Shown here one piece after another: positions 1-64,000 of a stretch of DNA of 64,000 bases. Under the pieces are notes generated by a model. It was given only the letters and a program-made list of their open reading frames with translations, was not told where the DNA came from and did no database searches. Position 1 is the first letter of the stretch, and the number at the start of each line of letters is the position of its first letter. The position numbers and the translations under genes are program-made. Location: NCBI GenBank assembly GCA_907163375.1, contig CAJQUW010015636.1, forward strand, positions 124,001 to 188,000, written 5' to 3'. Source of the stretch: Prostheceraeus crozeri (lineage: Eukaryota > Platyhelminthes > Polycladida > Euryleptidae).

Positions 1-930
1 AACCAATTTAACCGAAGTAATAATGCGAGGCATCAACACTCTTGTTTCATGTAAGAAACCACCAAAAGGCTCTACACACTTTCTGTATAAAGATACGGCC
101 CATTCTGTATCAAATTGATTTGACCTTTCACATGGCAAATGTTGCATATCAGATTTTCCATGAACAGCTGCAGAACGATGTCGTAAGAACTGATGAAAAT
201 CTTTTGAACAAACTAATACTAGATCATCATCATTTAATTTGCTTATTGCAATATGTTTAGATGATTTAATATAAGTCAATGTTGCCACTTGTTTGTCATC
301 AACTCGAAGGAGATAATTAAATTTCTTCAATAATGTTTCAGGAGTCATGTTTGTCTTTCTTGGCTTAATCACAATCTTCTTCACCAACGTCTTCTCATTT
401 CTTGGAATAAGATCTACATAATAAGCTTCCTCTCGATATATTAACTGTTTATGACCACTTATGTGGTAATTAACGTTAAAATTATCATAGCTTGTTAAGG
501 CGCTAGCGAGGTAGCCTAAATCATTTCTTAAACTTGGACTTAAACCAACAATCCAATCTTTCTCAACTACATGATGTACATAATTATAATCATCATTGTG
601 CGGAGTAAATTGGACAATATGTTTACACGCTTTATTCAAGAAATCATATATAAACTTTTTACATGATAAGAGATCTTTCTTTGGCCACTGTGGAATGTAT
701 ACTCGGCACCCCTTTTCACATTGATAAGCAGCTGTACGCCTCATATTAATAGTCATCACCTCATGATCAAAAGTATAGACACAGTTGCTATAAACAAGTT
801 GAGTGACACCCACTTCCCAATTCCCATTTAGCTGTTGTGCATGATCAATGGGAGTAGAAAAGAGTGCGGCTCGATTGCTAGTAAATCTCTTTGTAGCCGC
901 ATTGCTAAGCAAAATATGATAAAACGACAT
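1..930 (-). CDS. Polinton-associated structural-type protein, C-terminus cut by window edge
   Basis: An open frame runs from an ATG at 928-930 off the left edge without a stop (at least 310 residues). It opens with a short hydrophobic stretch, and around residues 35-41 has the sequence GNWEVGV. This resembles a widespread hypothetical protein of invertebrate Polintons that starts with a similar strand and a G-x-W-E-V-G motif; that resemblance is from memory of the family, not from a search. The predicted protein is rich in beta-type sequence with aromatic and basic residues and has no transmembrane helix, so a virion role (minor capsid or attachment) is plausible but unproven. It diverges from the PC4-like gene at 966, with only 35 bp between the two starts, and an ATGCAAAGTTG box lies 19-29 bp before its ATG. 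Confidence 0.7.
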   Translation of the reverse strand, partial: MSFYHILLSNAATKRFTSNRAALFSTPIDHAQQLNGNWEVGVTQLVYSNCVYTFDHEVMTINMRRTAAYQCEKGCRVYIPQWPKKDLLSCKKFIYDFLNKACKHIVQFTPHNDDYNYVHHVVEKDWIVGLSPSLRNDLGYLASALTSYDNFNVNYHISGHKQLIYREEAYYVDLIPRNEKTLVKKIVIKPRKTNMTPETLLKKFNYLLRVDDKQVATLTYIKSSKHIAISKLNDDDLVLVCSKDFHQFLRHRSAAVHGKSDMQHLPCERSNQFDTEWAVSLYRKCVEPFGGFLHETRVLMPRIITSVKLV

Positions 931-948
931 TTTTATATTGCTAATCTG

Positions 949-959
949 CAACTTTGCAT
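949..959 (-). promoter_or_regulatory. ATGCAAAGTTG box upstream of the gene ending at 930
   Basis: On the minus strand the sequence reads ATGCAAAGTTG, 19-29 bp before the start codon at 930. The same 11-mer precedes the gene starting at 4435, and close variants precede four more genes of the element. The core resembles an octamer (ATGCAAAT). Promoter function is inferred from position and recurrence. Confidence 0.45.
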
Positions 960-965
960 AACATC

Positions 966-1322
966 ATGAAGACTTGGATTTTGGACTCTCTACAATATAT
1001 CAGAGTTGATCGTGATGGAAACGTACATTTCAAAAATTCTCATGGTCATACATCAAGAGGAATTACATTAACATGGCGACAATTTGTCAACCTCAATGAT
1101 ATCATGAGGGATTTGGAATATTTTGAAACATTAAGATTCATCTCCTTGGGTGATCAAGTTTGGCTTCAACATTACAGAAATGAAATTCAAATCTACCATT
1201 CTCATTCCGCAAACTGTTTCTCATTTCGCAAATACAATTGGGAGAAGTATAGAAGATACATACATCGCTCCATCATGACATTTATTCGTCGTGAGTTCAT
1301 CGCCCTACTATGCAAATCTTAA
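966..1322 (+). CDS. PC4-like protein A (putative ssDNA-binding transcription coactivator)
   Basis: A 118-residue frame with its first ATG at 966 (an in-frame TTG at 954 is ignored). It is clearly paralogous to the next gene: both share W-x-LDSLQ, G/RNV-x-FK, a block ending in IM-K/R-DL-x-YF, then IWL/VWL, and finally WEKY-K/R-R-x-x-HRSI. The strand-strand-strand-helix pattern, with an aromatic residue before the helix (RGITLTWRQFVNLNDIM), looks like the PC4/p15 single-stranded-DNA-binding fold, and the second half seems to repeat it (VWLQ...IQIYH...WEKYRRYIHRSI). PC4-like genes are, as I recall, known from Polintons and other DNA viruses. Its place directly before a TBP-like gene supports a transcription role. 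The PC4 assignment rests on pattern matching only; the paralogy is direct. Confidence 0.5.
   Translation: MKTWILDSLQYIRVDRDGNVHFKNSHGHTSRGITLTWRQFVNLNDIMRDLEYFETLRFISLGDQVWLQHYRNEIQIYHSHSANCFSFRKYNWEKYRRYIHRSIMTFIRREFIALLCKS
1310..1317 (+). promoter_or_regulatory. ATGCAAAT octamer upstream of the gene at 1345
   Basis: A perfect ATGCAAAT octamer lies 28-35 bp before the ATG at 1345, inside the last codons of the upstream gene. Its orientation and spacing match the boxes before minus-strand genes of the element. Confidence 0.4.
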
Positions 1323-1344
1323 TCAGATATGATTACCACGCACC

Positions 1345-1995
1345 ATGAGTTGGAAATTAGATTCCCTACAACGTATTGAAACGGATCATGATCGAAACGT
1401 CTATTTCAAAGATTCAACTGGAAATGTGAGAAGAGAGTTTGTTTTATCTTATCGTCATTTTCAATCTCTACATCATATCATGAAGGACTTGAAATACTTC
1501 TATATGAAAAGACATTCACGTATTGGAAATCGCATCTGGCTGCGCGTCAACAATCGGCGAATTCAACTCTATCATTCCCAACTTCATACTAACTTCACAT
1601 TTCATCAAGGTAGTTGGGAAAAGTATAAAAGGAAGGTACATCGCTCAATTTACTCATTCTTTCATCATGAAGCGCCATCGCTACACCATCGTCAACATTC
1701 TCCGTCGCTTCAGACTCTACACCAAAATCGATCTCACAACATTACGCCAACAGCTTCCAAACAGCAAGTATTACCCGGGCCGTCCTCAAATGTTAGTGGT
1801 GAAGATGAACAATTCACGGAATCTTCAACTCTTCCCAAATGGGACTGTACAGATTCTCGGCGCCCTTTCTCATTCATCGGCGCAGTCAATGCGCTTAGAG
1901 CTACAGAGACTACTACGTCGGATATGGAAGAGGGAGAGGTGTGTGATGTCGAATCTGACTGTGGACAATATGGTGATCTCTACTCAATTGAGTGA
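1345..1995 (+). CDS. PC4-like protein B with C-terminal extension overprinting the TBP gene
   Basis: A 216-residue frame starting with ATG at 1345. Residues 1-107 align along their length with protein A (LDSLQ near the N-terminus, HHIMKDLKYF in the middle, WEKYKRKVHRSI near residue 100), so the pair arose by tandem duplication. The last 109 residues are of a different character: Ser-, Thr-, His- and Gln-rich, then acidic (MEEGEVCDVESD), with no predicted fold. This tail is read from the same DNA as the first 329 bp of the TBP-like gene in another frame. It may be a disordered acidic activation-type tail, or merely the by-product of selection on the TBP frame. Existence of the domain part is well supported; function is inferred from the PC4-like pattern. 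Confidence 0.55.
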   Translation: MSWKLDSLQRIETDHDRNVYFKDSTGNVRREFVLSYRHFQSLHHIMKDLKYFYMKRHSRIGNRIWLRVNNRRIQLYHSQLHTNFTFHQGSWEKYKRKVHRSIYSFFHHEAPSLHHRQHSPSLQTLHQNRSHNITPTASKQQVLPGPSSNVSGEDEQFTESSTLPKWDCTDSRRPFSFIGAVNALRATETTTSDMEEGEVCDVESDCGQYGDLYSIE

Positions 1996-2212
1996 CAGTC
2001 TATCATTTTTGAAGATTCGTACCAGCAGTTACAGTTTGTGTTATGAACCCGAACTTTTTCCTGCAGCTCTCATTAGTTGTTGGTTGCCTGTGCATGTGGC
2101 AATCTTTCATAATAGTAAAGTGATCATTACTGGACTAAAATCTCATGAACAAGCAAATATGATCCTAGACTATCTCATTGAGTATGTACGTACCCAGCGG
2201 ATTGTAAAATAA
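1667..2212 (+). CDS. TATA-box-binding protein (TBP) homologue encoded by the element
   Basis: The frame from ATG 1667 gives 181 residues, the size of a bare TBP saddle core. Both TBP half-repeats are visible. Repeat 1 has NSKYYPGRPQMLVVKM (residues 32-47) and LFPNGTVQILGALSHSSAQ (55-73), matching TBP's Y-x-P-x-R-F and F-x-S-G-K-x-x-x-T-G-A-K-S blocks. Repeat 2 has NMVIST (101-106), SLCYEPELFPAALI (123-136) and IFHNSKVIITGLKS (146-159); the first is almost the TBP signature Y-E-P-E-L-F-P-G-L-I. Of the four DNA-intercalating Phe positions, three seem kept (F56, F131, F147) and one is Pro40. TBP binds the minor groove of core promoters. Here it probably serves transcription of the element or redirects host polymerase II. 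It overlaps the upstream gene by 329 bp, and its stop codon overlaps an AATAAA signal. A host gene capture is excluded as a simple explanation by its position between virion genes. Confidence 0.85.
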   Translation: MKRHRYTIVNILRRFRLYTKIDLTTLRQQLPNSKYYPGRPQMLVVKMNNSRNLQLFPNGTVQILGALSHSSAQSMRLELQRLLRRIWKRERCVMSNLTVDNMVISTQLSDSLSFLKIRTSSYSLCYEPELFPAALISCWLPVHVAIFHNSKVIITGLKSHEQANMILDYLIEYVRTQRIVK

Positions 2213-2243
2213 AAAACAATTTTTCCAACATGAAGTTTTTATT
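2208..2243. terminator. Back-to-back polyadenylation signals of convergent genes
   Basis: AATAAA on the plus strand (2208-2213) overlaps the stop codon of the TBP-like gene, and AATAAA on the minus strand (plus-strand TTTATT, 2238-2243) overlaps the stop codon of the protease gene. The two convergent transcription units thus share about 26 bp of intergenic DNA. Confidence 0.6.
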
Positions 2244-2700
2244 TCAAATCATGATAGAACTTACAAATCATTTTTTCATTAGAGGATGGATTACATGAAA
2301 AGTTTTGAATAACAGATGCAAATCGAGATACATGTAAACGTTTTAAGATGAAGTACAGTACAAAAGCACCACACGTTGATGAAAGTGGATGTTGTAGTAT
2401 GCGTTCATTTCGCTGATATTGACGCGTATGTTTTCTCAACCACTGCTGTGTTGGTATATTTGGAGGTTGAGCAAGAGAGTCAAATAGTTCACCACGTCGG
2501 TCTTCTCCAATAAAGATCGCTTTCCAATGCTCACCGCCTAAATTCTGTGAATGAGTGTTTAGCACAATAAAGATGGGATAGTGATTTACTGCAGGTGGTA
2601 AGGTATCGAGTGAATAGACATTATCGAAAGCTTTCAACGTCGCTTCGTCTGCATTACGCTGCACTTTAGTCTTAATATCGTCAGCAGTCAACCAACTCAT
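2239..2700 (-). CDS. PRO: Adenain-type cysteine protease (capsid maturation)
   Basis: A 153-residue protein with the order of catalytic motifs of adenovirus-type proteases (peptidase family C5 and Polinton PRO): GGEHWKAIFI with His58, ELFDSL with Glu71 or Asp74, and SSTCGAFVLYFIL with Cys110, followed by a hydrophobic helix. The oxyanion-side Gln is probably in the stretch around residues 53 or 78. Family members cleave capsid precursor proteins at gly-rich sites late in assembly. The start codon overlaps the stop of the capsid gene as TAATG, suggesting co-transcription and perhaps reinitiation. Its length is shorter than adenovirus protease (about 200) but usual for Polintons. Confidence 0.9.
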   Translation of the reverse strand: MSWLTADDIKTKVQRNADEATLKAFDNVYSLDTLPPAVNHYPIFIVLNTHSQNLGGEHWKAIFIGEDRRGELFDSLAQPPNIPTQQWLRKHTRQYQRNERILQHPLSSTCGAFVLYFILKRLHVSRFASVIQNFSCNPSSNEKMICKFYHDLK

Positions 2701-3977
2701 TAACGATTATACTGAAGAATCACGTCACGATACTTTGTAATTTCAATATTTGAATCGAAGACTGCATAAATTAATACATTGATCGTCTCAGGTAGTGTTC
2801 TTTTGAACGTCAAATCCAAACGAATATTATGAGGCACGTTCGCTTGACGATAGGGTGCACTAATATCGCTGTCAGCAGTCAAATCAAATGCATAAATAGT
2901 ATATCCACTCTTAAACTCTTTCATAGTCAGTCCGTTGGTATCATCCGTATTGTAAAAGCCAAAGACATCCATAAAATCAACATAACTGCGCATAAATTGA
3001 TCCGAAGCAAAATCTGGTTTGTAGGGTGGACCAGGATGACTCACACCATTAACACGTAAAGCAATTTCACTTAACTGATTGTGTTTAAAATTGAAAGGAT
3101 TCTTCTTTATATTACCATTAAATGCATCATTTTCAACCATTGCCACCATGAGGAGCTTCGGTGCTTCCGATGGAAAGAGGCCATCTTTCATGAAACTCTT
3201 TTGATCTTTCGGAATTGTAAAGGTGAGAAGCTTTGTATGCTGAACGGGGTAAATGGCATTTTGGCGGTTAAGACCTTCAGCATGCCCTCTAATGACACTT
3301 GGATTCGGTACTACTCGACGAATGTAAAGTGCAATATCTTCCACATGAATTCTAAAATTGTCAACTTTAGCAAATGCATTCAGCGCAAATTCAGGCTTAT
3401 TCAATGTCAGCTTGAGTCGCATGCTGGTATTACAGAGTAAAAACTTTGACTGTCTAAAGAAGTCTAAATTCAGAGGACCATATAGCTGACATACTCTACT
3501 ATCTTTAATCATAGCAGATCGCTTTACAAAGCCACTATTTGTTTCAACATCAAATTTTCCTGCTTCATCTCTGTACCATCCCATGGCTTCCATATGACTT
3601 TTTTGTGCTGCTGGATGAAACTGTGATACATGATTGAAATATGATTTATAGGGATAATCGCTTTGACCACCTTCCACCTGCTGCTCTCCAATCGTTAGAG
3701 AAACATCGCGAAGTAATGTAGTCAATGGTAAATTGTTCAGTCCAACTTTATGTGCATCGTCAATAGCAGTTCCATCTGCTTGCTGAATTCTAAACCTCAA
3801 ATCAAGCATCGCATAACTCAAATCTATGTAGTCATCACTACCACCAGGAATAACAAATTCAATGGGGCCAGCATTCTCAGCTGTTCGAGGATGATAATCT
3901 ACAATACTTGAACTAAGAATATCTGTCTGTATGGCTTGTTGATCGAACAAACAAAAACCGGAAGTTTTACACTCCAT
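2700..3977 (-). CDS. MCP: Capsid protein, F54H12.2-like (putative major capsid protein)
   Basis: A 425-residue protein from ATG 3977. The N-terminal part (DYHPRTAENAGPIEFVIPG, about residues 27-45, then DDYIDLSYAMLDLRFRI) is the hallmark of the invertebrate family often labelled 'F54H12.2-like', which in Polintons and adintoviruses is taken as the capsid (hexon-like) protein. Later blocks such as PLTTLLRDVSLTIGEQQVEG, RSYVDFMDVFGFYN and the C-terminal NVLIYAVFDSNIEI fit a beta-rich jelly-roll protein. Role: main shell of the predicted virion. It sits between the basic protein gene (3 bp away) and the protease gene (overlapping), a typical morphogenesis cluster. The name of the family is recalled, not searched; whether it is the major or minor capsid protein is an inference. 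Confidence 0.85.
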   Translation of the reverse strand: MECKTSGFCLFDQQAIQTDILSSSIVDYHPRTAENAGPIEFVIPGGSDDYIDLSYAMLDLRFRIQQADGTAIDDAHKVGLNNLPLTTLLRDVSLTIGEQQVEGGQSDYPYKSYFNHVSQFHPAAQKSHMEAMGWYRDEAGKFDVETNSGFVKRSAMIKDSRVCQLYGPLNLDFFRQSKFLLCNTSMRLKLTLNKPEFALNAFAKVDNFRIHVEDIALYIRRVVPNPSVIRGHAEGLNRQNAIYPVQHTKLLTFTIPKDQKSFMKDGLFPSEAPKLLMVAMVENDAFNGNIKKNPFNFKHNQLSEIALRVNGVSHPGPPYKPDFASDQFMRSYVDFMDVFGFYNTDDTNGLTMKEFKSGYTIYAFDLTADSDISAPYRQANVPHNIRLDLTFKRTLPETINVLIYAVFDSNIEITKYRDVILQYNR

Positions 3978-3979
3978 GA

Positions 3980-4435
3980 TTAGAAGTTATAGCAGCGTCG
4001 TCGTTTAGCGCCTGATGAATGATTAGAGCCTCTGCGACGTTTGCGTGAATGCCTTTTGACTGAAGATCGCACCTTACCAGCTCCGCGATGTTTCCTCCTT
4101 CCTTTTCTCATTCGTTTAGGTGATTTCTTTCCTTGAGTAACACCAGCAATGGTCTGCTTCAATGTTTTTAAACCGCGTTCCTTCCCACGATTCAACAAAC
4201 TGCTCTTAAAACTTCTACCTCTGGAAAGATCACTAGCAACATCACCAGCAAAGCCAACGGCATTACTTAAAACATTTCGTTTTAAAGATCTACCGACATT
4301 GGATATGAGAGGTGCTACAACAGATTTCAGTGCGCCAAGTATGCTACCTCCACGTTGGCGGCGAGCACCGATGTAAATTTGTCCTCCACCACTTACGTAG
4401 GAGGGTCGTGAATAAAATGAGGCAGTTGGATTCAT
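3980..4435 (-). CDS. Basic, glycine-containing virion core-type protein
   Basis: A 151-residue, very basic protein. Residues 15-35 hold a Gly-rich stretch followed by an amphipathic segment (GGSILGALKSVVAPLI); the C-terminal 50 residues are almost entirely Lys, Arg, Ser and Gly (KRMRKGRRKHRG, KRHSRKRRRG). Such proteins recur beside the capsid gene in invertebrate Polintons and recall adenovirus pVII/pX core proteins or pVI. Likely roles are condensing the genome in the virion or membrane interaction during entry; neither can be told from sequence. An ATGCAAAGTTG box stands 28-38 bp before the start. Confidence 0.7.
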   Translation of the reverse strand: MNPTASFYSRPSYVSGGGQIYIGARRQRGGSILGALKSVVAPLISNVGRSLKRNVLSNAVGFAGDVASDLSRGRSFKSSLLNRGKERGLKTLKQTIAGVTQGKKSPKRMRKGRRKHRGAGKVRSSVKRHSRKRRRGSNHSSGAKRRRCYNF

Positions 4436-4462
4436 AGCTCAAACCCTAAACATTGTTAGTTA

Positions 4463-4473
4463 CAACTTTGCAT
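4463..4473 (-). promoter_or_regulatory. ATGCAAAGTTG box upstream of the basic core protein gene
   Basis: The 11-mer is identical to the one at 949-959 and stands 28-38 bp before the ATG at 4435, in the 41-bp gap after the integrase stop. It probably drives the gene set basic protein-MCP-protease. Confidence 0.5.
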
Positions 4474-4476
4474 GAA

Positions 4477-5697
4477 TCACTGTCGATCACTTAGATGAAA
4501 GATGTCGGCACGACGCATCCAAGAGTTCATACTTGAAGGATAACCAGTCCATTTAACAAGACACCATTCTTCACCTTGCCGTTTTTTACATCGAATGATT
4601 TTCTCTACCAAATATGTTTCACTTTCAGTGACTACCTCAATCTCATCGCGGTAAAAGCTACCCTCAATTTCTTCATTATCGTAATCTTTCAACTTGTAGG
4701 TGGTCGGAGAGTCTTTTTGATTAATCCTTGATACTGTAAATACCTCCTCTGTCCAATTCGGGAGGTACCCTTTAGCAAAAACACTTTTCACTTTTGAGAT
4801 ACGAACTTTATCGCCAATTTTCACATCACTTTTCACATGAGTGCGTTTACGTTGGAATGATTCGCGCACTTTATCTACATTGTCAGCATTTACATCTACT
4901 GGTCTGAGTCCAATAGAACGATGGATAGAGTGATTGTAGGCATGGAGTGTATCTTGTAGAACCTTTGTCCAATTTTGTGTCAAGTTGGCAGTAAAATGTC
5001 GCCACAAGCGATTTTTTAATGTGCGATTAAAACGTTCAACGAGTGCAGCTTTATAAGCGCTCTTTACACTAAACAACTCAATGTCATGCCTCTCAAATAA
5101 TCTTGTCACATGCTGATTTTCAAACTCTTTTCCTTGATCACTCTGAATTCTTTTTGGAATGCGACCTTCTCGAAAAATTGTTTGGAATGCTTTTGCTACT
5201 CCTTTCCCTTCTTTAGTTTTTAAAGGTTGAGCCCACGCATAACGCGAGAAAATATCAATGACGGTTAAAATAAAATTATTGCCCGAGTTATGTTTTGAAA
5301 TGGAGGCAACATCGCACAAATCTGCTTGCCACTGTTCATCGATGTCATGAACAATATAATGGCGGGTGCGGTACTTCTTTTTCGCTTGTTTGTGGAGTGT
5401 ATAGGTAGCCTGACCCTTTAACCATCGTTTCACTTGTGATTGTGGAAGACCACTCGCTTTTGATAATTTCTTGATAGATGCAAATCCTGCCGGATGTTTT
5501 ACATCATAATAGATTGACTTCAAACGTTCAGTCGATGACGACTGACTCTTTTTCCTCCTTCTCATCTTTTTGTTTTCTTGCCTTTCTACATTTACAACAA
5601 CTGCAGCATTTAGCTTTAGCGGTTTTGCGATCGTGTTCACATTGCTTAGGGGTTTCATTATGAGAGCTGGCGCAGCAAGTGCAAGTGACAACGACAT
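4477..5697 (-). CDS. INT: Retroviral-type DDE integrase with C-terminal chromodomain
   Basis: 406 residues from ATG 5697. A helix-turn-helix-like N-terminal part (about 65-100) precedes an rve catalytic core: QWQADLCDV with Asp126, RIQSDQGKEFEN with Asp187 and AALVERFNRTLKNR with Glu221, plus FILTVIDIFSRYAW between the first two. The last 50 residues (YLVEKIIRCKK, EEWCLVKWTGYPSSMNSW) are a chromodomain, as in Polinton and chromovirus integrases, which can direct insertion to marked chromatin. The first 57 codons overlap a Cys-rich frame; a later start, for example Met45, is possible because residues 1-44 are not family-like. All catalytic residues are present, so the enzyme may be active. Confidence 0.93.
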   Translation of the reverse strand: MSLSLALAAPALIMKPLSNVNTIAKPLKLNAAVVVNVERQENKKMRRRKKSQSSSTERLKSIYYDVKHPAGFASIKKLSKASGLPQSQVKRWLKGQATYTLHKQAKKKYRTRHYIVHDIDEQWQADLCDVASISKHNSGNNFILTVIDIFSRYAWAQPLKTKEGKGVAKAFQTIFREGRIPKRIQSDQGKEFENQHVTRLFERHDIELFSVKSAYKAALVERFNRTLKNRLWRHFTANLTQNWTKVLQDTLHAYNHSIHRSIGLRPVDVNADNVDKVRESFQRKRTHVKSDVKIGDKVRISKVKSVFAKGYLPNWTEEVFTVSRINQKDSPTTYKLKDYDNEEIEGSFYRDEIEVVTESETYLVEKIIRCKKRQGEEWCLVKWTGYPSSMNSWMRRADIFHLSDRQ

Positions 5698-5743
5698 TCA
5701 CCTCTGGCGGCTCATTACATGGCAAGCAACACATCTGCTTCAT
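5528..5743 (-). CDS. Small cysteine-rich protein overlapping the integrase start
   Basis: A 71-residue frame whose ATG (5741-5743) stands 1 base after the stop codon of the upstream gene. It has 12 Cys, in clusters MCCLPC, CTCC and CCSCCKC, then a charged Lys/Glu tail. The clusters would suit zinc binding or a disulfide-rich fold. It overlaps the first 170 bp of the integrase frame. The close spacing to the upstream stop and the unusual composition argue for a true gene, but no family is recognised, and the integrase may instead start downstream and leave this frame unopposed. Confidence 0.45.
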   Translation of the reverse strand: MKQMCCLPCNEPPEVNVVVTCTCCASSHNETPKQCEHDRKTAKAKCCSCCKCRKARKQKDEKEEKESVVID

Positions 5744-5744
5744 A

Positions 5745-6437
5745 TTAATAATCTGAGAACATGTATTTCCTGGGAGGAACTGTTTTACGTTTTCCTTTTA
5801 CCAGTTTTAGTGGCGATGTAGATCTACGTCGAGTTCTTCCTCTTGTTTGCTTAGTGAGTGTGGGAGGGGATGTAGCAGGTGACGTCTTAAACCAATTTGT
5901 TGGCATTTTCATCGTCTGAAGCATTGGAGTAGTAGCCACTGTTGAATCAAGTTCTTTCAATGTCTCATTATTCAAAGCAAATTTTGGCACATTATGCTTT
6001 TTCAATAGTTTAAGAAAGTATGACCAACCAGGTGGAACATAGCCCTGACGGCGCTTTCTACGTGTCGCATACTGAATCAAGTCTTCATAACGTGAAGCAT
6101 CAATCACTTTATTTTCATCTGTAATGATTTCTCCTCTATCATTTACATTGAGATGGGGCTCAATACTATTGAAAAGAGATATGGCATGTGCGCGAGATGC
6201 TAAAGGTGTAGCAGTCGATACAGAGTCACGCATCTTATTCTTCAAGTTTTTCAATTGCTCAACAGTTTCCGATTGTAATAATACAGCACGATGTGGATCT
6301 TTGATGTGAACATTTTGCTGATAATCTATTTCTTTCCTATACATTTGATTTGCAAGAGGTTGCTTTACTTGCTGCATGGCAGTCAATTGTACATATTCAT
6401 CCTGAGGAATAACAATCATGCGAGAATAAGAACTCAT
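5745..6437 (-). CDS. Polinton-associated protein of unknown function (PX/PY-type)
   Basis: 230 residues, starting at an ATG that overlaps the ATPase stop as ATGA. The N-terminus (RMIVIPQDEYVQL) is typical of a recurrent unnamed Polinton protein placed next to the ATPase. The centre (residues 75-160) is alpha-helical and charged, with GYVPPGWSYFLKLLKKHNVP near residue 140. The C-terminal 55 residues are Thr/Pro/Ser-rich, then basic (RGRTRRRSTSPLKLVKGKRK), suggesting DNA or capsid contact. It is cotranscribed with the ATPase and probably a virion or packaging component; the function is not known. Confidence 0.65.
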   Translation of the reverse strand: MSSYSRMIVIPQDEYVQLTAMQQVKQPLANQMYRKEIDYQQNVHIKDPHRAVLLQSETVEQLKNLKNKMRDSVSTATPLASRAHAISLFNSIEPHLNVNDRGEIITDENKVIDASRYEDLIQYATRRKRRQGYVPPGWSYFLKLLKKHNVPKFALNNETLKELDSTVATTPMLQTMKMPTNWFKTSPATSPPTLTKQTRGRTRRRSTSPLKLVKGKRKTVPPRKYMFSDY

Positions 6438-7051
6438 AGTTTGTAGATAATCATGGGAGTTTTCAAAATATCACTTCGAAATCTAAATTCTTCCGGACAC
6501 TCTTGCGTAAAGTCAATGAATAAGTAACCGTATGGTTTTTCAGTAGCTGCTTGAAAAATTTCAATTAAGGCTTTTGATCCTCTGGGTGCAACTTGTCGCG
6601 CTAAAATTTCAAATTGACTTTTATCTCGCGGATTCTTGAAAATAGCATAATAGTGTGTATTCAGGTTTCGTGTACGAGCTTCTTTTCCATCAGGAAACAA
6701 ATTTTGTGTAATATAGATGATAAAACACCTTTTATGGTGTGCTGCGCGAGTGAACATATCTGTAACATCTTTTGAATTCTTACTTTCTTTTAATAAATCA
6801 TCCAATACAACAACATCATTAGACTGAAGTTTATCCACTGGAATAATTCCTTCATGTCGAATAAAGTTGCGACTTTGCAATTCCTGAAACAGCGACGGTT
6901 GATAAATACCATAACACCAAATCACTCGATTGATAGGTTCCTTAAACAACTCCCTTCTTTTATCCAATAAATTCAGCGTGAAAACAGTTTTACCTGCATG
7001 AGATGGACCTGATACAGTCAGAACTTTATCACATTGAAGTCTGAAATCCAT
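6434..7051 (-). CDS. ATP: FtsK/HerA-type genome packaging ATPase
   Basis: 205 residues from ATG 7051 (an in-frame TTG at 7099 is not needed). Walker A is GPSHAGKT (residues 15-22) and Walker B is VVVLDDLL (80-87). A sensor-type segment, CFIIYITQNLFPDG, follows with the Gln-Asn pair characteristic of A32-like packaging ATPases, and then an Arg-rich segment. Family members form a ring that pumps the genome into the preformed shell. The segment FRLQCDKVLTVSGPSHAGKT is the usual N-terminal strand leading into Walker A. A box reading ATGCAAATGTTG lies 18-29 bp upstream. All key residues are kept. Confidence 0.92.
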   Translation of the reverse strand: MDFRLQCDKVLTVSGPSHAGKTVFTLNLLDKRRELFKEPINRVIWCYGIYQPSLFQELQSRNFIRHEGIIPVDKLQSNDVVVLDDLLKESKNSKDVTDMFTRAAHHKRCFIIYITQNLFPDGKEARTRNLNTHYYAIFKNPRDKSQFEILARQVAPRGSKALIEIFQAATEKPYGYLFIDFTQECPEEFRFRSDILKTPMIIYKL

Positions 7052-7068
7052 TTTATTACTTTGAGACT

Positions 7069-7080
7069 CAACATTTGCAT
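7069..7080 (-). promoter_or_regulatory. ATGCAAATGTTG box upstream of the ATPase gene
   Basis: On the minus strand ATGCAAATGTTG stands 18 bp before the ATPase ATG. Compared with the ATGCAAAGTTG copies it has one extra T. It overlaps the region right after the TTA (TAA) stop region of the preceding gene. Confidence 0.45.
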
Positions 7081-7082
7081 AA

Positions 7083-7439
7083 TTAACGCTTAGAGCCAAA
7101 GATATTTCCCAATAGGTTGCCCACGGCAGGAGCTATCATTGGAAGTATTGCTGAAAGGAAACCACCCTTTTGTGTTAGAGTTTTCCTCTTTCTTTGAAGG
7201 GCGACTTTAGGATTGGAGATGAAACGCAATTTTGTAGCATATCGCTTAAGTAACTTTCGTTGTTTTGGCGCTAATTTCTTCGTCCTCAACTTCCTCACAT
7301 GAGAAATAATTTCACAAATGAATTTATCGTTAGCATGTCGTATAGCATTGTATCGCTGATTTGCTTTCATTCGTCGGAGAGCTTGAATGGCTGAAGAAAA
7401 CTTTTGACTTTTACGTTTCGCCATTTTACGTTTCGCCAT
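7083..7439 (-). CDS. Basic protein with hydrophobic C-terminal segment (pVI/pX-like)
   Basis: 118 residues; the first 90 are Lys/Arg-rich and helical (SAIQALRRMKANQRYNAI), followed by KGGFLSAILPMIAPAVGNL (about 91-109) and a basic end (FGSKR). The Gly-Gly before a short amphipathic, membrane-active-looking helix is a recurrent feature of small Polinton virion proteins and resembles a site that the adenain-type protease could cut. Likely a virion component that is matured by the protease; the exact role is not known. It ends 31 bp before the ATPase start. Confidence 0.65.
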   Translation of the reverse strand: MAKRKMAKRKSQKFSSAIQALRRMKANQRYNAIRHANDKFICEIISHVRKLRTKKLAPKQRKLLKRYATKLRFISNPKVALQRKRKTLTQKGGFLSAILPMIAPAVGNLLGNIFGSKR

Positions 7440-7473
7440 TTTCCGTGTTAGTCTTTGCTAAAACCTATCTTTA

Positions 7474-7485
7474 CCACATTTGCAT
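7474..7485 (-). promoter_or_regulatory. ATGCAAATGTGG box upstream of the basic protein gene
   Basis: ATGCAAATGTGG on the minus strand, 35 bp before the ATG at 7439 and directly after the stop of the transmembrane RING gene (7491). Same box as the others with one change near the 3' end. Confidence 0.45.
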
Positions 7486-7490
7486 AGGTA

Positions 7491-7814
7491 CTAACTATTG
7501 CGACATAAGTGACACTCGAAATGAGCAATATCACAGTGGTAACATTGGCAAAGTTGAATGCAATTACGTATGAAACAGCGTTGACAAAAAGCATGCTTAC
7601 ATCTCTTGAAGATGCGCTTTTCATTTCCATCCTTTCGCTTACATACATCACAACACATAGTTTCACCGTTACTGATGTCTATAGCAAGTCTTTTTGAAGA
7701 TATGAATTTGCTAGCCTTTTCTAAATAATAGACGCATGTACAGAAGGAATATACTTCGAGAGTGAGCAGACATAGCTCGAAAACCAGTTGTGCTACAATC
7801 AAGTACCACTGCAT
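7491..7814 (-). CDS. Small membrane-anchored RING-finger protein
   Basis: 107 residues from ATG 7814, 3 bp after the previous stop. Residues 2-31 are hydrophobic (YLIVAQLVFELCLLTLEVY), a signal anchor or transmembrane helix. The C-terminal half has a RING-type spacing: C55-x2-C58, C72-x-H74-x2-C77-x2-C80, C91-x2-C94, and an extra C101-x2-C104. RING domains recruit ubiquitin-conjugating enzymes, so a membrane-bound E3 ubiquitin ligase that alters host proteins is a fair guess. Viral RING proteins of this size exist in other DNA viruses. Function beyond zinc binding is inferred. Confidence 0.6.
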   Translation of the reverse strand: MQWYLIVAQLVFELCLLTLEVYSFCTCVYYLEKASKFISSKRLAIDISNGETMCCDVCKRKDGNEKRIFKRCKHAFCQRCFIRNCIQLCQCYHCDIAHFECHLCRNS

Positions 7815-7816
7815 TT

Positions 7817-8227
7817 TCAATTTTTCTTTATGGAAAGTTGAATGTGAATATCTGAAATCGCTTCAATCACTAGACTGCTACCATGATGGTTAAATGCGTT
7901 AAGACGTTCAGCAATTTTTATCATATGTCTTTTAAAAAATTCTTGGGGGTGATCTACCACTTCCATTGAATAAGAAGCAAAATGGAAAGAGCGACTTTCC
8001 ACCTCTTCCTTTCCAAAATGACTAAACTTAATTTTCGCAACTAATCGCGCCATGATAATGCTATCAGAGAATGTATTCATTAACTCTAGAAATAGAGTGC
8101 TAGCATCATCGACCACTGCTTCGATGTCGGTCTCATCTTTATGAAATTTTATCACATAATCTTGAACAGCTCCTTTTAAACTTTGCCTATGAAAACGTAA
8201 TGTTCCGCAGTCGTTTGAGAAAGACAT
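7817..8227 (-). CDS. Unknown 136-residue protein; tail resembles a PolB N-terminal segment
   Basis: 136 residues from ATG 8227. The C-terminal third (FHFASYSMEVVDHPQEFF, then KIAERLNAFNHHGSSLVIEA and ISDIHIQLSI) resembles in pattern a segment near the N-terminus of Polinton protein-primed DNA polymerases, where a helix is followed by F-x-x-x-G-S-G-W and a strand. Here the frame stops right after that strand, so it would be a free-standing copy of this domain or a remnant of a duplicated polymerase end. The resemblance is from memory and weak. A start-proximal ATGCAA-type box lies about 23-31 bp upstream. The stop is 2 bp before the next gene's ATG. Confidence 0.4.
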   Translation of the reverse strand: MSFSNDCGTLRFHRQSLKGAVQDYVIKFHKDETDIEAVVDDASTLFLELMNTFSDSIIMARLVAKIKFSHFGKEEVESRSFHFASYSMEVVDHPQEFFKRHMIKIAERLNAFNHHGSSLVIEAISDIHIQLSIKKN

Positions 8228-8249
8228 GATCGCCCTTTATCTAACCCAT

Positions 8250-8258
8250 CCATTGCAT
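8250..8258 (-). promoter_or_regulatory. ATGCAATGG box (variant) upstream of the 136-residue protein
   Basis: A shortened variant of the recurrent box, ATGCAATGG, stands 23-31 bp before the ATG at 8227. It is the weakest of the six sites. Confidence 0.3.
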
Positions 8259-8286
8259 GAAAACAACAACTCTTCTCATAGTAACA

Positions 8287-8292
8287 TTTATT
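8287..8292 (-). terminator. AATAAA signal after the exonuclease-like gene
   Basis: Minus-strand AATAAA lies about 23 bp after the stop codon at 8315 and before the next box and gene, marking a likely end of the upstream transcription unit. Confidence 0.5.
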
Positions 8293-8314
8293 GAATAATG
8301 GTAACAAGCATGCA

Positions 8315-8863
8315 TTATAAATCAATGGTTTGAAAGAGATAAAATAGATACAGCTGGTAACTATCATACAGCGAGCAATGATAACCATACAGGACTTTGG
8401 CAGTGTTGAGGTAAGGAGGAAAGAAGCATTGGTTATGAACGTAGCTACTACAACGAACAGACAAAATAGGAACACACAAATCCTTAAAACGTTTTGTGAC
8501 TTCATGATAATGTTGATTCACTCTACTATCCCAAGGTGGGAGCAAAATATCATCAATGATTAGATTGGGAAATACTTTCCTCTCCTTACCAGGATTATTA
8601 CAAAAGATGCGTATAACATTGAAAGCAGCTAACCATCGTTTAAAGTCAATAAGAAGAGCACTCTCACAAGAAAAGCCATAGTCTTGCAAATATTTCAGAT
8701 TAAGTCCATGAATGTGTTTTCTCGCCCATTGATCAACATTGGGATCGCAGTTGGCATGTTGATGATAGACACTAACAATCTGATATGTCCAATTGTTCAT
8801 AGCAATAGCACTGAGCTCCTGTACAGGTTCACCCTCACAATCCATAAAAATGATGATAGAAGC
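8315..8863 (-). CDS. DEDDh exonuclease-like protein, possibly spliced at 8863
   Basis: From ATG 8845 the frame gives 176 residues beginning MDCEGEPVQELSAI. This looks like the Exo I motif (D-x-E) of DnaQ-type 3'-5' exonucleases, but with the usual hydrophobic strand missing. Reading six codons further up gives that strand (SIIIF), bounded by TTTTAG, a good splice acceptor at 8864-8869. Near the end, GYHCSLYDSYQLYLFY supplies H156-x4-D161, the Exo III pattern. The Exo II acid is unclear: IFCNNPGKE has Asn where Asp is expected. It may be an active nuclease for replication or an inactive relative. It is followed by an AATAAA signal. If the acceptor is used, the start codon must come from an upstream exon such as the ATG at 9831-9833, which is in phase. 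Confidence 0.5.
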   Translation of the reverse strand, partial: ASIIIFMDCEGEPVQELSAIAMNNWTYQIVSVYHQHANCDPNVDQWARKHIHGLNLKYLQDYGFSCESALLIDFKRWLAAFNVIRIFCNNPGKERKVFPNLIIDDILLPPWDSRVNQHYHEVTKRFKDLCVPILSVRCSSYVHNQCFFPPYLNTAKVLYGYHCSLYDSYQLYLFYLFQTIDL

Positions 8864-8897
8864 CTAAAACGGAAATTTACACATCTAAGGAAACGTT

Positions 8898-9098
8898 CTA
8901 TAACATATTACAAAATGAAGAATTACATCGATGCTTTTCACGACAAAATACACAAATGATATGATGGCAACGAAGAAGTAAAATGTATCTAATAAGACCA
9001 CGTCTACGACACTCAAAGCACATAAGCGAATTGTCATAGGGTAGAGTTAGGAAAGGACTAGCAATTCTCCTTCTTTGATTTGCGTTTTGATGTAGCAT
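8898..9098 (-). CDS. Small RING-like zinc-binding protein
   Basis: 66 residues from the first in-frame ATG (9098), overlapping the end of the upstream gene by 41 bp in another frame. Metal-binding spacing is C27-x2-C30, C44-x-H46-x2-C49-x2-C52, then C58 and C63 (x4 instead of x2), so the last ligand pair is non-standard. It has the same core C-x-H-x2-C-x2-C spacing as the membrane RING protein at 7491-7814, which suggests a shared origin. It could be an E3-like accessory factor; being short and overlapping, it could also be an exon of a spliced product. Confidence 0.45.
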   Translation of the reverse strand: MLHQNANQRRRIASPFLTLPYDNSLMCFECRRRGLIRYILLLRCHHIICVFCREKHRCNSSFCNML

Positions 9099-9833
9099 TC
9101 TTCTCCGACTTGCGCTTCGTACCACTGCTGTTAAGGATTTGATCAATTATGTCGTCCACGTTGGGTGGTTTCGGAATATATAGGATGGATTCCATATGCA
9201 TGGAGAGAGAGGCTATTTTATTATCCTTATGTCGACCATAATATAGCCCATTCACTTTGAAAAGGATATCCCAAGTACCTTCTCCGAGCTCATCACATCT
9301 GATGGGTATTGAATGATCTCCCTCCTTCTTATAGTAAGTACACCAATGTGATACCGGTAGGCAAATGTGATTACCATCCCAAATCTTTCTATAGGGAGTA
9401 TCCTTGTCATCTCTCGCCTTCCACTCTTGAGCAAGAGGAGTAGGAATGTCCATATTTAATGTCACGTACTCCTCAATAATATCAAGTTGGTGGCGAATGT
9501 ACGGACTCACGGGGATCAGTATGTAGTCCCCATACTGATTGTGCATTATCTTGACATCCGTGGAAGGGAGCATTCCCGTTTGGAGTACTACGCTATGATC
9601 ATCATAACGCAAGGCTTGTTTAAATTTACGCTGTAGCGGTGTAGGATTATGTACCTTGGATGTTTCTTCCACTGGCCTCAGTTGTAGATGATCTGACCGT
9701 AGCGAACCTTGTAACGTTTGACCGCCATTTTGTCCTACTAGTGCAGCAGATGGAGTAGATGCCTGAAAATGAAAAAAGATTGTATTAAGTTTACGTTCAA
9801 GGGAGGAGAGGGAGGGAAGTAGCGACTTACCAT
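9058..9833 (-). CDS. Spliced outermost gene, 235-residue protein of unknown function
   Basis: Exon 1 ends with the start codon itself (9831-9833) followed by the donor GTAAGT; exon 2 begins at 9762 after a pyrimidine-rich tract ending in CAG. Removing this 68-bp intron joins ATG in phase to an open frame of 234 codons. Without splicing the frame has no ATG near its 5' end. The protein has a Ser/Gly/Gln-rich start, a central folded part with many aromatic residues (CLPVSHWCTYYKK; TWDILFKVNGLYYG), and a basic tail (KRKSEKN, KRKSKKEN) like a nuclear localisation signal. No family is recognised. A strong Pol II-type promoter lies 100 bp upstream, unlike the box-type promoters of the virion genes, so it may be an early regulatory protein. 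Confidence 0.65.
9763..9830 (-). other. 68-bp GT-AG intron after a one-codon exon
   Basis: The donor ATG|GTAAGT and the acceptor TTTTTTCATTTTCAG|GC are both near consensus. The frame upstream of the acceptor is closed to any ATG, so splicing is needed to supply the start codon. Confidence 0.7.
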
Positions 9834-9933
9834 TTTAGTTGGATAATAGAACAGGGAACTAGAGAGAGAGAAAATGTGCGTCCGTCACTCGTGTGATTCA
9901 ACGATGGAATGATTCTCACTGTGGAAGGCTCGC

Positions 9934-9981
9934 TATTTATAAAGAAATGCTTGATTCTCATTGGATGATGATCCTCATTGG
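9934..9981 (-). promoter_or_regulatory. CCAAT-CCAAT-TATA promoter of the outermost gene
   Basis: On the minus strand two CCAATGAG boxes (CCAAT at 9977-9981 and 9960-9964) are followed by TATAAATA (9934-9941), about 100 bp before the start codon. This is a textbook Pol II promoter and differs from the octamer-like boxes of the other genes. Confidence 0.6.
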
Positions 9982-9994
9982 ACAATAACATCAA

Positions 9995-10397
9995 GTTGAT
10001 TCCAAATCTGGCATCCGTTTACCAATCCGATAGTTCGTTTTGAAGCTACAGCCCAAAACGTCCCAAATTCTAACTCTGTCGTTTTTCACCAATGTCCCAA
10101 AATCTTAAATGGCGTCTCACATCTAAACGAAGGCAGATACGAACAAGCCGATTCTTTCACTGAATTTGTCTCACTCTTAGCTTTCAAACGAGCTATCGCA
10201 CGACAAAATCCGTCCACTGGAAGCAAGCTGTCCAGGGGGGAGGGGGGGGGGACGTCAGCCGAAAATTTTTTCTCTCCGATTTCGCTGGAAACATCCTTCC
10301 TAACCCAAAATTTCACGTAGATTCCGAATCTGGCCTCCGTTTTCTCATCCGATGCTTCGTTTGGACGCTACACACCAAAAACATCACACACTATAGC
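9995..10397. repeat. Diverged direct repeat of about 83 bp near the element end
   Basis: 9995-10079 and 10317-10397 are roughly three-quarters identical: both run GATTCC(A/G)AATCTGGC(A/C)TCCGTTT, then ATCCGAT, TTCGTTT and CTACA. They lie outside the promoter in the presumed terminal region. No coding frame of note lies between them. Confidence 0.55.
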
Positions 10398-10672
10398 CTC
10401 AAGACTAATCCTGGCGGTCGCCCACGTCAACCTAGACGGTCGCCCACGTCAACCAGGCGGTCGGACCAACTCACCCGAGTCTCACACTCTGTCGTTGCAG
10501 AGGGGGGGGGACGTCAGCGAACATGTTGTGAACGTGGACCCACCCGGCCGGCACACCACGACAGACCACAACCTCTGTCGTTCCAGAGGGGGGGGGTGGG
10601 GGGGGACTCAGACACGAAGCACCACGGCGGCCGACCACGACACTCTGCCGTGCCAGAGGGGGGGGGACGCAG
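10227..10672. repeat. Tandem hairpin-plus-G-run modules at the presumed terminus
   Basis: Four modules at about 10227, 10488, 10572 and 10641 share a form of CTCTGTCGTTCCAGAG (a 5-bp stem with a 6-base loop) followed by 8-10 G; three continue as ACGTCAGC or ACGCAGC. The block is far more GC-rich than its surroundings, with possible G-quadruplexes. Two full and one partial 21-bp repeats (GGTCGCCCACGTCAACC core) lie at 10412-10463. The same module occurs, inverted, at the right edge of the window. These are probably the terminal-repeat modules of the virus-like element. Frames crossing this block are composition artefacts. Confidence 0.5.
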
Positions 10673-10689
10673 CGATGGCCGCCATCTTG

Positions 10690-11012
10690 CGCGGTCCAGA
10701 AGTGGAGTTTTGCTTACTACTATCAATAACCAGACACTCAATACAGGAACAAGAGTTGTCCAAGATAGCAGATCTAGATGGTCTAAATCGCTCATGCACC
10801 CAAATACAAACGCCGCCACCACGACGATTCACTCTTATATCCGAACGGAATAATTCATAATGCGGAATTGTAAGCAAATCACTACTGAAATCTTTACCCA
10901 ACCATGTCTCTGTTACCATAATCATGTCAGGTTTGAAATGGCCAACTGTAACACATAAATCGTCAAACTTTCCAGCTGGCATTAAACATGAGAATAGACG
11001 GATACACATCAA
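10690..11012 (-). pseudogene. LINE A endonuclease domain, N-terminal remnant
   Basis: About 105 residues of an APE-type endonuclease: MIMVTETWL and NRRGGGVCIWVHERF match the conserved ETWL and GGG-x-x-x-W motifs of CR1/jockey-type LINE ORF2 proteins. The frame then passes into the G-rich repeat block, so the reverse transcriptase is lost. The junction marks where the virus-like element or its terminal repeats entered the LINE. Confidence 0.7.
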
Positions 11013-11756
11013 TCATAAAATCCGAGTGCGAAAATTTTTCCCATCTGTTCGAGGCATTACCGTTCCTTTATATAACACTACGTCTTCGCCTTTCTGTCTT
11101 CGGTCTTTCAACTCATCTCTCAAACACTTGTCTTTCTCTTGCTGCATTGGAGTTCGATCAGGTCTGATAAACACTCTGCTGTAGGTTTGCGAATTCTTTA
11201 AATGCTTCCACTTTCGAAGTATTTCAGCTTTCTTCTTGGAGTCATTTATTCGCAACTTAAGAATTCGTGGTCCATTGGTCATTTTTTCCGATTCTGTGGC
11301 AATGAGAGATGCTAACATCAGGAACACCAATTTCTCTGAAATGTTATGCGCCACAGACTCATCGAACCTCTTGCGTTCCTCAAGCAAACCATCATTCCTC
11401 TCCGATACACCCTGAATAACAATATTGTTAACCTTGGCCATTCTATTCTGAAACTCTGACATGCAATGCTCAATCATCTCCATCTTGAGGGGCTCTAAGC
11501 TTACTTTTAGCACATCCACCTCGGATTCTAAATTCTGAAAATTTACGTGAATTGTTTTCAATCCTTCCTCAATTGCATCAATACGGCCGCTGAAAGATGA
11601 CAGTACATCTTTAACTTCGATAAGATCTTTTCGAATAATGGAAATAACATAGTCTCTAGATTCTGCAATTAGCCTTTTTACATGTATGTCTTCCAAGCCA
11701 CAAGAGGCCGCAGCTGATGTAGTGCTAGATCTTGTCAGGCTTTTCGGAGTAGCCAT
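11013..11756 (-). CDS. LINE A ORF1 protein (coiled-coil nucleic-acid-binding type)
   Basis: 247 residues, apparently intact. Residues 30-120 are a heptad-rich coiled coil (trimerisation region). A central motif (NNIVIQGVSE) and a C-terminal domain (PRILKLRINDSKKKAEILRK, then YSRVFIRPDRTPMQQEK) match the RRM and C-terminal domain layout of LINE ORF1 proteins, with the same blocks as the ORF1 at 39485-40231. ORF1p binds its own RNA for retrotransposition. It abuts the endonuclease frame. Confidence 0.75.
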   Translation of the reverse strand: MATPKSLTRSSTTSAAASCGLEDIHVKRLIAESRDYVISIIRKDLIEVKDVLSSFSGRIDAIEEGLKTIHVNFQNLESEVDVLKVSLEPLKMEMIEHCMSEFQNRMAKVNNIVIQGVSERNDGLLEERKRFDESVAHNISEKLVFLMLASLIATESEKMTNGPRILKLRINDSKKKAEILRKWKHLKNSQTYSRVFIRPDRTPMQQEKDKCLRDELKDRRQKGEDVVLYKGTVMPRTDGKNFRTRIL

Positions 11757-12239
11757 GATTCACGCAAATCGGATAAAAAGAAAACTTCCAAAAATTACTT
11801 CGTGCAGGTCAGACTTGACACCAGGCCCTTGTACACGCCATGCAAGCTCTCAATACAACAGACTACGCATGTACGTCCGCCACAGAAGTCGCTGCACAAT
11901 CCAGTTCGTAAAAGTGGAATTTTATCGATCGAGAATTGCCGTACAATGACGCAAAGAATCTCACCACCCCTGATGACTGAGAGAGGCACGGAACTCTAAT
12001 CACAAACTCCGATGACCAAAAGGTGCAAAGAATCCTGAATGCTGAATGAACGATGAATGATGGTAATAATCCAATTTCAGAATGACACTGACCACGACTG
12101 GCGGAGCAGATTGATACAAAAAACTGAATAAATCGAAGCGATATACACTCAGAGCGACGCGAAAATTACAGAATTCACCAGAAGAACGAGAGCGACGTCA
12201 GCACACTACGATTCTATGAAGGTAGAACTAATGAAACTC

Positions 12240-13230
12240 CCACATTACACATTTCTCCCATCCTAGTCAGAGATTCTCGCAGTATTTATTAAAAAAACTG
12301 TGAAATAAATGACGCAGAACATTAAGGTTATATAGTCCTAATAAGCTAGATAGTTTGGCTCAACGACAGCATGTCTATATAAACTTATTAGAAGAATTTG
12401 TGAACCGTAGGGTTTAATGAAAATAAGTAAAATCAAACAATCTTTTTCCTTGTAACCTACTTTTGATTATTACTTTGCTAGTGAAATTATCAATAAAACC
12501 CGCGGGTTTGATTTGAGAAAATGTGACATTTGTATAATATCGAAAACCTGTTCGTAGATGCTTTAGACATTATTCTTGAGTAAATTAATACTTAATCATA
12601 AATGTCCTCTTATCAAAAAATGGCATTTTTCTATGTCAATTTCTCGGATTTTTCAAGTTCTACTCGTCTAAACTAAACGCATTGAGTTAAACAATTAATA
12701 CAAATTCAGTTGATTGCCTGCTTATTGGTAATTGATAACTTAATTCTTGTGGTTGACTTCGAATTTCTGCAATTAATATTTGCACATATGTAGCTCACAT
12801 GTCTGAATTCGATGGCGACGTCCAATATCCTCGACAACATCACCAGCAGAAGAGTAGCATACAGGATCCTCAATAGCAGCAAGAGCAATCGGTGGATTTC
12901 ACCATAGTTTTCACTTTCTTAACGAAGAAAATAACACCACCGACGAGCGAAACAATACAGATGTTCCAATGTTTCATCTAAACACAAGATCTACTGCAAA
13001 GATAGAATCTTCATGCAAGTGAAGGCAAAAACAAAAATAACAAAATTTGAAATGATACAAATGATACTCATTTGGATGATGCGATGCATTCAGGTGTAAA
13101 TGTAGAACATGTGAGTATTGAAGAACAAACCTAATACAATAATGCTCCTCTTGAAAAATGTGAGGCATCGCATTAAGCGCAGATGAGCCAAAAAACAAAC
13201 TACAAGGAATTCAATTCAAATAATCAACCT
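12240..13230. other. Gene-free AT-rich stretch
   Basis: No convincing coding frame, exon or repeat was recognised; only short frames of biased composition occur. Confidence 0.5.
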
Positions 13231-13625
13231 GAAAAGTTACTACACCAGAAAGGTCCATTCACATCGGATGCCGTGAGGTATGCCACGTCGTCATGCGTTC
13301 AGCCAGAATAAGGATGCCTTTAATTCGGTGAAGCGAGCAGCTCGACTATGGAATCCCCGAATCTTCTGGCCTACAGCTTCTTTGTTATTATATTATACAT
13401 ATTAGAGGAACAGACAACGTTGTCTGTAGTGAGAAAGGGGTGCATCCTCGTATTCAAGTCATAGAGATCGGATGTGTTGTTTATAATAATCATCATCACA
13501 ATAATAATAATATATGTATATTTGATCAAATGACAATCGATACATTACATCAAATCAGTAGTAGGTACAAACGAAGGTAATTCAACAAATAAGTGAGGCA
13601 TATAGTATACTTTGAAGAGAGCTTC

Positions 13626-16240
13626 CTACGTTGTCGAAAGTAAAATCTTCGGTTTCAGACATTCACCGTTGTAAATCTCGCATACTTTGAGGAAGAAGGA
13701 ATCACTGCGTCGTTTGGTGCGACGATGAGGTATAATGAATCGACCAGATTTTGACATCGGAGGCAATAGATTATGAAGAATATGGCTATCAGACATTACC
13801 AATTTCAGAAACCTAAGAGATAACATAAGTCGTCTTTGAGTTAAGGAACACAAGCAGTCCTCGTGGCATTCTCCACCGCACAAGACACGATGAGCACGCT
13901 TCTGAAATTTGTCAAGTCGAATCGAATCGTATGATGACATGGTCATAAACAAAGGGGCACAATACTCAATACACGATCGTATGAGAGAAGTATATGTTAG
14001 AACCAATTGCTGCTTTGAGAGACCCGATTGCTTCAAAACCCTCAAAACGTAAAGGCGCCGAGATGCTGTGGATAATATGTTATCAAAGTGGTCACTCCAC
14101 GTCCAATTTGAGTTCAACGTTACTCAAAGTATCTTCAACTTATCAACGTTAACCAGTGATGGAAGTACAGGTATAACAGTAGTGTTTTTCTTTTTAATCG
14201 TCATGGACTTGCATTTACTGGAATTCAGTGGAAGTCTAATAGACGTAGACCAATCAATCATGCGATGGTGATGAAAAGAAATGTTTTCTACAGTTTGTAT
14301 GGGATTATACTGAAGCGAGAAAATCAGTGTAACATCATCCGCATACTTAAAGACCGAACAAGTAGAAGAGTCACTTACAAAGGAGCCAATTGCTATGGCG
14401 AATAAATAGGGGCCAATAACAGACCCTTGAGGAACACCGGAGGACAACGAGGAGTAAGAGCTCACTTGGGTTCCAACACGCACAAATTGTTGTCGATCAG
14501 TTAGGTATGATTGAGTCCATTTGATGAAATTTAGGGGCAACAGGCAATCACTCAGTCTTTGCAGTATGACATTATGAGGAAGTTTGTCAAATGCTTTCGA
14601 AAAGCTGTAAGATACCACAGACACCAGACGTCGAATCGCTGTCAAGGAATTTTGTGACACAGTCTTGAATTCCCAACAAAGCACACAACGTGGAAGAACC
14701 CGGTCTGAAGCCGAACTGCTGATGACCAAAATTATCAATAAGTTTTTGCTTCACAGCCTTCAAAGCCAAGGTCTCAAGAAGCTTTACAGGGGTAGGCAAA
14801 ATGCTTATAGGTCTGATATTGTCAATATTTGCAGTAGCATTCTTCGGAATCGGAGATACAGCGGAAACCTTCCATACCTTTGGAACATATTGATATTTGA
14901 AGGAAAGCTTAAATAAATGAGCCAATACGTCAGCAATAAGCGGAGCAGCTTCCTTGTAAAGAGCATTAGGGACTTTTATTCGGGATGTCGAAAGATGATT
15001 TATTGGGCTTCAACTTTGAAAGAAAAATGTAGACATCTAATTCATCAATATCACAGTTCCATGAGGAATCACATATGGGTGTGATTGAAACAGACTTGCT
15101 TATTTCGAAATGAGAAGCTAGATGATGATTGATGTCATCAACAGCCTCTGAGAGAGTTTCATACTGACACAGAAGACGCTGCAGTTGATTTTTATCGCGT
15201 GTTCCAACGTTTGAATTGATCGCTTGCCATAAATTTTTAGTCGTCATACGCTGGGTCCAAGAAGACTTCGCTTTTTGGATTTCGCATCGAACTCTTTCTT
15301 TAAGATGAGTGTACATGGCGAAGTTTCCACAACGGAAGGCATCCCAACGTCGGTTGATTAACGACTTCAGGAATGACGTCACCCAAGGCTTATCCCTGGG
15401 TGATAGTCTGACATATGAGACCGGTATACATTCAGCAGAGAGCTCATTTAAAATGTCTTGAAATCGTTGGCACTTAACATCAAGCGAAATTGAGTCGTCG
15501 TAGATAAAATTCCAATCAACTCTATGAAGGGAATAAAGAAATTCGTTGATATGGGAGCTTCGTAAATCATAAACTTTACGACTGATAAAGCATCCTTCTT
15601 TTGCATTTGAAAGTTTTGGCTTAGCTAGCAGTGATACATGAGCTGTCTTAGAAATGTCGAGAGACGCACACAAAGTCACATTATAATGATCAGACAAAAA
15701 CCTTGAGAACAAAATGTAGTCAAGCTCAGCATTACCGTATCCAGCACGATTGTTGCAATTAACCAAACCAAGTTGCTGGCAAACATGTTTGACATTGAAG
15801 CGGTTAAGATCGCCGCATATAATTACTTCATAATTAGTGTGAGAACTTAGTACTGAATCAATTTCACAAATTATAAAGGAGTTTAAAGTTTCAAATTCAC
15901 CAGTCGCCAATATCGGAGGAATATAGAGAACGAGGAGCACGATTTTCATGTTAGGTAACAACATTATGAGAAACTCAACTTCCAGCGATATTTGTACGTC
16001 AAGTTTAATGCAGGATATGTTATCACGGATCCACACAGCAACACCTCCTCCAATACGATTCTGTCTATCAAAACGAAAGCAAGTGAATTCAGAAACACTA
16101 ATTACACTATTATCAATGTCATTATGTAACCAGGATTCACAACAAGCAAAAATGTCGATGTTTTTCAGAAGGAGAGTGGAACGTACTTCATCGATTTTAG
16201 GCAAAACTGATCGCGCGTTTGAGAGCCAGATGGAGGGCAA
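13626..16240 (-). pseudogene. LINE B ORF2: endonuclease and reverse transcriptase, frameshifted
   Basis: The endonuclease part shows ACCESWLHNDID, GGGVAVWI and VIICGDLNRF. The reverse transcriptase part shows IRPISILPTPVKLLE, FGFRPGSSTLCAL, FSKAFDKLPHNV, SGVPQGSVIGPYLFAI and the catalytic KYADDVTLIF. A C-terminal segment with SCIEYCAPLF follows. Frame changes near 14960, 14690 and 14120 show that it is not functional. Sequence blocks match the LINE at 36.9-39.5 kb, so both belong to one CR1/jockey-like family. Confidence 0.85.
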
Positions 16241-16266
16241 TGTTGGTGGAAAATCAAATCAAAACT

Positions 16267-17051
16267 TCACTGAAAATTTTGAGATATTTCGACGACCTTC
16301 CCACGATAAATCTTAACCCTCTCACCAGCATCCCGTCTTCTCTTGAGCTCAGCACGCAGTTCTTTTTGGGATTGCTGCTGTGATGGAGTCAGGTCAGGAT
16401 TTATAAAGGCATTGTTATAATTTTGTAGATGCCTCAAGTCTTTCGCCCTCTTCAAAATATTTTGTTTTCATTCATTGTCGACAGAAACCACCTTGAGTAG
16501 GCGTGAAGATCCAAGTCTATGAGCCCTTCCAATTTGGTAAGTGTGCTTAACTGAGTTATCGTCAATGCTCAAATCGTTTAGCATTTCAACCACCTTGCTA
16601 TGATCATGGAATTTGCGCTCATCAGTATCTCCATCAATTTTCTTGGATATCCCAGAGATAACTAGATTATTCTTTTTCGATCTCTAGCCTCGAACTCATC
16701 ATATATCGTTGCGTTTTTCTCTGACAATTCGATGAGACATTTGCGAAGATGATCAAGCTCTAACTGATGCACATCCTGAATTTGAACGACTGCAGTAAGG
16801 GATTTCTCTAGATTTTCAACTTTATTCGCTAGAGAATCAATTCGATCAATCATTTTATCTAACTTATCGGAGAGACGTTTTTCTAACGCTGTGATCGATT
16901 GCTTTACACTTTCTAAATTCGAATCGTGAGCAACTCGCCCACGTCTTGTTCGTGGTGTCGACATATCAGCAAAAATGCGTGGAATTATGTTTAGACAAGG
17001 TAATTTGACCAAAATTGCAGAACGATAGGGACACGAACACCCAACCTTCAC
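16267..17051 (-). pseudogene. LINE B ORF1, broken
   Basis: The N-terminal coiled-coil part (16662-17051; VKQSITALEKRLSDKLDKMI) and C-terminal end (16267-16455; NPDLTPSQQQSQKELRAELK) lie in different frames with a damaged stretch between. The layout corresponds to the intact ORF1 of the LINE at 39.5-40.2 kb. Confidence 0.75.
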
Positions 17052-17159
17052 TCGCGAAACACGCGCCGAAAGCTATTGACCACTTTCACAACTAATGCTA
17101 GGTTAGACCAAAGATATAGATAAGCCAAACAATCTACCAAAGACTGTGGTTTCGTGCTA

Positions 17160-19790
17160 GTGACGTAGTTATTGAATTCCCGACTTCAGCAACAACAACG
17201 TAACACCACGGATCACAACTCACTGGAAATTGTACACAGAATTGAAAATGGGAAATTGCGAGCCCTCGATGCGACGAACAGTGTAAACCACAATGAGATG
17301 GAGAATAAGCTCAATTCAAGGAACACTCTAGTGAAAGAATCACGAAAATCGACGCTGTATATCCAGAGATATGATTCACATCAACAAGTGTGTAAGAGAT
17401 GCATTTATATTCATCAAGTGATTCAAGCTTTCACATCCTATAGCACAGTCCAGATGACTCATCAGCCCACGGAAAGGTCATGACTTGACAAACTCACTGA
17501 CTGGGGCACATGGCCGCTATCCAGAACCAACCAAATGTACCGTACTTATTTATATCTCCAAACGACTGGCAACCTTTAAAAATATAGAACTATCCAAAAC
17601 TGAGATCCGGCCAAAATTTTGCTGAACAAGCCCCAAAGCTGGGAACTTAAGGCAGCTTTATCCTATCACTATAAAATATCTTCCACCTAAAATATTAAAG
17701 AGCATCATGTTCTTGATCAACGCAAATCAAAGGAGCAATTGCACTTGCACGAAGAAAAGCACAAGCAAATCGAAACCACTGTGTTCTTCACACATAGTTT
17801 TGTCACTCCTCAATTTCAGTAAATATTTTCATAGTGATAAAGATAAATAGGCCTAAGCTGTGTTAATGAATTATAGGATTAGTTCCCAGTATTGGCGCTG
17901 GTTCGGCAAAGTTCTCTTCTGAGTTTTGGCTAGCTCTCAATTTTGTAATTACCAAATGACGAAATATCTGTGGAATCATTTTTTGTTCAGCATGTCATCA
18001 TATATGTTTCAAATGGCAACCGATTCCTTTTCGGTGTCTTTATTGGAAGTAAAGCAGAAAAGGAGAAATTTTTTGAAGAAAAATATTCTCATGGTTAAAA
18101 CAAATTTATGTGCTATAGCAGGGTTACAACTTTTTTTGCAGCTCTTTGTGCAACTGTGTGATCGGTCTTCGTCAAGGATAGTGATCCATTGTCTCTGGTC
18201 TTCGGAAAGCCAATTTCACCAGTTGAGCGAGAACTTTTCCTCCGATTCAACACGCAATGCTGGTTTAATTCTTTTTGAATCCTGTTGAAATATCTTAAAC
18301 AAACCATGAATCCTCGAGAATGACAACAGTCGTCCTTGTAATGCCATCAAACATCCAAATGACGATTTTGATCTAGCAAATCATTTTCAGTAGGCTTCAT
18401 GAATAGAAACAAAATAAAAAATACACAAAACTATGCCGTACTGTAAAATAAATAAAAGTAATATACAGTAACTGAAACGTCTGTACAAAGAAGTAAAATC
18501 AAGATCACACATGGTTGTCATACATAAAGTTAGGCATCTTGTGCGTAACACTGGAATGGGAATGAAGGCATGGAGACTGAGGGACTGAGAGGCCGAGGTC
18601 CGAGATGTGCTGTATTTCACTTCATCTCTTCTGTAAAGCAATATTTAAGACACTACAATATATATAGCATATAAAATAAGTTCCGAGAAGGTAAGTGTAT
18701 TATTAGTCAAGTGATTGCAAGCTTACTATCCACATGACATTTGACAAGTACAATGAGTTGGGTTGTGATTGATTCTTTTTATTTTTAGATACTGTAATTT
18801 TGACATACATCGGTGTTTGTCTGGCCAGCACTGATCACTATTTGCAAATACCTGTTGTCAATTCTAGTCCCACTTGAAAAAACGGAAGGTTGGGATTCAC
18901 ATACCTTCAATAAACAGCTATTGTACATTCCGCGCTCACTATCCAAAATATAGCAAAAGGTCGGACTTTTATACTTGGCAGAATGCTTTTTTTATTATTG
19001 AAATTTTGTTTTACTACACTAGCTCATTTGAGTTTAAGCGAAATCTGAAGCCAACAGGCTCCAAATTATTTTTACTATATAAAATTGTTTTTATGCCCAT
19101 GAAGATGAGGGTTCTTTGCTAGTTTCGTGTAATTATGTTTTATGTGTTGCATACGATTCCCACATGAATGTGTTATGATATTCACCATTGTGTATTCACC
19201 GCTTAATTTAAGTGTTGACATGTGATTCTTGGGCAATGACCTCCCTGTTGTGCGATTTCCTTGTTAATGCATACATTCGGCAGTCCAAACCAATTTTGAA
19301 AAATTAATTGTGATTTTGCATGCGAACATTCTAACTGATGGTTTGTTCCTGTCGGCCTATTGTTTCGACTTTCATACTTGAATTTCCTGTGACAAATGTT
19401 TCGAACTCAATGCAGATCACAGTGGTGATTTTGATAATCAGTCGCCGTTGTTTGACTCGGCACTTAGCTTATGTTACCGTTTAATGAAGTATGCAAATGG
19501 TCAGTTGGCTAATTTGTGTTGATCGCCTCGGTTGATTGTAAAAGTGCCGCAGGTTGATTTAGACAATGTCTCCTGTATATACTTTTAGCATTCAACTTTA
19601 CAGATAGATCACAGGGAGTGCATTTTTTCTTCTTTCTTTCAACGTATGATGAAGTACCTCTCGAAAAAACCGTGAACTACATTTAAAAAGTTGTATTTTA
19701 GTCAGACACATCGGTCACAGAGAAGGGATTTTCAAAAAGAGGCATCAATCCGCATCCAGTTTCATTTGCAATGTCCTAATGAGAATGCAT
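17160..19790. other. Gene-free stretch
   Basis: Only short frames without recognisable domains or exon-like boundaries. No repeats were identified by eye. Confidence 0.5.
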
Positions 19791-19794
19791 TTTG

Positions 19795-20170
19795 CTGGCC
19801 GAGACTTCAGTGTGATCGGTGCCTACGCACCACAAGTAGGTCAGAGTGCGGGGGAAAAGAATTTGCAGTAAACATTGAGCTCAACAAACAGTGAGAAGAG
19901 CATTGTCATCGGTGGCGACCTGAAATGTCATGTTGGAAGAGAAGTAAATGGCTATGAAGGTGCTTATTGTGGAATGGGATTTGGCTCTCGCAACACTAAA
20001 GGAGCGGCCATTCTGGAGACGTGCGATATGTTTGATTTAGTAGCGTGGAATACCTATTTCCTCAAGAAAGACCATCATCTCATAACATATGAATCCGGTG
20101 GGCATAAAAGCCAGATCAATTATTTCATGGTACTCAAAAGTGATGGACAAGCGGAGTGCAATTCATGAAC
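19795..20170 (+). pseudogene. RTE-type LINE endonuclease fragment
   Basis: In plus orientation, the sequence encodes a GAYAPQ-type start, then VIGGDLKCHVGREVNGYEGA, GMGFGSRNTKGAAILETCD and YESGGHKSQINYFMV. These are the consecutive conserved blocks of RTE-clade LINE endonucleases (GDLNGHVG, GYG-RN-EG, SGGHKSQIDY). The frame shifts around 19870, and both flanks lack the rest of the element, so this is a short relic. It is a different LINE clade from the others here. Confidence 0.75.
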
Positions 20171-22088
20171 CTGGCAAGGCGAGGACACGCATATCCTGCA
20201 CTGCTGAGGTCCAAAACCGATCTGATTCATTCGGGTTCGAAGTTTTGGTGTCATTACGATGCCATTTAAGATCTCAAACATTCTTCTTAGCCAGAAATAA
20301 GTATTTGGCGTCGACACTGAAATTTACTCATAACATGCAAAAATAAGGACATGAAGATGTACACAAAGCTGAATATCATGAATACAAAATGTTTCACAAT
20401 CTTTTGACACTATAGTAAGTAAGCACTTTGATAATAAGATTTTCGACTTGTTAAGAAGCTGCCCAAGATACTGTACAATGTATTTATTATGTTACTGTGG
20501 TCACCCAAAGCATGATGATTGTTTTCATTTTCAATCAGAGGAATGCATAATTATGGTGACATCGTTTACAAAATATGTCATTTTGCACATTTTATTAGCC
20601 TGAAAGTGCAAGATTAAAAAAAGGCCTGGTGTCCTCTTAAGGATTAAATTTCTCATTTATCTTTTCACCAAATCTTCATTTCACAACTTCATTTCACTCG
20701 GGATCAATTAAATGTATCACGCCTGGCATCACTCATTATTTTGACAAGTTGATACAGTATGATGACTAGCAGACCTGATCGTCTCTATCCGTTGGTAAAG
20801 AGGAGATAAAGATACGCGTAATAAAGACAAAGCGTTAGGATAGTAAATACCGTTAAATACCAGGATAAATTGAAGCGACAGTTTTGATAGCCTCAGTTGT
20901 ACGGAATTCACTCGCTAAGTAAGGTTAATAAATCTTTGTACATATTGATTTGCGACTGACTAATTTGTTTTTTAGCGTATTTGCAGTAGCAGTGGTTTCC
21001 CCCTGTTCATACAATAATACATTGATTGCATTGTAGTGCTTAGAGCATATACTTCATACATAGTAAGATCTTCTTAACCTAATTACATGTATTTTGACCT
21101 GTTGATTAGCGTATAATGTTTTAATGGCACCAGAACAGATCTCTGCGAGACACCAGAGGCTGTAAGGATGTCTTCACTTACAGCAGTATCAACATGAACA
21201 CTTTGAGCGATTTGTCAAATATGCTTGAATAATTTTAATGAAAAATTGAAATGCATTTAATAAGAGCTTCATACTCGTAAAAGCGATTTTACCCACCGGA
21301 TCGCCACCGCGGGTGGGTGAAATCGGGATTTTTGCGGAGTGTATTAGCCTAATTTAAATGTTAGCTGGTATAACAAGAAGAAGAGGGAAATTAGGAGTGT
21401 ACAATAAACGGTCTTCCTTTTCATGTATACATTCTGAAACTCGATTACTGCGTAAGGAAATAAACATAGACTAGTTTACCGATGGCCTCCGATGACATCA
21501 TGAACGACAGAAATTCGTGCAGTCGAAAATTCAGCACAGCTGGACTTCCTTCATTTTCAGACGATGGCCATGATATGTCGCTAAAAACTCTTCATTCAAA
21601 CGTCTGTCACTCATCTATCAGTGGCTTTTTCTTTGATTCAAAAAACTTATTTATCAGGTGGGTGAGCCTCCGATTTCAAAATTCCATGATTAACATCGAT
21701 AATACAGCAATCTCCTCTATAGCATAAACCTGTGGATAGCGATTAATCATTCTTTCGCCTTTTTGATGCGAACTACGAAAATAAGTTTTTTAATTCGACT
21801 TTTGCGTTCCAATGGAACATCAAAATTTCTTCGAATTCGTTGTATGTCTTTCTGAATTTTTCATGAATACCAGTCTTGACGACAGTAGAGACTGAATTCG
21901 GAAGCGATATAGTCTTGTGGATAAGAAAGAATCCTATTAATGAAATCAGAATCTATCACATTAATGGCATAATTTTTGCGATATGTTAAGGCAAAGGCGG
22001 CAATAACTAGTAGAAAAATGTGAACTCTTACACTGTATATATATATATATATATATATGTTTTATAATTTCCACTCATTTAATTGGAC
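20171..22088. other. Gene-free stretch with a short hairpin and an (AT)n run
   Basis: No gene recognised. An imperfect palindrome of TTTTACCCACC and GGTGGGTGAAAT lies at about 21289-21325, and an (AT)n run at about 22038-22060. Confidence 0.5.
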
Positions 22089-22096
22089 GTTGGAGC

Positions 22097-24066
22097 CAGG
22101 GCTGTGGAGCTGATGCGTTATCTCATCGGCTCCGGCTCCGGCTCCACGACACTGATGTGAAAGGCTCCGGCTTCAAATTCAGGTTCTATCTATGCTGGTT
22201 ATCCTGGATCCGTTGAACGGGTTTTTTGGATAACGGTGTGGCCTTTAGAGACTTGCTACAATCATTTTCAACAAAGCTTGAATATGAAACTGGATAGCGT
22301 ATGCCTCTAAATAGCTTGTAGGGCCTGTATCTACTCGAACATGGAAAGGGTATAGGCTATATAGCCAAATATACCGTATCAATAAAGATATCAATTGCTT
22401 TATTGAATATTAAAGTGTATATAGACTAGCTTAGGTTGTTATTGCTGTTTGTTATTGCCTTTATCCAATAGTCTGTTGGTCCATGAATAATATGATCGGT
22501 GGGTAGCCCACGACTCATCATCTGTAGAAATTGTAATTTAGATAATCTCATTGCAGTGTAGGCTAGAAGTGTACAATTGAAAATTATACTGAAAAAATTA
22601 AAAATATCTATTTTAGGACGAGTTTTGTAATTCTATGCAGCATACTCAATAAGTTAAGGCTTAACTTACATTATGTTAATTTTGTATTTTTCATTATGGC
22701 GTAAAGTTGCACTAAATAATTCATCAATGATTCATGAATATTATTATATTCAATTTATGCATAACATATTACCACTATTCCTCTGATGATGGTTAGGCTG
22801 ATGAAACTGAACTCGGAGTATCACACAGCATGTTGCAGGGTGCAATGCATAATAAAAATTTGACTGCGAGCACCGAGCAGAAATCCCATCTACTTTGCTA
22901 GCTTTCGAATGCGCGTGCGGTTTAATGTCACAGACAATAGAAAAGGGAGGTCAAAAGGCGCCTTTATTGAGAGCGTCTCAGTCTTTCTTTATTGTTTACA
23001 TATAAGTCAACATGATATCAGCATAAAGTGTTGACAGACGTTCTTGAAATCCACAGGTCTATGACATTAGGGGAAATATTATTACACAATACGGCTCCTG
23101 TGATGTCCTCCCCCCCCCATTTTTTCTCTGGTCAAAAGATGCAGCACCATTGGATGTCCGTTTCAGCATCACCGGTTTGAGTGAAGCATTCCGTGCTGTT
23201 ATAAAAATCTACGTGGGTAATTGCGACGTCATAGTCTCAAACTTCGTCAGCAAGTCAATATTGTAATTTGCCTTCGGGTTTTCTCGTATTGAAATATACC
23301 CTTCGAATTTTGAAGTCAAAGGAAATTCATTGTGAATGAGATACCTTTAGAATAGTAAGGCGCTACTAGAAGTGGCTGGGTCGCTTATTGCCATAGCCAT
23401 GCGAGGACTTGTAGTCAGGTCATTCGTGTGAGTGTGAAGAGCTATCCCTTCAATCAAAATTGATCAAATTGAATAATCGATTGTTTTGAAAAATGTAGGT
23501 GGGGGGACTGCACAAGAGCCTAAAATACAATCTAAGGAAATTGGCATTGTCACAGATGCCAGTAGCCATACCGATAGATGGTAACCTACATAGTAACCGT
23601 ATTAGATTTAAGATATTGCGCAAGAAATGTAGCTGTATTATCTTTGCTGACTGAACTGGAAATGTGTACATAAATGACTGGCGACTTGTCTCTAGGAATC
23701 TACAATCATCTTATTAGTTAGCATGCATATAACAAGTCTTCAAATTAATGGATTTTGGAGAATACGTTGTCACTAAAAGCTATGGAAATTCGTCTTACGA
23801 AACATATGTAATGAAAAAATATTACACATGTGTGTAAATATAATACATATAATACAAAAGAAGGCGGCAACTGCAAAGAAAGATATCGTGGAGGACAGAT
23901 CATTGGTATACTTAAAAGACATATCTTTAGATTTCAAATGATTTAATTATTTTATGATGCCAATTAATACCTTTCAAAATTCTAGATTTATATCAAAGCT
24001 CAAACTATCGGAGCCGGAGCCTTTGTGAAAAATCGGCTCCGGCTCGGCTCCGGCTCCACAGCCCTG
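22097..24066. mobile_element. Non-autonomous hAT element with perfect 8-bp target duplication
   Basis: The ends are CAGGGCTGTGGAGC and its inverse GCTCCACAGCCCTG, followed inward by GGCTCC/GGAGCC repeats. The 8-bp GTTGGAGC lies directly outside both ends (22089-22096 and 24067-24074). The 1,970-bp interior has no transposase and no long reading frame. Confidence 0.85.
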
Positions 24067-24074
24067 GTTGGAGC

Positions 24075-25712
24075 AATCGCAGTGCAGAAATCTTGCTCAA
24101 TGCCACAAAATTGACAATAGAATTATTGACTGATTAAATGCAGATCCCAATGTATACATCATCCCAGTAAAGTATGAACCACATTACTTTTGAGTTTGAC
24201 AGAATTTTCGCAACATGGCAAAGTACCTCATGGAGATCAGGGATTTCTCACTGATGAAAAGTAAATTAGATAACTGTTAAAGATCGCAATAGATTTACGA
24301 TATCTTCCAAGATTGTTCAATTGTCTCAACCCAGAAACATGCTCACACCCCGGTAAAAATACCAAGATTGTGTTGGTAGAGGAAAAAACCGGCTCGAGTT
24401 GATTCGAGAATTGAGCCGTACGACAAGGGGTGGACCGATGTGACAATTTTCATATCAAAATAAAATGTGACATACCAGGAGCAAGTTAAAAAGAGGTTCT
24501 GACTCGAAGTTTCACGTTTATTGGTCAAAAGTAAAAGTAAAATTGACTTTGGCACAGCGTGACGGGCTTTCGGCGTCCAACGCCTTCTTGCGGTCGATAG
24601 TCAAATGGCGGTCTGCAAACTCGGTGTGAAGATTTATAAAGAAGTGAATGGTATGAAGAATTGTGTTGGTTGTTGAATGTGAGGTGATCAAAGTGAGAAG
24701 GCAGACTGTAGCAAGGTAATTCATGTCTTCTATTGATTGTTGGCTTCAAGTGTGTAATAGCTTTTGCTTCAGTGAATGTTGTATCTCGGGTGCTCGTCAG
24801 CTTAGCGAGCCATACTGATACCGTGAAAAAGGGACAAATTCACATATAATTGTCACATACAACAAAAAATAATTTGACTGGAGAAGTGTTTTTTTGGTAG
24901 TATGACAAGATGTGATGAACTCTAACTTGGTTTAGTGAAATAACGAAGAAGTCTTATTATTCAAGGAAGTCATAATTCGAATGCTCCTTAATTCTTAAAT
25001 GATGATAAAGATACGTAAGATTGCGGGAGGGGGATGTAGGATACGTAAGTTTTCCCGATTTTTAGGTCCGTTTCGTTATTGCCCCCAAACTTCGAGGTAG
25101 ATGTTTTCACCGTAAATGGCGACTTTCTATGAAGTTGCATAAACAATAAAAATTAATAGTAATCAATGAATTTAAAGGTTTTCAATTTTGTCCCGTTCAA
25201 CCCCGTTTGATATGCGTGATATTATGTGACAGGTGATATTGTGAATATCGTGTCATATGCTCAATTATTTTAAGTACTCAACATCAAAGCAAAATTAAAA
25301 ACTGCCAATTTTCTTCGCATATGACAAAATGTGACATTTTTGTCAATTGACGTGTGAAGAAATGACATTTGAGCCAGTGATATGTGACAAAACGTAACAA
25401 ATCTCGAATTTCAAAATGTGTTTTGAAACGAAATTCCACATCTTGCTTTCGAGAATAATTGCGACAGACATAGGGAATCTTGATGCAATCGTACTTGCGC
25501 CCAATCGCAAGCAGATTGTCAATTGAATTCGCCTTTGTTGACGGGACTTTTTGGTTCCGCTTTGCCCTTGAGCTCCTTTGCTCACATATTCGTTTACCAG
25601 TTTTCTTACTGTTGTTTGAGACTTTCTGTAAGCAAATGTGATTTCATGTGCCGTGAAGCCAGCGCACTGCCAAGAAATATTTTGATATAATGAGATGAAT
25701 CTGATTTTCCAG
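24075..25712. other. Gene-free stretch with a possible retroelement tail
   Basis: On the minus strand at 24515-24725 a short frame ending ALDAESPSRCAKVNFTF is followed by a stop and AATAAACGTG; it looks like the 3' end of some retroelement but cannot be assigned. The rest holds nothing recognisable. Confidence 0.3.
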
Positions 25713-25904
25713 GAAAACTTCATGGATGAAGAAAATCAAGCCATGCCCTGCAATCAGCAGGACGAACCGTCGGAGTTGGAATTGATTAGAAACTTTCGCG
25801 CCGAAATGGAGGAAAAAGTTCAAGGAATGATGGAGCAAGTTAAAGAGCGAATGGAAGAAGAACAAGCCATGGTGGTCGAATTCAAAAACTTCATCGCAGA
25901 GCAG
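25713..25904 (+). CDS. Exon A of a host coiled-coil protein gene
   Basis: Acceptor TGATTTTCCAG|GAA and donor GAGCAG|GTAGGT bound an open exon; the likely start codon is ATG at 25722, giving 61 codons. The residues are acidic and helical (EMEEKVQGMMEQVKERMEEEQ), a probable coiled coil. The exon is in phase 0 at its 3' end and fits the exons at 28781 and 30843, both also phase 0. Together they predict a protein of about 176 residues. The family is not recognised; small helical-bundle complex subunits (kinetochore, BLOC-type) look similar in general terms. Confidence 0.6.
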
Positions 25905-27066
25905 GTAGGTTTTATGACGGTGAAGGATGAGCTCTGTTGAAGGATATAGGTCGTAATTTACTGCAATTGTTATCAGTCTGATAACAGAATTGCGATTACG
26001 GATTGGCTACCAAGCCACGCAAATTTATAGACTCCTCATTTTTCAAATAGCTTACTAATTCATGAAAGCAACGCACCAAAAGATGCCGTAAACGATGGGG
26101 TTTTATAATTCAGAATAAATGTTTACGCTAATTACATATGGTCATTCCTGCATTTATTCTGAGAAACTTTGACAAAATGTAGGTATCTATTCATATTTCT
26201 AATAGGAAATAACAAGATGGATAGTCACAAGAAGGCAATGCACCTTACCATAAGAGCAAACGAAGCATAACTCATTCAAAGTGTTGAAGAGGCCTTAGTT
26301 ATTCATTTTTCTCATAAGATTTAGTCGGGGAAAAAACGGACAGAAGATGCCAATTATTTTATTTGCTCTAATTGCGGCCACCTCCGAGGCCATCATCAGA
26401 AGCAGAGAATCTATATGTACGTTGGAAATTATTCAAAATTTGTGTTACATTATTTCTATGATTCATGAATAGACTAAAAGTATGTACTAAACTAGAGGGA
26501 TATGAACTAAACTAGGATGATAATGAACACTTTGACATGTCTGAATATCTCAAAAATGGAGCATAGTGACTTGAGTTACAATGGAAAAATACGGAAAGTG
26601 TCCATAGCTCATACATAAAGAAATTCAGAGAGAACATCTTGTCCGTCTTTATTGTTGATTTTTGGCCTTAGCTTTTTGATGAAAAGCGCCTCTTGTATTC
26701 TGATGTTGCAGCTGTCTTTGTCAGAAGTAAGAAATTTTCACTGAAATATTGGTGGCATTGCAAGGACGTAGATGTTTGAAAGCAGGGCTGGAGTTGTTGA
26801 TCAAATTTTCTTTTGCCCTTGTGCGAAGAAATCTGATCGTGCTTCCAATGTAACATTCTTGCAAACATTTCGCGGTATTTGGTTAATTATTTTCTTTCGC
26901 AAGCACAGGCCTGTATTTTTTGAGGTGAACCCAATTAGAGTACAACTAGTGTTTGTTGGATTTGTTGAGATACTGACGAATTGTACTGCCAATTCTTACC
27001 AAGCGAACATCGATGTTTTCACTTTTAAATATGTTTTATTTTACTACAAATTTCATAAGACATATG

Positions 27067-27240
27067 AGGTGGTCTCCGTGGCACAGTGGTTAAGTGCTAT
27101 ACCTAGCGATCTTCTGGTCCAGAGGTCGAGCCCCGAAAGTGTCATTGGAAGTCGTCAACGCTGCAGATAAAAGTCTATGTCAGCACCGTCTAAGCCCCCA
27201 GTATGGGAAGAAGTGACGTTAAACCAGTCATTCACATAAG
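27067..27240 (+). repeat. tRNA-derived SINE in the first intron
   Basis: The 5' end is tRNA-like: an A-box-like GGCACAGTGGTTAAGTGC and a B-box-like GAGGTCGAGCCCC (one base short of consensus). A tail with GACGTTAAACCAGTCATTC follows, a common SINE ending. The cloverleaf is imperfect, so it is not a functional tRNA. Confidence 0.65.
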
Positions 27241-27579
27241 GAAATTTGAAATTAACTGGTTCAGATTTATTCTGGTTCTTGTAGTATGTTTTCTTTTCCG
27301 AACACGTCAATTGAATGACTATCCAAACCATGTGATAAAAAGGCAAAGAAAACAGAGACTAAGAAAAATAAGCAGAAAACAGGCTACAAGAACCTGTATA
27401 AATCTGAACCATTCAATTTAAAATTTCTTTGTGTGTCTGATGAAATTGATTGTGGTTGGTAATCAATCGGAGCCTGAAGAAACCCGGATGCAAGAACATG
27501 GCTCAAGCATTCATAAATATATGGTTTAGATCAAGACACAGTTCATGTTCAGATCTGAAAAAACTCTTGTCAAAGATTG

Positions 27580-28720
27580 TCAAATCCATACCTGGGAGGT
27601 TTGAAGCAATGAGACAAGAGCAGAGAGGTGGAGCAACAAAATATTGAGCAGCATGTCGATATTGATGAACTGAAATTCATTGCTTACATTGTTTTTGCTA
27701 TCAATTACAGACAAAGGGGGTTTGTCTTCTTGTAACATTGTGCTTGTGATTATGTTGCTGGCTCTGTGAACGTTGGTGGATGGGGGATGTATTGAGATCT
27801 TTTGTTCAATGTGTACGGTAAAATCCTCCCAGATTGCTTTGTTGCAGTTAGTAAAGGTGTGTTTGAGGTTTCTTTCTTTGGCCTCAAAAGATTTGCGTGT
27901 GGTGATGAGTATGGGTAGGTGGTCGGAATTGAGTTTGTTGAAGGGTTTCCATGCTGTGCGAGGTGCAATTTGACTGCTGTCTATGGATATATCTGGAAAA
28001 GAGTTCTGTTGGTTGTGGACCGAGGGGAGGCATGGAGGTATAGTGTTAAGTGTAGTGCAGTCGGTTGTGGCCAAGAAGTCGGCAATGTTGTCTCCTCTGC
28101 TGTCGTTGAGTGTTGAAAGCCATGTGGGTGAGTGTGTGTTTGCGTGTGTTGGGACAAGGTTTGCTGCGTTGGTTTGGTGATAGGTGAGAAAGCAGCTGAT
28201 TTCTGTGTTGGTTTCTTGTGTGAACGTGTAGTTGCCTTTCGGCGGGAGGTACGCGATGGTGATGAGGAATTGCTTGTTTTGTGCTAGGAGTATTTTGAGA
28301 TATTGTTGTTCTAGGTTTTTGTATGAAGACGGGATCTCTAAGACTTTGAATTTGACGGATCCTGTATGTATGTAGGTGAGGAGGCCACCGCATTTGTTGT
28401 GTGGTTTTGTTTCGTTAGGATGATGGTATAATTGGGAATGGTTGTTTTTTTAGTTTTGGAGGTGAGTTTGCTTTCTTGTATGCACGTGATGTCGGCTTGT
28501 CTAGGATGAGCTGTGTGAGGTCGGAGATTTTGTTTTGTCCAGTTTGGGGTTTGCATAGGTGAGTGTGATGTTTGTGCATTTGAGGTAAACCCAGCTTCGT
28601 TTGGGATGTTGCACCGCATGGATGTCTGTTTTCTTGTTGCTAGTCTGTTGCATGTGGTGCAAGTGTATGTAGGGGTGGGACCGGAGTTGCGCTCTGTTTC
28701 TCCCGCCAGGATAATGAAGA
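27580..28720 (-). pseudogene. LINE endonuclease fragment (I/jockey-like), decayed
   Basis: In minus orientation, scattered frames encode ITCIQESKL, IPNYTII, then NKLNSDHLPILIT and AIWEDFT, successive blocks of an APE-type LINE endonuclease and the region after it. Several frameshifts separate them. It lies in the intron between exons A and B of the coiled-coil gene, on the opposite strand. The plus-strand frames here are artefacts. Confidence 0.65.
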
Positions 28721-28780
28721 TCGCCAGCCATCACGCAGGAACAGGAGGCCACGGGGGAGGCGAATTACACCCTCACGCAG

Positions 28781-28951
28781 ACACCATCTTTGCCAATTCA
28801 AAAATCCTTCATTCGTGCTCTATGTTGCCAATTTTGTAAAAAATTAAAAATCCAAGAAACTTGGAAATTGATGAGGGATGATGCGATGGATGAAAACGAC
28901 AATATATCGAAAGTTTTGGAGAAGTCGGTAGCCACTAACCTTTTCGCTATG
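28781..28951 (+). CDS. Exon B of the host coiled-coil protein gene
   Basis: 57 codons between CTCACGCAG|ACA and GCTATG|GTAAGG, phase 0 at both ends. It encodes SLPIQKSFIRALCCQFCKK, then a helical acidic segment (RDDAMDENDNISKVLEKS). The only frame open over the whole exon is the one that links to exons A and C. The pyrimidine tract before the acceptor is weak. Confidence 0.55.
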
Positions 28952-30084
28952 GTAAGGATATCTCTTTGCAACCGTTAAATTCGGAAGGGCACACCAGCTA
29001 TACCTTATCTGTACAGTAGGGAGGCCCTATCGTATTACAGCGCCATAATTTTGAGGGCCTCCGTAGTGAAAGGCTAAACGAATTGCACCTACCTTGACAT
29101 CCACGAATTGCAAAATACGATATAGATATGTCAGTGTTGAAGACGTTCCTCTACCAGCACCAGAAATGCAGAAGAATTTCAAGGGATCCGGATTGGACGA
29201 TATCTACGGTACAATCCATTTATCAAGCACCACTTTTTCTGAAACTTTATGAAGAATTGGCAAAATAGGAATAAGCCTCAATTCTATCTACATGCTATTT
29301 GAGGGACTATTTATTACTCTACTACACGGGTTTCTATCATTTCGATATTGGAATGAATTCAGCAAATTTAACGAATGCAGTGCACATCCAGATCAAAAGC
29401 TTTCATTCACAACATGTGAAATAGCTCTGGCTATTATTGACGCGCTGTCTATGTAAACCATAAACGGTATACCACATGGCCCACCATTTCCCTTCCTTAG
29501 CCTCAAAGGAAAATCGCCAATATCGTAGTTGTAATTATTGTTATCTCATAAAATTTTGTCATCGTTTCAACGTCGTATAGACTCAAAATTTATCCAATGC
29601 CTAGTCGCTCACAGCAAATGATCAACTATCAACAGTCTGGGCCGTGCCATAGATATAATTTAACAACTTATCTTCTTAAGTAATTGAAAGTAGTGTTTTA
29701 TAAACGATGTTTTTGCAATATTCTAAAATAATAAGCATCATGTTTTTGCTCTTTTATCCCAGCATTTTGCATCTTTCATATATAATTGAACAATACATTA
29801 ATTGTATCAGCAACCTCGGCAGCTTCTTTGATGTATGAAATAATGCATCTGTAATGTCGATGGTACGTTATTCGCAAGTTCAAAAAGTCGCAGGTTCATA
29901 TCATACTACTTATATTTGCAAAAGGCTACATAATTTCTTGAAAATGCTATAGGCATTCGTATTCGCCATCATATTCGTATCCATGGATAGAATGTAGTGT
30001 CTTAATCTCCTCTTGCTTTGAACAAAGCATCAGTGTTTCTGTCAAATCATTTGGTCTTCATGCGCTCAATTATAGTTCAAAACT

Positions 30085-30310
30085 GCAACTACGTATGTAA
30101 AAGCATGCTTAAAAACACTGTTCTAAAACATGCCTAAAGCAGCTGTTATAAATATTATGCTGAAAATCACAACTTAAAAGCATGAAGACCAGGCTTAACA
30201 ACCTTGTTTAGAACAGAGCATAAAACACATGTTCATAAGAGTGGTTTAAAACCACCATTGAAAAGAATGTGCAAAGTGTGGATTTAGAGCCATGTTTAAA
30301 AACATGATCA
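30085..30310. repeat. Degenerate short-period repeat
   Basis: Loosely repeated units of TTTAAAA or CTAAAAC flanked by ACA/TGT (for example GGTTTAAAACCACC, GTTTAAAAACATG) recur every 12-20 bp. The units are diverged, and no sharp consensus is visible. Confidence 0.3.
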
Positions 30311-30842
30311 GAAAAAATGTGATACATGCAGGAAATATGACACTTAATATTTGAAATGGTGAAAATTAAATCAACGGGAAAAGAACTGAATCGATTTAAG
30401 TGGAGTACGAATCGATGGCTTGAATTGTTGCAGGCAATGAAACATGTGTCAACTGATTTCAAGAGCCTAACTTGTGTGGGTCATTGCTTAAAAAGATGAA
30501 GCAAAATTTGATGTTCGTTTGTAAAAAGGCAAGTTCTGCTCTCCTATTTTCATTGCCGACAATGAACAAAATGAATCAGGAAATCACTTCTTGTCCAACC
30601 TTTCCAGTTTCAAAGTCATCGATTGGGGCTTGTGTTATGTCGATCAGTTAGAAATTTGAAGCGGACAAAAATTGATTTTCTGATTTATCTTACTTTTGTC
30701 AGCCGCAAAACGTGGGGGGAAGAATTTGTCTTTTGACGAACGATCATAAAAAACTGTCTCCCGTGCAGCCATTAATATGAAGTAAAATTTGTTCAAAAAT
30801 CCATTTATCGACTTTATGAGCCAGTATTTTTCATATTTCCAG

Positions 30843-31019
30843 ACGCAAGGATTTTTATCTCAAATTCAAGAGCGGTTTCAGCTGCGTCAAGAAATTCATG
30901 AAAGCGCATTAAATGAAAGACTTCAAATATTCACAGACACTTTCGGTTCTATCGATCGATTGGTGGAGGAAGTCGGTTCCTTAAAGTCAACGTTTGAAGT
31001 TTTGAATATGAGCTCGTGA
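30843..31019 (+). CDS. Exon C of the host coiled-coil protein gene
   Basis: Follows the acceptor TTTTTCATATTTCCAG. It encodes TQGFLSQIQERFQLRQEIHE and a long helix, and ends in frame with TGA at 31017-31019. The stop overlaps a good donor (GTGAGT from 31016), so the exon might instead end at 31015 and join a further exon. Phase 0 at the 5' end matches exon B. Confidence 0.6.
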   Translation, partial: TQGFLSQIQERFQLRQEIHESALNERLQIFTDTFGSIDRLVEEVGSLKSTFEVLNMSS

Positions 31020-31408
31020 GTGATTGTCTTCTTATGGAAACTTTTGCGAAGTTGTGATGATATCATTTGACAATACATTTGTGATATTTCTATAATCAGT
31101 TTTAAAATTTTAACCTCAGCTAGATGAACACTGAGATTAAGAGTAGGTCAGTAGCTGGCTTGCCGGTGTGCATTGGCGAGGTTTTACTTTTCTACACCGA
31201 TTACAATACTCAACATGAGAATCTTTTAATTTTCTGTATCATCAAGTTATTGTAAGCTCAAATGGCTGATAAATCAAACCATCGAAAACTTATGTTTGCT
31301 ATGTCATATGATAGCATTCCGATGTCTTTGTGAAATTTAGTTAATGCGTATATTACTATATACTTCTGGTACGTGTGGGTAGTGCGTGATGAAATTGACT
31401 ATATATTG

Positions 31409-32002
31409 CACAGAATTAGATTCATCTGCGCGTGCTTCGGTTTCCTAGAAAGGAAGAATTGTATGCAACCTTAATGTCGAAATGGCACATCACAGCTCCT
31501 TCTCGAATGGATAATTCGTGTATCACTTGCTATTGGAAATGGCAAACAATAAGCTGTCAGCAGGGGACACCAGAGCCAGTGAGAGATGCGTGCGTGCTGT
31601 GATATCACTTCGCACACACCAAAACACACATCCCTGTCTTGGCTTCGATTCAATGTATGCACTATACAGAGAGCAATGCCGAGGAGAGGATGTGAAAACA
31701 TCAATTGAACTAATTTTCGTACGCCTGCCACTTTCTTTAATAATGATCGGAAGGGCCAACATTATGGAGAAAACTTGTGGGCAATGATCTGAAGTCTTCG
31801 AATCTGAAGGAATTTTGGCAATCGAAGCACTTTGCTGGAACTCACATTAATCCGCAAGCGACGCACGACTTTTTTTCCTATCTCTGTAAGGTATTAGGAA
31901 TTCCTTCTTGCCCACTTAATAGGTTCCTCTATGTGCCGTCAGTTTCGTATTAATCACACTTCTAGCAAACCGAAGCAGATAAACAAAATATTTAATTCTG
32001 TG
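31409..32002. mobile_element. 594-bp hAT MITE, copy 1
   Basis: Ends are CACAGAATTA and TAATTCTGTG with further inverted similarity (CTGC, CTTCGGTTTCCTAG / CTAGCAAACCGAAGCAG). Perfect 8-bp duplications ATATATTG lie directly outside. No transposase is encoded. A second copy in opposite orientation is at 52712-53315. Confidence 0.85.
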
Positions 32003-33084
32003 ATATATTGACTATTGCAAAACGTTGCAGTATGGTAAAAAATGAGATTCACTTAGAACATTGTCGTGATAATAATGATAAAATGATTTCTCTTCTAATG
32101 AATGTGTTTTAGCTTATCTCTTTTTATCTAGAAATTATTGCAAGTATGCGACGCACCAATCATTATTTTTGTATAGTTTTCAAATAATTTTGTGAGCTCT
32201 AAGTGCAAAATAAATTGACTTTCAGCCCGAAGTCCTGTAGAAAGAAACGTCAATGAACCGACTATTTTCAACTATTTTATAGGGTACTTGACATACATTT
32301 ATCATATTTCATAAACCAGCTTTGTGCATAGAACTTCGCAATTTTTTTGAAAGTTGCTATTATTGACTCTGATGATTTGCCACCAATTAATTAACCATTC
32401 TCATGTCGTAAGTTATCGAAATTTCTGCAGTCAACGAAGAGAAAAGATCAAACCCGTATTACTTCATTAGATTCTTCTTTTGCAAATACATGTAACTTGT
32501 ATGTACTATTAAAGCACATGATCATAAGCAGCATCATGTATGATTCCATGATTTTTTTTTCATGCTTCATCAGTATTCATGATGAATGCACCGGAACTGA
32601 AGCACAAGAAATGAAAATCAGTCAGTAATGAAATGTTCTGATGACGGTTAACAGTTTGATTCTACGTAAATAGTTCACTGTGATTTACTGTACTTTCAAA
32701 TTTGCTCATTTGTGACTTAAATGAAAAGTAATAGGTTCAATTAATAAAAATGTACATATTCCGCTACTCGGAAGAAGATAACCATCATTTCCATGGAATA
32801 TCATTCAGAATTTTGAAAGGTATGGGTTGATGCTGCACAATATTGCAAATTAGTTCACTTTCATTTATAATACTTATCTCTGAAATAGTTCAGTTCACAT
32901 TATTGTCAGCAGATATAAAACTCAATTTGGTGAAGGAAGTCCCCTGACAGCAAATGGATATAAAGTCTGAGCACTCAAAGATTCAATAATTGCTTGACAA
33001 TTCAAACAACGTGCACGTCTCATGAGCTTTATATCCTCGGTGCAGAAATAATTCGCAGAGCTTGATTGCATTGCCTTCGTCGTC
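32003..33084. other. Gene-free stretch upstream of the channel gene
   Basis: No coding sequence recognised. TATA-like stretches occur, and GATATAAAACTC around 32911 could be part of a promoter of the gene at 33085. Confidence 0.35.
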
Positions 33085-34848
33085 ATGTTGAATAGACCCA
33101 GATTTGATCGTTACGTTGTCGATATTTTGATGCGTGATGACGCATCTGCCTTCAGCAAGCTTATTGAATATTATTATCCAACTCCAGAAAAATGCTTTGG
33201 TTTTCTGAACAGTTCTAAAGTACTGTCCGTAGGATCTTCATCCAACCTTTCATGTCGAGATGTTTGTCAGTCTGACAGAAATTTTCGATTCACAAAGCCA
33301 TTCTTGGTGGCGCATCTTTGTGGGGCGGTGGAATGTTGTCGCTATTTACTCTCTATCATGGATGGTCACCTGGTCCGAAATATAACAGAACATGAATTCA
33401 ATGCCCTTCATGTGTTGGCGATCGGTTTATACATGGCAATTCGCTCTGAGGAGCACTATGAAGCATTGAAAAAGGAAATCGAATTATCGCTACCTGAAGA
33501 GGATATAACAGCCGTGTATTGCAAGAGTTGTAAATTTGGTTTATATCCTATGGAATTGGCAGCTTATCTTGGACAAGTGAAACTTGCAGAAAGTTACATG
33601 TATAATTGTACACAAAGTATGGTTGGATCTGTCGTTTTAGGTGCACGCGAATATGCGGCCTATGATGTCAGCATGTACCATGCATGTAATAAGCGATTAC
33701 TGGTTGCCCCTCCAATTCTTTTGCTTCTCAATGCCGATAGGAAACGGCTTTTATTATACCAGAAAAAACGTGTTTTTCAAGATGATGGTTTAATGAATGC
33801 CTGGACTAGTGATTTAATCGAAAGAAACATCAAATTCACATATCCTCTTCCTATAATGTTACTTTTGCTGTTTCTTGTGTCCGTTTTCTTCAGTAAACAT
33901 TATCAAATCAAGAAGGTGAGAATAGTTTGTGAAGGCTGTGATGTAGAAAAGGCGTCACTGTTAGCCGGAGATCATACCACTCGCATGATCAGTGTCATTA
34001 GCTCCGCATCATTTACAATCATCACAGGACTTGTGTCAGTCTTCGGTATCGCTGCGTGCTTCTTGTTCTATAGTACCTCTCGCCGCTTAGGATATTGCGG
34101 TTCACGTCAACGTTTGTATATAGTCACCTTGCAATTCACATTGCCTAGCCTTCTTTATTTCCTGGCAAGTGTTTTTTCAACTGTTACTTATATTTATCCC
34201 ACTGATTTCTGCAGTTCTCCTGGCAAAGCACCGCATTTCTTTATCATCTATATTATCCAACAACTATCATTTTGTGTATTAATTACTATTGCTATGAAAG
34301 GTATTCCTCGTGTTGGACGATTTATCAACAACTTTTATAGTGTAGCTCCCTTCAGCATTATGTTTACAGCTGGTTATTTGTTTCTAATCCTCATTTTTAC
34401 CACATTATTCTTTAATATTTCAAGTCCCTTACCCTCTTGTAATTCAAATCTGACTACGATTAGTGCGCCGTCATCTCTCGACACAAGTTTTGCCAATTTT
34501 TCAGCTGCTTTCTATACGACTTTTCGACTGTCATTGAATATGCAAGATTATCCTCGCAATGACAGTAATGAAGGAATTGCTCTGCTTCATATCTTATTTG
34601 TCCTCATGACGCCAGTTGTAGCATTCAATTATATGATCGGTATTTTGTCAGCCCGCATGAACGATGTTGGTCCAATTGAGAATGAGATTGCAATTCAGCA
34701 CAATGTTTTGATGAGCGTTGTTTTCGAGATTATTTTCACGCCGATCAAGAAGCTGTATTACAGGCTGTGTGACAGAGTTCCGGAATGGCGCTTTATCATG
34801 TCATCACTGCATCGCACAGTTCCGCGCAATCAATTATCTACGTTATAA
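33085..34848 (+). CDS. TRP-channel-like ankyrin/multipass membrane protein, intronless
   Basis: 587 residues from ATG 33085. The N-terminal 200 residues hold ankyrin-like blocks (FLVAHLCGAVECCRYLLSIM; FGLYPMELAAYLGQVKLAES). From residue 253 there are about six hydrophobic helices: IMLLLLFLVSVFF, ISSASFTIITGLVSVFGIA, LQFTLPSLLYFLASVF, FFIIYIIQQLSFCVL, FSIMFTAGYLFLILIFTTLF and LLHILFVLMTPVVAFNYMIG. Before the last is a re-entrant-looking segment with FSAAFYTTFRLSL, in the place of the pore. This is the layout of TRPV/TRPA-type cation channels, and the final helix plus NYMIGILSARMNDV recalls the TRP S6 end. The length is shorter than usual TRPs. It has no introns, unlike most animal TRPs, so it may be a retrocopy or belong to an expanded intronless family. 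AATAAA is at 35029-35034. Confidence 0.65.
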   Translation: MLNRPRFDRYVVDILMRDDASAFSKLIEYYYPTPEKCFGFLNSSKVLSVGSSSNLSCRDVCQSDRNFRFTKPFLVAHLCGAVECCRYLLSIMDGHLVRNITEHEFNALHVLAIGLYMAIRSEEHYEALKKEIELSLPEEDITAVYCKSCKFGLYPMELAAYLGQVKLAESYMYNCTQSMVGSVVLGAREYAAYDVSMYHACNKRLLVAPPILLLLNADRKRLLLYQKKRVFQDDGLMNAWTSDLIERNIKFTYPLPIMLLLLFLVSVFFSKHYQIKKVRIVCEGCDVEKASLLAGDHTTRMISVISSASFTIITGLVSVFGIAACFLFYSTSRRLGYCGSRQRLYIVTLQFTLPSLLYFLASVFSTVTYIYPTDFCSSPGKAPHFFIIYIIQQLSFCVLITIAMKGIPRVGRFINNFYSVAPFSIMFTAGYLFLILIFTTLFFNISSPLPSCNSNLTTISAPSSLDTSFANFSAAFYTTFRLSLNMQDYPRNDSNEGIALLHILFVLMTPVVAFNYMIGILSARMNDVGPIENEIAIQHNVLMSVVFEIIFTPIKKLYYRLCDRVPEWRFIMSSLHRTVPRNQLSTL

Positions 34849-34899
34849 GATGTCAGACTGTATGATTTTCACAGTGTGTTGTGTTAGTATATTTTGGCT

Positions 34900-36049
34900 G
34901 TGATGAATATCAATGACTTTCATTGATATGCGTTGTCTGTATTTTGTCTTACTTTTAATTAATTCGATGTTTATAAGAAGTTCGACAGTTTGTGAAATGT
35001 TTAAGAGCAAAATTTAACCTCTGACATGAATAAACATTGCTAGCTACTCATCATTAATTTTTCTTGAATTATGAAAGATTCAAAGTATTGAGCAGTCCTC
35101 ACCTAGCTCAAATGAGGGATGTGGAGTCAGATTCTCGCAAATTTTCCAGGAGTCGAAGTCCTAAAAATGATAGAATTCCTTCTTCTGCCTCATCATCCGG
35201 ATAAACTTCATTTTGAGGAAATCATTGCAATTGTTAAGACAAGTAACCTGACAAAGTTATCAAATCTCAACAGATGATAACCACCACTCATTACAAATTC
35301 TTTCTAATTGCTTTGAGTCTTCGTCAACTTTGTTGCGTCCAAGATTGCATAACTGTGATTGCTTGAAGTAGGCCTGATGAGTGTAGGCCAAGTATCAAAA
35401 CAACATAAATCACTCAGATTATGTACAGTAGGCCCATGTCGAATAGAACTGAACAGCATTTTCTGATTTAATTGACTACAGCGAGCGGATGATATAGTTT
35501 TTTTGAAGTTTCCGGTCTACAATTTCTTCTCTTCCTTTCAAAGATGCGTAGGAATTTGTGTAGGCCTATGCCTAAGAAGCTGATGGTCTGTTTAGTCTTC
35601 ACAATACTTCTCACTTCTTCAAGATTTTTTAGAAGTTATCCGTACTGATACTGTCTAGGAAGATTTTAAGAAATAATTTCGACAGTTCGAATGTAGTATT
35701 TCGACTGTAAAGCTTCTCGCAGTTTCCCATGGGTTCTCCTCTTCACAAGGAATCGCTATGTTTATTCTAGCTCCTCAGTCATAACTCTAAATTTGAAGTG
35801 ATATTGTTTCATATTTTTCATTATGAAAATATATCAGCGAATTGTAGATTTCATTTGTTGGATGATCCAACTGAACAATTTGTAATGGAATTTTATGGAG
35901 GTTTTTGCTCTACACTTTTTAGACACAGTCGTGTCTAACACTTTCTCTGAAATGAATACCTTCCTAAAAGGCCTATAAGGCATTTGGTTACATCTTTAAC
36001 TGCGATTTGCATGCAAACCTCCGAAATCTAAGTTTTGCTCACTTGATTG
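34900..36049. other. Gene-free stretch with decayed hAT end
   Basis: AATAAA at 35029-35034 ends the channel transcript. At about 35113 AGGGATGTGGAGTC resembles the hAT terminal sequence CAGGGATGCGGAGTC seen at 56378, probably a worn remnant. Nothing else is recognised. Confidence 0.4.
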
Positions 36050-36283
36050 ACTCAGACCAGGAATGCGGAGTCGGAGTCCTATCAAATGGTAGGACTCCGG
36101 ACTTCGGCCTATAACTAGACTCGAAATATACTCAGTGACAAAAAGAATGAAACAAGTCCTGATATGAATACTTATGACTTAAACTTGGTTGTACTGTACA
36201 TTTGTTTGTTGTTTGTAAAAGGAGAACTCGAATGCTTTACTCAAAAACATTTAATTTGATACTCATGATTTTATCAACTTAAG

Positions 36284-36700
36284 TTAGAAACGGGTGTGAC
36301 CACCGCGAGCATCCAAACAGGCATCGATGCGTGAGGGCATGGATGAGCACAGTCGCTGGATGAATGCCAGGTCTAAGAGGTTCCACTGCTCGATCAGTCT
36401 GTCGGCCAACATCTTCAAAGACACTGGTGGGTGGTTGTACCTCTCCCTCACTCTGCGACCTCGATTCATCAGTCCAGAGCACACGTTCCCACTGACTGTC
36501 ACTCCACGACTGATGACCTTGACACCACGTCACTCGTCTCCTTCAATGTTCCAGGCTCAGCGGAATTCTCACAGCGGGTCGTCGAGACTGTATACCAGCT
36601 TCTCGCAATCTTCGATATGCAGTTCGAACGCTACAGACAACGTTCCCAGCAACCTTCCAGTACACAATTAGCTTCGTGACGGACACAAATCTGTTTCTTT
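36284..36700 (-). pseudogene. Tc1 transposase, C-terminal part
   Basis: In minus orientation: SDSQWERVLWTDESR (containing the second catalytic Asp of the DDE triad), then after a frameshift PPVSLKMLADRLIEQWNLLD and IQRLCSSMPSRIDACLDARG, the typical Tc1 C-terminus. Frameshifts make it inactive. The N-terminal part lies at 40550-40977, beyond the LINE. Confidence 0.75.
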
Positions 36701-36887
36701 TAGCAGCTAAAACTAAGCGTGCATCTGTCCGCTTGGATAATAATAATAATAATAGCCGTTTATTTGTTTGAATGAGAATCGAGTAACTTTAGAGATGAAA
36801 ACACAAGAAAACACAGTACTCATAAAGAAAATGCAAAAAAAATACAGAAGTAATGTAAGTTAGCGTACTATTTCACTGTTGAAAAGT

Positions 36888-39458
36888 TTACTGGCAATGA
36901 AAAAGAAAGTGCTGCATCTTCGATAAGTGCGATAGTGCGGCAAGAGAAATCTTCCGGATGTCGACACTTGGCAGAAAATCGTGCAGTATGTGGTCGTTCT
37001 CCATCACTTTCTTTAGAAACCGCAATGACTGGTTTCTCCGTCGCTCTTGCAATGAACTCAAGCATTCCTCAGTACAATTCTTGCCACATATAACTTTATG
37101 GAAGCGACGTTGAAGTAATTCAAGTCGGCCAATGTCACCAATCGACATACTGAGAAACAAAGGTGCACAGTATTCAATGAAAGAGCGTGCCATGCCATTG
37201 TATGAACAGATCAATTGGTCTTTAGATAGGGAATTTTTAAGTATACGGAGTGCATACAAACGACGGGAAGCTACAGATACTGTGCTATCGACGTGGTCGT
37301 TCCATGTCCATCTTGAGTTAAAGGTGACTCCCAAAATCTTCAATCTGTCAACTTCAGTGACATCGCTAATCGTTGGCGAAACACAAGATTGTGTTTTCTT
37401 AATGGTGAGAATTTTACATTTGCTCAAATTCAGTGGAAGACCAAGCTGCTTGGAGCAATCAACAATTTTGGAATGTTCGTTTACCACATCCTCGACGCTT
37501 TTTGTCATGTCATCTTTATACAAAGGAATGCATAGGGTTGTGTCATCAGCATATTTAATAATGGCGCCCTTGCATGCATGAAAATCTGAAGACAGAGAAG
37601 CCACGGTATTAATAAAGAAGTAAGGACCAAGAATGGAACCTTGTGGTATCCCAGAAGTCACCGTGATAGTGGAACTAGTGTGGATGCCGACACGAATGAA
37701 TTGACGTCTCTGAAAAAGGTAAGATATTGTCCATTCAATAAATGCATTGGGAAATGACGAGCTGGCTAGTCTCTGAAGTATCTTATGGTGTGGCAACTTA
37801 TCAAAAGCCTTTGCGAAATCAAATGATACAATCACAGCACCCGATGTTGAAGCGTCATCTAGGTAACACGAAATAGTCTCATGAATAGCGATGAGGGCAC
37901 ATAAAGTTGAGGATCCCCTTCGAAATCCAAATTGATGAGGATCAATGCACCGGTCAAAATGATATCTAACTGATTCTAATATCAATTTTTCCATAATCTT
38001 CGCAGGAGTTGAAAGTACACTTATTGGTCGAATATCATTGACGGTTGGGTTCCTTGCTTTGGGGATAGGTGCAACGGCTGCAATCTTCCATGCGCAAGGG
38101 ACGCGACGTTCGAACACTGATTGCCTGTAGAGATTCGTTAGTATGTCTGTGATTATATGTGTGCATTCTCTGTACAGTTTATTGGGCAAATCATATGAGG
38201 ACTTCCTGACATCTAGTGACATCAGTAATTTGTAGACTGTCATCTCTTCAATATCAACATTCCAAGGTATTTGGTTGCATTCTTCAGGGAAATCGTTGAG
38301 GGGAAAGACATCTGCTGAATTGAAATTACCAGCAATCGCTTCATTGATGGCCTCGATGGCTTTAGAAGTATCCTTGAATTTCGACATAAGTTTATTCAGT
38401 GGATCTGCACTTTTTGTACCCAAATTTGTGTGAATGGCTGACCAAATGTTTTTCGTTGCAGCATTTTTGTCCAACTTATTTTTGCCTTATTGATTTCGCC
38501 TCGCACTTTCATTTTCAGGTAATTGTATACTTCATATTTTCCACATCGAAAGGCATGCCATCTTGAATTGATTAGGGACTTGAGATACGGGGTCATCCAG
38601 GGTTTGTCATTAGCAGTTTGTCGGACATAGGAAAATGGGATGAATTGATCAGCAGTTGTATTCAAAATCATGTGAAACTGATTGCATTTTTTCATCGAGC
38701 GAAAGATCGTTCTCATAAATGAAATTCCAATCAACAGCACTTAAATGATACTGAAATGATAATAAATGAGATTCACGGAGATCATATACTTTTCGAAAAA
38801 TAGCTTGAGACTGTTCTCCACATGAAATCTTTGGGCAAGCCAGTAAACACACATGAGCAGTTTTAGAAATGTCTAGTGGAGCACAATGTTCTATGCTTTC
38901 AAAATAGTCTGTCAATGAATCAGACATCAAGACATAATCCAATTCGGCATCTCCATAGGTAGGCCTGTTATTGATATTGCTCAGAGATAGATTGCTACAA
39001 ATTGTCGTAACATCAAATCGATTGAGGTCACCACATACTATAATGTCAAAATCCGGAAATTGCACTAACAATAAGTCAGCCTCTTGAATAAGAAAATCGT
39101 TGATGCAGGACTGCATACGGACCGCAGGTATAGGAGGAATATATAGAGTAATGATTACAAGTCTACATTTAGGCAAGATCAAAAATAGACATTCCAGCCC
39201 GTCAGGAACAGAAACATCCTTCCTAAAACATTCGATGGTATCCTTTAACCAAACCGCCACTCCACCACCTACTCGACCCTTACGGTCAGCGCGGAAAGAA
39301 GTAAAGTTCGGAATAGCAATTAATTGATCATCAATATTATCGTTGAGCCATGTCTCACAACAACAAAACACATCAATGTCTTTATCCAAGAGTGTAGTGC
39401 GTATTTCATCAATTTTTGGAAATACTGATCTCACATTTGACAGCAGTATAGTTGGCAA
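36888..39458 (-). pseudogene. LINE C ORF2: endonuclease plus reverse transcriptase
   Basis: Endonuclease motifs CCCETWLNDNID, GGGVAVWLKDTI and IIVCGDLNRF; reverse transcriptase motifs IRPISVLSTPAKIME, FGFRRGSSTLCAL, VSFDFAKAFDKLPHHKI, SGIPQGSILGPYFFI and catalytic KYADDTTLC. The protein would be close to 840 residues. Two frame changes, near 38,690 and 38,440, break it; the RT half (36888-38474) is one long open frame of 528 residues. The family is CR1/jockey-like, as for LINE B. Confidence 0.85.
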
Positions 39459-39484
39459 AGGCCTTTGTACACTCTCTAAAACCT

Positions 39485-40231
39485 TTATCGAAAATTCTGA
39501 TAATCGTCATCGACGATTCTATCATGTCGTATTTTGACTCGTTCTCCTGCCAATCTTCTTCTTTTCAGCTCTTCACGAAGATATTTCTGTTTTTGTTGTT
39601 GCACAATGGTAAGGTCCGAATTAATATATACTGATCTGCAGCCATCTATCATCCGTAGGTCTTTAGACTTGCGAAGAATCCTGCTCTTTGCATCTACATC
39701 TGGGCATACAAGGCGAAGTAGACGGTTTCCATCACGTTGATGTCTAGCGATGCGATGACATTCATTGATTGAGCAGTTGTCCAGCTTCATTTTCTGTAAT
39801 AGCTCATTCACTTTCTGCAAATCACTGGACCTCCGATCATCAACGGTTCCATCGTGGCTTTCTTCAACCCCTTTTATTATGAGATTCCTCTGCCGCCTTT
39901 GACGAGACTCAAATTCTTCAAGAAGTTGAGATTGATATTCTGATACCATCATTAGCGACTTCTTTAGATCCTTTATTTCTGCTTCATGCTTTTCTTGGAT
40001 TTGATGGACAGATATCAATGAATGCTCAATTTGTTCAACATTTCCACTTAATCTGACCACCGTATCTTTTATGTCTCTCAATTCAGTCTTTAATTCCAAT
40101 ATAACATCCTTCAAAGATTTCGTTTCTTCCCTCAACAGCCTCGTCTCATCGAGAAGCTGTTTCAATTCAACTGTGTTAGCTGAGTTCGATCGATTTGATC
40201 GGGTTTTGACCTGATTTGGGGTATTGGACAT
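39485..40231 (-). CDS. LINE C ORF1 protein, intact
   Basis: 248 residues. Residues 20-120 are a long coiled coil (ELKQLLDETRLLREETKSLK; VRLSGNVEQIEHSLISV). FESRQRRQRNLIIKGVEES starts the RNA-binding domain, and INECHRIARHQRDGNRLLRL plus DLTIVQQQKQKYLREELKRR form the C-terminal domain. It ends 26 bp before the ORF2 start. Such proteins coat the LINE RNA. Blocks correspond one to one with ORF1 pieces of LINE D. Confidence 0.8.
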   Translation of the reverse strand: MSNTPNQVKTRSNRSNSANTVELKQLLDETRLLREETKSLKDVILELKTELRDIKDTVVRLSGNVEQIEHSLISVHQIQEKHEAEIKDLKKSLMMVSEYQSQLLEEFESRQRRQRNLIIKGVEESHDGTVDDRRSSDLQKVNELLQKMKLDNCSINECHRIARHQRDGNRLLRLVCPDVDAKSRILRKSKDLRMIDGCRSVYINSDLTIVQQQKQKYLREELKRRRLAGERVKIRHDRIVDDDYQNFR

Positions 40232-40549
40232 GGTAAAAGTGTAATTGTTTATCAGTCACTGTGATTTTTGACACCTGAACCTTTCGATTGCCAGTCAAAA
40301 GCGTTAGACGCACGGCCACAGAACCTGATGCCAACAACTAGGCAAAAGTTGAAGTTCTTCAAAGAAAATTGGAATCCAATTTCACAGATTAGCCCTGACG
40401 TGCTGCTGTAGAAATTTATGCAATTTCATACAAGTGCTTCAGCACGCCGGCATTGTGCGTTGTCACAAGCGGGCTATGAAAACGTATCGTCTATTGAAAG
40501 AGCCGAGGTACGGAGATTCCAATGATATTGCAAAGATCGCAGAAAGATT

Positions 40550-40977
40550 ACCAATGTGAGTAAATCTCAATTATGTAGAGGCAAATATCGCAAAAGTACC
40601 GAATTCCCAGTCCACCAAGCAGTATCAAGATACGATAGTTGATGAGAAGGCCAGAGCAGAGCACGGCGAATGCAACCATCCAAATTTTACAATAAACGAC
40701 CCAGTAATGGCAAAGATACAGCCAAACCAGCCACAATCAGTAAGAGACCGCGAGAGAACCAACCGCACACTTACACACTTGAAGTTGTGACCCTTGGTCT
40801 TCCTGATCCGTTCTTCTTTTCCACATTTCCTTCTGCTTTCCAACGACACCACCACCTCCATACAACGACCCTTGAAATTTTCAATTCTTTCGCAACAGTT
40901 GTAGAACTTTGCCCACAACGCATCATCCCAATTGCCATTCCTCTGGTAAAGTTATCGTGCGCCATTTCATAAGTCAA
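40550..40977 (-). pseudogene. Tc1 transposase, N-terminal helix-turn-helix part
   Basis: MAHDNFTRGMAIGMMRCG, then SSTTVAKELKISRVVVWRWW and GSGRPRVTT form the paired helix-turn-helix DNA-binding domain with the GRPR hinge of Tc1 transposases. The frame decays after about 70 residues. Confidence 0.75.
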
Positions 40978-42563
40978 ATCTGGTCAGCAGTAGGTGGTGA
41001 TTCTGTTCAACTTCTAGCTGTCACTGTGATCAATATCAAATTTTGAAATTTGATGGTCCTATATCATTTCCCTTATCATATGGAGTTCAATGGTGATACA
41101 TAGAAAGCGATATATCATCTCAAACCATAGAAAAAAATGAAACAAACTTCCATTCAAGTCAATGATAGTTGGTTTCATTATTTATGTCAGTGAGTATATA
41201 ATATAAGCAAATTATTTATCCTCATGCATAGCTGTCACTGACTTGATGTCAACTTTCTCCGTCAAACAAAAGTAGAAAGACACTGCTGCATGCAAAGCTT
41301 GTAATAGTTGAGGGAATGAACCAGTATAGTGAAAAGAGGATTGCCTTTTCACTCAGTGATTTAGTAGAGAAGACATTAAGTCTTCCTAGCCTCGATCACA
41401 CCTACGCACCAAAGGTCACATCAGAGACAAAAATGAAATACATGTACTACTTTGTCTGAGAATGTTACCTCTTACCCTCACGTTAATCTTGTGTGATGGC
41501 TCCTTCAAAGTGCATATTAGAATCGAAAGTGTGCTCATATTTTTTGGAGAATGATGGGGATTACCTGCCTGGCAGAGACTGGAGAAAAACCGTGTGAAGC
41601 ACACATCAACAAGATGGGAGGAGCCCAATCGTATGCATCCAACTTAAAGCGACATTTGATAAACTTTCATCGAAATCGATTGATAATTGATACAGCAATG
41701 ATTACTAAAGATAGGTTCAGGTAAGTCTATAATGATCTATGATGTAGGTTACTAGTTTTTTTTTAAAAAAAAACTAAGCTATATATATATACTGGCTACC
41801 CGGAGTCGGAGTCTATCAAAAGCCGAAGTCCTATCAACCCCCGGAGTCGGAGTCGCATCAAAATGATAGGACTCCGCATCCCTGCTTCAAGCATACTTTA
41901 GATAATGAAATATCAACACAAGATTTAGGGAAAAGATTTGTCATGAGAAACAGTCATGAAATCTTTGCGGCTTCTGATGTCATTCGAGATCTTGTGACCA
42001 TCATTATGCACGTCTTGCTAAAATAAAACCGATTGGTTCGGAGACAAATTTGAAATTTTTCCATTTGACCAGTACAAAAATGATGAGAGCAGAGCTGTAG
42101 AATATAACACAATTGAACTACGAAAACTCATGATTCTCGAAGCAAATGCGAAAGTGCGAATTAGTCAATTAGGTATGAAGCTGCAAAGAACAGTGTAGCG
42201 AACTTTCTGTGACGATAACCTAAAGTATGTGATAGCTTTGCAAAAGGATGGATTTTCGTTTTTTAGTATGAAATGAGCTTCTTACTCCTGTTTCGCATGT
42301 CTGCTTAGAAATATAGGATTTTGTTTATCACCTTCTTGTGTGTGAAGTTATTCAAAAATCTTTGTTTCTTTATGCCATATTTATATTTTGCGCATTATTT
42401 GATATGTAGAACAAGACACGAGCGTCCGATCAAGTTTACATAACTATTCTCACTCCATCTTGTAAGTGTGTTGCCGACGTCACTAATTTATCGGGAAGTC
42501 GGCCATGACCTCGATCGTCTGCACTATTCTCCCAATAAGTTACTGCAGTGCGACTCATCTCGC

Positions 42564-42639
42564 GAGTGACCCGGTGGCCCAACTGTCTTGTTGGCTAACC
42601 GTCGAGAGCAGGTACTGGGGTTCGATCCCCTCCTCACTC
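42564..42639 (+). repeat. tRNA-like module in a LINE 5' UTR, copy 1
   Basis: 76 bp with near-complementary ends (GAGTGAC / CTCACTC), an A-box-like GGTGGCCCAACTG and a perfect B box GGGTTCGATCCCC inside a T-arm. It ends 51 bp before the ORF1 ATG at 42691. No clear anticodon arm; not called a functional tRNA. Present also at 55779-55855. Confidence 0.6.
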
Positions 42640-42690
42640 AAATATTTTTTGTTTTTGTTTTGTCTTCTCCACGTGTTACTAACCTACACC

Positions 42691-42828
42691 ATGCCTAACA
42701 CTCCTACTGTCGACATTCTGTCCATGACTAACGATGAACTAATTTCCAAAAAGAAGTCTATTAGCAAAAATGACCTCTTTGATGCCTTTTTAAAGCTCAA
42801 AGCTAACTCGTGCTGTCAGCTGGTGTAG
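42691..42828 (+). pseudogene. LINE D-type ORF1, first 45 codons only
   Basis: The frame begins MPNTPTVDILSMTNDELI and continues to KANSCCQLV before a stop in the inverted repeat. The same residues open the ORF1 at 55733. It is a duplicated fragment without the rest of the LINE. Confidence 0.75.
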
Positions 42829-42865
42829 GTTAGGCATGGTGTAGGTTAGTAACACGTGGAGAACA

Positions 42866-42935
42866 GGCACGTAGCCATGGGGGGGGGCTTGGGGGGTCGA
42901 CCGCCCCCCATTTTGCAATCCTGCCCCCCAATTCG
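42866..42935. mobile_element. Short hAT-type G-rich fragment
   Basis: GCACGTAGCCATGGGGGGG, then GGGGGGTCGACCGCCCCCC, is the common 'CGTAGCCA-G run' kind of hAT terminus seen in many invertebrates. Only one end is present. Reading frames here are artefacts. Confidence 0.4.
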
Positions 42936-43113
42936 CTATCGCATGAAAATTGATAATGGGAGACCGGTTAGTCAACAGTCAAATGTGTGCATTGGAAAAC
43001 ATATGGAATCACACATTTGTCGTCTAACTATAAATTACGTAAAATACGTAAACTAAGCTTTATATACTTGCCACCCTATCAAAGTGATAGAACTCCGCAT
43101 CCCTGACTCAGAC

Positions 43114-45470
43114 CTATCGATTAACTTAATTTTCAAATATAGGCCTAGATTTGAGAATTTTGTCGAGCAAAGTGAAACCCCACCAGCCAAATTCGGTTAA
43201 CAAGATTGATTCGTGCGGCCGCTCGAAATTGTCAACTTCCAGGACTGCATGAAAGACACGGAATAAGTTCATTTTGAAATGCTAATTCTATAGGAAGCAG
43301 TGGAGGGCGCAATTAATCGATTCCGCTCGATTAATTTTGCGATTCTTGAATAACCAGGAATCGCACGATTTTTTTGCTAAGTGACTTTTCAATGAAATTT
43401 GTTTAATGAGGAAAAAATTAGGATATTCTCCTGTTCTCTCGTTCAACATTTGAAATAATTGCACTGAAAGGAAGTGTGACACCTGCGTGCAGCACCTATG
43501 CGCAGGTGCCGAACCTTAGATCAAGCATAGCTAGGATAATACACAGTATAACCGTGTGACGCGACTTTTTTATTCCCACAACACAGCAAATTTTTGTGGG
43601 AATCCTGTGGAAATTCCCACACATCGCAGGAATTCATCATTCTACGCAGCAACATAAAACTTGATGGTTTGGACACGATTAATGCTGTAATGCATTCTGT
43701 CAAGTATAGGGAGGACCGTTTGATTTTAAATCTCAGTATTGATAGTAATTACCTGATTTACATTTTATATGCAAGCTATGAACTTAAACCCGGCAACGAT
43801 TGTACTGTCATATCTAGCCTAAAATTTGCTAATACTTTGTAAACTTTGGTTTGAATTGATTGATGCATAATTGCAAGATTGATGGAAGAAACGGCAAATG
43901 CCTGGTAAAATATGGTTGGTGAAGACTAAAAGAATCAAAATTGGGTAATGAAAATACTAGGTAGCAAAAAGCGTCGACCAAACGCTAGTCGAAGCATGTC
44001 ACTCTATATTTATATCCATCTTAATAGCCACAAACTCGAGTACACAAAGGGCGGATTGAAGGCACTAGATAAACGTTGCGCTTATGAGACTTCTTCAGTG
44101 ATGTGATATAAGGTCAGTAAATCGCAGTAACTGCAGTACTTTCTAAATAATAGATTCTCAAGACTCCTTGTGCTTTGCTTACGATTTTCTCAGTGTTCTG
44201 ATTTATAATGCTGCACTCTCAAACATTACAAGCAGAGAATTGTATTAAATATTAGGGTAGGAATAGTTTTAATGTCTAAAATAGGCTTAGTGGATCAAGT
44301 TCAATTCGGCTTATTGATAATCTCAATTTTCATGGCAATTGTCGAATTTATAATGAAATTAATAGCAAATTAACAGCAATATGTCAACCAGACTAACTCT
44401 AAGCTTCTAATCACTAAATCTGAGAAAATCTTGAAATAACATATGTACTGAGTCGCACGATTCGGAATCGTGCGAGAATCGAATTGCGACCGCCACTGGT
44501 AGGAAGGTGCCCGGGCAACTTGATGGATGTTACCCGCACCTCCCCATGTAATAACGTATGTTGCTGAAACACTATGATGATTACCAACAGAGCTATATGG
44601 CGACGGTCTGACACAGATGCATGCACACCTCAAGAACACTTAGAATTCCCCATGAGAACAAAATTAAGAGACTTTTGGGACACTATATGAACATTTGAAA
44701 ACACCTGCGACCCATCCTGAAAATTTAATGCAGCAGGGGCCAAATGTCTAAGAAGTACAATATGTAGAAATCATTAGAGCGATCTCTGTCTGCAAGCGCA
44801 AAAAATCAAATCTTATTTTAAATATCGCTGATGCTCATTTACGCTATTCATGATAAAGTAAAAAATTGATTAGTTCTACTCTTTACAGCCCTCCTAAAAT
44901 TTTCCTTGCAGACCTGCGTCCAACTCGCATTGTATTTCAAATATAATGCAACGATGCCATCTCCTTTGCTTTCCAAAACAAATTTTCTAATTTTCACAAC
45001 ACTCGAAATGAATTCTTGCAGAAGATGGAATACATATTGCATGCAGTTAGCTGCTGCACGCATTTTTGAGTTTTAAAATGCATCGCGGCATTCGGCACAA
45101 ATTAAGAAATTAAGTTTTTTCGTGGTTTGCTTCGTGATAACCATTGCACTAGTATCAGCAACACATGGCATCATTCTGGATAAGATCCTATCGCCACCAG
45201 AATTATGATAAAAGGTCGAAATGGTAGCCTACGCAAATTGTTAATAAGGCGGATCGAACAAGGCGATAGACCATCGCGCAGTAATTAATGATGTTGCATT
45301 ATGTTCTATTAATGTTATTTATGGTTTTGCTCTTTCTCGGCCTTGGATAAGCACGTCTATTCAAATCCAAATAATTTACGGATGCATGTGCAACATGCAG
45401 AACGTGTCACAATTTCATGTAAAAACTTGGATGAGAGAGAGAGATAGTCCGGGAGCTAGCATGAAGTTGT
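43114..45470. other. Gene-free stretch
   Basis: No gene recognised. A small palindrome CACCTGCG...CGCAGGTG is at about 43480-43510. The rest shows no coding or repeat structure by eye. Confidence 0.5.
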
Positions 45471-46167
45471 GCAGGGAACGAGGTGGTACATAAAACTTTC
45501 ACATAGCATAGTACACCTCTAGCCTACTGCAAAACTTCGCGTCTGCCGGATCAGATCATTTGCTTTTAAGAAATATAGAGGATAACACAATCCTATGTAT
45601 TTCCAATGGTAAAATTGTGACATTTAAGGTGTCGACTCCATTTTTTCGAATTTTTGCTAATAAAAAGTTACACAAATTGGTATTTTGTTGAACTGGTTAT
45701 TATAGAAATCATCTACAGATCATGATCTTTCAAATGAGTTATCATTCAGTGACAGAGGATGAAGTAAAGTGTACAAACAGACACTTTTCGTTGGTGTAGC
45801 TGCAAATTTTAACTTAGAAATTTCAGGAAAATGGTTGATATACTTTAACGAAAAGTGTCTGTTTGCACACTTTACTTCATCCTCTGTCACTGAATGATAA
45901 CTCATTTGAAAGATCATGATCTGTAGATGATTTCTATAATAACCAGTTCAACAAAATACCAATTTGTGTAACTTTTATGAGCAAAAATTCGAAAAAATGG
46001 AGTCAACACCTTAAATGTCACAATTTTACCATTGGAAATACATAGGATTGTGTTATCCTCTCTATTTCTTAAAAGCAAATGATCTGATCCGGCAGACGCG
46101 AAGTTTTGCAGTAGGCTAGAGGTGTACTATGCTATGTGAAAGTTTTATGTACTACCTCGTTCCCTGC
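45471..46167. repeat. Foldback element: 322-bp inverted arms, 54-bp loop
   Basis: Arms 45471-45792 and 45847-46167 are inverse copies with only a few mismatches, from GCAGGGAACGAGGT to CACTTTTCGTT. The loop is 45793-45846. The transcript of either strand would form a hairpin of over 300 base pairs. No protein is encoded. It could be a foldback transposon, a palindromic MITE, or a recent inverted duplication; no clear target duplication was seen. Confidence 0.85.
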
Positions 46168-46318
46168 TACGTAATAACGACGTTAATAGCTACGTGATTA
46201 AACATAGGACTGAAACCGAAAGTGAGAACAAGTGGATCAAATCGGAAGGATGATTACAACCGGCAAACATGAATTTGTCACTGTTAACATGGGAAAGATG
46301 ATAAGAGGACAGATTAAG

Positions 46319-48081
46319 TCAATCAATTACATAGCCGTTTAGAATACATATAACCTTAGGAAAAAACGAAGATCTTCGACGGGAGGTGCGTACATAAGGC
46401 TGGACGAATCGACCGGAGTGGGTAGATGTAGAAGGGCACAAAGAATGAAGTGGATGGTGGACGTTGTGGTAAATTGATAGTAGCAATTTCACAGCAGCAC
46501 TCTCACGACGTGATTTTAAGTTGGGAAAGGCTCCACAAGAGCACTCAGAAGAACCACATATCAAACGATGAAAACGGCGTTACAATTTGTCAAGTGCAAC
46601 TGCATTTCTGGACGTCATGCCGATCATAACAGGGGAGCAGTATTCCGTTGCCGATAGGAATAGGCCGTAGTAAACCTTTAGTAAGTCGGGTTTCGTAAGC
46701 AAGGATCTGGTTACGTGCTCAATTTGCTTATCTCATTTGAGATCAGCCGACAGATAGAAACCGAGGGTCTTTATGACGTCAACATTTTCCATGCCTGAGA
46801 TTGTGGGGATATGGGATTGTGGCTTGCACTTTGGGATCCATAGTAGCTTACATTTTGTGAGGTTCAAAGTGAGACCATTCGCAGTAGACCAGCGAATCAT
46901 GTTGTGGTGTTCCGTTACATTATTAAGCTGGGAATTCTTGGTAACAGGGACTATGAAGGTACAGTCATCAACATATTTCACAATATGCGAAGAAGTATAA
47001 ACTGGTTTGAGGGAGGGAGCCGAGCACCAGATTGAAAAGATACGGACCGAGCAGTGATCCTTGAGGAACTCCAGATAAAACATTGGTTTGACTGCTGTAG
47101 ACCTGAGAAACTTTCACCATTTGCGTTCTGTTACTCAAGTAGTCCTTGATCCAAGATATAAAATCACGAGGAAAGTTGTTCTCAAGCAGTGTGCGGATGA
47201 TGATATCGTGACCAAGTTGATCGAACGCTTTCGTGAAATCATATGCTAAAACGGCGACGCCTACAACATTATCTTCCTCCAAAGAGTGTGTGATTAACTC
47301 ATGAATGCAGATCAACGCTGATGTGGTCGATGAATGGGGATACAACCGAATTGAAATGGGCCAAAATGGTGACGTAACTCCGAGGAGATACCTGACTCAA
47401 GTATAGAGTATTCGCAGATCTTGGACAGGACAGTTAATAGGGGCATGGGACACAGTTGATTCATTTTCGCAGGGAGAGATTTCGGTACTGGATGGATAAC
47501 GCTATGCTTCCAACAGGAGGGATATTGCAGTCTTGATATAGATACATTGATAATGTGTGTCAGAGGTTCAGTGATGAGGTCAGAGGTGAGTTTGTACAGT
47601 ACCGTAGGAACATTATCAAAACCTGGGGCTTTGTTCACTTTTAAGGAGGACAAGGCTTTCTGGACAACCTCTAACCCGATGATAGGCCGCCAGTCGGATG
47701 CTGTATCAAACTGTCGGTAGTCCTTTGGAATTTCAGGATGCGGTCGGGTCGTTTGGTATGACATAAATTCATTATTTATGTTTTCGGTTGCCTCATCTAA
47801 AGATCCATAGGAACTTATTATGGAGTCCAAGGCAGTGGCTCTTGAGCTTTTAGTACCTCTATACTCGTTCACAACTTGCCATAAATTTCTCGATCCATCT
47901 TTTGCTTTGGATGCCCAATTGAGCTTTTCCTTCATCAATAATAATTTGACTTCATCACTAAGGTGATGATAGAGAGGGAAATTACGGTGACAGAATGCCA
48001 TCCAACGTTGATTGATCAGCATTTTGATCAGAGGGGTCACGTACGGTTTATCATTAGAGGTCATAGTAACGAGTAATGATG
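46319..48081 (-). pseudogene. LINE D ORF2, reverse transcriptase part
   Basis: SNDKPYVTPLIKMLINQRW (linker), APGFDNVPTVLYKL, CWKHSVIHPVPK, then in other frames LAYDFTKAFDQLGHD, SGVPQGSLLGPYLFN and KYVDDCTFIVP. The last has V in place of A in the catalytic Y-A-D-D box. At least three frameshifts. It is of the same broad family as LINE B and C, but diverged. Confidence 0.8.
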
Positions 48082-48089
48082 GGATTGTA

Positions 48090-51000
48090 CTAGTGTTCGG
48101 CACGAGTACTCGAGTACTCACTCGAATCACATGTACTCGAGTATTGATTCGAGTACTCGAGTAGATTCTATCGATTTATTCCAGTCGAAACTATTTGTTA
48201 AAGTTTTCTGGCTGATGTTTTCTTGAACTACAAGCTATATAATGGACAGTGAATAAAGATTGTATTAGCATTTTCATTTTTGTGCATCTATTTGAGCAAT
48301 AATTCAACTTGCATTGCATTTTTGCTATTATAATAGTTGAATAACATTTAGCCAAAATTTCTTTTTTCGCGATATCATTAGTCTATTGATTCATTTTTTT
48401 CTTTGAGTACTGAATCTACTGTACCGAGTACCGACCGTGGTAGCATCACTTCATAACTGCGTCAGTCAAGCTTCCATGCCGATTCCTATCATTTTTTCAT
48501 ACACGGTACGGATGTCAGATGGGGAAATGGAGCGAAATGTTACATGCTCGAGGTGTCACACATTTGTCAATTTAGCAATTAAACAAAATATAGCATGATG
48601 CAATTCATGCAAAACATTATCATTTACCGATCTTTCATGTTTTGCCGGTGGCCAACTCTAACTTCTTGCTCAAGTATTTTCAGCGGCCGTCGATGTAAAC
48701 AAAAATTTTGCGGCTTCAGCGCAAGCAACGGTGAATGAATGAAAGAAGGCAGTCTTCCCTAATCCTAGGTCTGTGAATAAATCACGTGATTTATGACGTA
48801 AAAACATCGGATGGTTTTTATTCGCAGTTGTACCGCTCCCCTGGCTAAATATGCTGCGCAACGGGTGACGCTTTTCTTACAGACATCCGAATGAAATTGA
48901 GGATTGATTTCTTCAGTTGATCATTATGGCGCCGACGAAAAAGTCTGATATTTGGAAACATTTCCGACGCGATACATCGACTGGTAAAGCAGTATGCCTT
49001 AAGAACTCCAATCATATATTAACTCTCTGTTCATCGACGACAAATTTAAGGAACCATTTGAAACATTTTCATGATCTAAAGAACTCTAGAGCATCAACAG
49101 CATCAGCTTCGTCATTGAATGTTTTTGTGAAGTCAACACCAAGAAATAAGGTTTCTTTTGATTCTCAATCATGTAGTGAAAGACTCATCAAATTCATCGC
49201 GAGACATTATGAGCCATTAAACATTGTGGAAAACCAAGATTTCAAGGATTTTGTGAAAGAGCTGAACCCTAACTTCGATCTCCCATCAGCTCGTAAATTA
49301 AAACGGGATATGGAGAAAATTTACGATGATACGAAGCAAAAGATCAAAGAAGAACTTGACGATTCATCCGAAACTGTTTGTGCAGTGACCACTGACATTT
49401 GGACATCGAACCAAGCCGAATCTTTTCTTAGCTTGACAATATCTACTCTTTCATCATCGTGGGAGCTATCTTCGAAATGCGTTGAAGTGAATTCCTGCCC
49501 GGGGTCACATACTGCTGACAACATCTCTGATCACCTTTCCAATATGTGCCGTGAGTGGAATATACATCCTAATCAGGTTGAAATAATTACGGATAGTGCG
49601 GCGAATATGAGAAAAGCAACCGCAGTTATGAACTTCAGGATTGTGATCAACTGCTTTGCTCATATCTTGCAGTGCGCCCTTGTACATGCGTTAAAGCAAG
49701 AAGAAATCGTTGAAAACCTTCGGCAAGCCAGAAAAATAGTGGGACATTTTCATCATTCCCCTTCTCAAACATTGTCCTTAGTCAGAGCGTCGGAAAAATT
49801 TGATCACATGCCTTTCCGAAAGTTGAAACAAGAAGTTGTGACTACGGTGGGGGAGTACATTTCAGATGTTAGAACGATTGATTGCAATGAAGAAACCTGT
49901 TATCCACGTAATGCTTGAAAACAAAGAAGAAATACCTTCAGCTGATTTTTGGTCGAAGGCTGAAGTAATTGTTTCTGTTCTCCGACCACTTCATCTTATA
50001 TCAACCAAAATGAGTGCAGAGAAGTCCGTCACTTTATCTTCAATTTATCCTGTCGTTATAAATTTACTGACAAACACGATGCACTCAAAAGACAATGACG
50101 AGAAATTTATAATAGAAATGAAAAAAACATTTTGTGAGTATTTAGAAAAAAGATTTTTTGAGGATGACATCAGGAATGTGATGGAGGTTGCATGTGTGCT
50201 AGATTCTAGCTTCAAAACCCTTCCATTTTTATCAGAAACCTCACGAAGAAAGGCATACAAGTCTGTGAGAGCTGAATTGGATTCACTTTTAGAAATTGAA
50301 GGAAACAGAGAAGAAATGGCCGTCGACAGCTCGACAAAAGATTCAACTATACCATCGGAACTGGAAGTACTGTATGGTACATTTATCACTGAAACTGGAA
50401 ATAGTAGCAAACAAAAGAGTCAATCGGAACACTTGCTTGATCTGTATTTGGCAGAAGCAGAAATACCTATTACAGAAGATCCGCTATCATGGTGGAGAGT
50501 GAATGAGACAAAACATCAGCTGTTGGCAAAGATCAGCCGATTTTACACGGGAATTCCGGCTACGTCTGTAAGGTCAAATCGTCACTGAGAAACGAAACAG
50601 ACTGAAACCAAAGACCGTTCGATTACTTCATTTCCTATCCAAAAATTTGTAGAACGTTGATTAAAGATTCTGTTATAAAGAGATGTAGAGATATTGAGTT
50701 AGAGATGATTAAGAAAAAAGTGGCATACCATTGCTTTTTTCCTTATTGAAGTATAATGGCATACACGAATCTAAATTATGAACTGAACAAAGGAATTTTA
50801 GGTTGAAATCTTCGCTGTTATATTGCTTTGCGCCTGTGCCGCAAAAATATAATGGTCTACTAGAAAATAGGAATGATGATGTCAGAACTATTTGAAATTC
50901 TAGAAATACTCGTAGGTCTATTCTCTAGATAATTCATAGCTTTATAATGGTTCAGTGACCGCATTTGATCGACCTTAAATGGATTAAATTGGCATCATCC

Positions 51001-51319
51001 GCGCTGGAAGGTGAAGGATTACATCGCTATCTGTTCTAAATATTATTCAATTCGTTTTAATTTCATTCATTGTTAATTTGTATCAGTGATAATTAATTAT
51101 TATAATATATGTAATAAAGATATTTTGATAGATAAATAAGAGAAAGTGACATATCGCACATGTATGTAAACTAAACAACACAGTATAGTAACAAACATTT
51201 TCATGATATGCCTAGAAATAGAAATAAAAGTATATCCTTATCATAGAATACATTAACTTTTCATTCGAGTACTCGAATCAATTACTCGAGTATCACTATG
51301 CGAGTAATGCCGAACACTA
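48090..51319 (+). mobile_element. hAT element inserted in LINE D
   Basis: Perfect terminal inverted repeats TAGTGTTCGGCA / TGCCGAACACTA with 8-bp target duplication GATTGTAC (48082-48089, 51320-51327). Next to the ends are clusters of ACTCGAGTA repeats. It carries one transposase gene with a frameshift. Confidence 0.92.
48926..50588 (+). pseudogene. hAT transposase (BED finger/ZBED type), frameshifted
   Basis: From ATG 48926: an N-terminal BED-type finger (SDIWKHFRRD, NLRNHLKHFH), in which the second zinc Cys appears lost (AVCLKNSNHI). The RNase H-like core has TTDIWTSNQAESFLSLT with the first Asp, and VEIITDSAANM with the second. A frame change near 49,870-49,910 leads into a second frame (to 50588) with LDLYLAEAEIPITEDPLSWW and the start of the dimerisation block IPATSV, after which a stop replaces the conserved S-E-R-x-F-S part. 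The enzyme is inactive. Confidence 0.85.
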
Positions 51320-51327
51320 GATTGTAC

Positions 51328-52138
51328 TCAAAAGGCATGATTCGATAATCGTAGATAACAAATTACATTTCTCAACTATTGATAATTTCATATCATAAAC
51401 AGGAAGGAAATTTATCGTAGACATCGCGTTTAGAAAGTTGTTCACATTTGATTGGCGTAGGTCATGTATCACGCAAACTCTTTGGTTGGATGGACATACT
51501 GTATCAGCGGGAGTGCATAAAACAGAGTTCTGATCAGATGAAGCCACAGGAGGGCCGACAGTAGTAATATGCTTGTTCTTGAAAGATGGTGACATAAAGA
51601 CCAGGTCAAGTAATGCGCTGCCCCTCGTCGGGTCAGAGACGGCGTTGACAAGGTCAAAACTGTTTTCAAGGCAACTCGTGTTGATGCGGTTGAAATCACC
51701 CAGAATAACAAGCTCGTAGTCAGGTCGCGTTAACATGCAGGTGTCACAATTTTGTACAATAAAGTTTATAACTTCATTTGCGCAATGAGAAACATAGGAA
51801 GGAGGAATATAAATGCAAATTTTCAGATGATGAAAAAGAAGCCAAACACTGCTTGTACCAAAATTGTCACCAACAGGCTCATGAACAGCTGCATGCAAGA
51901 GAGATTTGACCCAAATTGCAACACCACCTCCAACACGACCATCACAGCGATCATCACGGAACACATGGAAGCCATGGATTGAAATTATCTCGTCAGTGTG
52001 ATCAGGTGTAAACCAGGATTCCGTTATGGCGAAAATGCAAAGTTTCTTTGAGGAGATGGGGGCACTAATATGGTCCATTTTGTTGAAGGCTCTATAGACG
52101 TTTGCACATAAAATTGAGGGTAGGGAAATCTTTAACAA
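51328..52138 (-). pseudogene. LINE D ORF2, endonuclease part
   Basis: FAITESWFTPDHTDEIISI, GGGVAIWVKSLL and YELVILGDFNRINT are the conserved endonuclease blocks. The open frame of about 270 residues is cut at its C-terminal end by the hAT insertion at 51320. It starts 119 bp after the ORF1 remnant. Confidence 0.85.
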
Positions 52139-52256
52139 GTAATCTGAAAATTCTGGTTGTTACTCCTGCTGACAACTTTGCCATTGTATATCAAGGGTCT
52201 TCACCCAGTTGCCTCCGCCGTACGACTTCTTTCCGGAGTTCTTTCCATTCATTCTG

Positions 52257-52478
52257 TTAGGCTTTCGTTCTATCAATGTCGACGTACACACGGTCATAGG
52301 CTGCAACGCTTCTCAACATTCTGGCATTTCTTAGGGCAGAGTATTTATCATCTCGGCTTTTCAACGTAACACGAACGGGGCGCATTGAGTTCAAGCCTAG
52401 TTTCCCTAGCCTCCTAACCTCAGCAATGGAGTCAGCAGGGCATTGCAATACACGGAGCACATCGGTACACATCTTTAT
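52257..52478 (-). pseudogene. LINE D ORF1, C-terminal part
   Basis: CPADSIAEVRRLGKLGLNSM, RPVRVTLKSRDDKYSALRNA and YDRVYVDIDRTKA correspond to the ORF1 C-terminal domain of LINE C (INECHRIARH, RLLRLV, CRSVYINSDLT). Residues before position 52478 derive from the inserted element. Confidence 0.75.
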
Positions 52479-52559
52479 CATCCCGAGAAAAAATAACCGA
52501 ACAAATTTATTAAGTCGACCCAGTAATTCAGACATCAAAGCCTGCTAAGTACCCAATAG

Positions 52560-53480
52560 GTTTATTCTGCATAAGTTGGTCTCCCATTAGGTTTATTCCA
52601 GTTTCGCTGGTTTTCCTATTAGGTTTGTTAGGTCTTATCTAGTATCCCATTAGGTTTATTCCAGTTTCGCTGGTTTTCCTATTAGGTTTGTTAGGTCTTA
52701 TCTAGTATCCCCACAGAATTAAATATTTTGTTTATCTGCTTCGGTTTGCTAGAAGTGTGATTAATACGAAATGGACGGCACATTGAGGAACCTATTAGGT
52801 GGGCAAAAAGGAATTCCTAATACCTTACAGAGATAGGAAAAAAAGTCTTGCGTCGCTTGCGGATTAATGTGAGTTCCAGCGAAGTGCTTCGATTGCCAAA
52901 ATTCCTTCAGATTCGAAGAATTCAGATCATTGCCCACAAGTTTTCTCCATAATGTTGACCCTTCCGATCATTATTAAAGAAAGTAGCAGGCGTACGAAAA
53001 TTAGTTCACTTGATGATTTCACATCCTCTCCTCGGCATTGCTCACTGTATAGTGCATACATTGAATCGAAGCCAGGCATCGATGTGTGTTTTGGTGTGTG
53101 CGAAGTGATATCACAGAACGCACGCATCTCTCACTGGCTCTGGTGTCCTTTGCTGACAGCTTATTGTTTGCCATTTCCAATAGCAAGCGATACACGAATT
53201 ATCCATTCGAGAAGGAGCAAGTTGTGTGATGTGATGTGCCATTTCGATATTAAGACTACATACAATTCTTCCTTTCTAGGAAACCGAAGCGCGCGCAGAT
53301 GAATCTAATTCTGTGAGTATCCCATTAGGTTTATTCCAGTTTCGCTGGTTTTCCCTACTAGGTTTGTTCGGTTTAATCCAGTTTCCTACTAATTTGGCTG
53401 TTTTATACGGATTCCCAATAGTATAGTACAGTTTCCCATTAGGTTTTGTCGGTAATGCCCTGCATCCCACTAGGCTATGC
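52560..53480. repeat. 63-bp minisatellite interrupted by a MITE
   Basis: Units of the type CCCATTAGGTTTATTCCAG, then TTTCGCTGGTTTTCCTATTAG and GTTTGTTAGGTCTTATC, repeat at least twice nearly identically (52585-52711), and a third, more diverged run continues after the MITE (53316-53480). Confidence 0.7.
52712..53315. mobile_element. hAT MITE, copy 2 (inverted relative to 31409-32002)
   Basis: The same CACAGAATTA / TAATTCTGTG ends and interior as copy 1, with its own perfect duplication AGTATCCC (52704-52711, 53316-53323), cut into the minisatellite. The open frames inside it are shared with copy 1 by descent, not by coding selection. Confidence 0.88.
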
Positions 53481-55334
53481 ATTTGTAGTCAAGCTTACCC
53501 AACACCTTACGCAGCCATTACAAAACAGCGATAATGTCAAAAAAACATCACTGTACCTTCTATAAATATTCAGATAAGATTACATCAATTTATATGAAAA
53601 GCCACACATCCAAACGAAAGGTGGAATTAAAAAATTAGATTTCTTTCCTAGGAGAGTTCCCGAACACCAAGGGCACTATAACAATAAAATAACGAGATAG
53701 CAATAAATTGATTTCTCGAAAAGATACGATCTCGTTGCGATACAAAACAGAAGAAACATTTTAAACACGAGTCAATATATTGGCTAGTTTGAGGTTTAAA
53801 TTTGATGAATCGTTCCAAAAATTACGCGTTTACCACTTTTACCACTTTCGAAGTTGCATCAAATGTTGAAATAAATTGCTTCAAAAATTTCAAGCAAAAA
53901 ACAGCAAACATGAGAAACAAAAATTATAGTAGTCAACCTTTCAGGAAATTGCTCATGTTCATAATTGTTGATCACTTTAACACCAAAATATGAATCTTTT
54001 TCCTTCATGATAATAGCGTGATGGGAAAATTCAATAGGCGAAATCTCGCGGATTCCTCCCTTCTTCAAGATAAAATGCGGACAGTTATTTGACAATTAGT
54101 CATAATATGATGACGCAAATTCAAATTACTTGACAATGAAAAATTGGGAACATGTCATCACATACTCTGCACTGCACAATGAATGTTTCACGGTTTATTA
54201 CATTCAAAGCTTTTATCTTCGAAAATTTACGAAGATCATTCAAAAAACGTAGCATGACTCACATTTCAAAAATTTATTGTAGTTACTGGTATGAAACACA
54301 AGATCACCCACTTTAAATCTTTTGAATGGTGGCGATTTTCAGATTGCATGCGGAACTGTTTCACAATATTTGGACGATGAAACACTAATTTGGAAGTTCA
54401 AATAGCGATTAGTTTTCGAATGACATTGCTGAGACATTAGGGACCAAATCGACGGACTTGCTCGGGAAGGTCGGATAGACATTGTAGGGTCACAATTCTC
54501 ACGGAATCACCTAATAGACTCACCAGATAAGATTGAAGTTTCTTTATGTAAAATTCAGTGTCAATGATATCGCACTCATTTTCAGACCGTAATAAATAGG
54601 CTACATAGACGTCGAGAGAATTGACAATAAACGAAAAATATATCGTTAGATTGTTCTTGGGACAACCGCAAGCAATACATAAAAACTAAGGGCGCGTATT
54701 ATAATACTCGATGCTCTTGCGCTTTCCACAACGCAAATTCAGTCAAGATATTTCGGTGTTTCTTCTAAAATAATGAGAAACTACCACTTTTTCGAAGGTT
54801 GAAGACAAAACCAAGCAATCCACAGGCTCGTTCTTGAGAATAATTGAAAGTAATGCCTTGTTCACACCGAGATAGAAAAGGTGCATGGGATCAACACCAC
54901 TAGGCTAGGCAGCTTCAATATTTCAGAAACTTTAGTAGGCCCTTTTACTCCAAATGCCGGAGAATTCGTAGAAACAACCTGATATAAATGCTGCTGGTAC
55001 ATCTCAGTTGTTCTTGTCGATAAGTCTCCGCTACATTGAATATAACTTTTCTGAATTAATAATTGTAATCACCCATCACAAAGCAGGAAGGACATCCATA
55101 CCTGAAAAGTTGATAATATAGCATTAAATAGCAAAGTTAACTGACCATTATAGGTCAGGAGCAGTGCTCTGACATAAAACAGGCCCAAAGATGGGGACCG
55201 GGAGTACAAATTCGGTAGTACAATACTATTTCTTGACTTCATAAGTTTGTGTGGTATTGTTAAGGATCCCAGTAGGTTATTTCGGTATTATTTGATCTCT
55301 TATTAAGTTTGTCAAGTTTTTTTTTCTCGGGATG

Positions 55335-55733
55335 TTGCTTTCGGCGTTCAAGATCCCCACTATCCGCTTCGACGATGCCAGAGATGATAATGTTCCTTTC
55401 TCTACGTTCACGGTCACGTAATTCTTCAGCCATAGTGTCAATTGCAGGGACGGGTCCATTATTACTGTTCCTTAAGTCTTGGATTTCCCGTTGCAAGTTC
55501 AGTCATGTTTGCTTCAAGGATTCGATCTCGGACGTTAGCAAGGACATATTCTGAAGAAAAGGGTCAAGACGTTCTTTGAACTTAGTTTCCAAGAGCGTGG
55601 ACAGCTGACAGCACGAGTTAGCTTTGAGCTTTAAAAAGGCATCAAAGAGGTCATTTTTGCTAATAGACTTCTTTTTGAAAATTAGTTCATCGTTAGTCAT
55701 GGACAGAATGTCGACAGTAGGAGTGTTAGGCAT
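55335..55733 (-). pseudogene. LINE D ORF1, N-terminal part
   Basis: Starts MPNTPTVDILSMTNDELI at 55733; after a frameshift near 55,500 it continues with AEELRDRERRERNIIISGIV, the start of the RNA-binding domain, and is cut at 55334 by the inserted element. The first 45 codons are duplicated at 42691. Confidence 0.8.
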
Positions 55734-55778
55734 GGTGTAGGTTAGTAACACGTGGAGAAGACAAACCAAAAACTAGTT

Positions 55779-55855
55779 GAGTGAGGAGGGGATCGAACCC
55801 TAGTACCTGTTCTCGACGGTTAGCCAACAAGACAGTTGGGCCACCGGGTCACTCG
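55779..55855 (-). repeat. tRNA-like module in LINE D 5' UTR, copy 2
   Basis: Inverse copy of 42564-42639 in its native place before LINE D ORF1, with the same A- and B-box features and near-complementary ends. Its B box reads GGGTTCGATCCCC. Confidence 0.6.
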
Positions 55856-56377
55856 CGAGATGAGTCGCACTGCAATAACTTATTGGGAGAATAGTGCAGA
55901 CGATCGAGGTCATGGCCGACTTCCCGATAATTTAGTGACGTCGGCAACACACTTACAAGATGGAGTGAGAATAGTTATGTAAACTTGATCGGACGCTAGT
56001 GTCTTGTTCTACATATCAAATAATGCGCAAAATATAAATATGGCATAAAGAAACAAAGATTTTTGAATAACTTCACACACAAGAAGGTGATAAACAAAAT
56101 CCTATATTTCTAAGCAGACATGCGAAACAGGAGTAAGAAGCTCATTTCATACTAAAAAAACGAAAATCCATCCTTTAGCAAAGTTATCACATACTTTAGG
56201 TTATCGTCACAGAAAGTTCCGAACCAATCGGTTTTATTTTAGCAAAACGTGCACAATGATGGTCACAAGATCTCGAATGACATCAGAAGCCGCAAAGATT
56301 TCATGACTGTGTTTCTCATGACAAATCTTCTCCCTAAATCTTGTGTTGATATTTCATTATCTAAAGTATGCTTGAAG

Positions 56378-57139
56378 CAGGGATGCGGAGTCCTATCATT
56401 TTGATACGACTCCGACTCCGGGGGTTGATAGGACTTCGGCTTTTGATACGACTCCGACTCCGGGTGGCCAGTATATATATATAGCTTAGTTTTTTTAAAA
56501 TAAACTGACAACCTTCATCATAGATCACTATAGGCTTACCTGAACCTATCTTTAGTGATCATTGCTGTATCAATTATCAATCAATTTCGATGAAAGTTTA
56601 TCAAATGTCGCTTTAAGTTGGATGCATACGATTGGGCTCCTCCCATCTTCTTGATGTGTGCTTCACACGGTTTTTCTCCAGTCTCCACCACGTAGGAAAT
56701 CCCCATCCTTCTCCAAAAAATATGAGCACACTTTCGATTTTTATATGCGCTTTGGAGGAGCCATCACACAAGATTAACGTGAGGGTAGGAGGTAATGTTC
56801 TCAGACAAACTAGTATTTCATTTTTGTCTCTGATGTGACATTTGGTGCGTAGGTGTGATCGAGGCTAGGAAGGCTTGTCTTCTCTACTAAATCACTGAGT
56901 GAAAAGACAATCCTTTTTTCACTATCACGGTTCATTCCCTCAACTATTACAAGCTTTGCATGCAGCAGTGTCTCTGTACTTTTGTTTGACGGAGAAAGTT
57001 GACATCAAGACAATGACAGTTATGCACGAGGATAAATAATTTGTTTGTATTATATTTCGAGTCTTATAGGCCGGAGTCCTATCATTTGATAGGACTCCGA
57101 CTCCAGCATAAATGATAGGACTCCGACTCCGCATCCCTG
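56378..57139. mobile_element. 762-bp hAT element, donor-type copy
   Basis: Ends CAGGGATGCGGAGTC and GACTCCGCATCCCTG, flanked by GCTTGAAG and GTTTGAAG (7 of 8 identical). The interior repeats GGAGTC/GACTCC and contains a BED-like remnant near 56,600 (LKRHLINFHR in the duplicate copy at 41.65 kb). Its duplicate forms part of the composite element at 36058-43105. Confidence 0.8.
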
Positions 57140-58803
57140 GTTTGAAGAGAGCACTAATCACTCACATCGTCCTTTACAGTTTACACCGCCTACGTGAGGT
57201 TGTCCTGTCTTGAATGAAAGGAAGTAACATGTTAAGGAAGATCAATAACCACTCTCAGTGCGAGCTGAGACTGATTTTAGAGGTCAATCTAACCTATCAC
57301 ACAATCCACAACCATAATTATACAGTTTTACTGATTGTGTTTGACGTAGAAGGAAAATTCAGAATTGGAAAGTTGTCTGATACACTCTTCTTGGCATGTG
57401 AGTTGTCCCGGGACGAAAAGAATTACTTTTGTCAAAAATAAGGCTGAAAAGTCCTTGGGGTGCCCATATTAGTCCCGCCTCCCCTAGCTGGATTAGCCTA
57501 GTGTTATGGTTTGTTGTATACACATGCAAAGCACCTAGACAGCAAGCCCCGCATCGCAGTTTAGAGACGAAAATCTCCTCTCGAATTTAGTGATGCCTAA
57601 TAACATTTGCCTCGCTTTGTGTCAGTTTGGGATGCATGTCAAATTCATGTAGTCTAATTACTTGATCCATAGAAATCCGACACTCTATAATCCTAGAGAA
57701 CAGACACAAACATTGAAACATCGCTACGTCTCAGGCAAATAGTTTGGGTGTCACAAAGCACATTTAAGGCTGCGTTTACACGTGCAACGTGATTGCTGAC
57801 ACTTTTCGATCCATGATGAGTCAGAAAAGAGTGGACAAACAATTGAAGCAAATGGATGCCTTCAATAATCGTCCTCCGTGCGTCACCAGACAATAGCAAT
57901 CTAGCGAATGGTGATAAAGAGAAATGCATTGATTTATCAGCTTATCATCCTCTGAGTGTCAACTAAAGTTCAGCTGTGTTGAACTTTATCTGCCACTTTC
58001 TACTGACCTATTACTAGCCCATTTCAATAAATATATAATGAGGGGAAAGACTATACTCCATGGATATCTCTCAATAGAAAATTATGTAATGAGGGAGGGG
58101 GATAAATAAAGAAATATTCGATAGTCACATGCTCAGCTTTTCACTGAATTGAAAGTCGAGTAATATCGTGATCGATGTATTCCGTATTTAAAAGCAGAAT
58201 TCGTATTCTAGTAATCGTAAATATCTATATTTAGTACAGAAAGGCAGGATATGATAGGCGGTGGAAGACTAAATCAGCAGATATAAGACAAAAATTCAAT
58301 ATATCCTGTCGATGTACAGAAACCGTGCATATAAAAAGATAGCGGGAGTATCAAGAGCACCATGAAAATATCGATTACAATACAAAGTTTTCCAAATTAA
58401 CAACAATGATCAAAATGTTTCAGAACAACGTCGCGATTAAAAAAATCAAGGAAAAATCATGATAGGTGAGCACTGAAGATCGGAAAATGATGAGTCAAAA
58501 ACTCTTCATTAGTTAAAAGATATACTAAAGCCGAAAATGTCTGTTAGTGAGATTGACTTATGCACTCGCCAGATTCACAGCATGTGATACCTTTGACATG
58601 TCTAATATTAGACAAGAAGTTATATGGAGTGTAAAAAAGAAAACTTCGCATCATAGACACAAAAGTTTGTGTCATCAGCATGTTTGAGGATTCAATACAG
58701 CTTCCAAAAAATTGTGACAACAAAAGATTTGTTAGAAGAATTTCATCAGAAATCTAAAGCGATTGAAAAAGGATCATCGCATCTGATTAAGGTACAATAT
58801 CTA
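57140..58803. other. Gene-free stretch downstream of the myotubularin gene
   Basis: No exon or repeat recognised; it lies 3' of the minus-strand myotubularin exon and may hold its 3' UTR. A short open frame at 57214-57441 has no recognisable domain. Confidence 0.5.
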
Positions 58804-59409
58804 TTAAATTGTTAATTCCCGTTCACGGATGTATGCATGACTGTCTGTTTCCGGAAGTAACTCGACTCTATCACTGTCTACCGACCTCATTCCCATCTGA
58901 CGTATCGTGCGTCGATTAGCAGCTACAAACAATGAGAGTCGACGCATAAATGACATTTGTGATCTTTCCCGTGATGTCATGATCCATCGAGTGTAATAAT
59001 CTGCCCAAAAAGCGAGGTCGGCCACTTCCGTCCTTGGTAGAAGGACTGGTGACTCCGAAGGAGATAAGGGACGATACAGGACGTTGGACCATCTCCCGTC
59101 TTGTCCTGTTGATTTGAGGTAGACCCATAAGGACGGTGTTTGTTCTCTGACATCTGCTTCTCGTCTCTCGCGTTCACAATTGAATAGGAAGGTACCAAAG
59201 CGACAAGAATAAACAGCGTCAAGAATTTCAATTAGATATGCAGAGTTAAATTCGAATGCGTGTGGATACTGACGCATCAATTGCCACAAAGCGTCCATAA
59301 ACTGATGGAAAATAGGACTGGCTTCTTCATCTCCCTGTCCCATTGGACCTTGAGAAGTACGGTCCTGGAATTTGTGTCCAAGCGCTAACCACTCTTTTTC
59401 AATCAGCAC
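58804..59409 (-). CDS. Myotubularin-family phosphoinositide phosphatase, last exon
   Basis: The exon begins at 59409 after TTTTCTCTTACAG and ends at a stop at 58804 (201 codons). It opens VLIEKEWLALGHKF, then SPIFHQFMDALWQLMRQYP, AFEFNSAYLIEILDAVYSC, RFGTFLFNCERERRE and SLWVYL, which is the conserved segment after the catalytic loop of myotubularins (MTM1/MTMR1/2 or MTMR6-8 type). ADLAFWADYYTRWI continues the match. The C-terminal 70 residues are diverged. Myotubularins dephosphorylate PI3P and PI(3,5)P2 on endosomes. The exon with the C-x5-R catalytic loop should lie upstream (above 59410), but none was seen up to 64000, so the gene probably extends past the window. Active or pseudophosphatase status cannot be told. 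Confidence 0.85.
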   Translation of the reverse strand: MLIEKEWLALGHKFQDRTSQGPMGQGDEEASPIFHQFMDALWQLMRQYPHAFEFNSAYLIEILDAVYSCRFGTFLFNCERERREADVREQTPSLWVYLKSTGQDGRWSNVLYRPLSPSESPVLLPRTEVADLAFWADYYTRWIMTSRERSQMSFMRRLSLFVAANRRTIRQMGMRSVDSDRVELLPETDSHAYIRERELTI

Positions 59410-61810
59410 CTGTAAGAGAAAAGTAGGTTGTGCTATTAGATTTGAAAAAAAGTATAAAAAGTAGTATAAAATGAGAAATGATCCACAAAGCCTTTTCATC
59501 AACTTAAACAAAATCACCACATTATAAACAGCAAAACCTAGTAATAAATCTAGAATGGATGGCGTGGTTGAATGCAACATCATAAATAAACAGGAATTCT
59601 TAAATAATGCTCAGCTGTTTGAAGAAGCTTGATTCAAACTTTTGAGTTGCACACCTCCGAACAGGGTTGACGATATGTTCTCACAAGCACTTTGCTGTTT
59701 CTTCCGCACTATCATTATTGATAACATGAGAAACTCTTATGACTTGCATATGCAAATTGGTAATAGGCCTATTCCTGTTATGACAGAGCCATTCCAAAGT
59801 TCAAGTGTGCTAAACATGCACTCGAGACAGGAAGTGGAGAAATCCATCGAATAACAATTGTCAGTGACAAGGTTGGCACTATTACTTACTATTATTCATC
59901 ATTGTTGCTTCTGAGGAGGCCATTTGTGAACCTATCGTAGCTCAGGATATCGCCAACGATTCCTGTCCACAGCTTTTCTCACATACATAACAAACATCAG
60001 AACAATATTTCCACTATTTTGTTAATTCAATAATCAATACTCTGTTGCACACTCCTCCTGATATACACGAATCACAGAAACTCTCTCGGATATGAGCGAG
60101 TTGGCAAACTGATCGCCTAGGGCGAGATTGGGTGTATTAATCGTGGAAATTAAAAGATTTCTACATAATCGACTTTTGGCACTTTTGATATTCCGACTGT
60201 AACAAATTTATACAAATTGCTATAGTGCAATTGCACCAATATTCTCACATATAGTACAACACTAAGTAATATCATAAGTGAATTAATTTGAAATATAGAC
60301 AATAGAGATTAGAACAAACTTTATTTTTACAAAATCTTGTAAAATACCATTTTCGGTTGAAAAGTGGGAGGATGGCTCAGTTGGTTAAGGTCAGTACTTC
60401 ATTACGGAAGTGCAGAAAGTCTGTGGTTCGAGTGTGTCCGTCTAGGAGTCGGGACCACCGCTCTCACTAGAGGTTAGAAAACTGAACCAGGTGACAGTTG
60501 CGAAAGTTAAAGGTTGCCCTACCCTAAACTTAACAGTCAGGGACGAAGGACCCATCTTCACTCGTTCTTTCAAAGACCAATTCCAAATATCGGTTCATGT
60601 TCAAAATTAAATGACGAGTTTGCTTGGAATGTCGTTAATAGATTAATCAAAAAGCGAAAACCAATTGAGTTTGACATTTTGTCATTTCTTTGATGGTACT
60701 GACATACGCTTGTAACTCTGCGATCAAGACGTGTGTGAAGTTAGCGGAACCACCCATCGGAACTATTATTTATTACACTGAAGAAAGAACTTCTACTCCA
60801 ATTTCAGTCTCCTGATCACGAATCTGGACTCAGATTCCACAATTTCGCAGTCACATTTGAAAAATTTAGGTTTACAGATAAAAGTGGTTCCGCTGTGAAT
60901 CGAATTAAGACACGACACGGTCAAAAAATTCGAAGGATCCAGGAAACGGAAGATGCCAAAGTTAAATAATTACCCTAGTGGAGAATCCTGTAAATAATTA
61001 GGTAATTATAAGTCATGAACGAATGAATATAAATTAATACTAACAACATAGAGTAACCTACTCTAGTATAGATCAGGTACTGAAATACGTATAAAGGCAA
61101 GTCTACTCAACTGAAGACGGTAAGGGAAATAAATTGATACTTATAAACAATTTTATTTTTATCATATAAGAACTGAAATAAGAGTTCGTCATGGACCTGA
61201 CGAGAAGCTAACTAAAAATAACAAAAGGTGAAAATTAGAAACCTAAAAAACCAAAATTAAGTTTGCTATGTATGAAGTCATCAGGGAGGAACCATGTGGC
61301 TGCATGAAGCAAGGTTTCGGGCCCCAACCTCCAACCTATACCACATGGCGTGGCCAGGCCAACCATATCGAATGCATGAGATGGAAGGTCTCTCCAAGCA
61401 TGAGGGAACATAGCAGAACCTAACCGAAAATAAAATTTTGGAATTTTTGAGGACAAAAGGAAGCAAATGAATCTGGAGGAGGTTTTTTTAGTCCAACATG
61501 CCAATGATGGAGGGCATCAACACCGCTTACAATGACTCGAAATACAGGCACTATGAAGTGAATTTTTCACAAAGAATTTTTTATATTTTTTCAGAGAAGG
61601 GCCATGCCTTTTTGCCAACTCCACGTGCGAGGTGAAGAAAGTCAAAGAGTCGCAATTTTCACACGTTTAATTGTTCATTGTCATAAATTTTAGCAATAAA
61701 CGACTTATGACTGCACACACACACACTCAAGACTTGAATGATTGAATCGCTCAATGGAGCGCAGCTAAAATTCACCATTCTCCAACAATAGGTGCCATCA
61801 TTATTACTCA
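59410..61810. other. Probable myotubularin intron, with one SINE
   Basis: Apart from a SINE at 60366-60560 nothing is recognised. A minus-strand open frame at 61235-61504 has no known domain. Confidence 0.4.
60366..60560 (+). repeat. tRNA-derived SINE
   Basis: A-box GGCTCAGTTGGTTAAGG and B-box GTGGTTCGAGTG spaced as in tRNA, followed by a non-tRNA tail (GGTTGCCCTACCCTAAACTT). A different family from the SINE at 27067. Confidence 0.65.
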
Positions 61811-62870
61811 CAGGGTGTCAACTCGAAATAATCCAGAAAATATAGGAATATAGGATCGGAGAAACAAAAAATATAGGATAAATATAGGATCAAATTTCAG
61901 TACACAATATTATAAAATAGCCAAATTTTTCTTGTTTTTGATTTCGCATTATGTAAAATATCCTACGTATTTCACCTCAAATTCAATTTAACAAGTCAAT
62001 GATCATAAATTGTAGAGTATTTCATCAAGTTGTCAAGACTAAATCGGTTACCATCTCAAGAAAATAACACACATTGTACACAAATGTTTTATTTTTTTTT
62101 GATGGCCTCCACCATACCCCTCACAGCCATCCCGTTCCTCCACAAACATATTTTTCATACAATTAGTTAACAAATAAATGTAAAAACAATTTCAACAATG
62201 GAACGATAAAAAAATCTTTACAAAATGTCACAACTAACAAATCTTGAATAAAAATTTCGAATGGTGTGACCACATAACTACGAGTATATAACAAATATGG
62301 TGACCACAGGATACTCTCCTCAGCTAAAAAATTATTATAAAAACGATTACATGCAAAATTGAAGTTTTCAAAATGTAGGACATCCCCAGGTAGTTAAACC
62401 AATACCAAAATTGAGAAAAATAGTCATAGAAAGTCAAGAAAGTCACTATAAAATACACTTTATCAAAAGAAAATGTTATTTCACTAATCTGTGTTTCAAA
62501 CAATCAAATCCATTATTCAGCATTACCGGTTTTGAGGTTTTTGACCGATTCCAGCAGACTGAGATTCTTATCGAAGAGTTTGCGCTTTTTGTTAGTTAAG
62601 CTTCTCTGCTTATGTCTCACTTCCTAGAGAATAGTAGTCAATTCTCTTGTTTTTTGAGTTCCAGTGTCTATCATCAAGTGTGCAGTTGTCGCATAGTGTA
62701 GATTTCCATTCTTCAATGCATCTCTCAATTTATTGTTTCCATCACTCAAAAGTTCATGTGCCGCTGCAAGCGCATCATTCGTTTTCTTTTCTTTAAAAGA
62801 AGTTTTTCTTCTTTTTCCTGGAGGCTTGATTGTTTTTCTTTCAATTGTTGCCGCTCTTTCTCAATTACCT

Positions 62871-63961
62871 CTATCTCAGCTTTCTGTTTTTGTTTTTTTT
62901 TTGCTTCTCTTCTTCTTCTCTCTTGCGATCAGCTTCCAGCCTCATGACGTATTCCGAATGAGCTCCTCTTGCGGCGTTGATTATTTTCTTTGTCAAGGGC
63001 AATTTTTCTGGTCGATTCAATTCAGGGTCACAAAACTGTACCACGTCTCTCGTTGCTCTGACACCGTTTATGACTGTCTCAATGAGGAGAGATCGCCCTG
63101 CGGTTACAAATGAATTATTTACAGATAATCCCCTTTCTACATCTGCATTTCCATGTGGAATAACCAAGGCAGTTTTGACTACATCAGTCAGACAAGGATA
63201 TTTGGGCTGACCATCGGACCGCTTTAACATAAAAATTTCTCGCCAGAAATGGTCCACGCGATTAATGGGTGAGAACAATTTCATGACATCACCCAAGCAT
63301 AATACTTTCCATTCATCCTTGACTGTCACGATGTTTGAGTCAGACAAGTGAAATTTTCGAGCCACGTGAGCGACATCTTCAACATTAAAATTCTGTTGTC
63401 GAGGGGAAGCCTGGTTTTCGGATATGATGCTATTGCACAAAAACAATCCCGCATACCGAGCAATGACTTGGCTTGCTGGGCCATTGCTAGCTTTACTAGA
63501 GCTTTTCTGGCGGGTTCTCCGATTGAAATATCATCATCAGAAAGTTGGTGAGACCTAGAAAGATCGACAGAAGCTAAATCAACTCCATCTTTTCCATTCA
63601 GCTTTTCAGGTTTGATGAATCGAAGTAACAAAGTTTTCAGAAGTGCGCACATATCATCATATAATCGATGAACCATTGGCTCTTTTGACTGAAAACATCT
63701 CAAAAATTCTTCGAAGATCTTCAAAGTACAATCCAAAAAGTGCAACTGAACACGTGTTGCCTGCTTCAGTGGTCCAAGGGCCGTAGCTGTTCTTCTAAAG
63801 GCAATACTCTTCGGAGTGCTTTTCGAATCTTTCTGCAATGAATCAATGAATTGACATATTCCAGTCCATTGATCGAGGATCCGTCGAATACTTGGACCGA
63901 TTGACAACCAGCGTGTGTTAGTATGTTGATGGAACATCAGTAGTAAGCAAGTGACAAACAC
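62871..63961 (-). pseudogene. hAT-like transposase, C-terminal half, frameshifted
   Basis: First frame (63326-63961): HTNTRWLSIGPSIRRILDQW, then an alpha-helical segment with MVHRLYDDMCALLKTLLLRF. Second frame (62871-63380): NRVDHFWREIFML, KYPCLTDVVKTALVIPHGNA, DVERGLSVNNSFVTAGRSLL, the hAT dimerisation block (its usual S/D-x-ER-F-S pattern here D-VERGLS). A frame change near 63,390 and loss of the N-terminal half show inactivity. The C-terminus is Glu/Lys-rich. Confidence 0.75.
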
Positions 63962-63970
63962 TCGACCGGC

Positions 63971-64000
63971 GCCCCCCCCCCTCTGGAACGGCAGAGTGTC
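63971..64000. repeat. Hairpin-plus-C-run module matching the virus-like element's end
   Basis: A C10 run is followed by CTCTGGAACGGCAGAGTGTC, the inverse of the module at 10641-10672 (one base different in the hairpin loop). It interrupts the hAT transposase. It may be the terminus of a second virus-like element starting here. Confidence 0.5.

Follow-up and report, generated by a model that had tools for sequence, protein, structure and literature searches.

The window, that is, the whole stretch of 64,000 nucleotides that was analysed, corresponds to bases 124001-188000 of a 200 kb contig in the 2.05 Gb genome of Prostheceraeus crozeri. As shown in Table 1, genes of a Polinton-type element were found at its left end. 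One of them encodes a diverged TATA-binding protein (TBP) that belongs to this element, as computed from homology, predicted fold and gene context.

The initial annotation had described an uninterrupted product of 181 residues with two TBP half-repeats, and had proposed a profile search, a structure prediction, a collection search and a phylogeny as checks. The open reading frame (ORF) was intact at this position, and both TBP peptides quoted in that annotation were found in its translation. The Pfam profile PF00352 matched the 181-aa protein significantly (E 7.6e-21, 74.2 bits, cut-off 22.9) and aligned in two stretches, which correspond to both direct repeats. All members of the TBP family alignment (36/36) matched the same profile. 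The structure prediction gave a TBP saddle fold with a pLDDT of 94.7, and TBPs were the best matches of the predicted model among solved structures, at 20–27% identity. The collection search for the same gene was unsuccessful, with nothing in IMG/VR for either TBP query. The gene had also been placed among virion genes and convergent with a protease gene; the flanking ORFs were indeed of Polinton type, and the cysteine protease-like ORF opposes the TBP gene. The overlapping ORF at 1345-1995, its paralogue at 966-1322 and the recurrence of the TBP gene across the genome had been absent from that annotation.

Table 1. Genes, repeats and candidate signals of the Polinton-type element in the window.
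Feature	Position	Strand	Remarks
Large ORF, 5' part	1..951	-	Extends beyond the window on the left; 515-aa ORF of L009 is a paralogue
ATGCAAA, candidate promoter motif	953..959	-	29 bp before first ATG (930) of the 1-951 gene
PUR/PC4-like protein 1	966..1322	+	Two beta-beta-beta-beta-alpha repeats in model
ATGCAAA	1310..1316	+	35 bp before PUR-like 2 ATG
PUR/PC4-like protein 2	1345..1995	+	45% identical to PUR-like 1; overlap test
TATAAAAGG, candidate TATA box of TBP gene	1624..1632	+	43 bp upstream of TBP ATG
TBP homologue, 181 aa	1667..2212	+	Single uninterrupted ORF, ATG to TAA
AATAAA	2208..2213	+	Spans TBP stop codon
AATAAA	2238..2243	-	Spans protease stop codon
Cysteine protease-like, Ulp1/adenovirus-type	2239..2700	-	Peptidase_C48 E 0.0012; Peptidase_C5 E 0.043
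Probable major capsid protein, 425 aa	2700..3977	-	484 homologues
Basic core-like protein, 151 aa	3980..4435	-	Composition; homologues in L050, L052, L056
ATGCAAA	4467..4473	-	38 bp before ATG of 151-aa gene
rve integrase with chromodomain	4477..5697	-	rve (PF00665) E 1.3e-10; Chromo E 6.2e-7
Packaging-ATPase-like protein	6434..7099	-	Pox_A32 E 0.022 (weak)
ATGCAAA	7074..7080	-	29 bp before first ATG (7051) of ATPase-like gene
Basic protein, 118 aa	7083..7439	-	Weak Adeno_PX: E 0.0024, 18.2 bits vs. cut-off 25
ATGCAAA	7479..7485	-	46 bp before ATG of 118-aa gene
Right terminal inverted repeat	10096..10247	.	82% over 165 columns, 14 gaps, to L141 417-580

The Polinton-type element and its PUR/PC4-like genes

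The element resembled Polintons (Mavericks) in its rve integrase, its terminal inverted repeats and its size of ~21.8 kb (21.5 kb when measured to the inner repeat unit), and probably also in its protease-like and ATPase-like genes and its candidate polymerase B motifs; Polintons are 15–40 kb in size. It has a TBP; in a term search, neither TBP nor TATA occurred in the main text of four publications dealing with Polintons or Polinton-like viruses. The Peptidase_C48 match of the protease-like ORF, at 19.2 bits, was slightly below the Pfam cut-off of 20.7. The 425-aa ORF is presumably the capsid protein, and GPSHAGKT in the ATPase-like ORF was taken by us as a P-loop-like motif. A 1266-aa ORF to the left of the window (L142 97-3894) bore DIEC, DQNNLY, KYKNNSLFGK and GGDTDS, which we take to be family-B polymerase motifs; neither a polymerase family in Pfam nor a polymerase chain in the PDB matched this ORF at E ≤ 10. 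It also contained a stretch resembling a C2H2 finger near the N-terminus (E 0.0035, below the cut-off) and an endonuclease VII domain in the middle of the protein. The terminal inverted repeats were ~150 bp long, with a core of 95% over 103. The left repeat (L141 417-580) recurred at ~747-875 within a 295-bp tandem array, and the outer ends of the element fell in poly-C tracts and in this array. The array comprised 3.4 copies in L141 1-1007, and poly-C tracts marked the ends of the repeats.

Several further observations were made on the element and its surroundings. Two small cysteine-rich ORFs (7491-7820 and 8898-9146) looked RING-like by eye; Pfam gave no RING match for the former and zf-RING_5 at E 0.34 for the latter. 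The paralogous neighbours at 1-951 of the window and at 2976-4523 of L009 shared a WEVGV stretch near their start. One close relative of the capsid-like protein (P0067, 86%) is filed at NCBI in a Pseudomonadota metagenome bin and probably comes from a mis-binned Polinton contig. LINE- and hAT-like ORFs were seen by eye beside the element, at 10608-16240, 36888-40231 and 48917-50588.

The serine-rich acidic tail of PUR-like protein 2 overlapped the TBP ORF by 329 nt in a different frame, and the overlap test identified this stretch as a double-coding region. Synonymous changes were fewer in the first 109 TBP codons than in the rest between the window and L056 (1 vs. 5.5) and between L053 and L059 (2 vs. 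5), whereas L050 and L016 displayed the opposite trend (3 vs. 1) and L050 and L013 were near even (1 vs. 1.5). In L054 and L055, TBP and PUR-like sequences could be read in one frame; a real fusion was rejected in favour of frameshifts in old copies, because parts of the TBP or PUR-like frame were missing or in another frame.

Two beta4-alpha repeats of the predicted PUR-like model superposed on PURA, and the PUR/PC4-like fold is typical of single-stranded DNA binders. The Polinton proteins differed from PUR-alpha, PC4 and Whirly in being element-encoded, in overlapping the TBP gene and in having no sequence match to these proteins. In Pfam, 954-1319 had no match, and the sole match of 1345-1992 was Nudix_hydro (E 0.057). 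The six matches to the PUR-like protein included no chain of PUR, PC4 or Whirly, and Foldseek gave no match to its model at E ≤ 0.001. Judging from the predicted model, the gene that overlaps TBP probably encodes a single-strand DNA-binding protein.

Copies, constraint and origin of the TBP gene

The Polinton TBP protein was found at 100% identity in 150/150 scored places (the best 150 of 11886 candidates). A 1401-bp DNA query gave 922 candidates, and the 40 that were scored all matched over the full length; 10 of the 40, including the window, had the exact-match score, and the other 30 were four bits lower. Eight element copies were 99.24–99.63% identical across ~3.5 kb, and copies lay more than 1 Mb into their contigs on C5628, C2694, C2475, C788 and C802, among others. 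From these near-identical sequences, we infer that the element probably spread recently.

Ten 8-kb stretches around other PF00352 matches were fetched, picked for varied open-frame length and not for context. Polinton genes adjoined TBP in all ten loci, and a PUR-like ORF was located immediately upstream of TBP in nine of them, L052 being without one. Two gene orders were observed. In the window, L050, L056 and, without the PUR-like gene, L052, the pair was flanked by the large paralogous ORFs on one side and by the protease on the other, while in L051, L053-L055 and L057-L059 the TBP-PUR pair lay beside the 3' end of the polymerase. At least four subfamilies were distinguished by TBP or PUR-like sequence, namely the window with L056, L050, L052, and the other seven loci. 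Stops or frameshifts broke many of the ten loci. In L057 (5224-8001), polymerase pieces were found back to back on both strands, as in nested or inverted element copies.

The dN/dS of TBP was 0.34–0.47 in all four close pairs. Between the window and L056 it was 0.42, a value from small counts (6.5 synonymous and 9.5 non-synonymous changes); other genes of the same two loci ranged from 0.15 in ORF515 through 0.23 in the capsid-like gene, 0.33 in PUR-like 1 and 0.36 in the integrase to 1.1 in the 151-aa gene. At the level of sequence, the substitution pattern of TBP is that of a constrained gene, and a pseudogene was ruled out by the intact frame and these TBP ratios. The TBP changes among eight copies were all synonymous (3/3), which is uninformative, because the copies had been chosen for 100% TBP identity.

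A PF00352 profile search of the genome (150 of 10983 candidates were scored) located the canonical host TBP on C9306, split into separate exons, and an exon on C3829 that we take to be TLF/TRF2-like, which would indicate a bilaterian host; the remaining matches with inspected translations were of Polinton type. In the protein collection, 60 TBP homologues, 34–81% identical, were identified among 99 candidates. The tree of 58 rows contained 36 family members (the window TBP with 35 homologues selected from the 60 to cover their spread), three other TBPs from the same genome, four eukaryotic TBPs, 14 archaeal TBPs and one IMG/VR sequence (L140); it held no TBPs of giant viruses or of other eukaryotic viruses, and the host TLF-like exon was its only TRF. 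The proposed phylogeny separated the Polinton-type TBPs from the eukaryotic and archaeal ones included, a branch with support of 100/100 dividing 39/39 Polinton-type rows from the rest. L140 grouped with the archaeal rows. The stems at the midpoint root were 1.67 and 2.51 changes per column long, ~4.2 between both. TBP may have been captured in ancient times from some eukaryote or archaeon, and the Polinton TBP may be akin to the TBPs of giant viruses or other eukaryotic viruses.

DNA-facing residues and promoter sequences

To compare residues, 36 family members (the window TBP and 35 database homologues known from protein sequences) were aligned with human and archaeal TBP. We assume human TBP numbering, in which F197, F214, F288 and F305 are taken as the intercalating phenylalanines. 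Phe was present at positions 214, 288 and 305 in 36/36 members, and position 197 was Pro in 36/36, in agreement with the three of four intercalating Phe noted initially; the canonical set of four is thus reduced to three in the Polinton TBP. Glu284 was kept in 35/36 members, E286 in 36/36 and L287 in 32/36 (Ile in the remaining four), and these residues are presumably the TFIIB contacts of the C-terminal stirrup. At the positions which we take to face the minor groove, L212 was changed to Gln in 34/36 members, and I292 to Leu, V301 to His and L303 to Ala, Thr or Ser in 36/36. With Pro at F197, His at V301 and Ala/Thr/Ser at L303, and at 20–27% identity, the Polinton TBP differed from the cellular TBPs of PF00352, and none of the cellular TBPs compared had this rewritten DNA face. 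According to the available part of a plant study, TBPm3, in which Ile152, Val161 and Leu163 are changed, drives TGTA promoters, while native TBP does not (PMC4466886). With an offset of 140 between plant and human numbering, derived from the chain ranges of structure matches, positions 152/161/163 correspond to 292/301/303, and all three differed from human TBP in 36/36 members. Because the TBPm3 positions are changed throughout the family, the Polinton TBP likely has a changed DNA-site preference.

The candidate TATA box TATAAAAGG was located 43–46 bp before the TBP ATG in the window, L056, L050 and L059, which represent three subfamilies, and L053 had TATAAATGG. It sits in the WEKYKR codons of PUR-like 2, on Tyr-Lys-Arg, with identical third bases, and synonymous sites between subfamilies were near saturation (dS 1.3–2.2). 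The corresponding Tyr-Arg-Arg codons of PUR-like 1, a gene not followed directly by TBP, read TATAGAAGA. The conservation of TATAAAAGG is partly protein-driven, because it encodes the conserved Tyr-Lys-Arg. TATAAA was absent from 14/16 upstream regions of 70 bp (with the ATPase-like start misplaced and one gene starting from GTG). The two exceptions were TBP and the 1-951 gene, where TATAAA stood just 7 bp from the ATG.

In a further scan, the 48-bp upstream regions stopped 12 bp short of the first ATG. ATGCAA was found in 6/16 regions of the window and L009, and any 6-mer reached six in 1/500 mononucleotide shuffles, the only type of control used for the motif. AAGCAA was found in 5/7 regions of L050, 1/6 of L059 and 1/16 of the window and L009. 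The two differ in one base and were joined as one element, A(T/A)GCAA, after the sequences had been seen; so joined, it started 29–47 bp before the ATG in 12 of 13 cases, i.e. at 12 of 29 gene starts, and at 59 bp in the case of PUR-like 1. The form of the element differed between subfamilies. A(T/A)GCAA was absent from the scanned region of 9/16 genes in the window and L009, 2/7 in L050 and 5/6 in L059. The capsid-like, protease and integrase genes of the window had neither form in this region, and might be transcribed from a start site further upstream in their cluster. We take ATGCAAAT to resemble a POU octamer site as well.

Besides its two positions in Table 1, AATAAA was found 23 bp after ORF515; TBP, protease and ORF515 each close their cluster. 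With A[AT]TAAA as the search pattern, the signal was near 2 further of the 18 gene ends in the window and L009, and AATAAA was absent at the polymerase end and at the TBP ends of L050 and L059. The presence of AATAAA where the TBP, protease and ORF515 genes end fits RNA polymerase II (Pol II) transcripts.

Possible role of the Polinton TBP and related viral proteins

We know of no account in the literature of how Polintons express their genes. From sequence comparison, we consider it moderately probable that the Polinton TBP is an element-specific promoter-recognition factor that acts in the host nucleus and recruits host TFIIB and Pol II. This points to control of transcription by the elements themselves within the host nucleus. 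Host Pol II would be the natural partner, because the TFIIB contacts are kept. No RNA polymerase subunit match was found among the element ORFs scanned, the small left-end ORFs lying outside the scan. In the proposed mechanism, the TATAAAAGG inside the PUR-like gene would let host TBP initiate transcription of the TBP gene. The resulting Polinton TBP would then bind a non-canonical core promoter, for which A(T/A)GCAA at 29–47 bp before start codons is the candidate, and would bring host TFIIB and Pol II to some of the element's genes. The PUR/PC4-like proteins might help in this as ligands of the single-stranded DNA exposed at replication forks or open promoters. Because the TBP and PUR-like genes occur in two gene neighbourhoods, a link of TBP to virion genes in particular is at most putative. 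A more elaborate version is conceivable, in which a herpesvirus-like cascade would run in the Polintons of one animal or more, from host TBP at the TATA box in the PUR-like gene to the Polinton TBP and then, via host Pol II, to a private late A(T/A)GCAA promoter, and the TBP-PUR pair would be an old mobile module that shifted its gene position among Polintons and co-evolved with the subfamily motif; we put this forward tentatively and rather doubt that it holds as a whole.

The membership of the TBP family, and the one clear TATAAAAGG before the TBP gene itself, would also agree with an ordinary extra TBP that raises output from the element's standard TATA promoters whenever host TBP runs short, but the DNA-face positions are changed family-wide and TATAAA is missing from most upstream regions, which makes this unlikely. 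The combination of kept TFIIB-contact residues and a changed DNA face could alternatively indicate host shut-off, in which the Polinton TBP would bind host TFIIB by its C-terminal stirrup, but not host promoters, and starve host transcription. However, the three invariant intercalating Phe would be needless in a pure decoy, and host toxicity would presumably be costly for a gene that persists in a highly repeated resident element, so we regard host shut-off as quite improbable. Similarly little weight was given to an architectural role, in which the protein would bend DNA in replication, integration or packaging and not in transcription. Its location among virion-type and replication-type genes and the predicted PUR/PC4-like fold of its partner would suit such a role, but the TFIIB contacts kept in nearly all members would then have no evident use. 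Finally, the host carries both TBP and TLF genes, so a recent capture of one of them or a misassembled host exon was considered and found to be highly improbable. The canonical TBP and the TLF-like exon lie on other contigs, the tree splits the Polinton-type rows from the other rows with full support, the ORF is uninterrupted, near-identical copies occur across many contigs and all ten fetched loci are Polinton-flanked; on this evidence, both were ruled out, and the gene is Polinton-encoded as first annotated.

The reading of the Polinton TBP as a promoter-recognition factor can be set beside viral precedents. As described in the accessible part of PMC4893493, the TBP-like protein of beta- and gammaherpesviruses (BcRF1/ORF24) recognises a non-canonical TATT box at late genes; it shows ~10% identity and acts in a multi-protein viral complex, whereas the Polinton TBP is a compact and clear PF00352 member. 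In the available excerpts, TBP is given as a mirusvirus core gene and two mirusvirus groups are predicted to be nuclear (PMC12768974), and for a haptophyte virus, viral TBP and TFIIB are proposed to redirect the host polymerase (PMC12085832). From the herpesvirus, haptophyte virus and mirusvirus precedents, we infer that the same principle may apply here, with TBP made early from a TATA box and private promoters used thereafter. Mirusviruses and giant viruses likewise have a virus-encoded TBP, according to the portions available of PMC10132985, PMC12768974 and PMC12085832, but in large genomes. The nearest published case, as far as the accessible text goes, is the TBP in mirus-like elements of an alga (PMC10675990). 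A full-text literature search for TBP with Polinton, Maverick or adintovirus, with most subscription literature outside its scope, gave no report of a TBP in a Polinton in the available parts of the papers, which included PMC10675990, PMC10132985, PMC12220804, PMC12085832 and PMC11464507. Virus-encoded TBPs are already a known kind, and the new features here are the TBP overlap and the PUR-like partner.

If true, the finding would account for the way in which a nuclear element keeps its expression apart from that of the host, by means of a promoter factor that it encodes itself. The Polinton TBP would join the TBPs of mirusviruses, giant viruses and herpesviruses, and would add TBP to a group that is often placed close to the base of the evolution of eukaryotic DNA viruses. 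It would serve as a marker for intact Polintons and, as a natural altered-specificity TBP with TFIIB contacts, would be a tool for orthogonal promoters. Giant-virus TBPs were among the viral structure matches of the Polinton TBP, with identity of ≤20% in the matches listed. The top viral structure match was a 189-aa protein (TM 0.72, 20% identity), which could be a published relative of the Polinton TBP.
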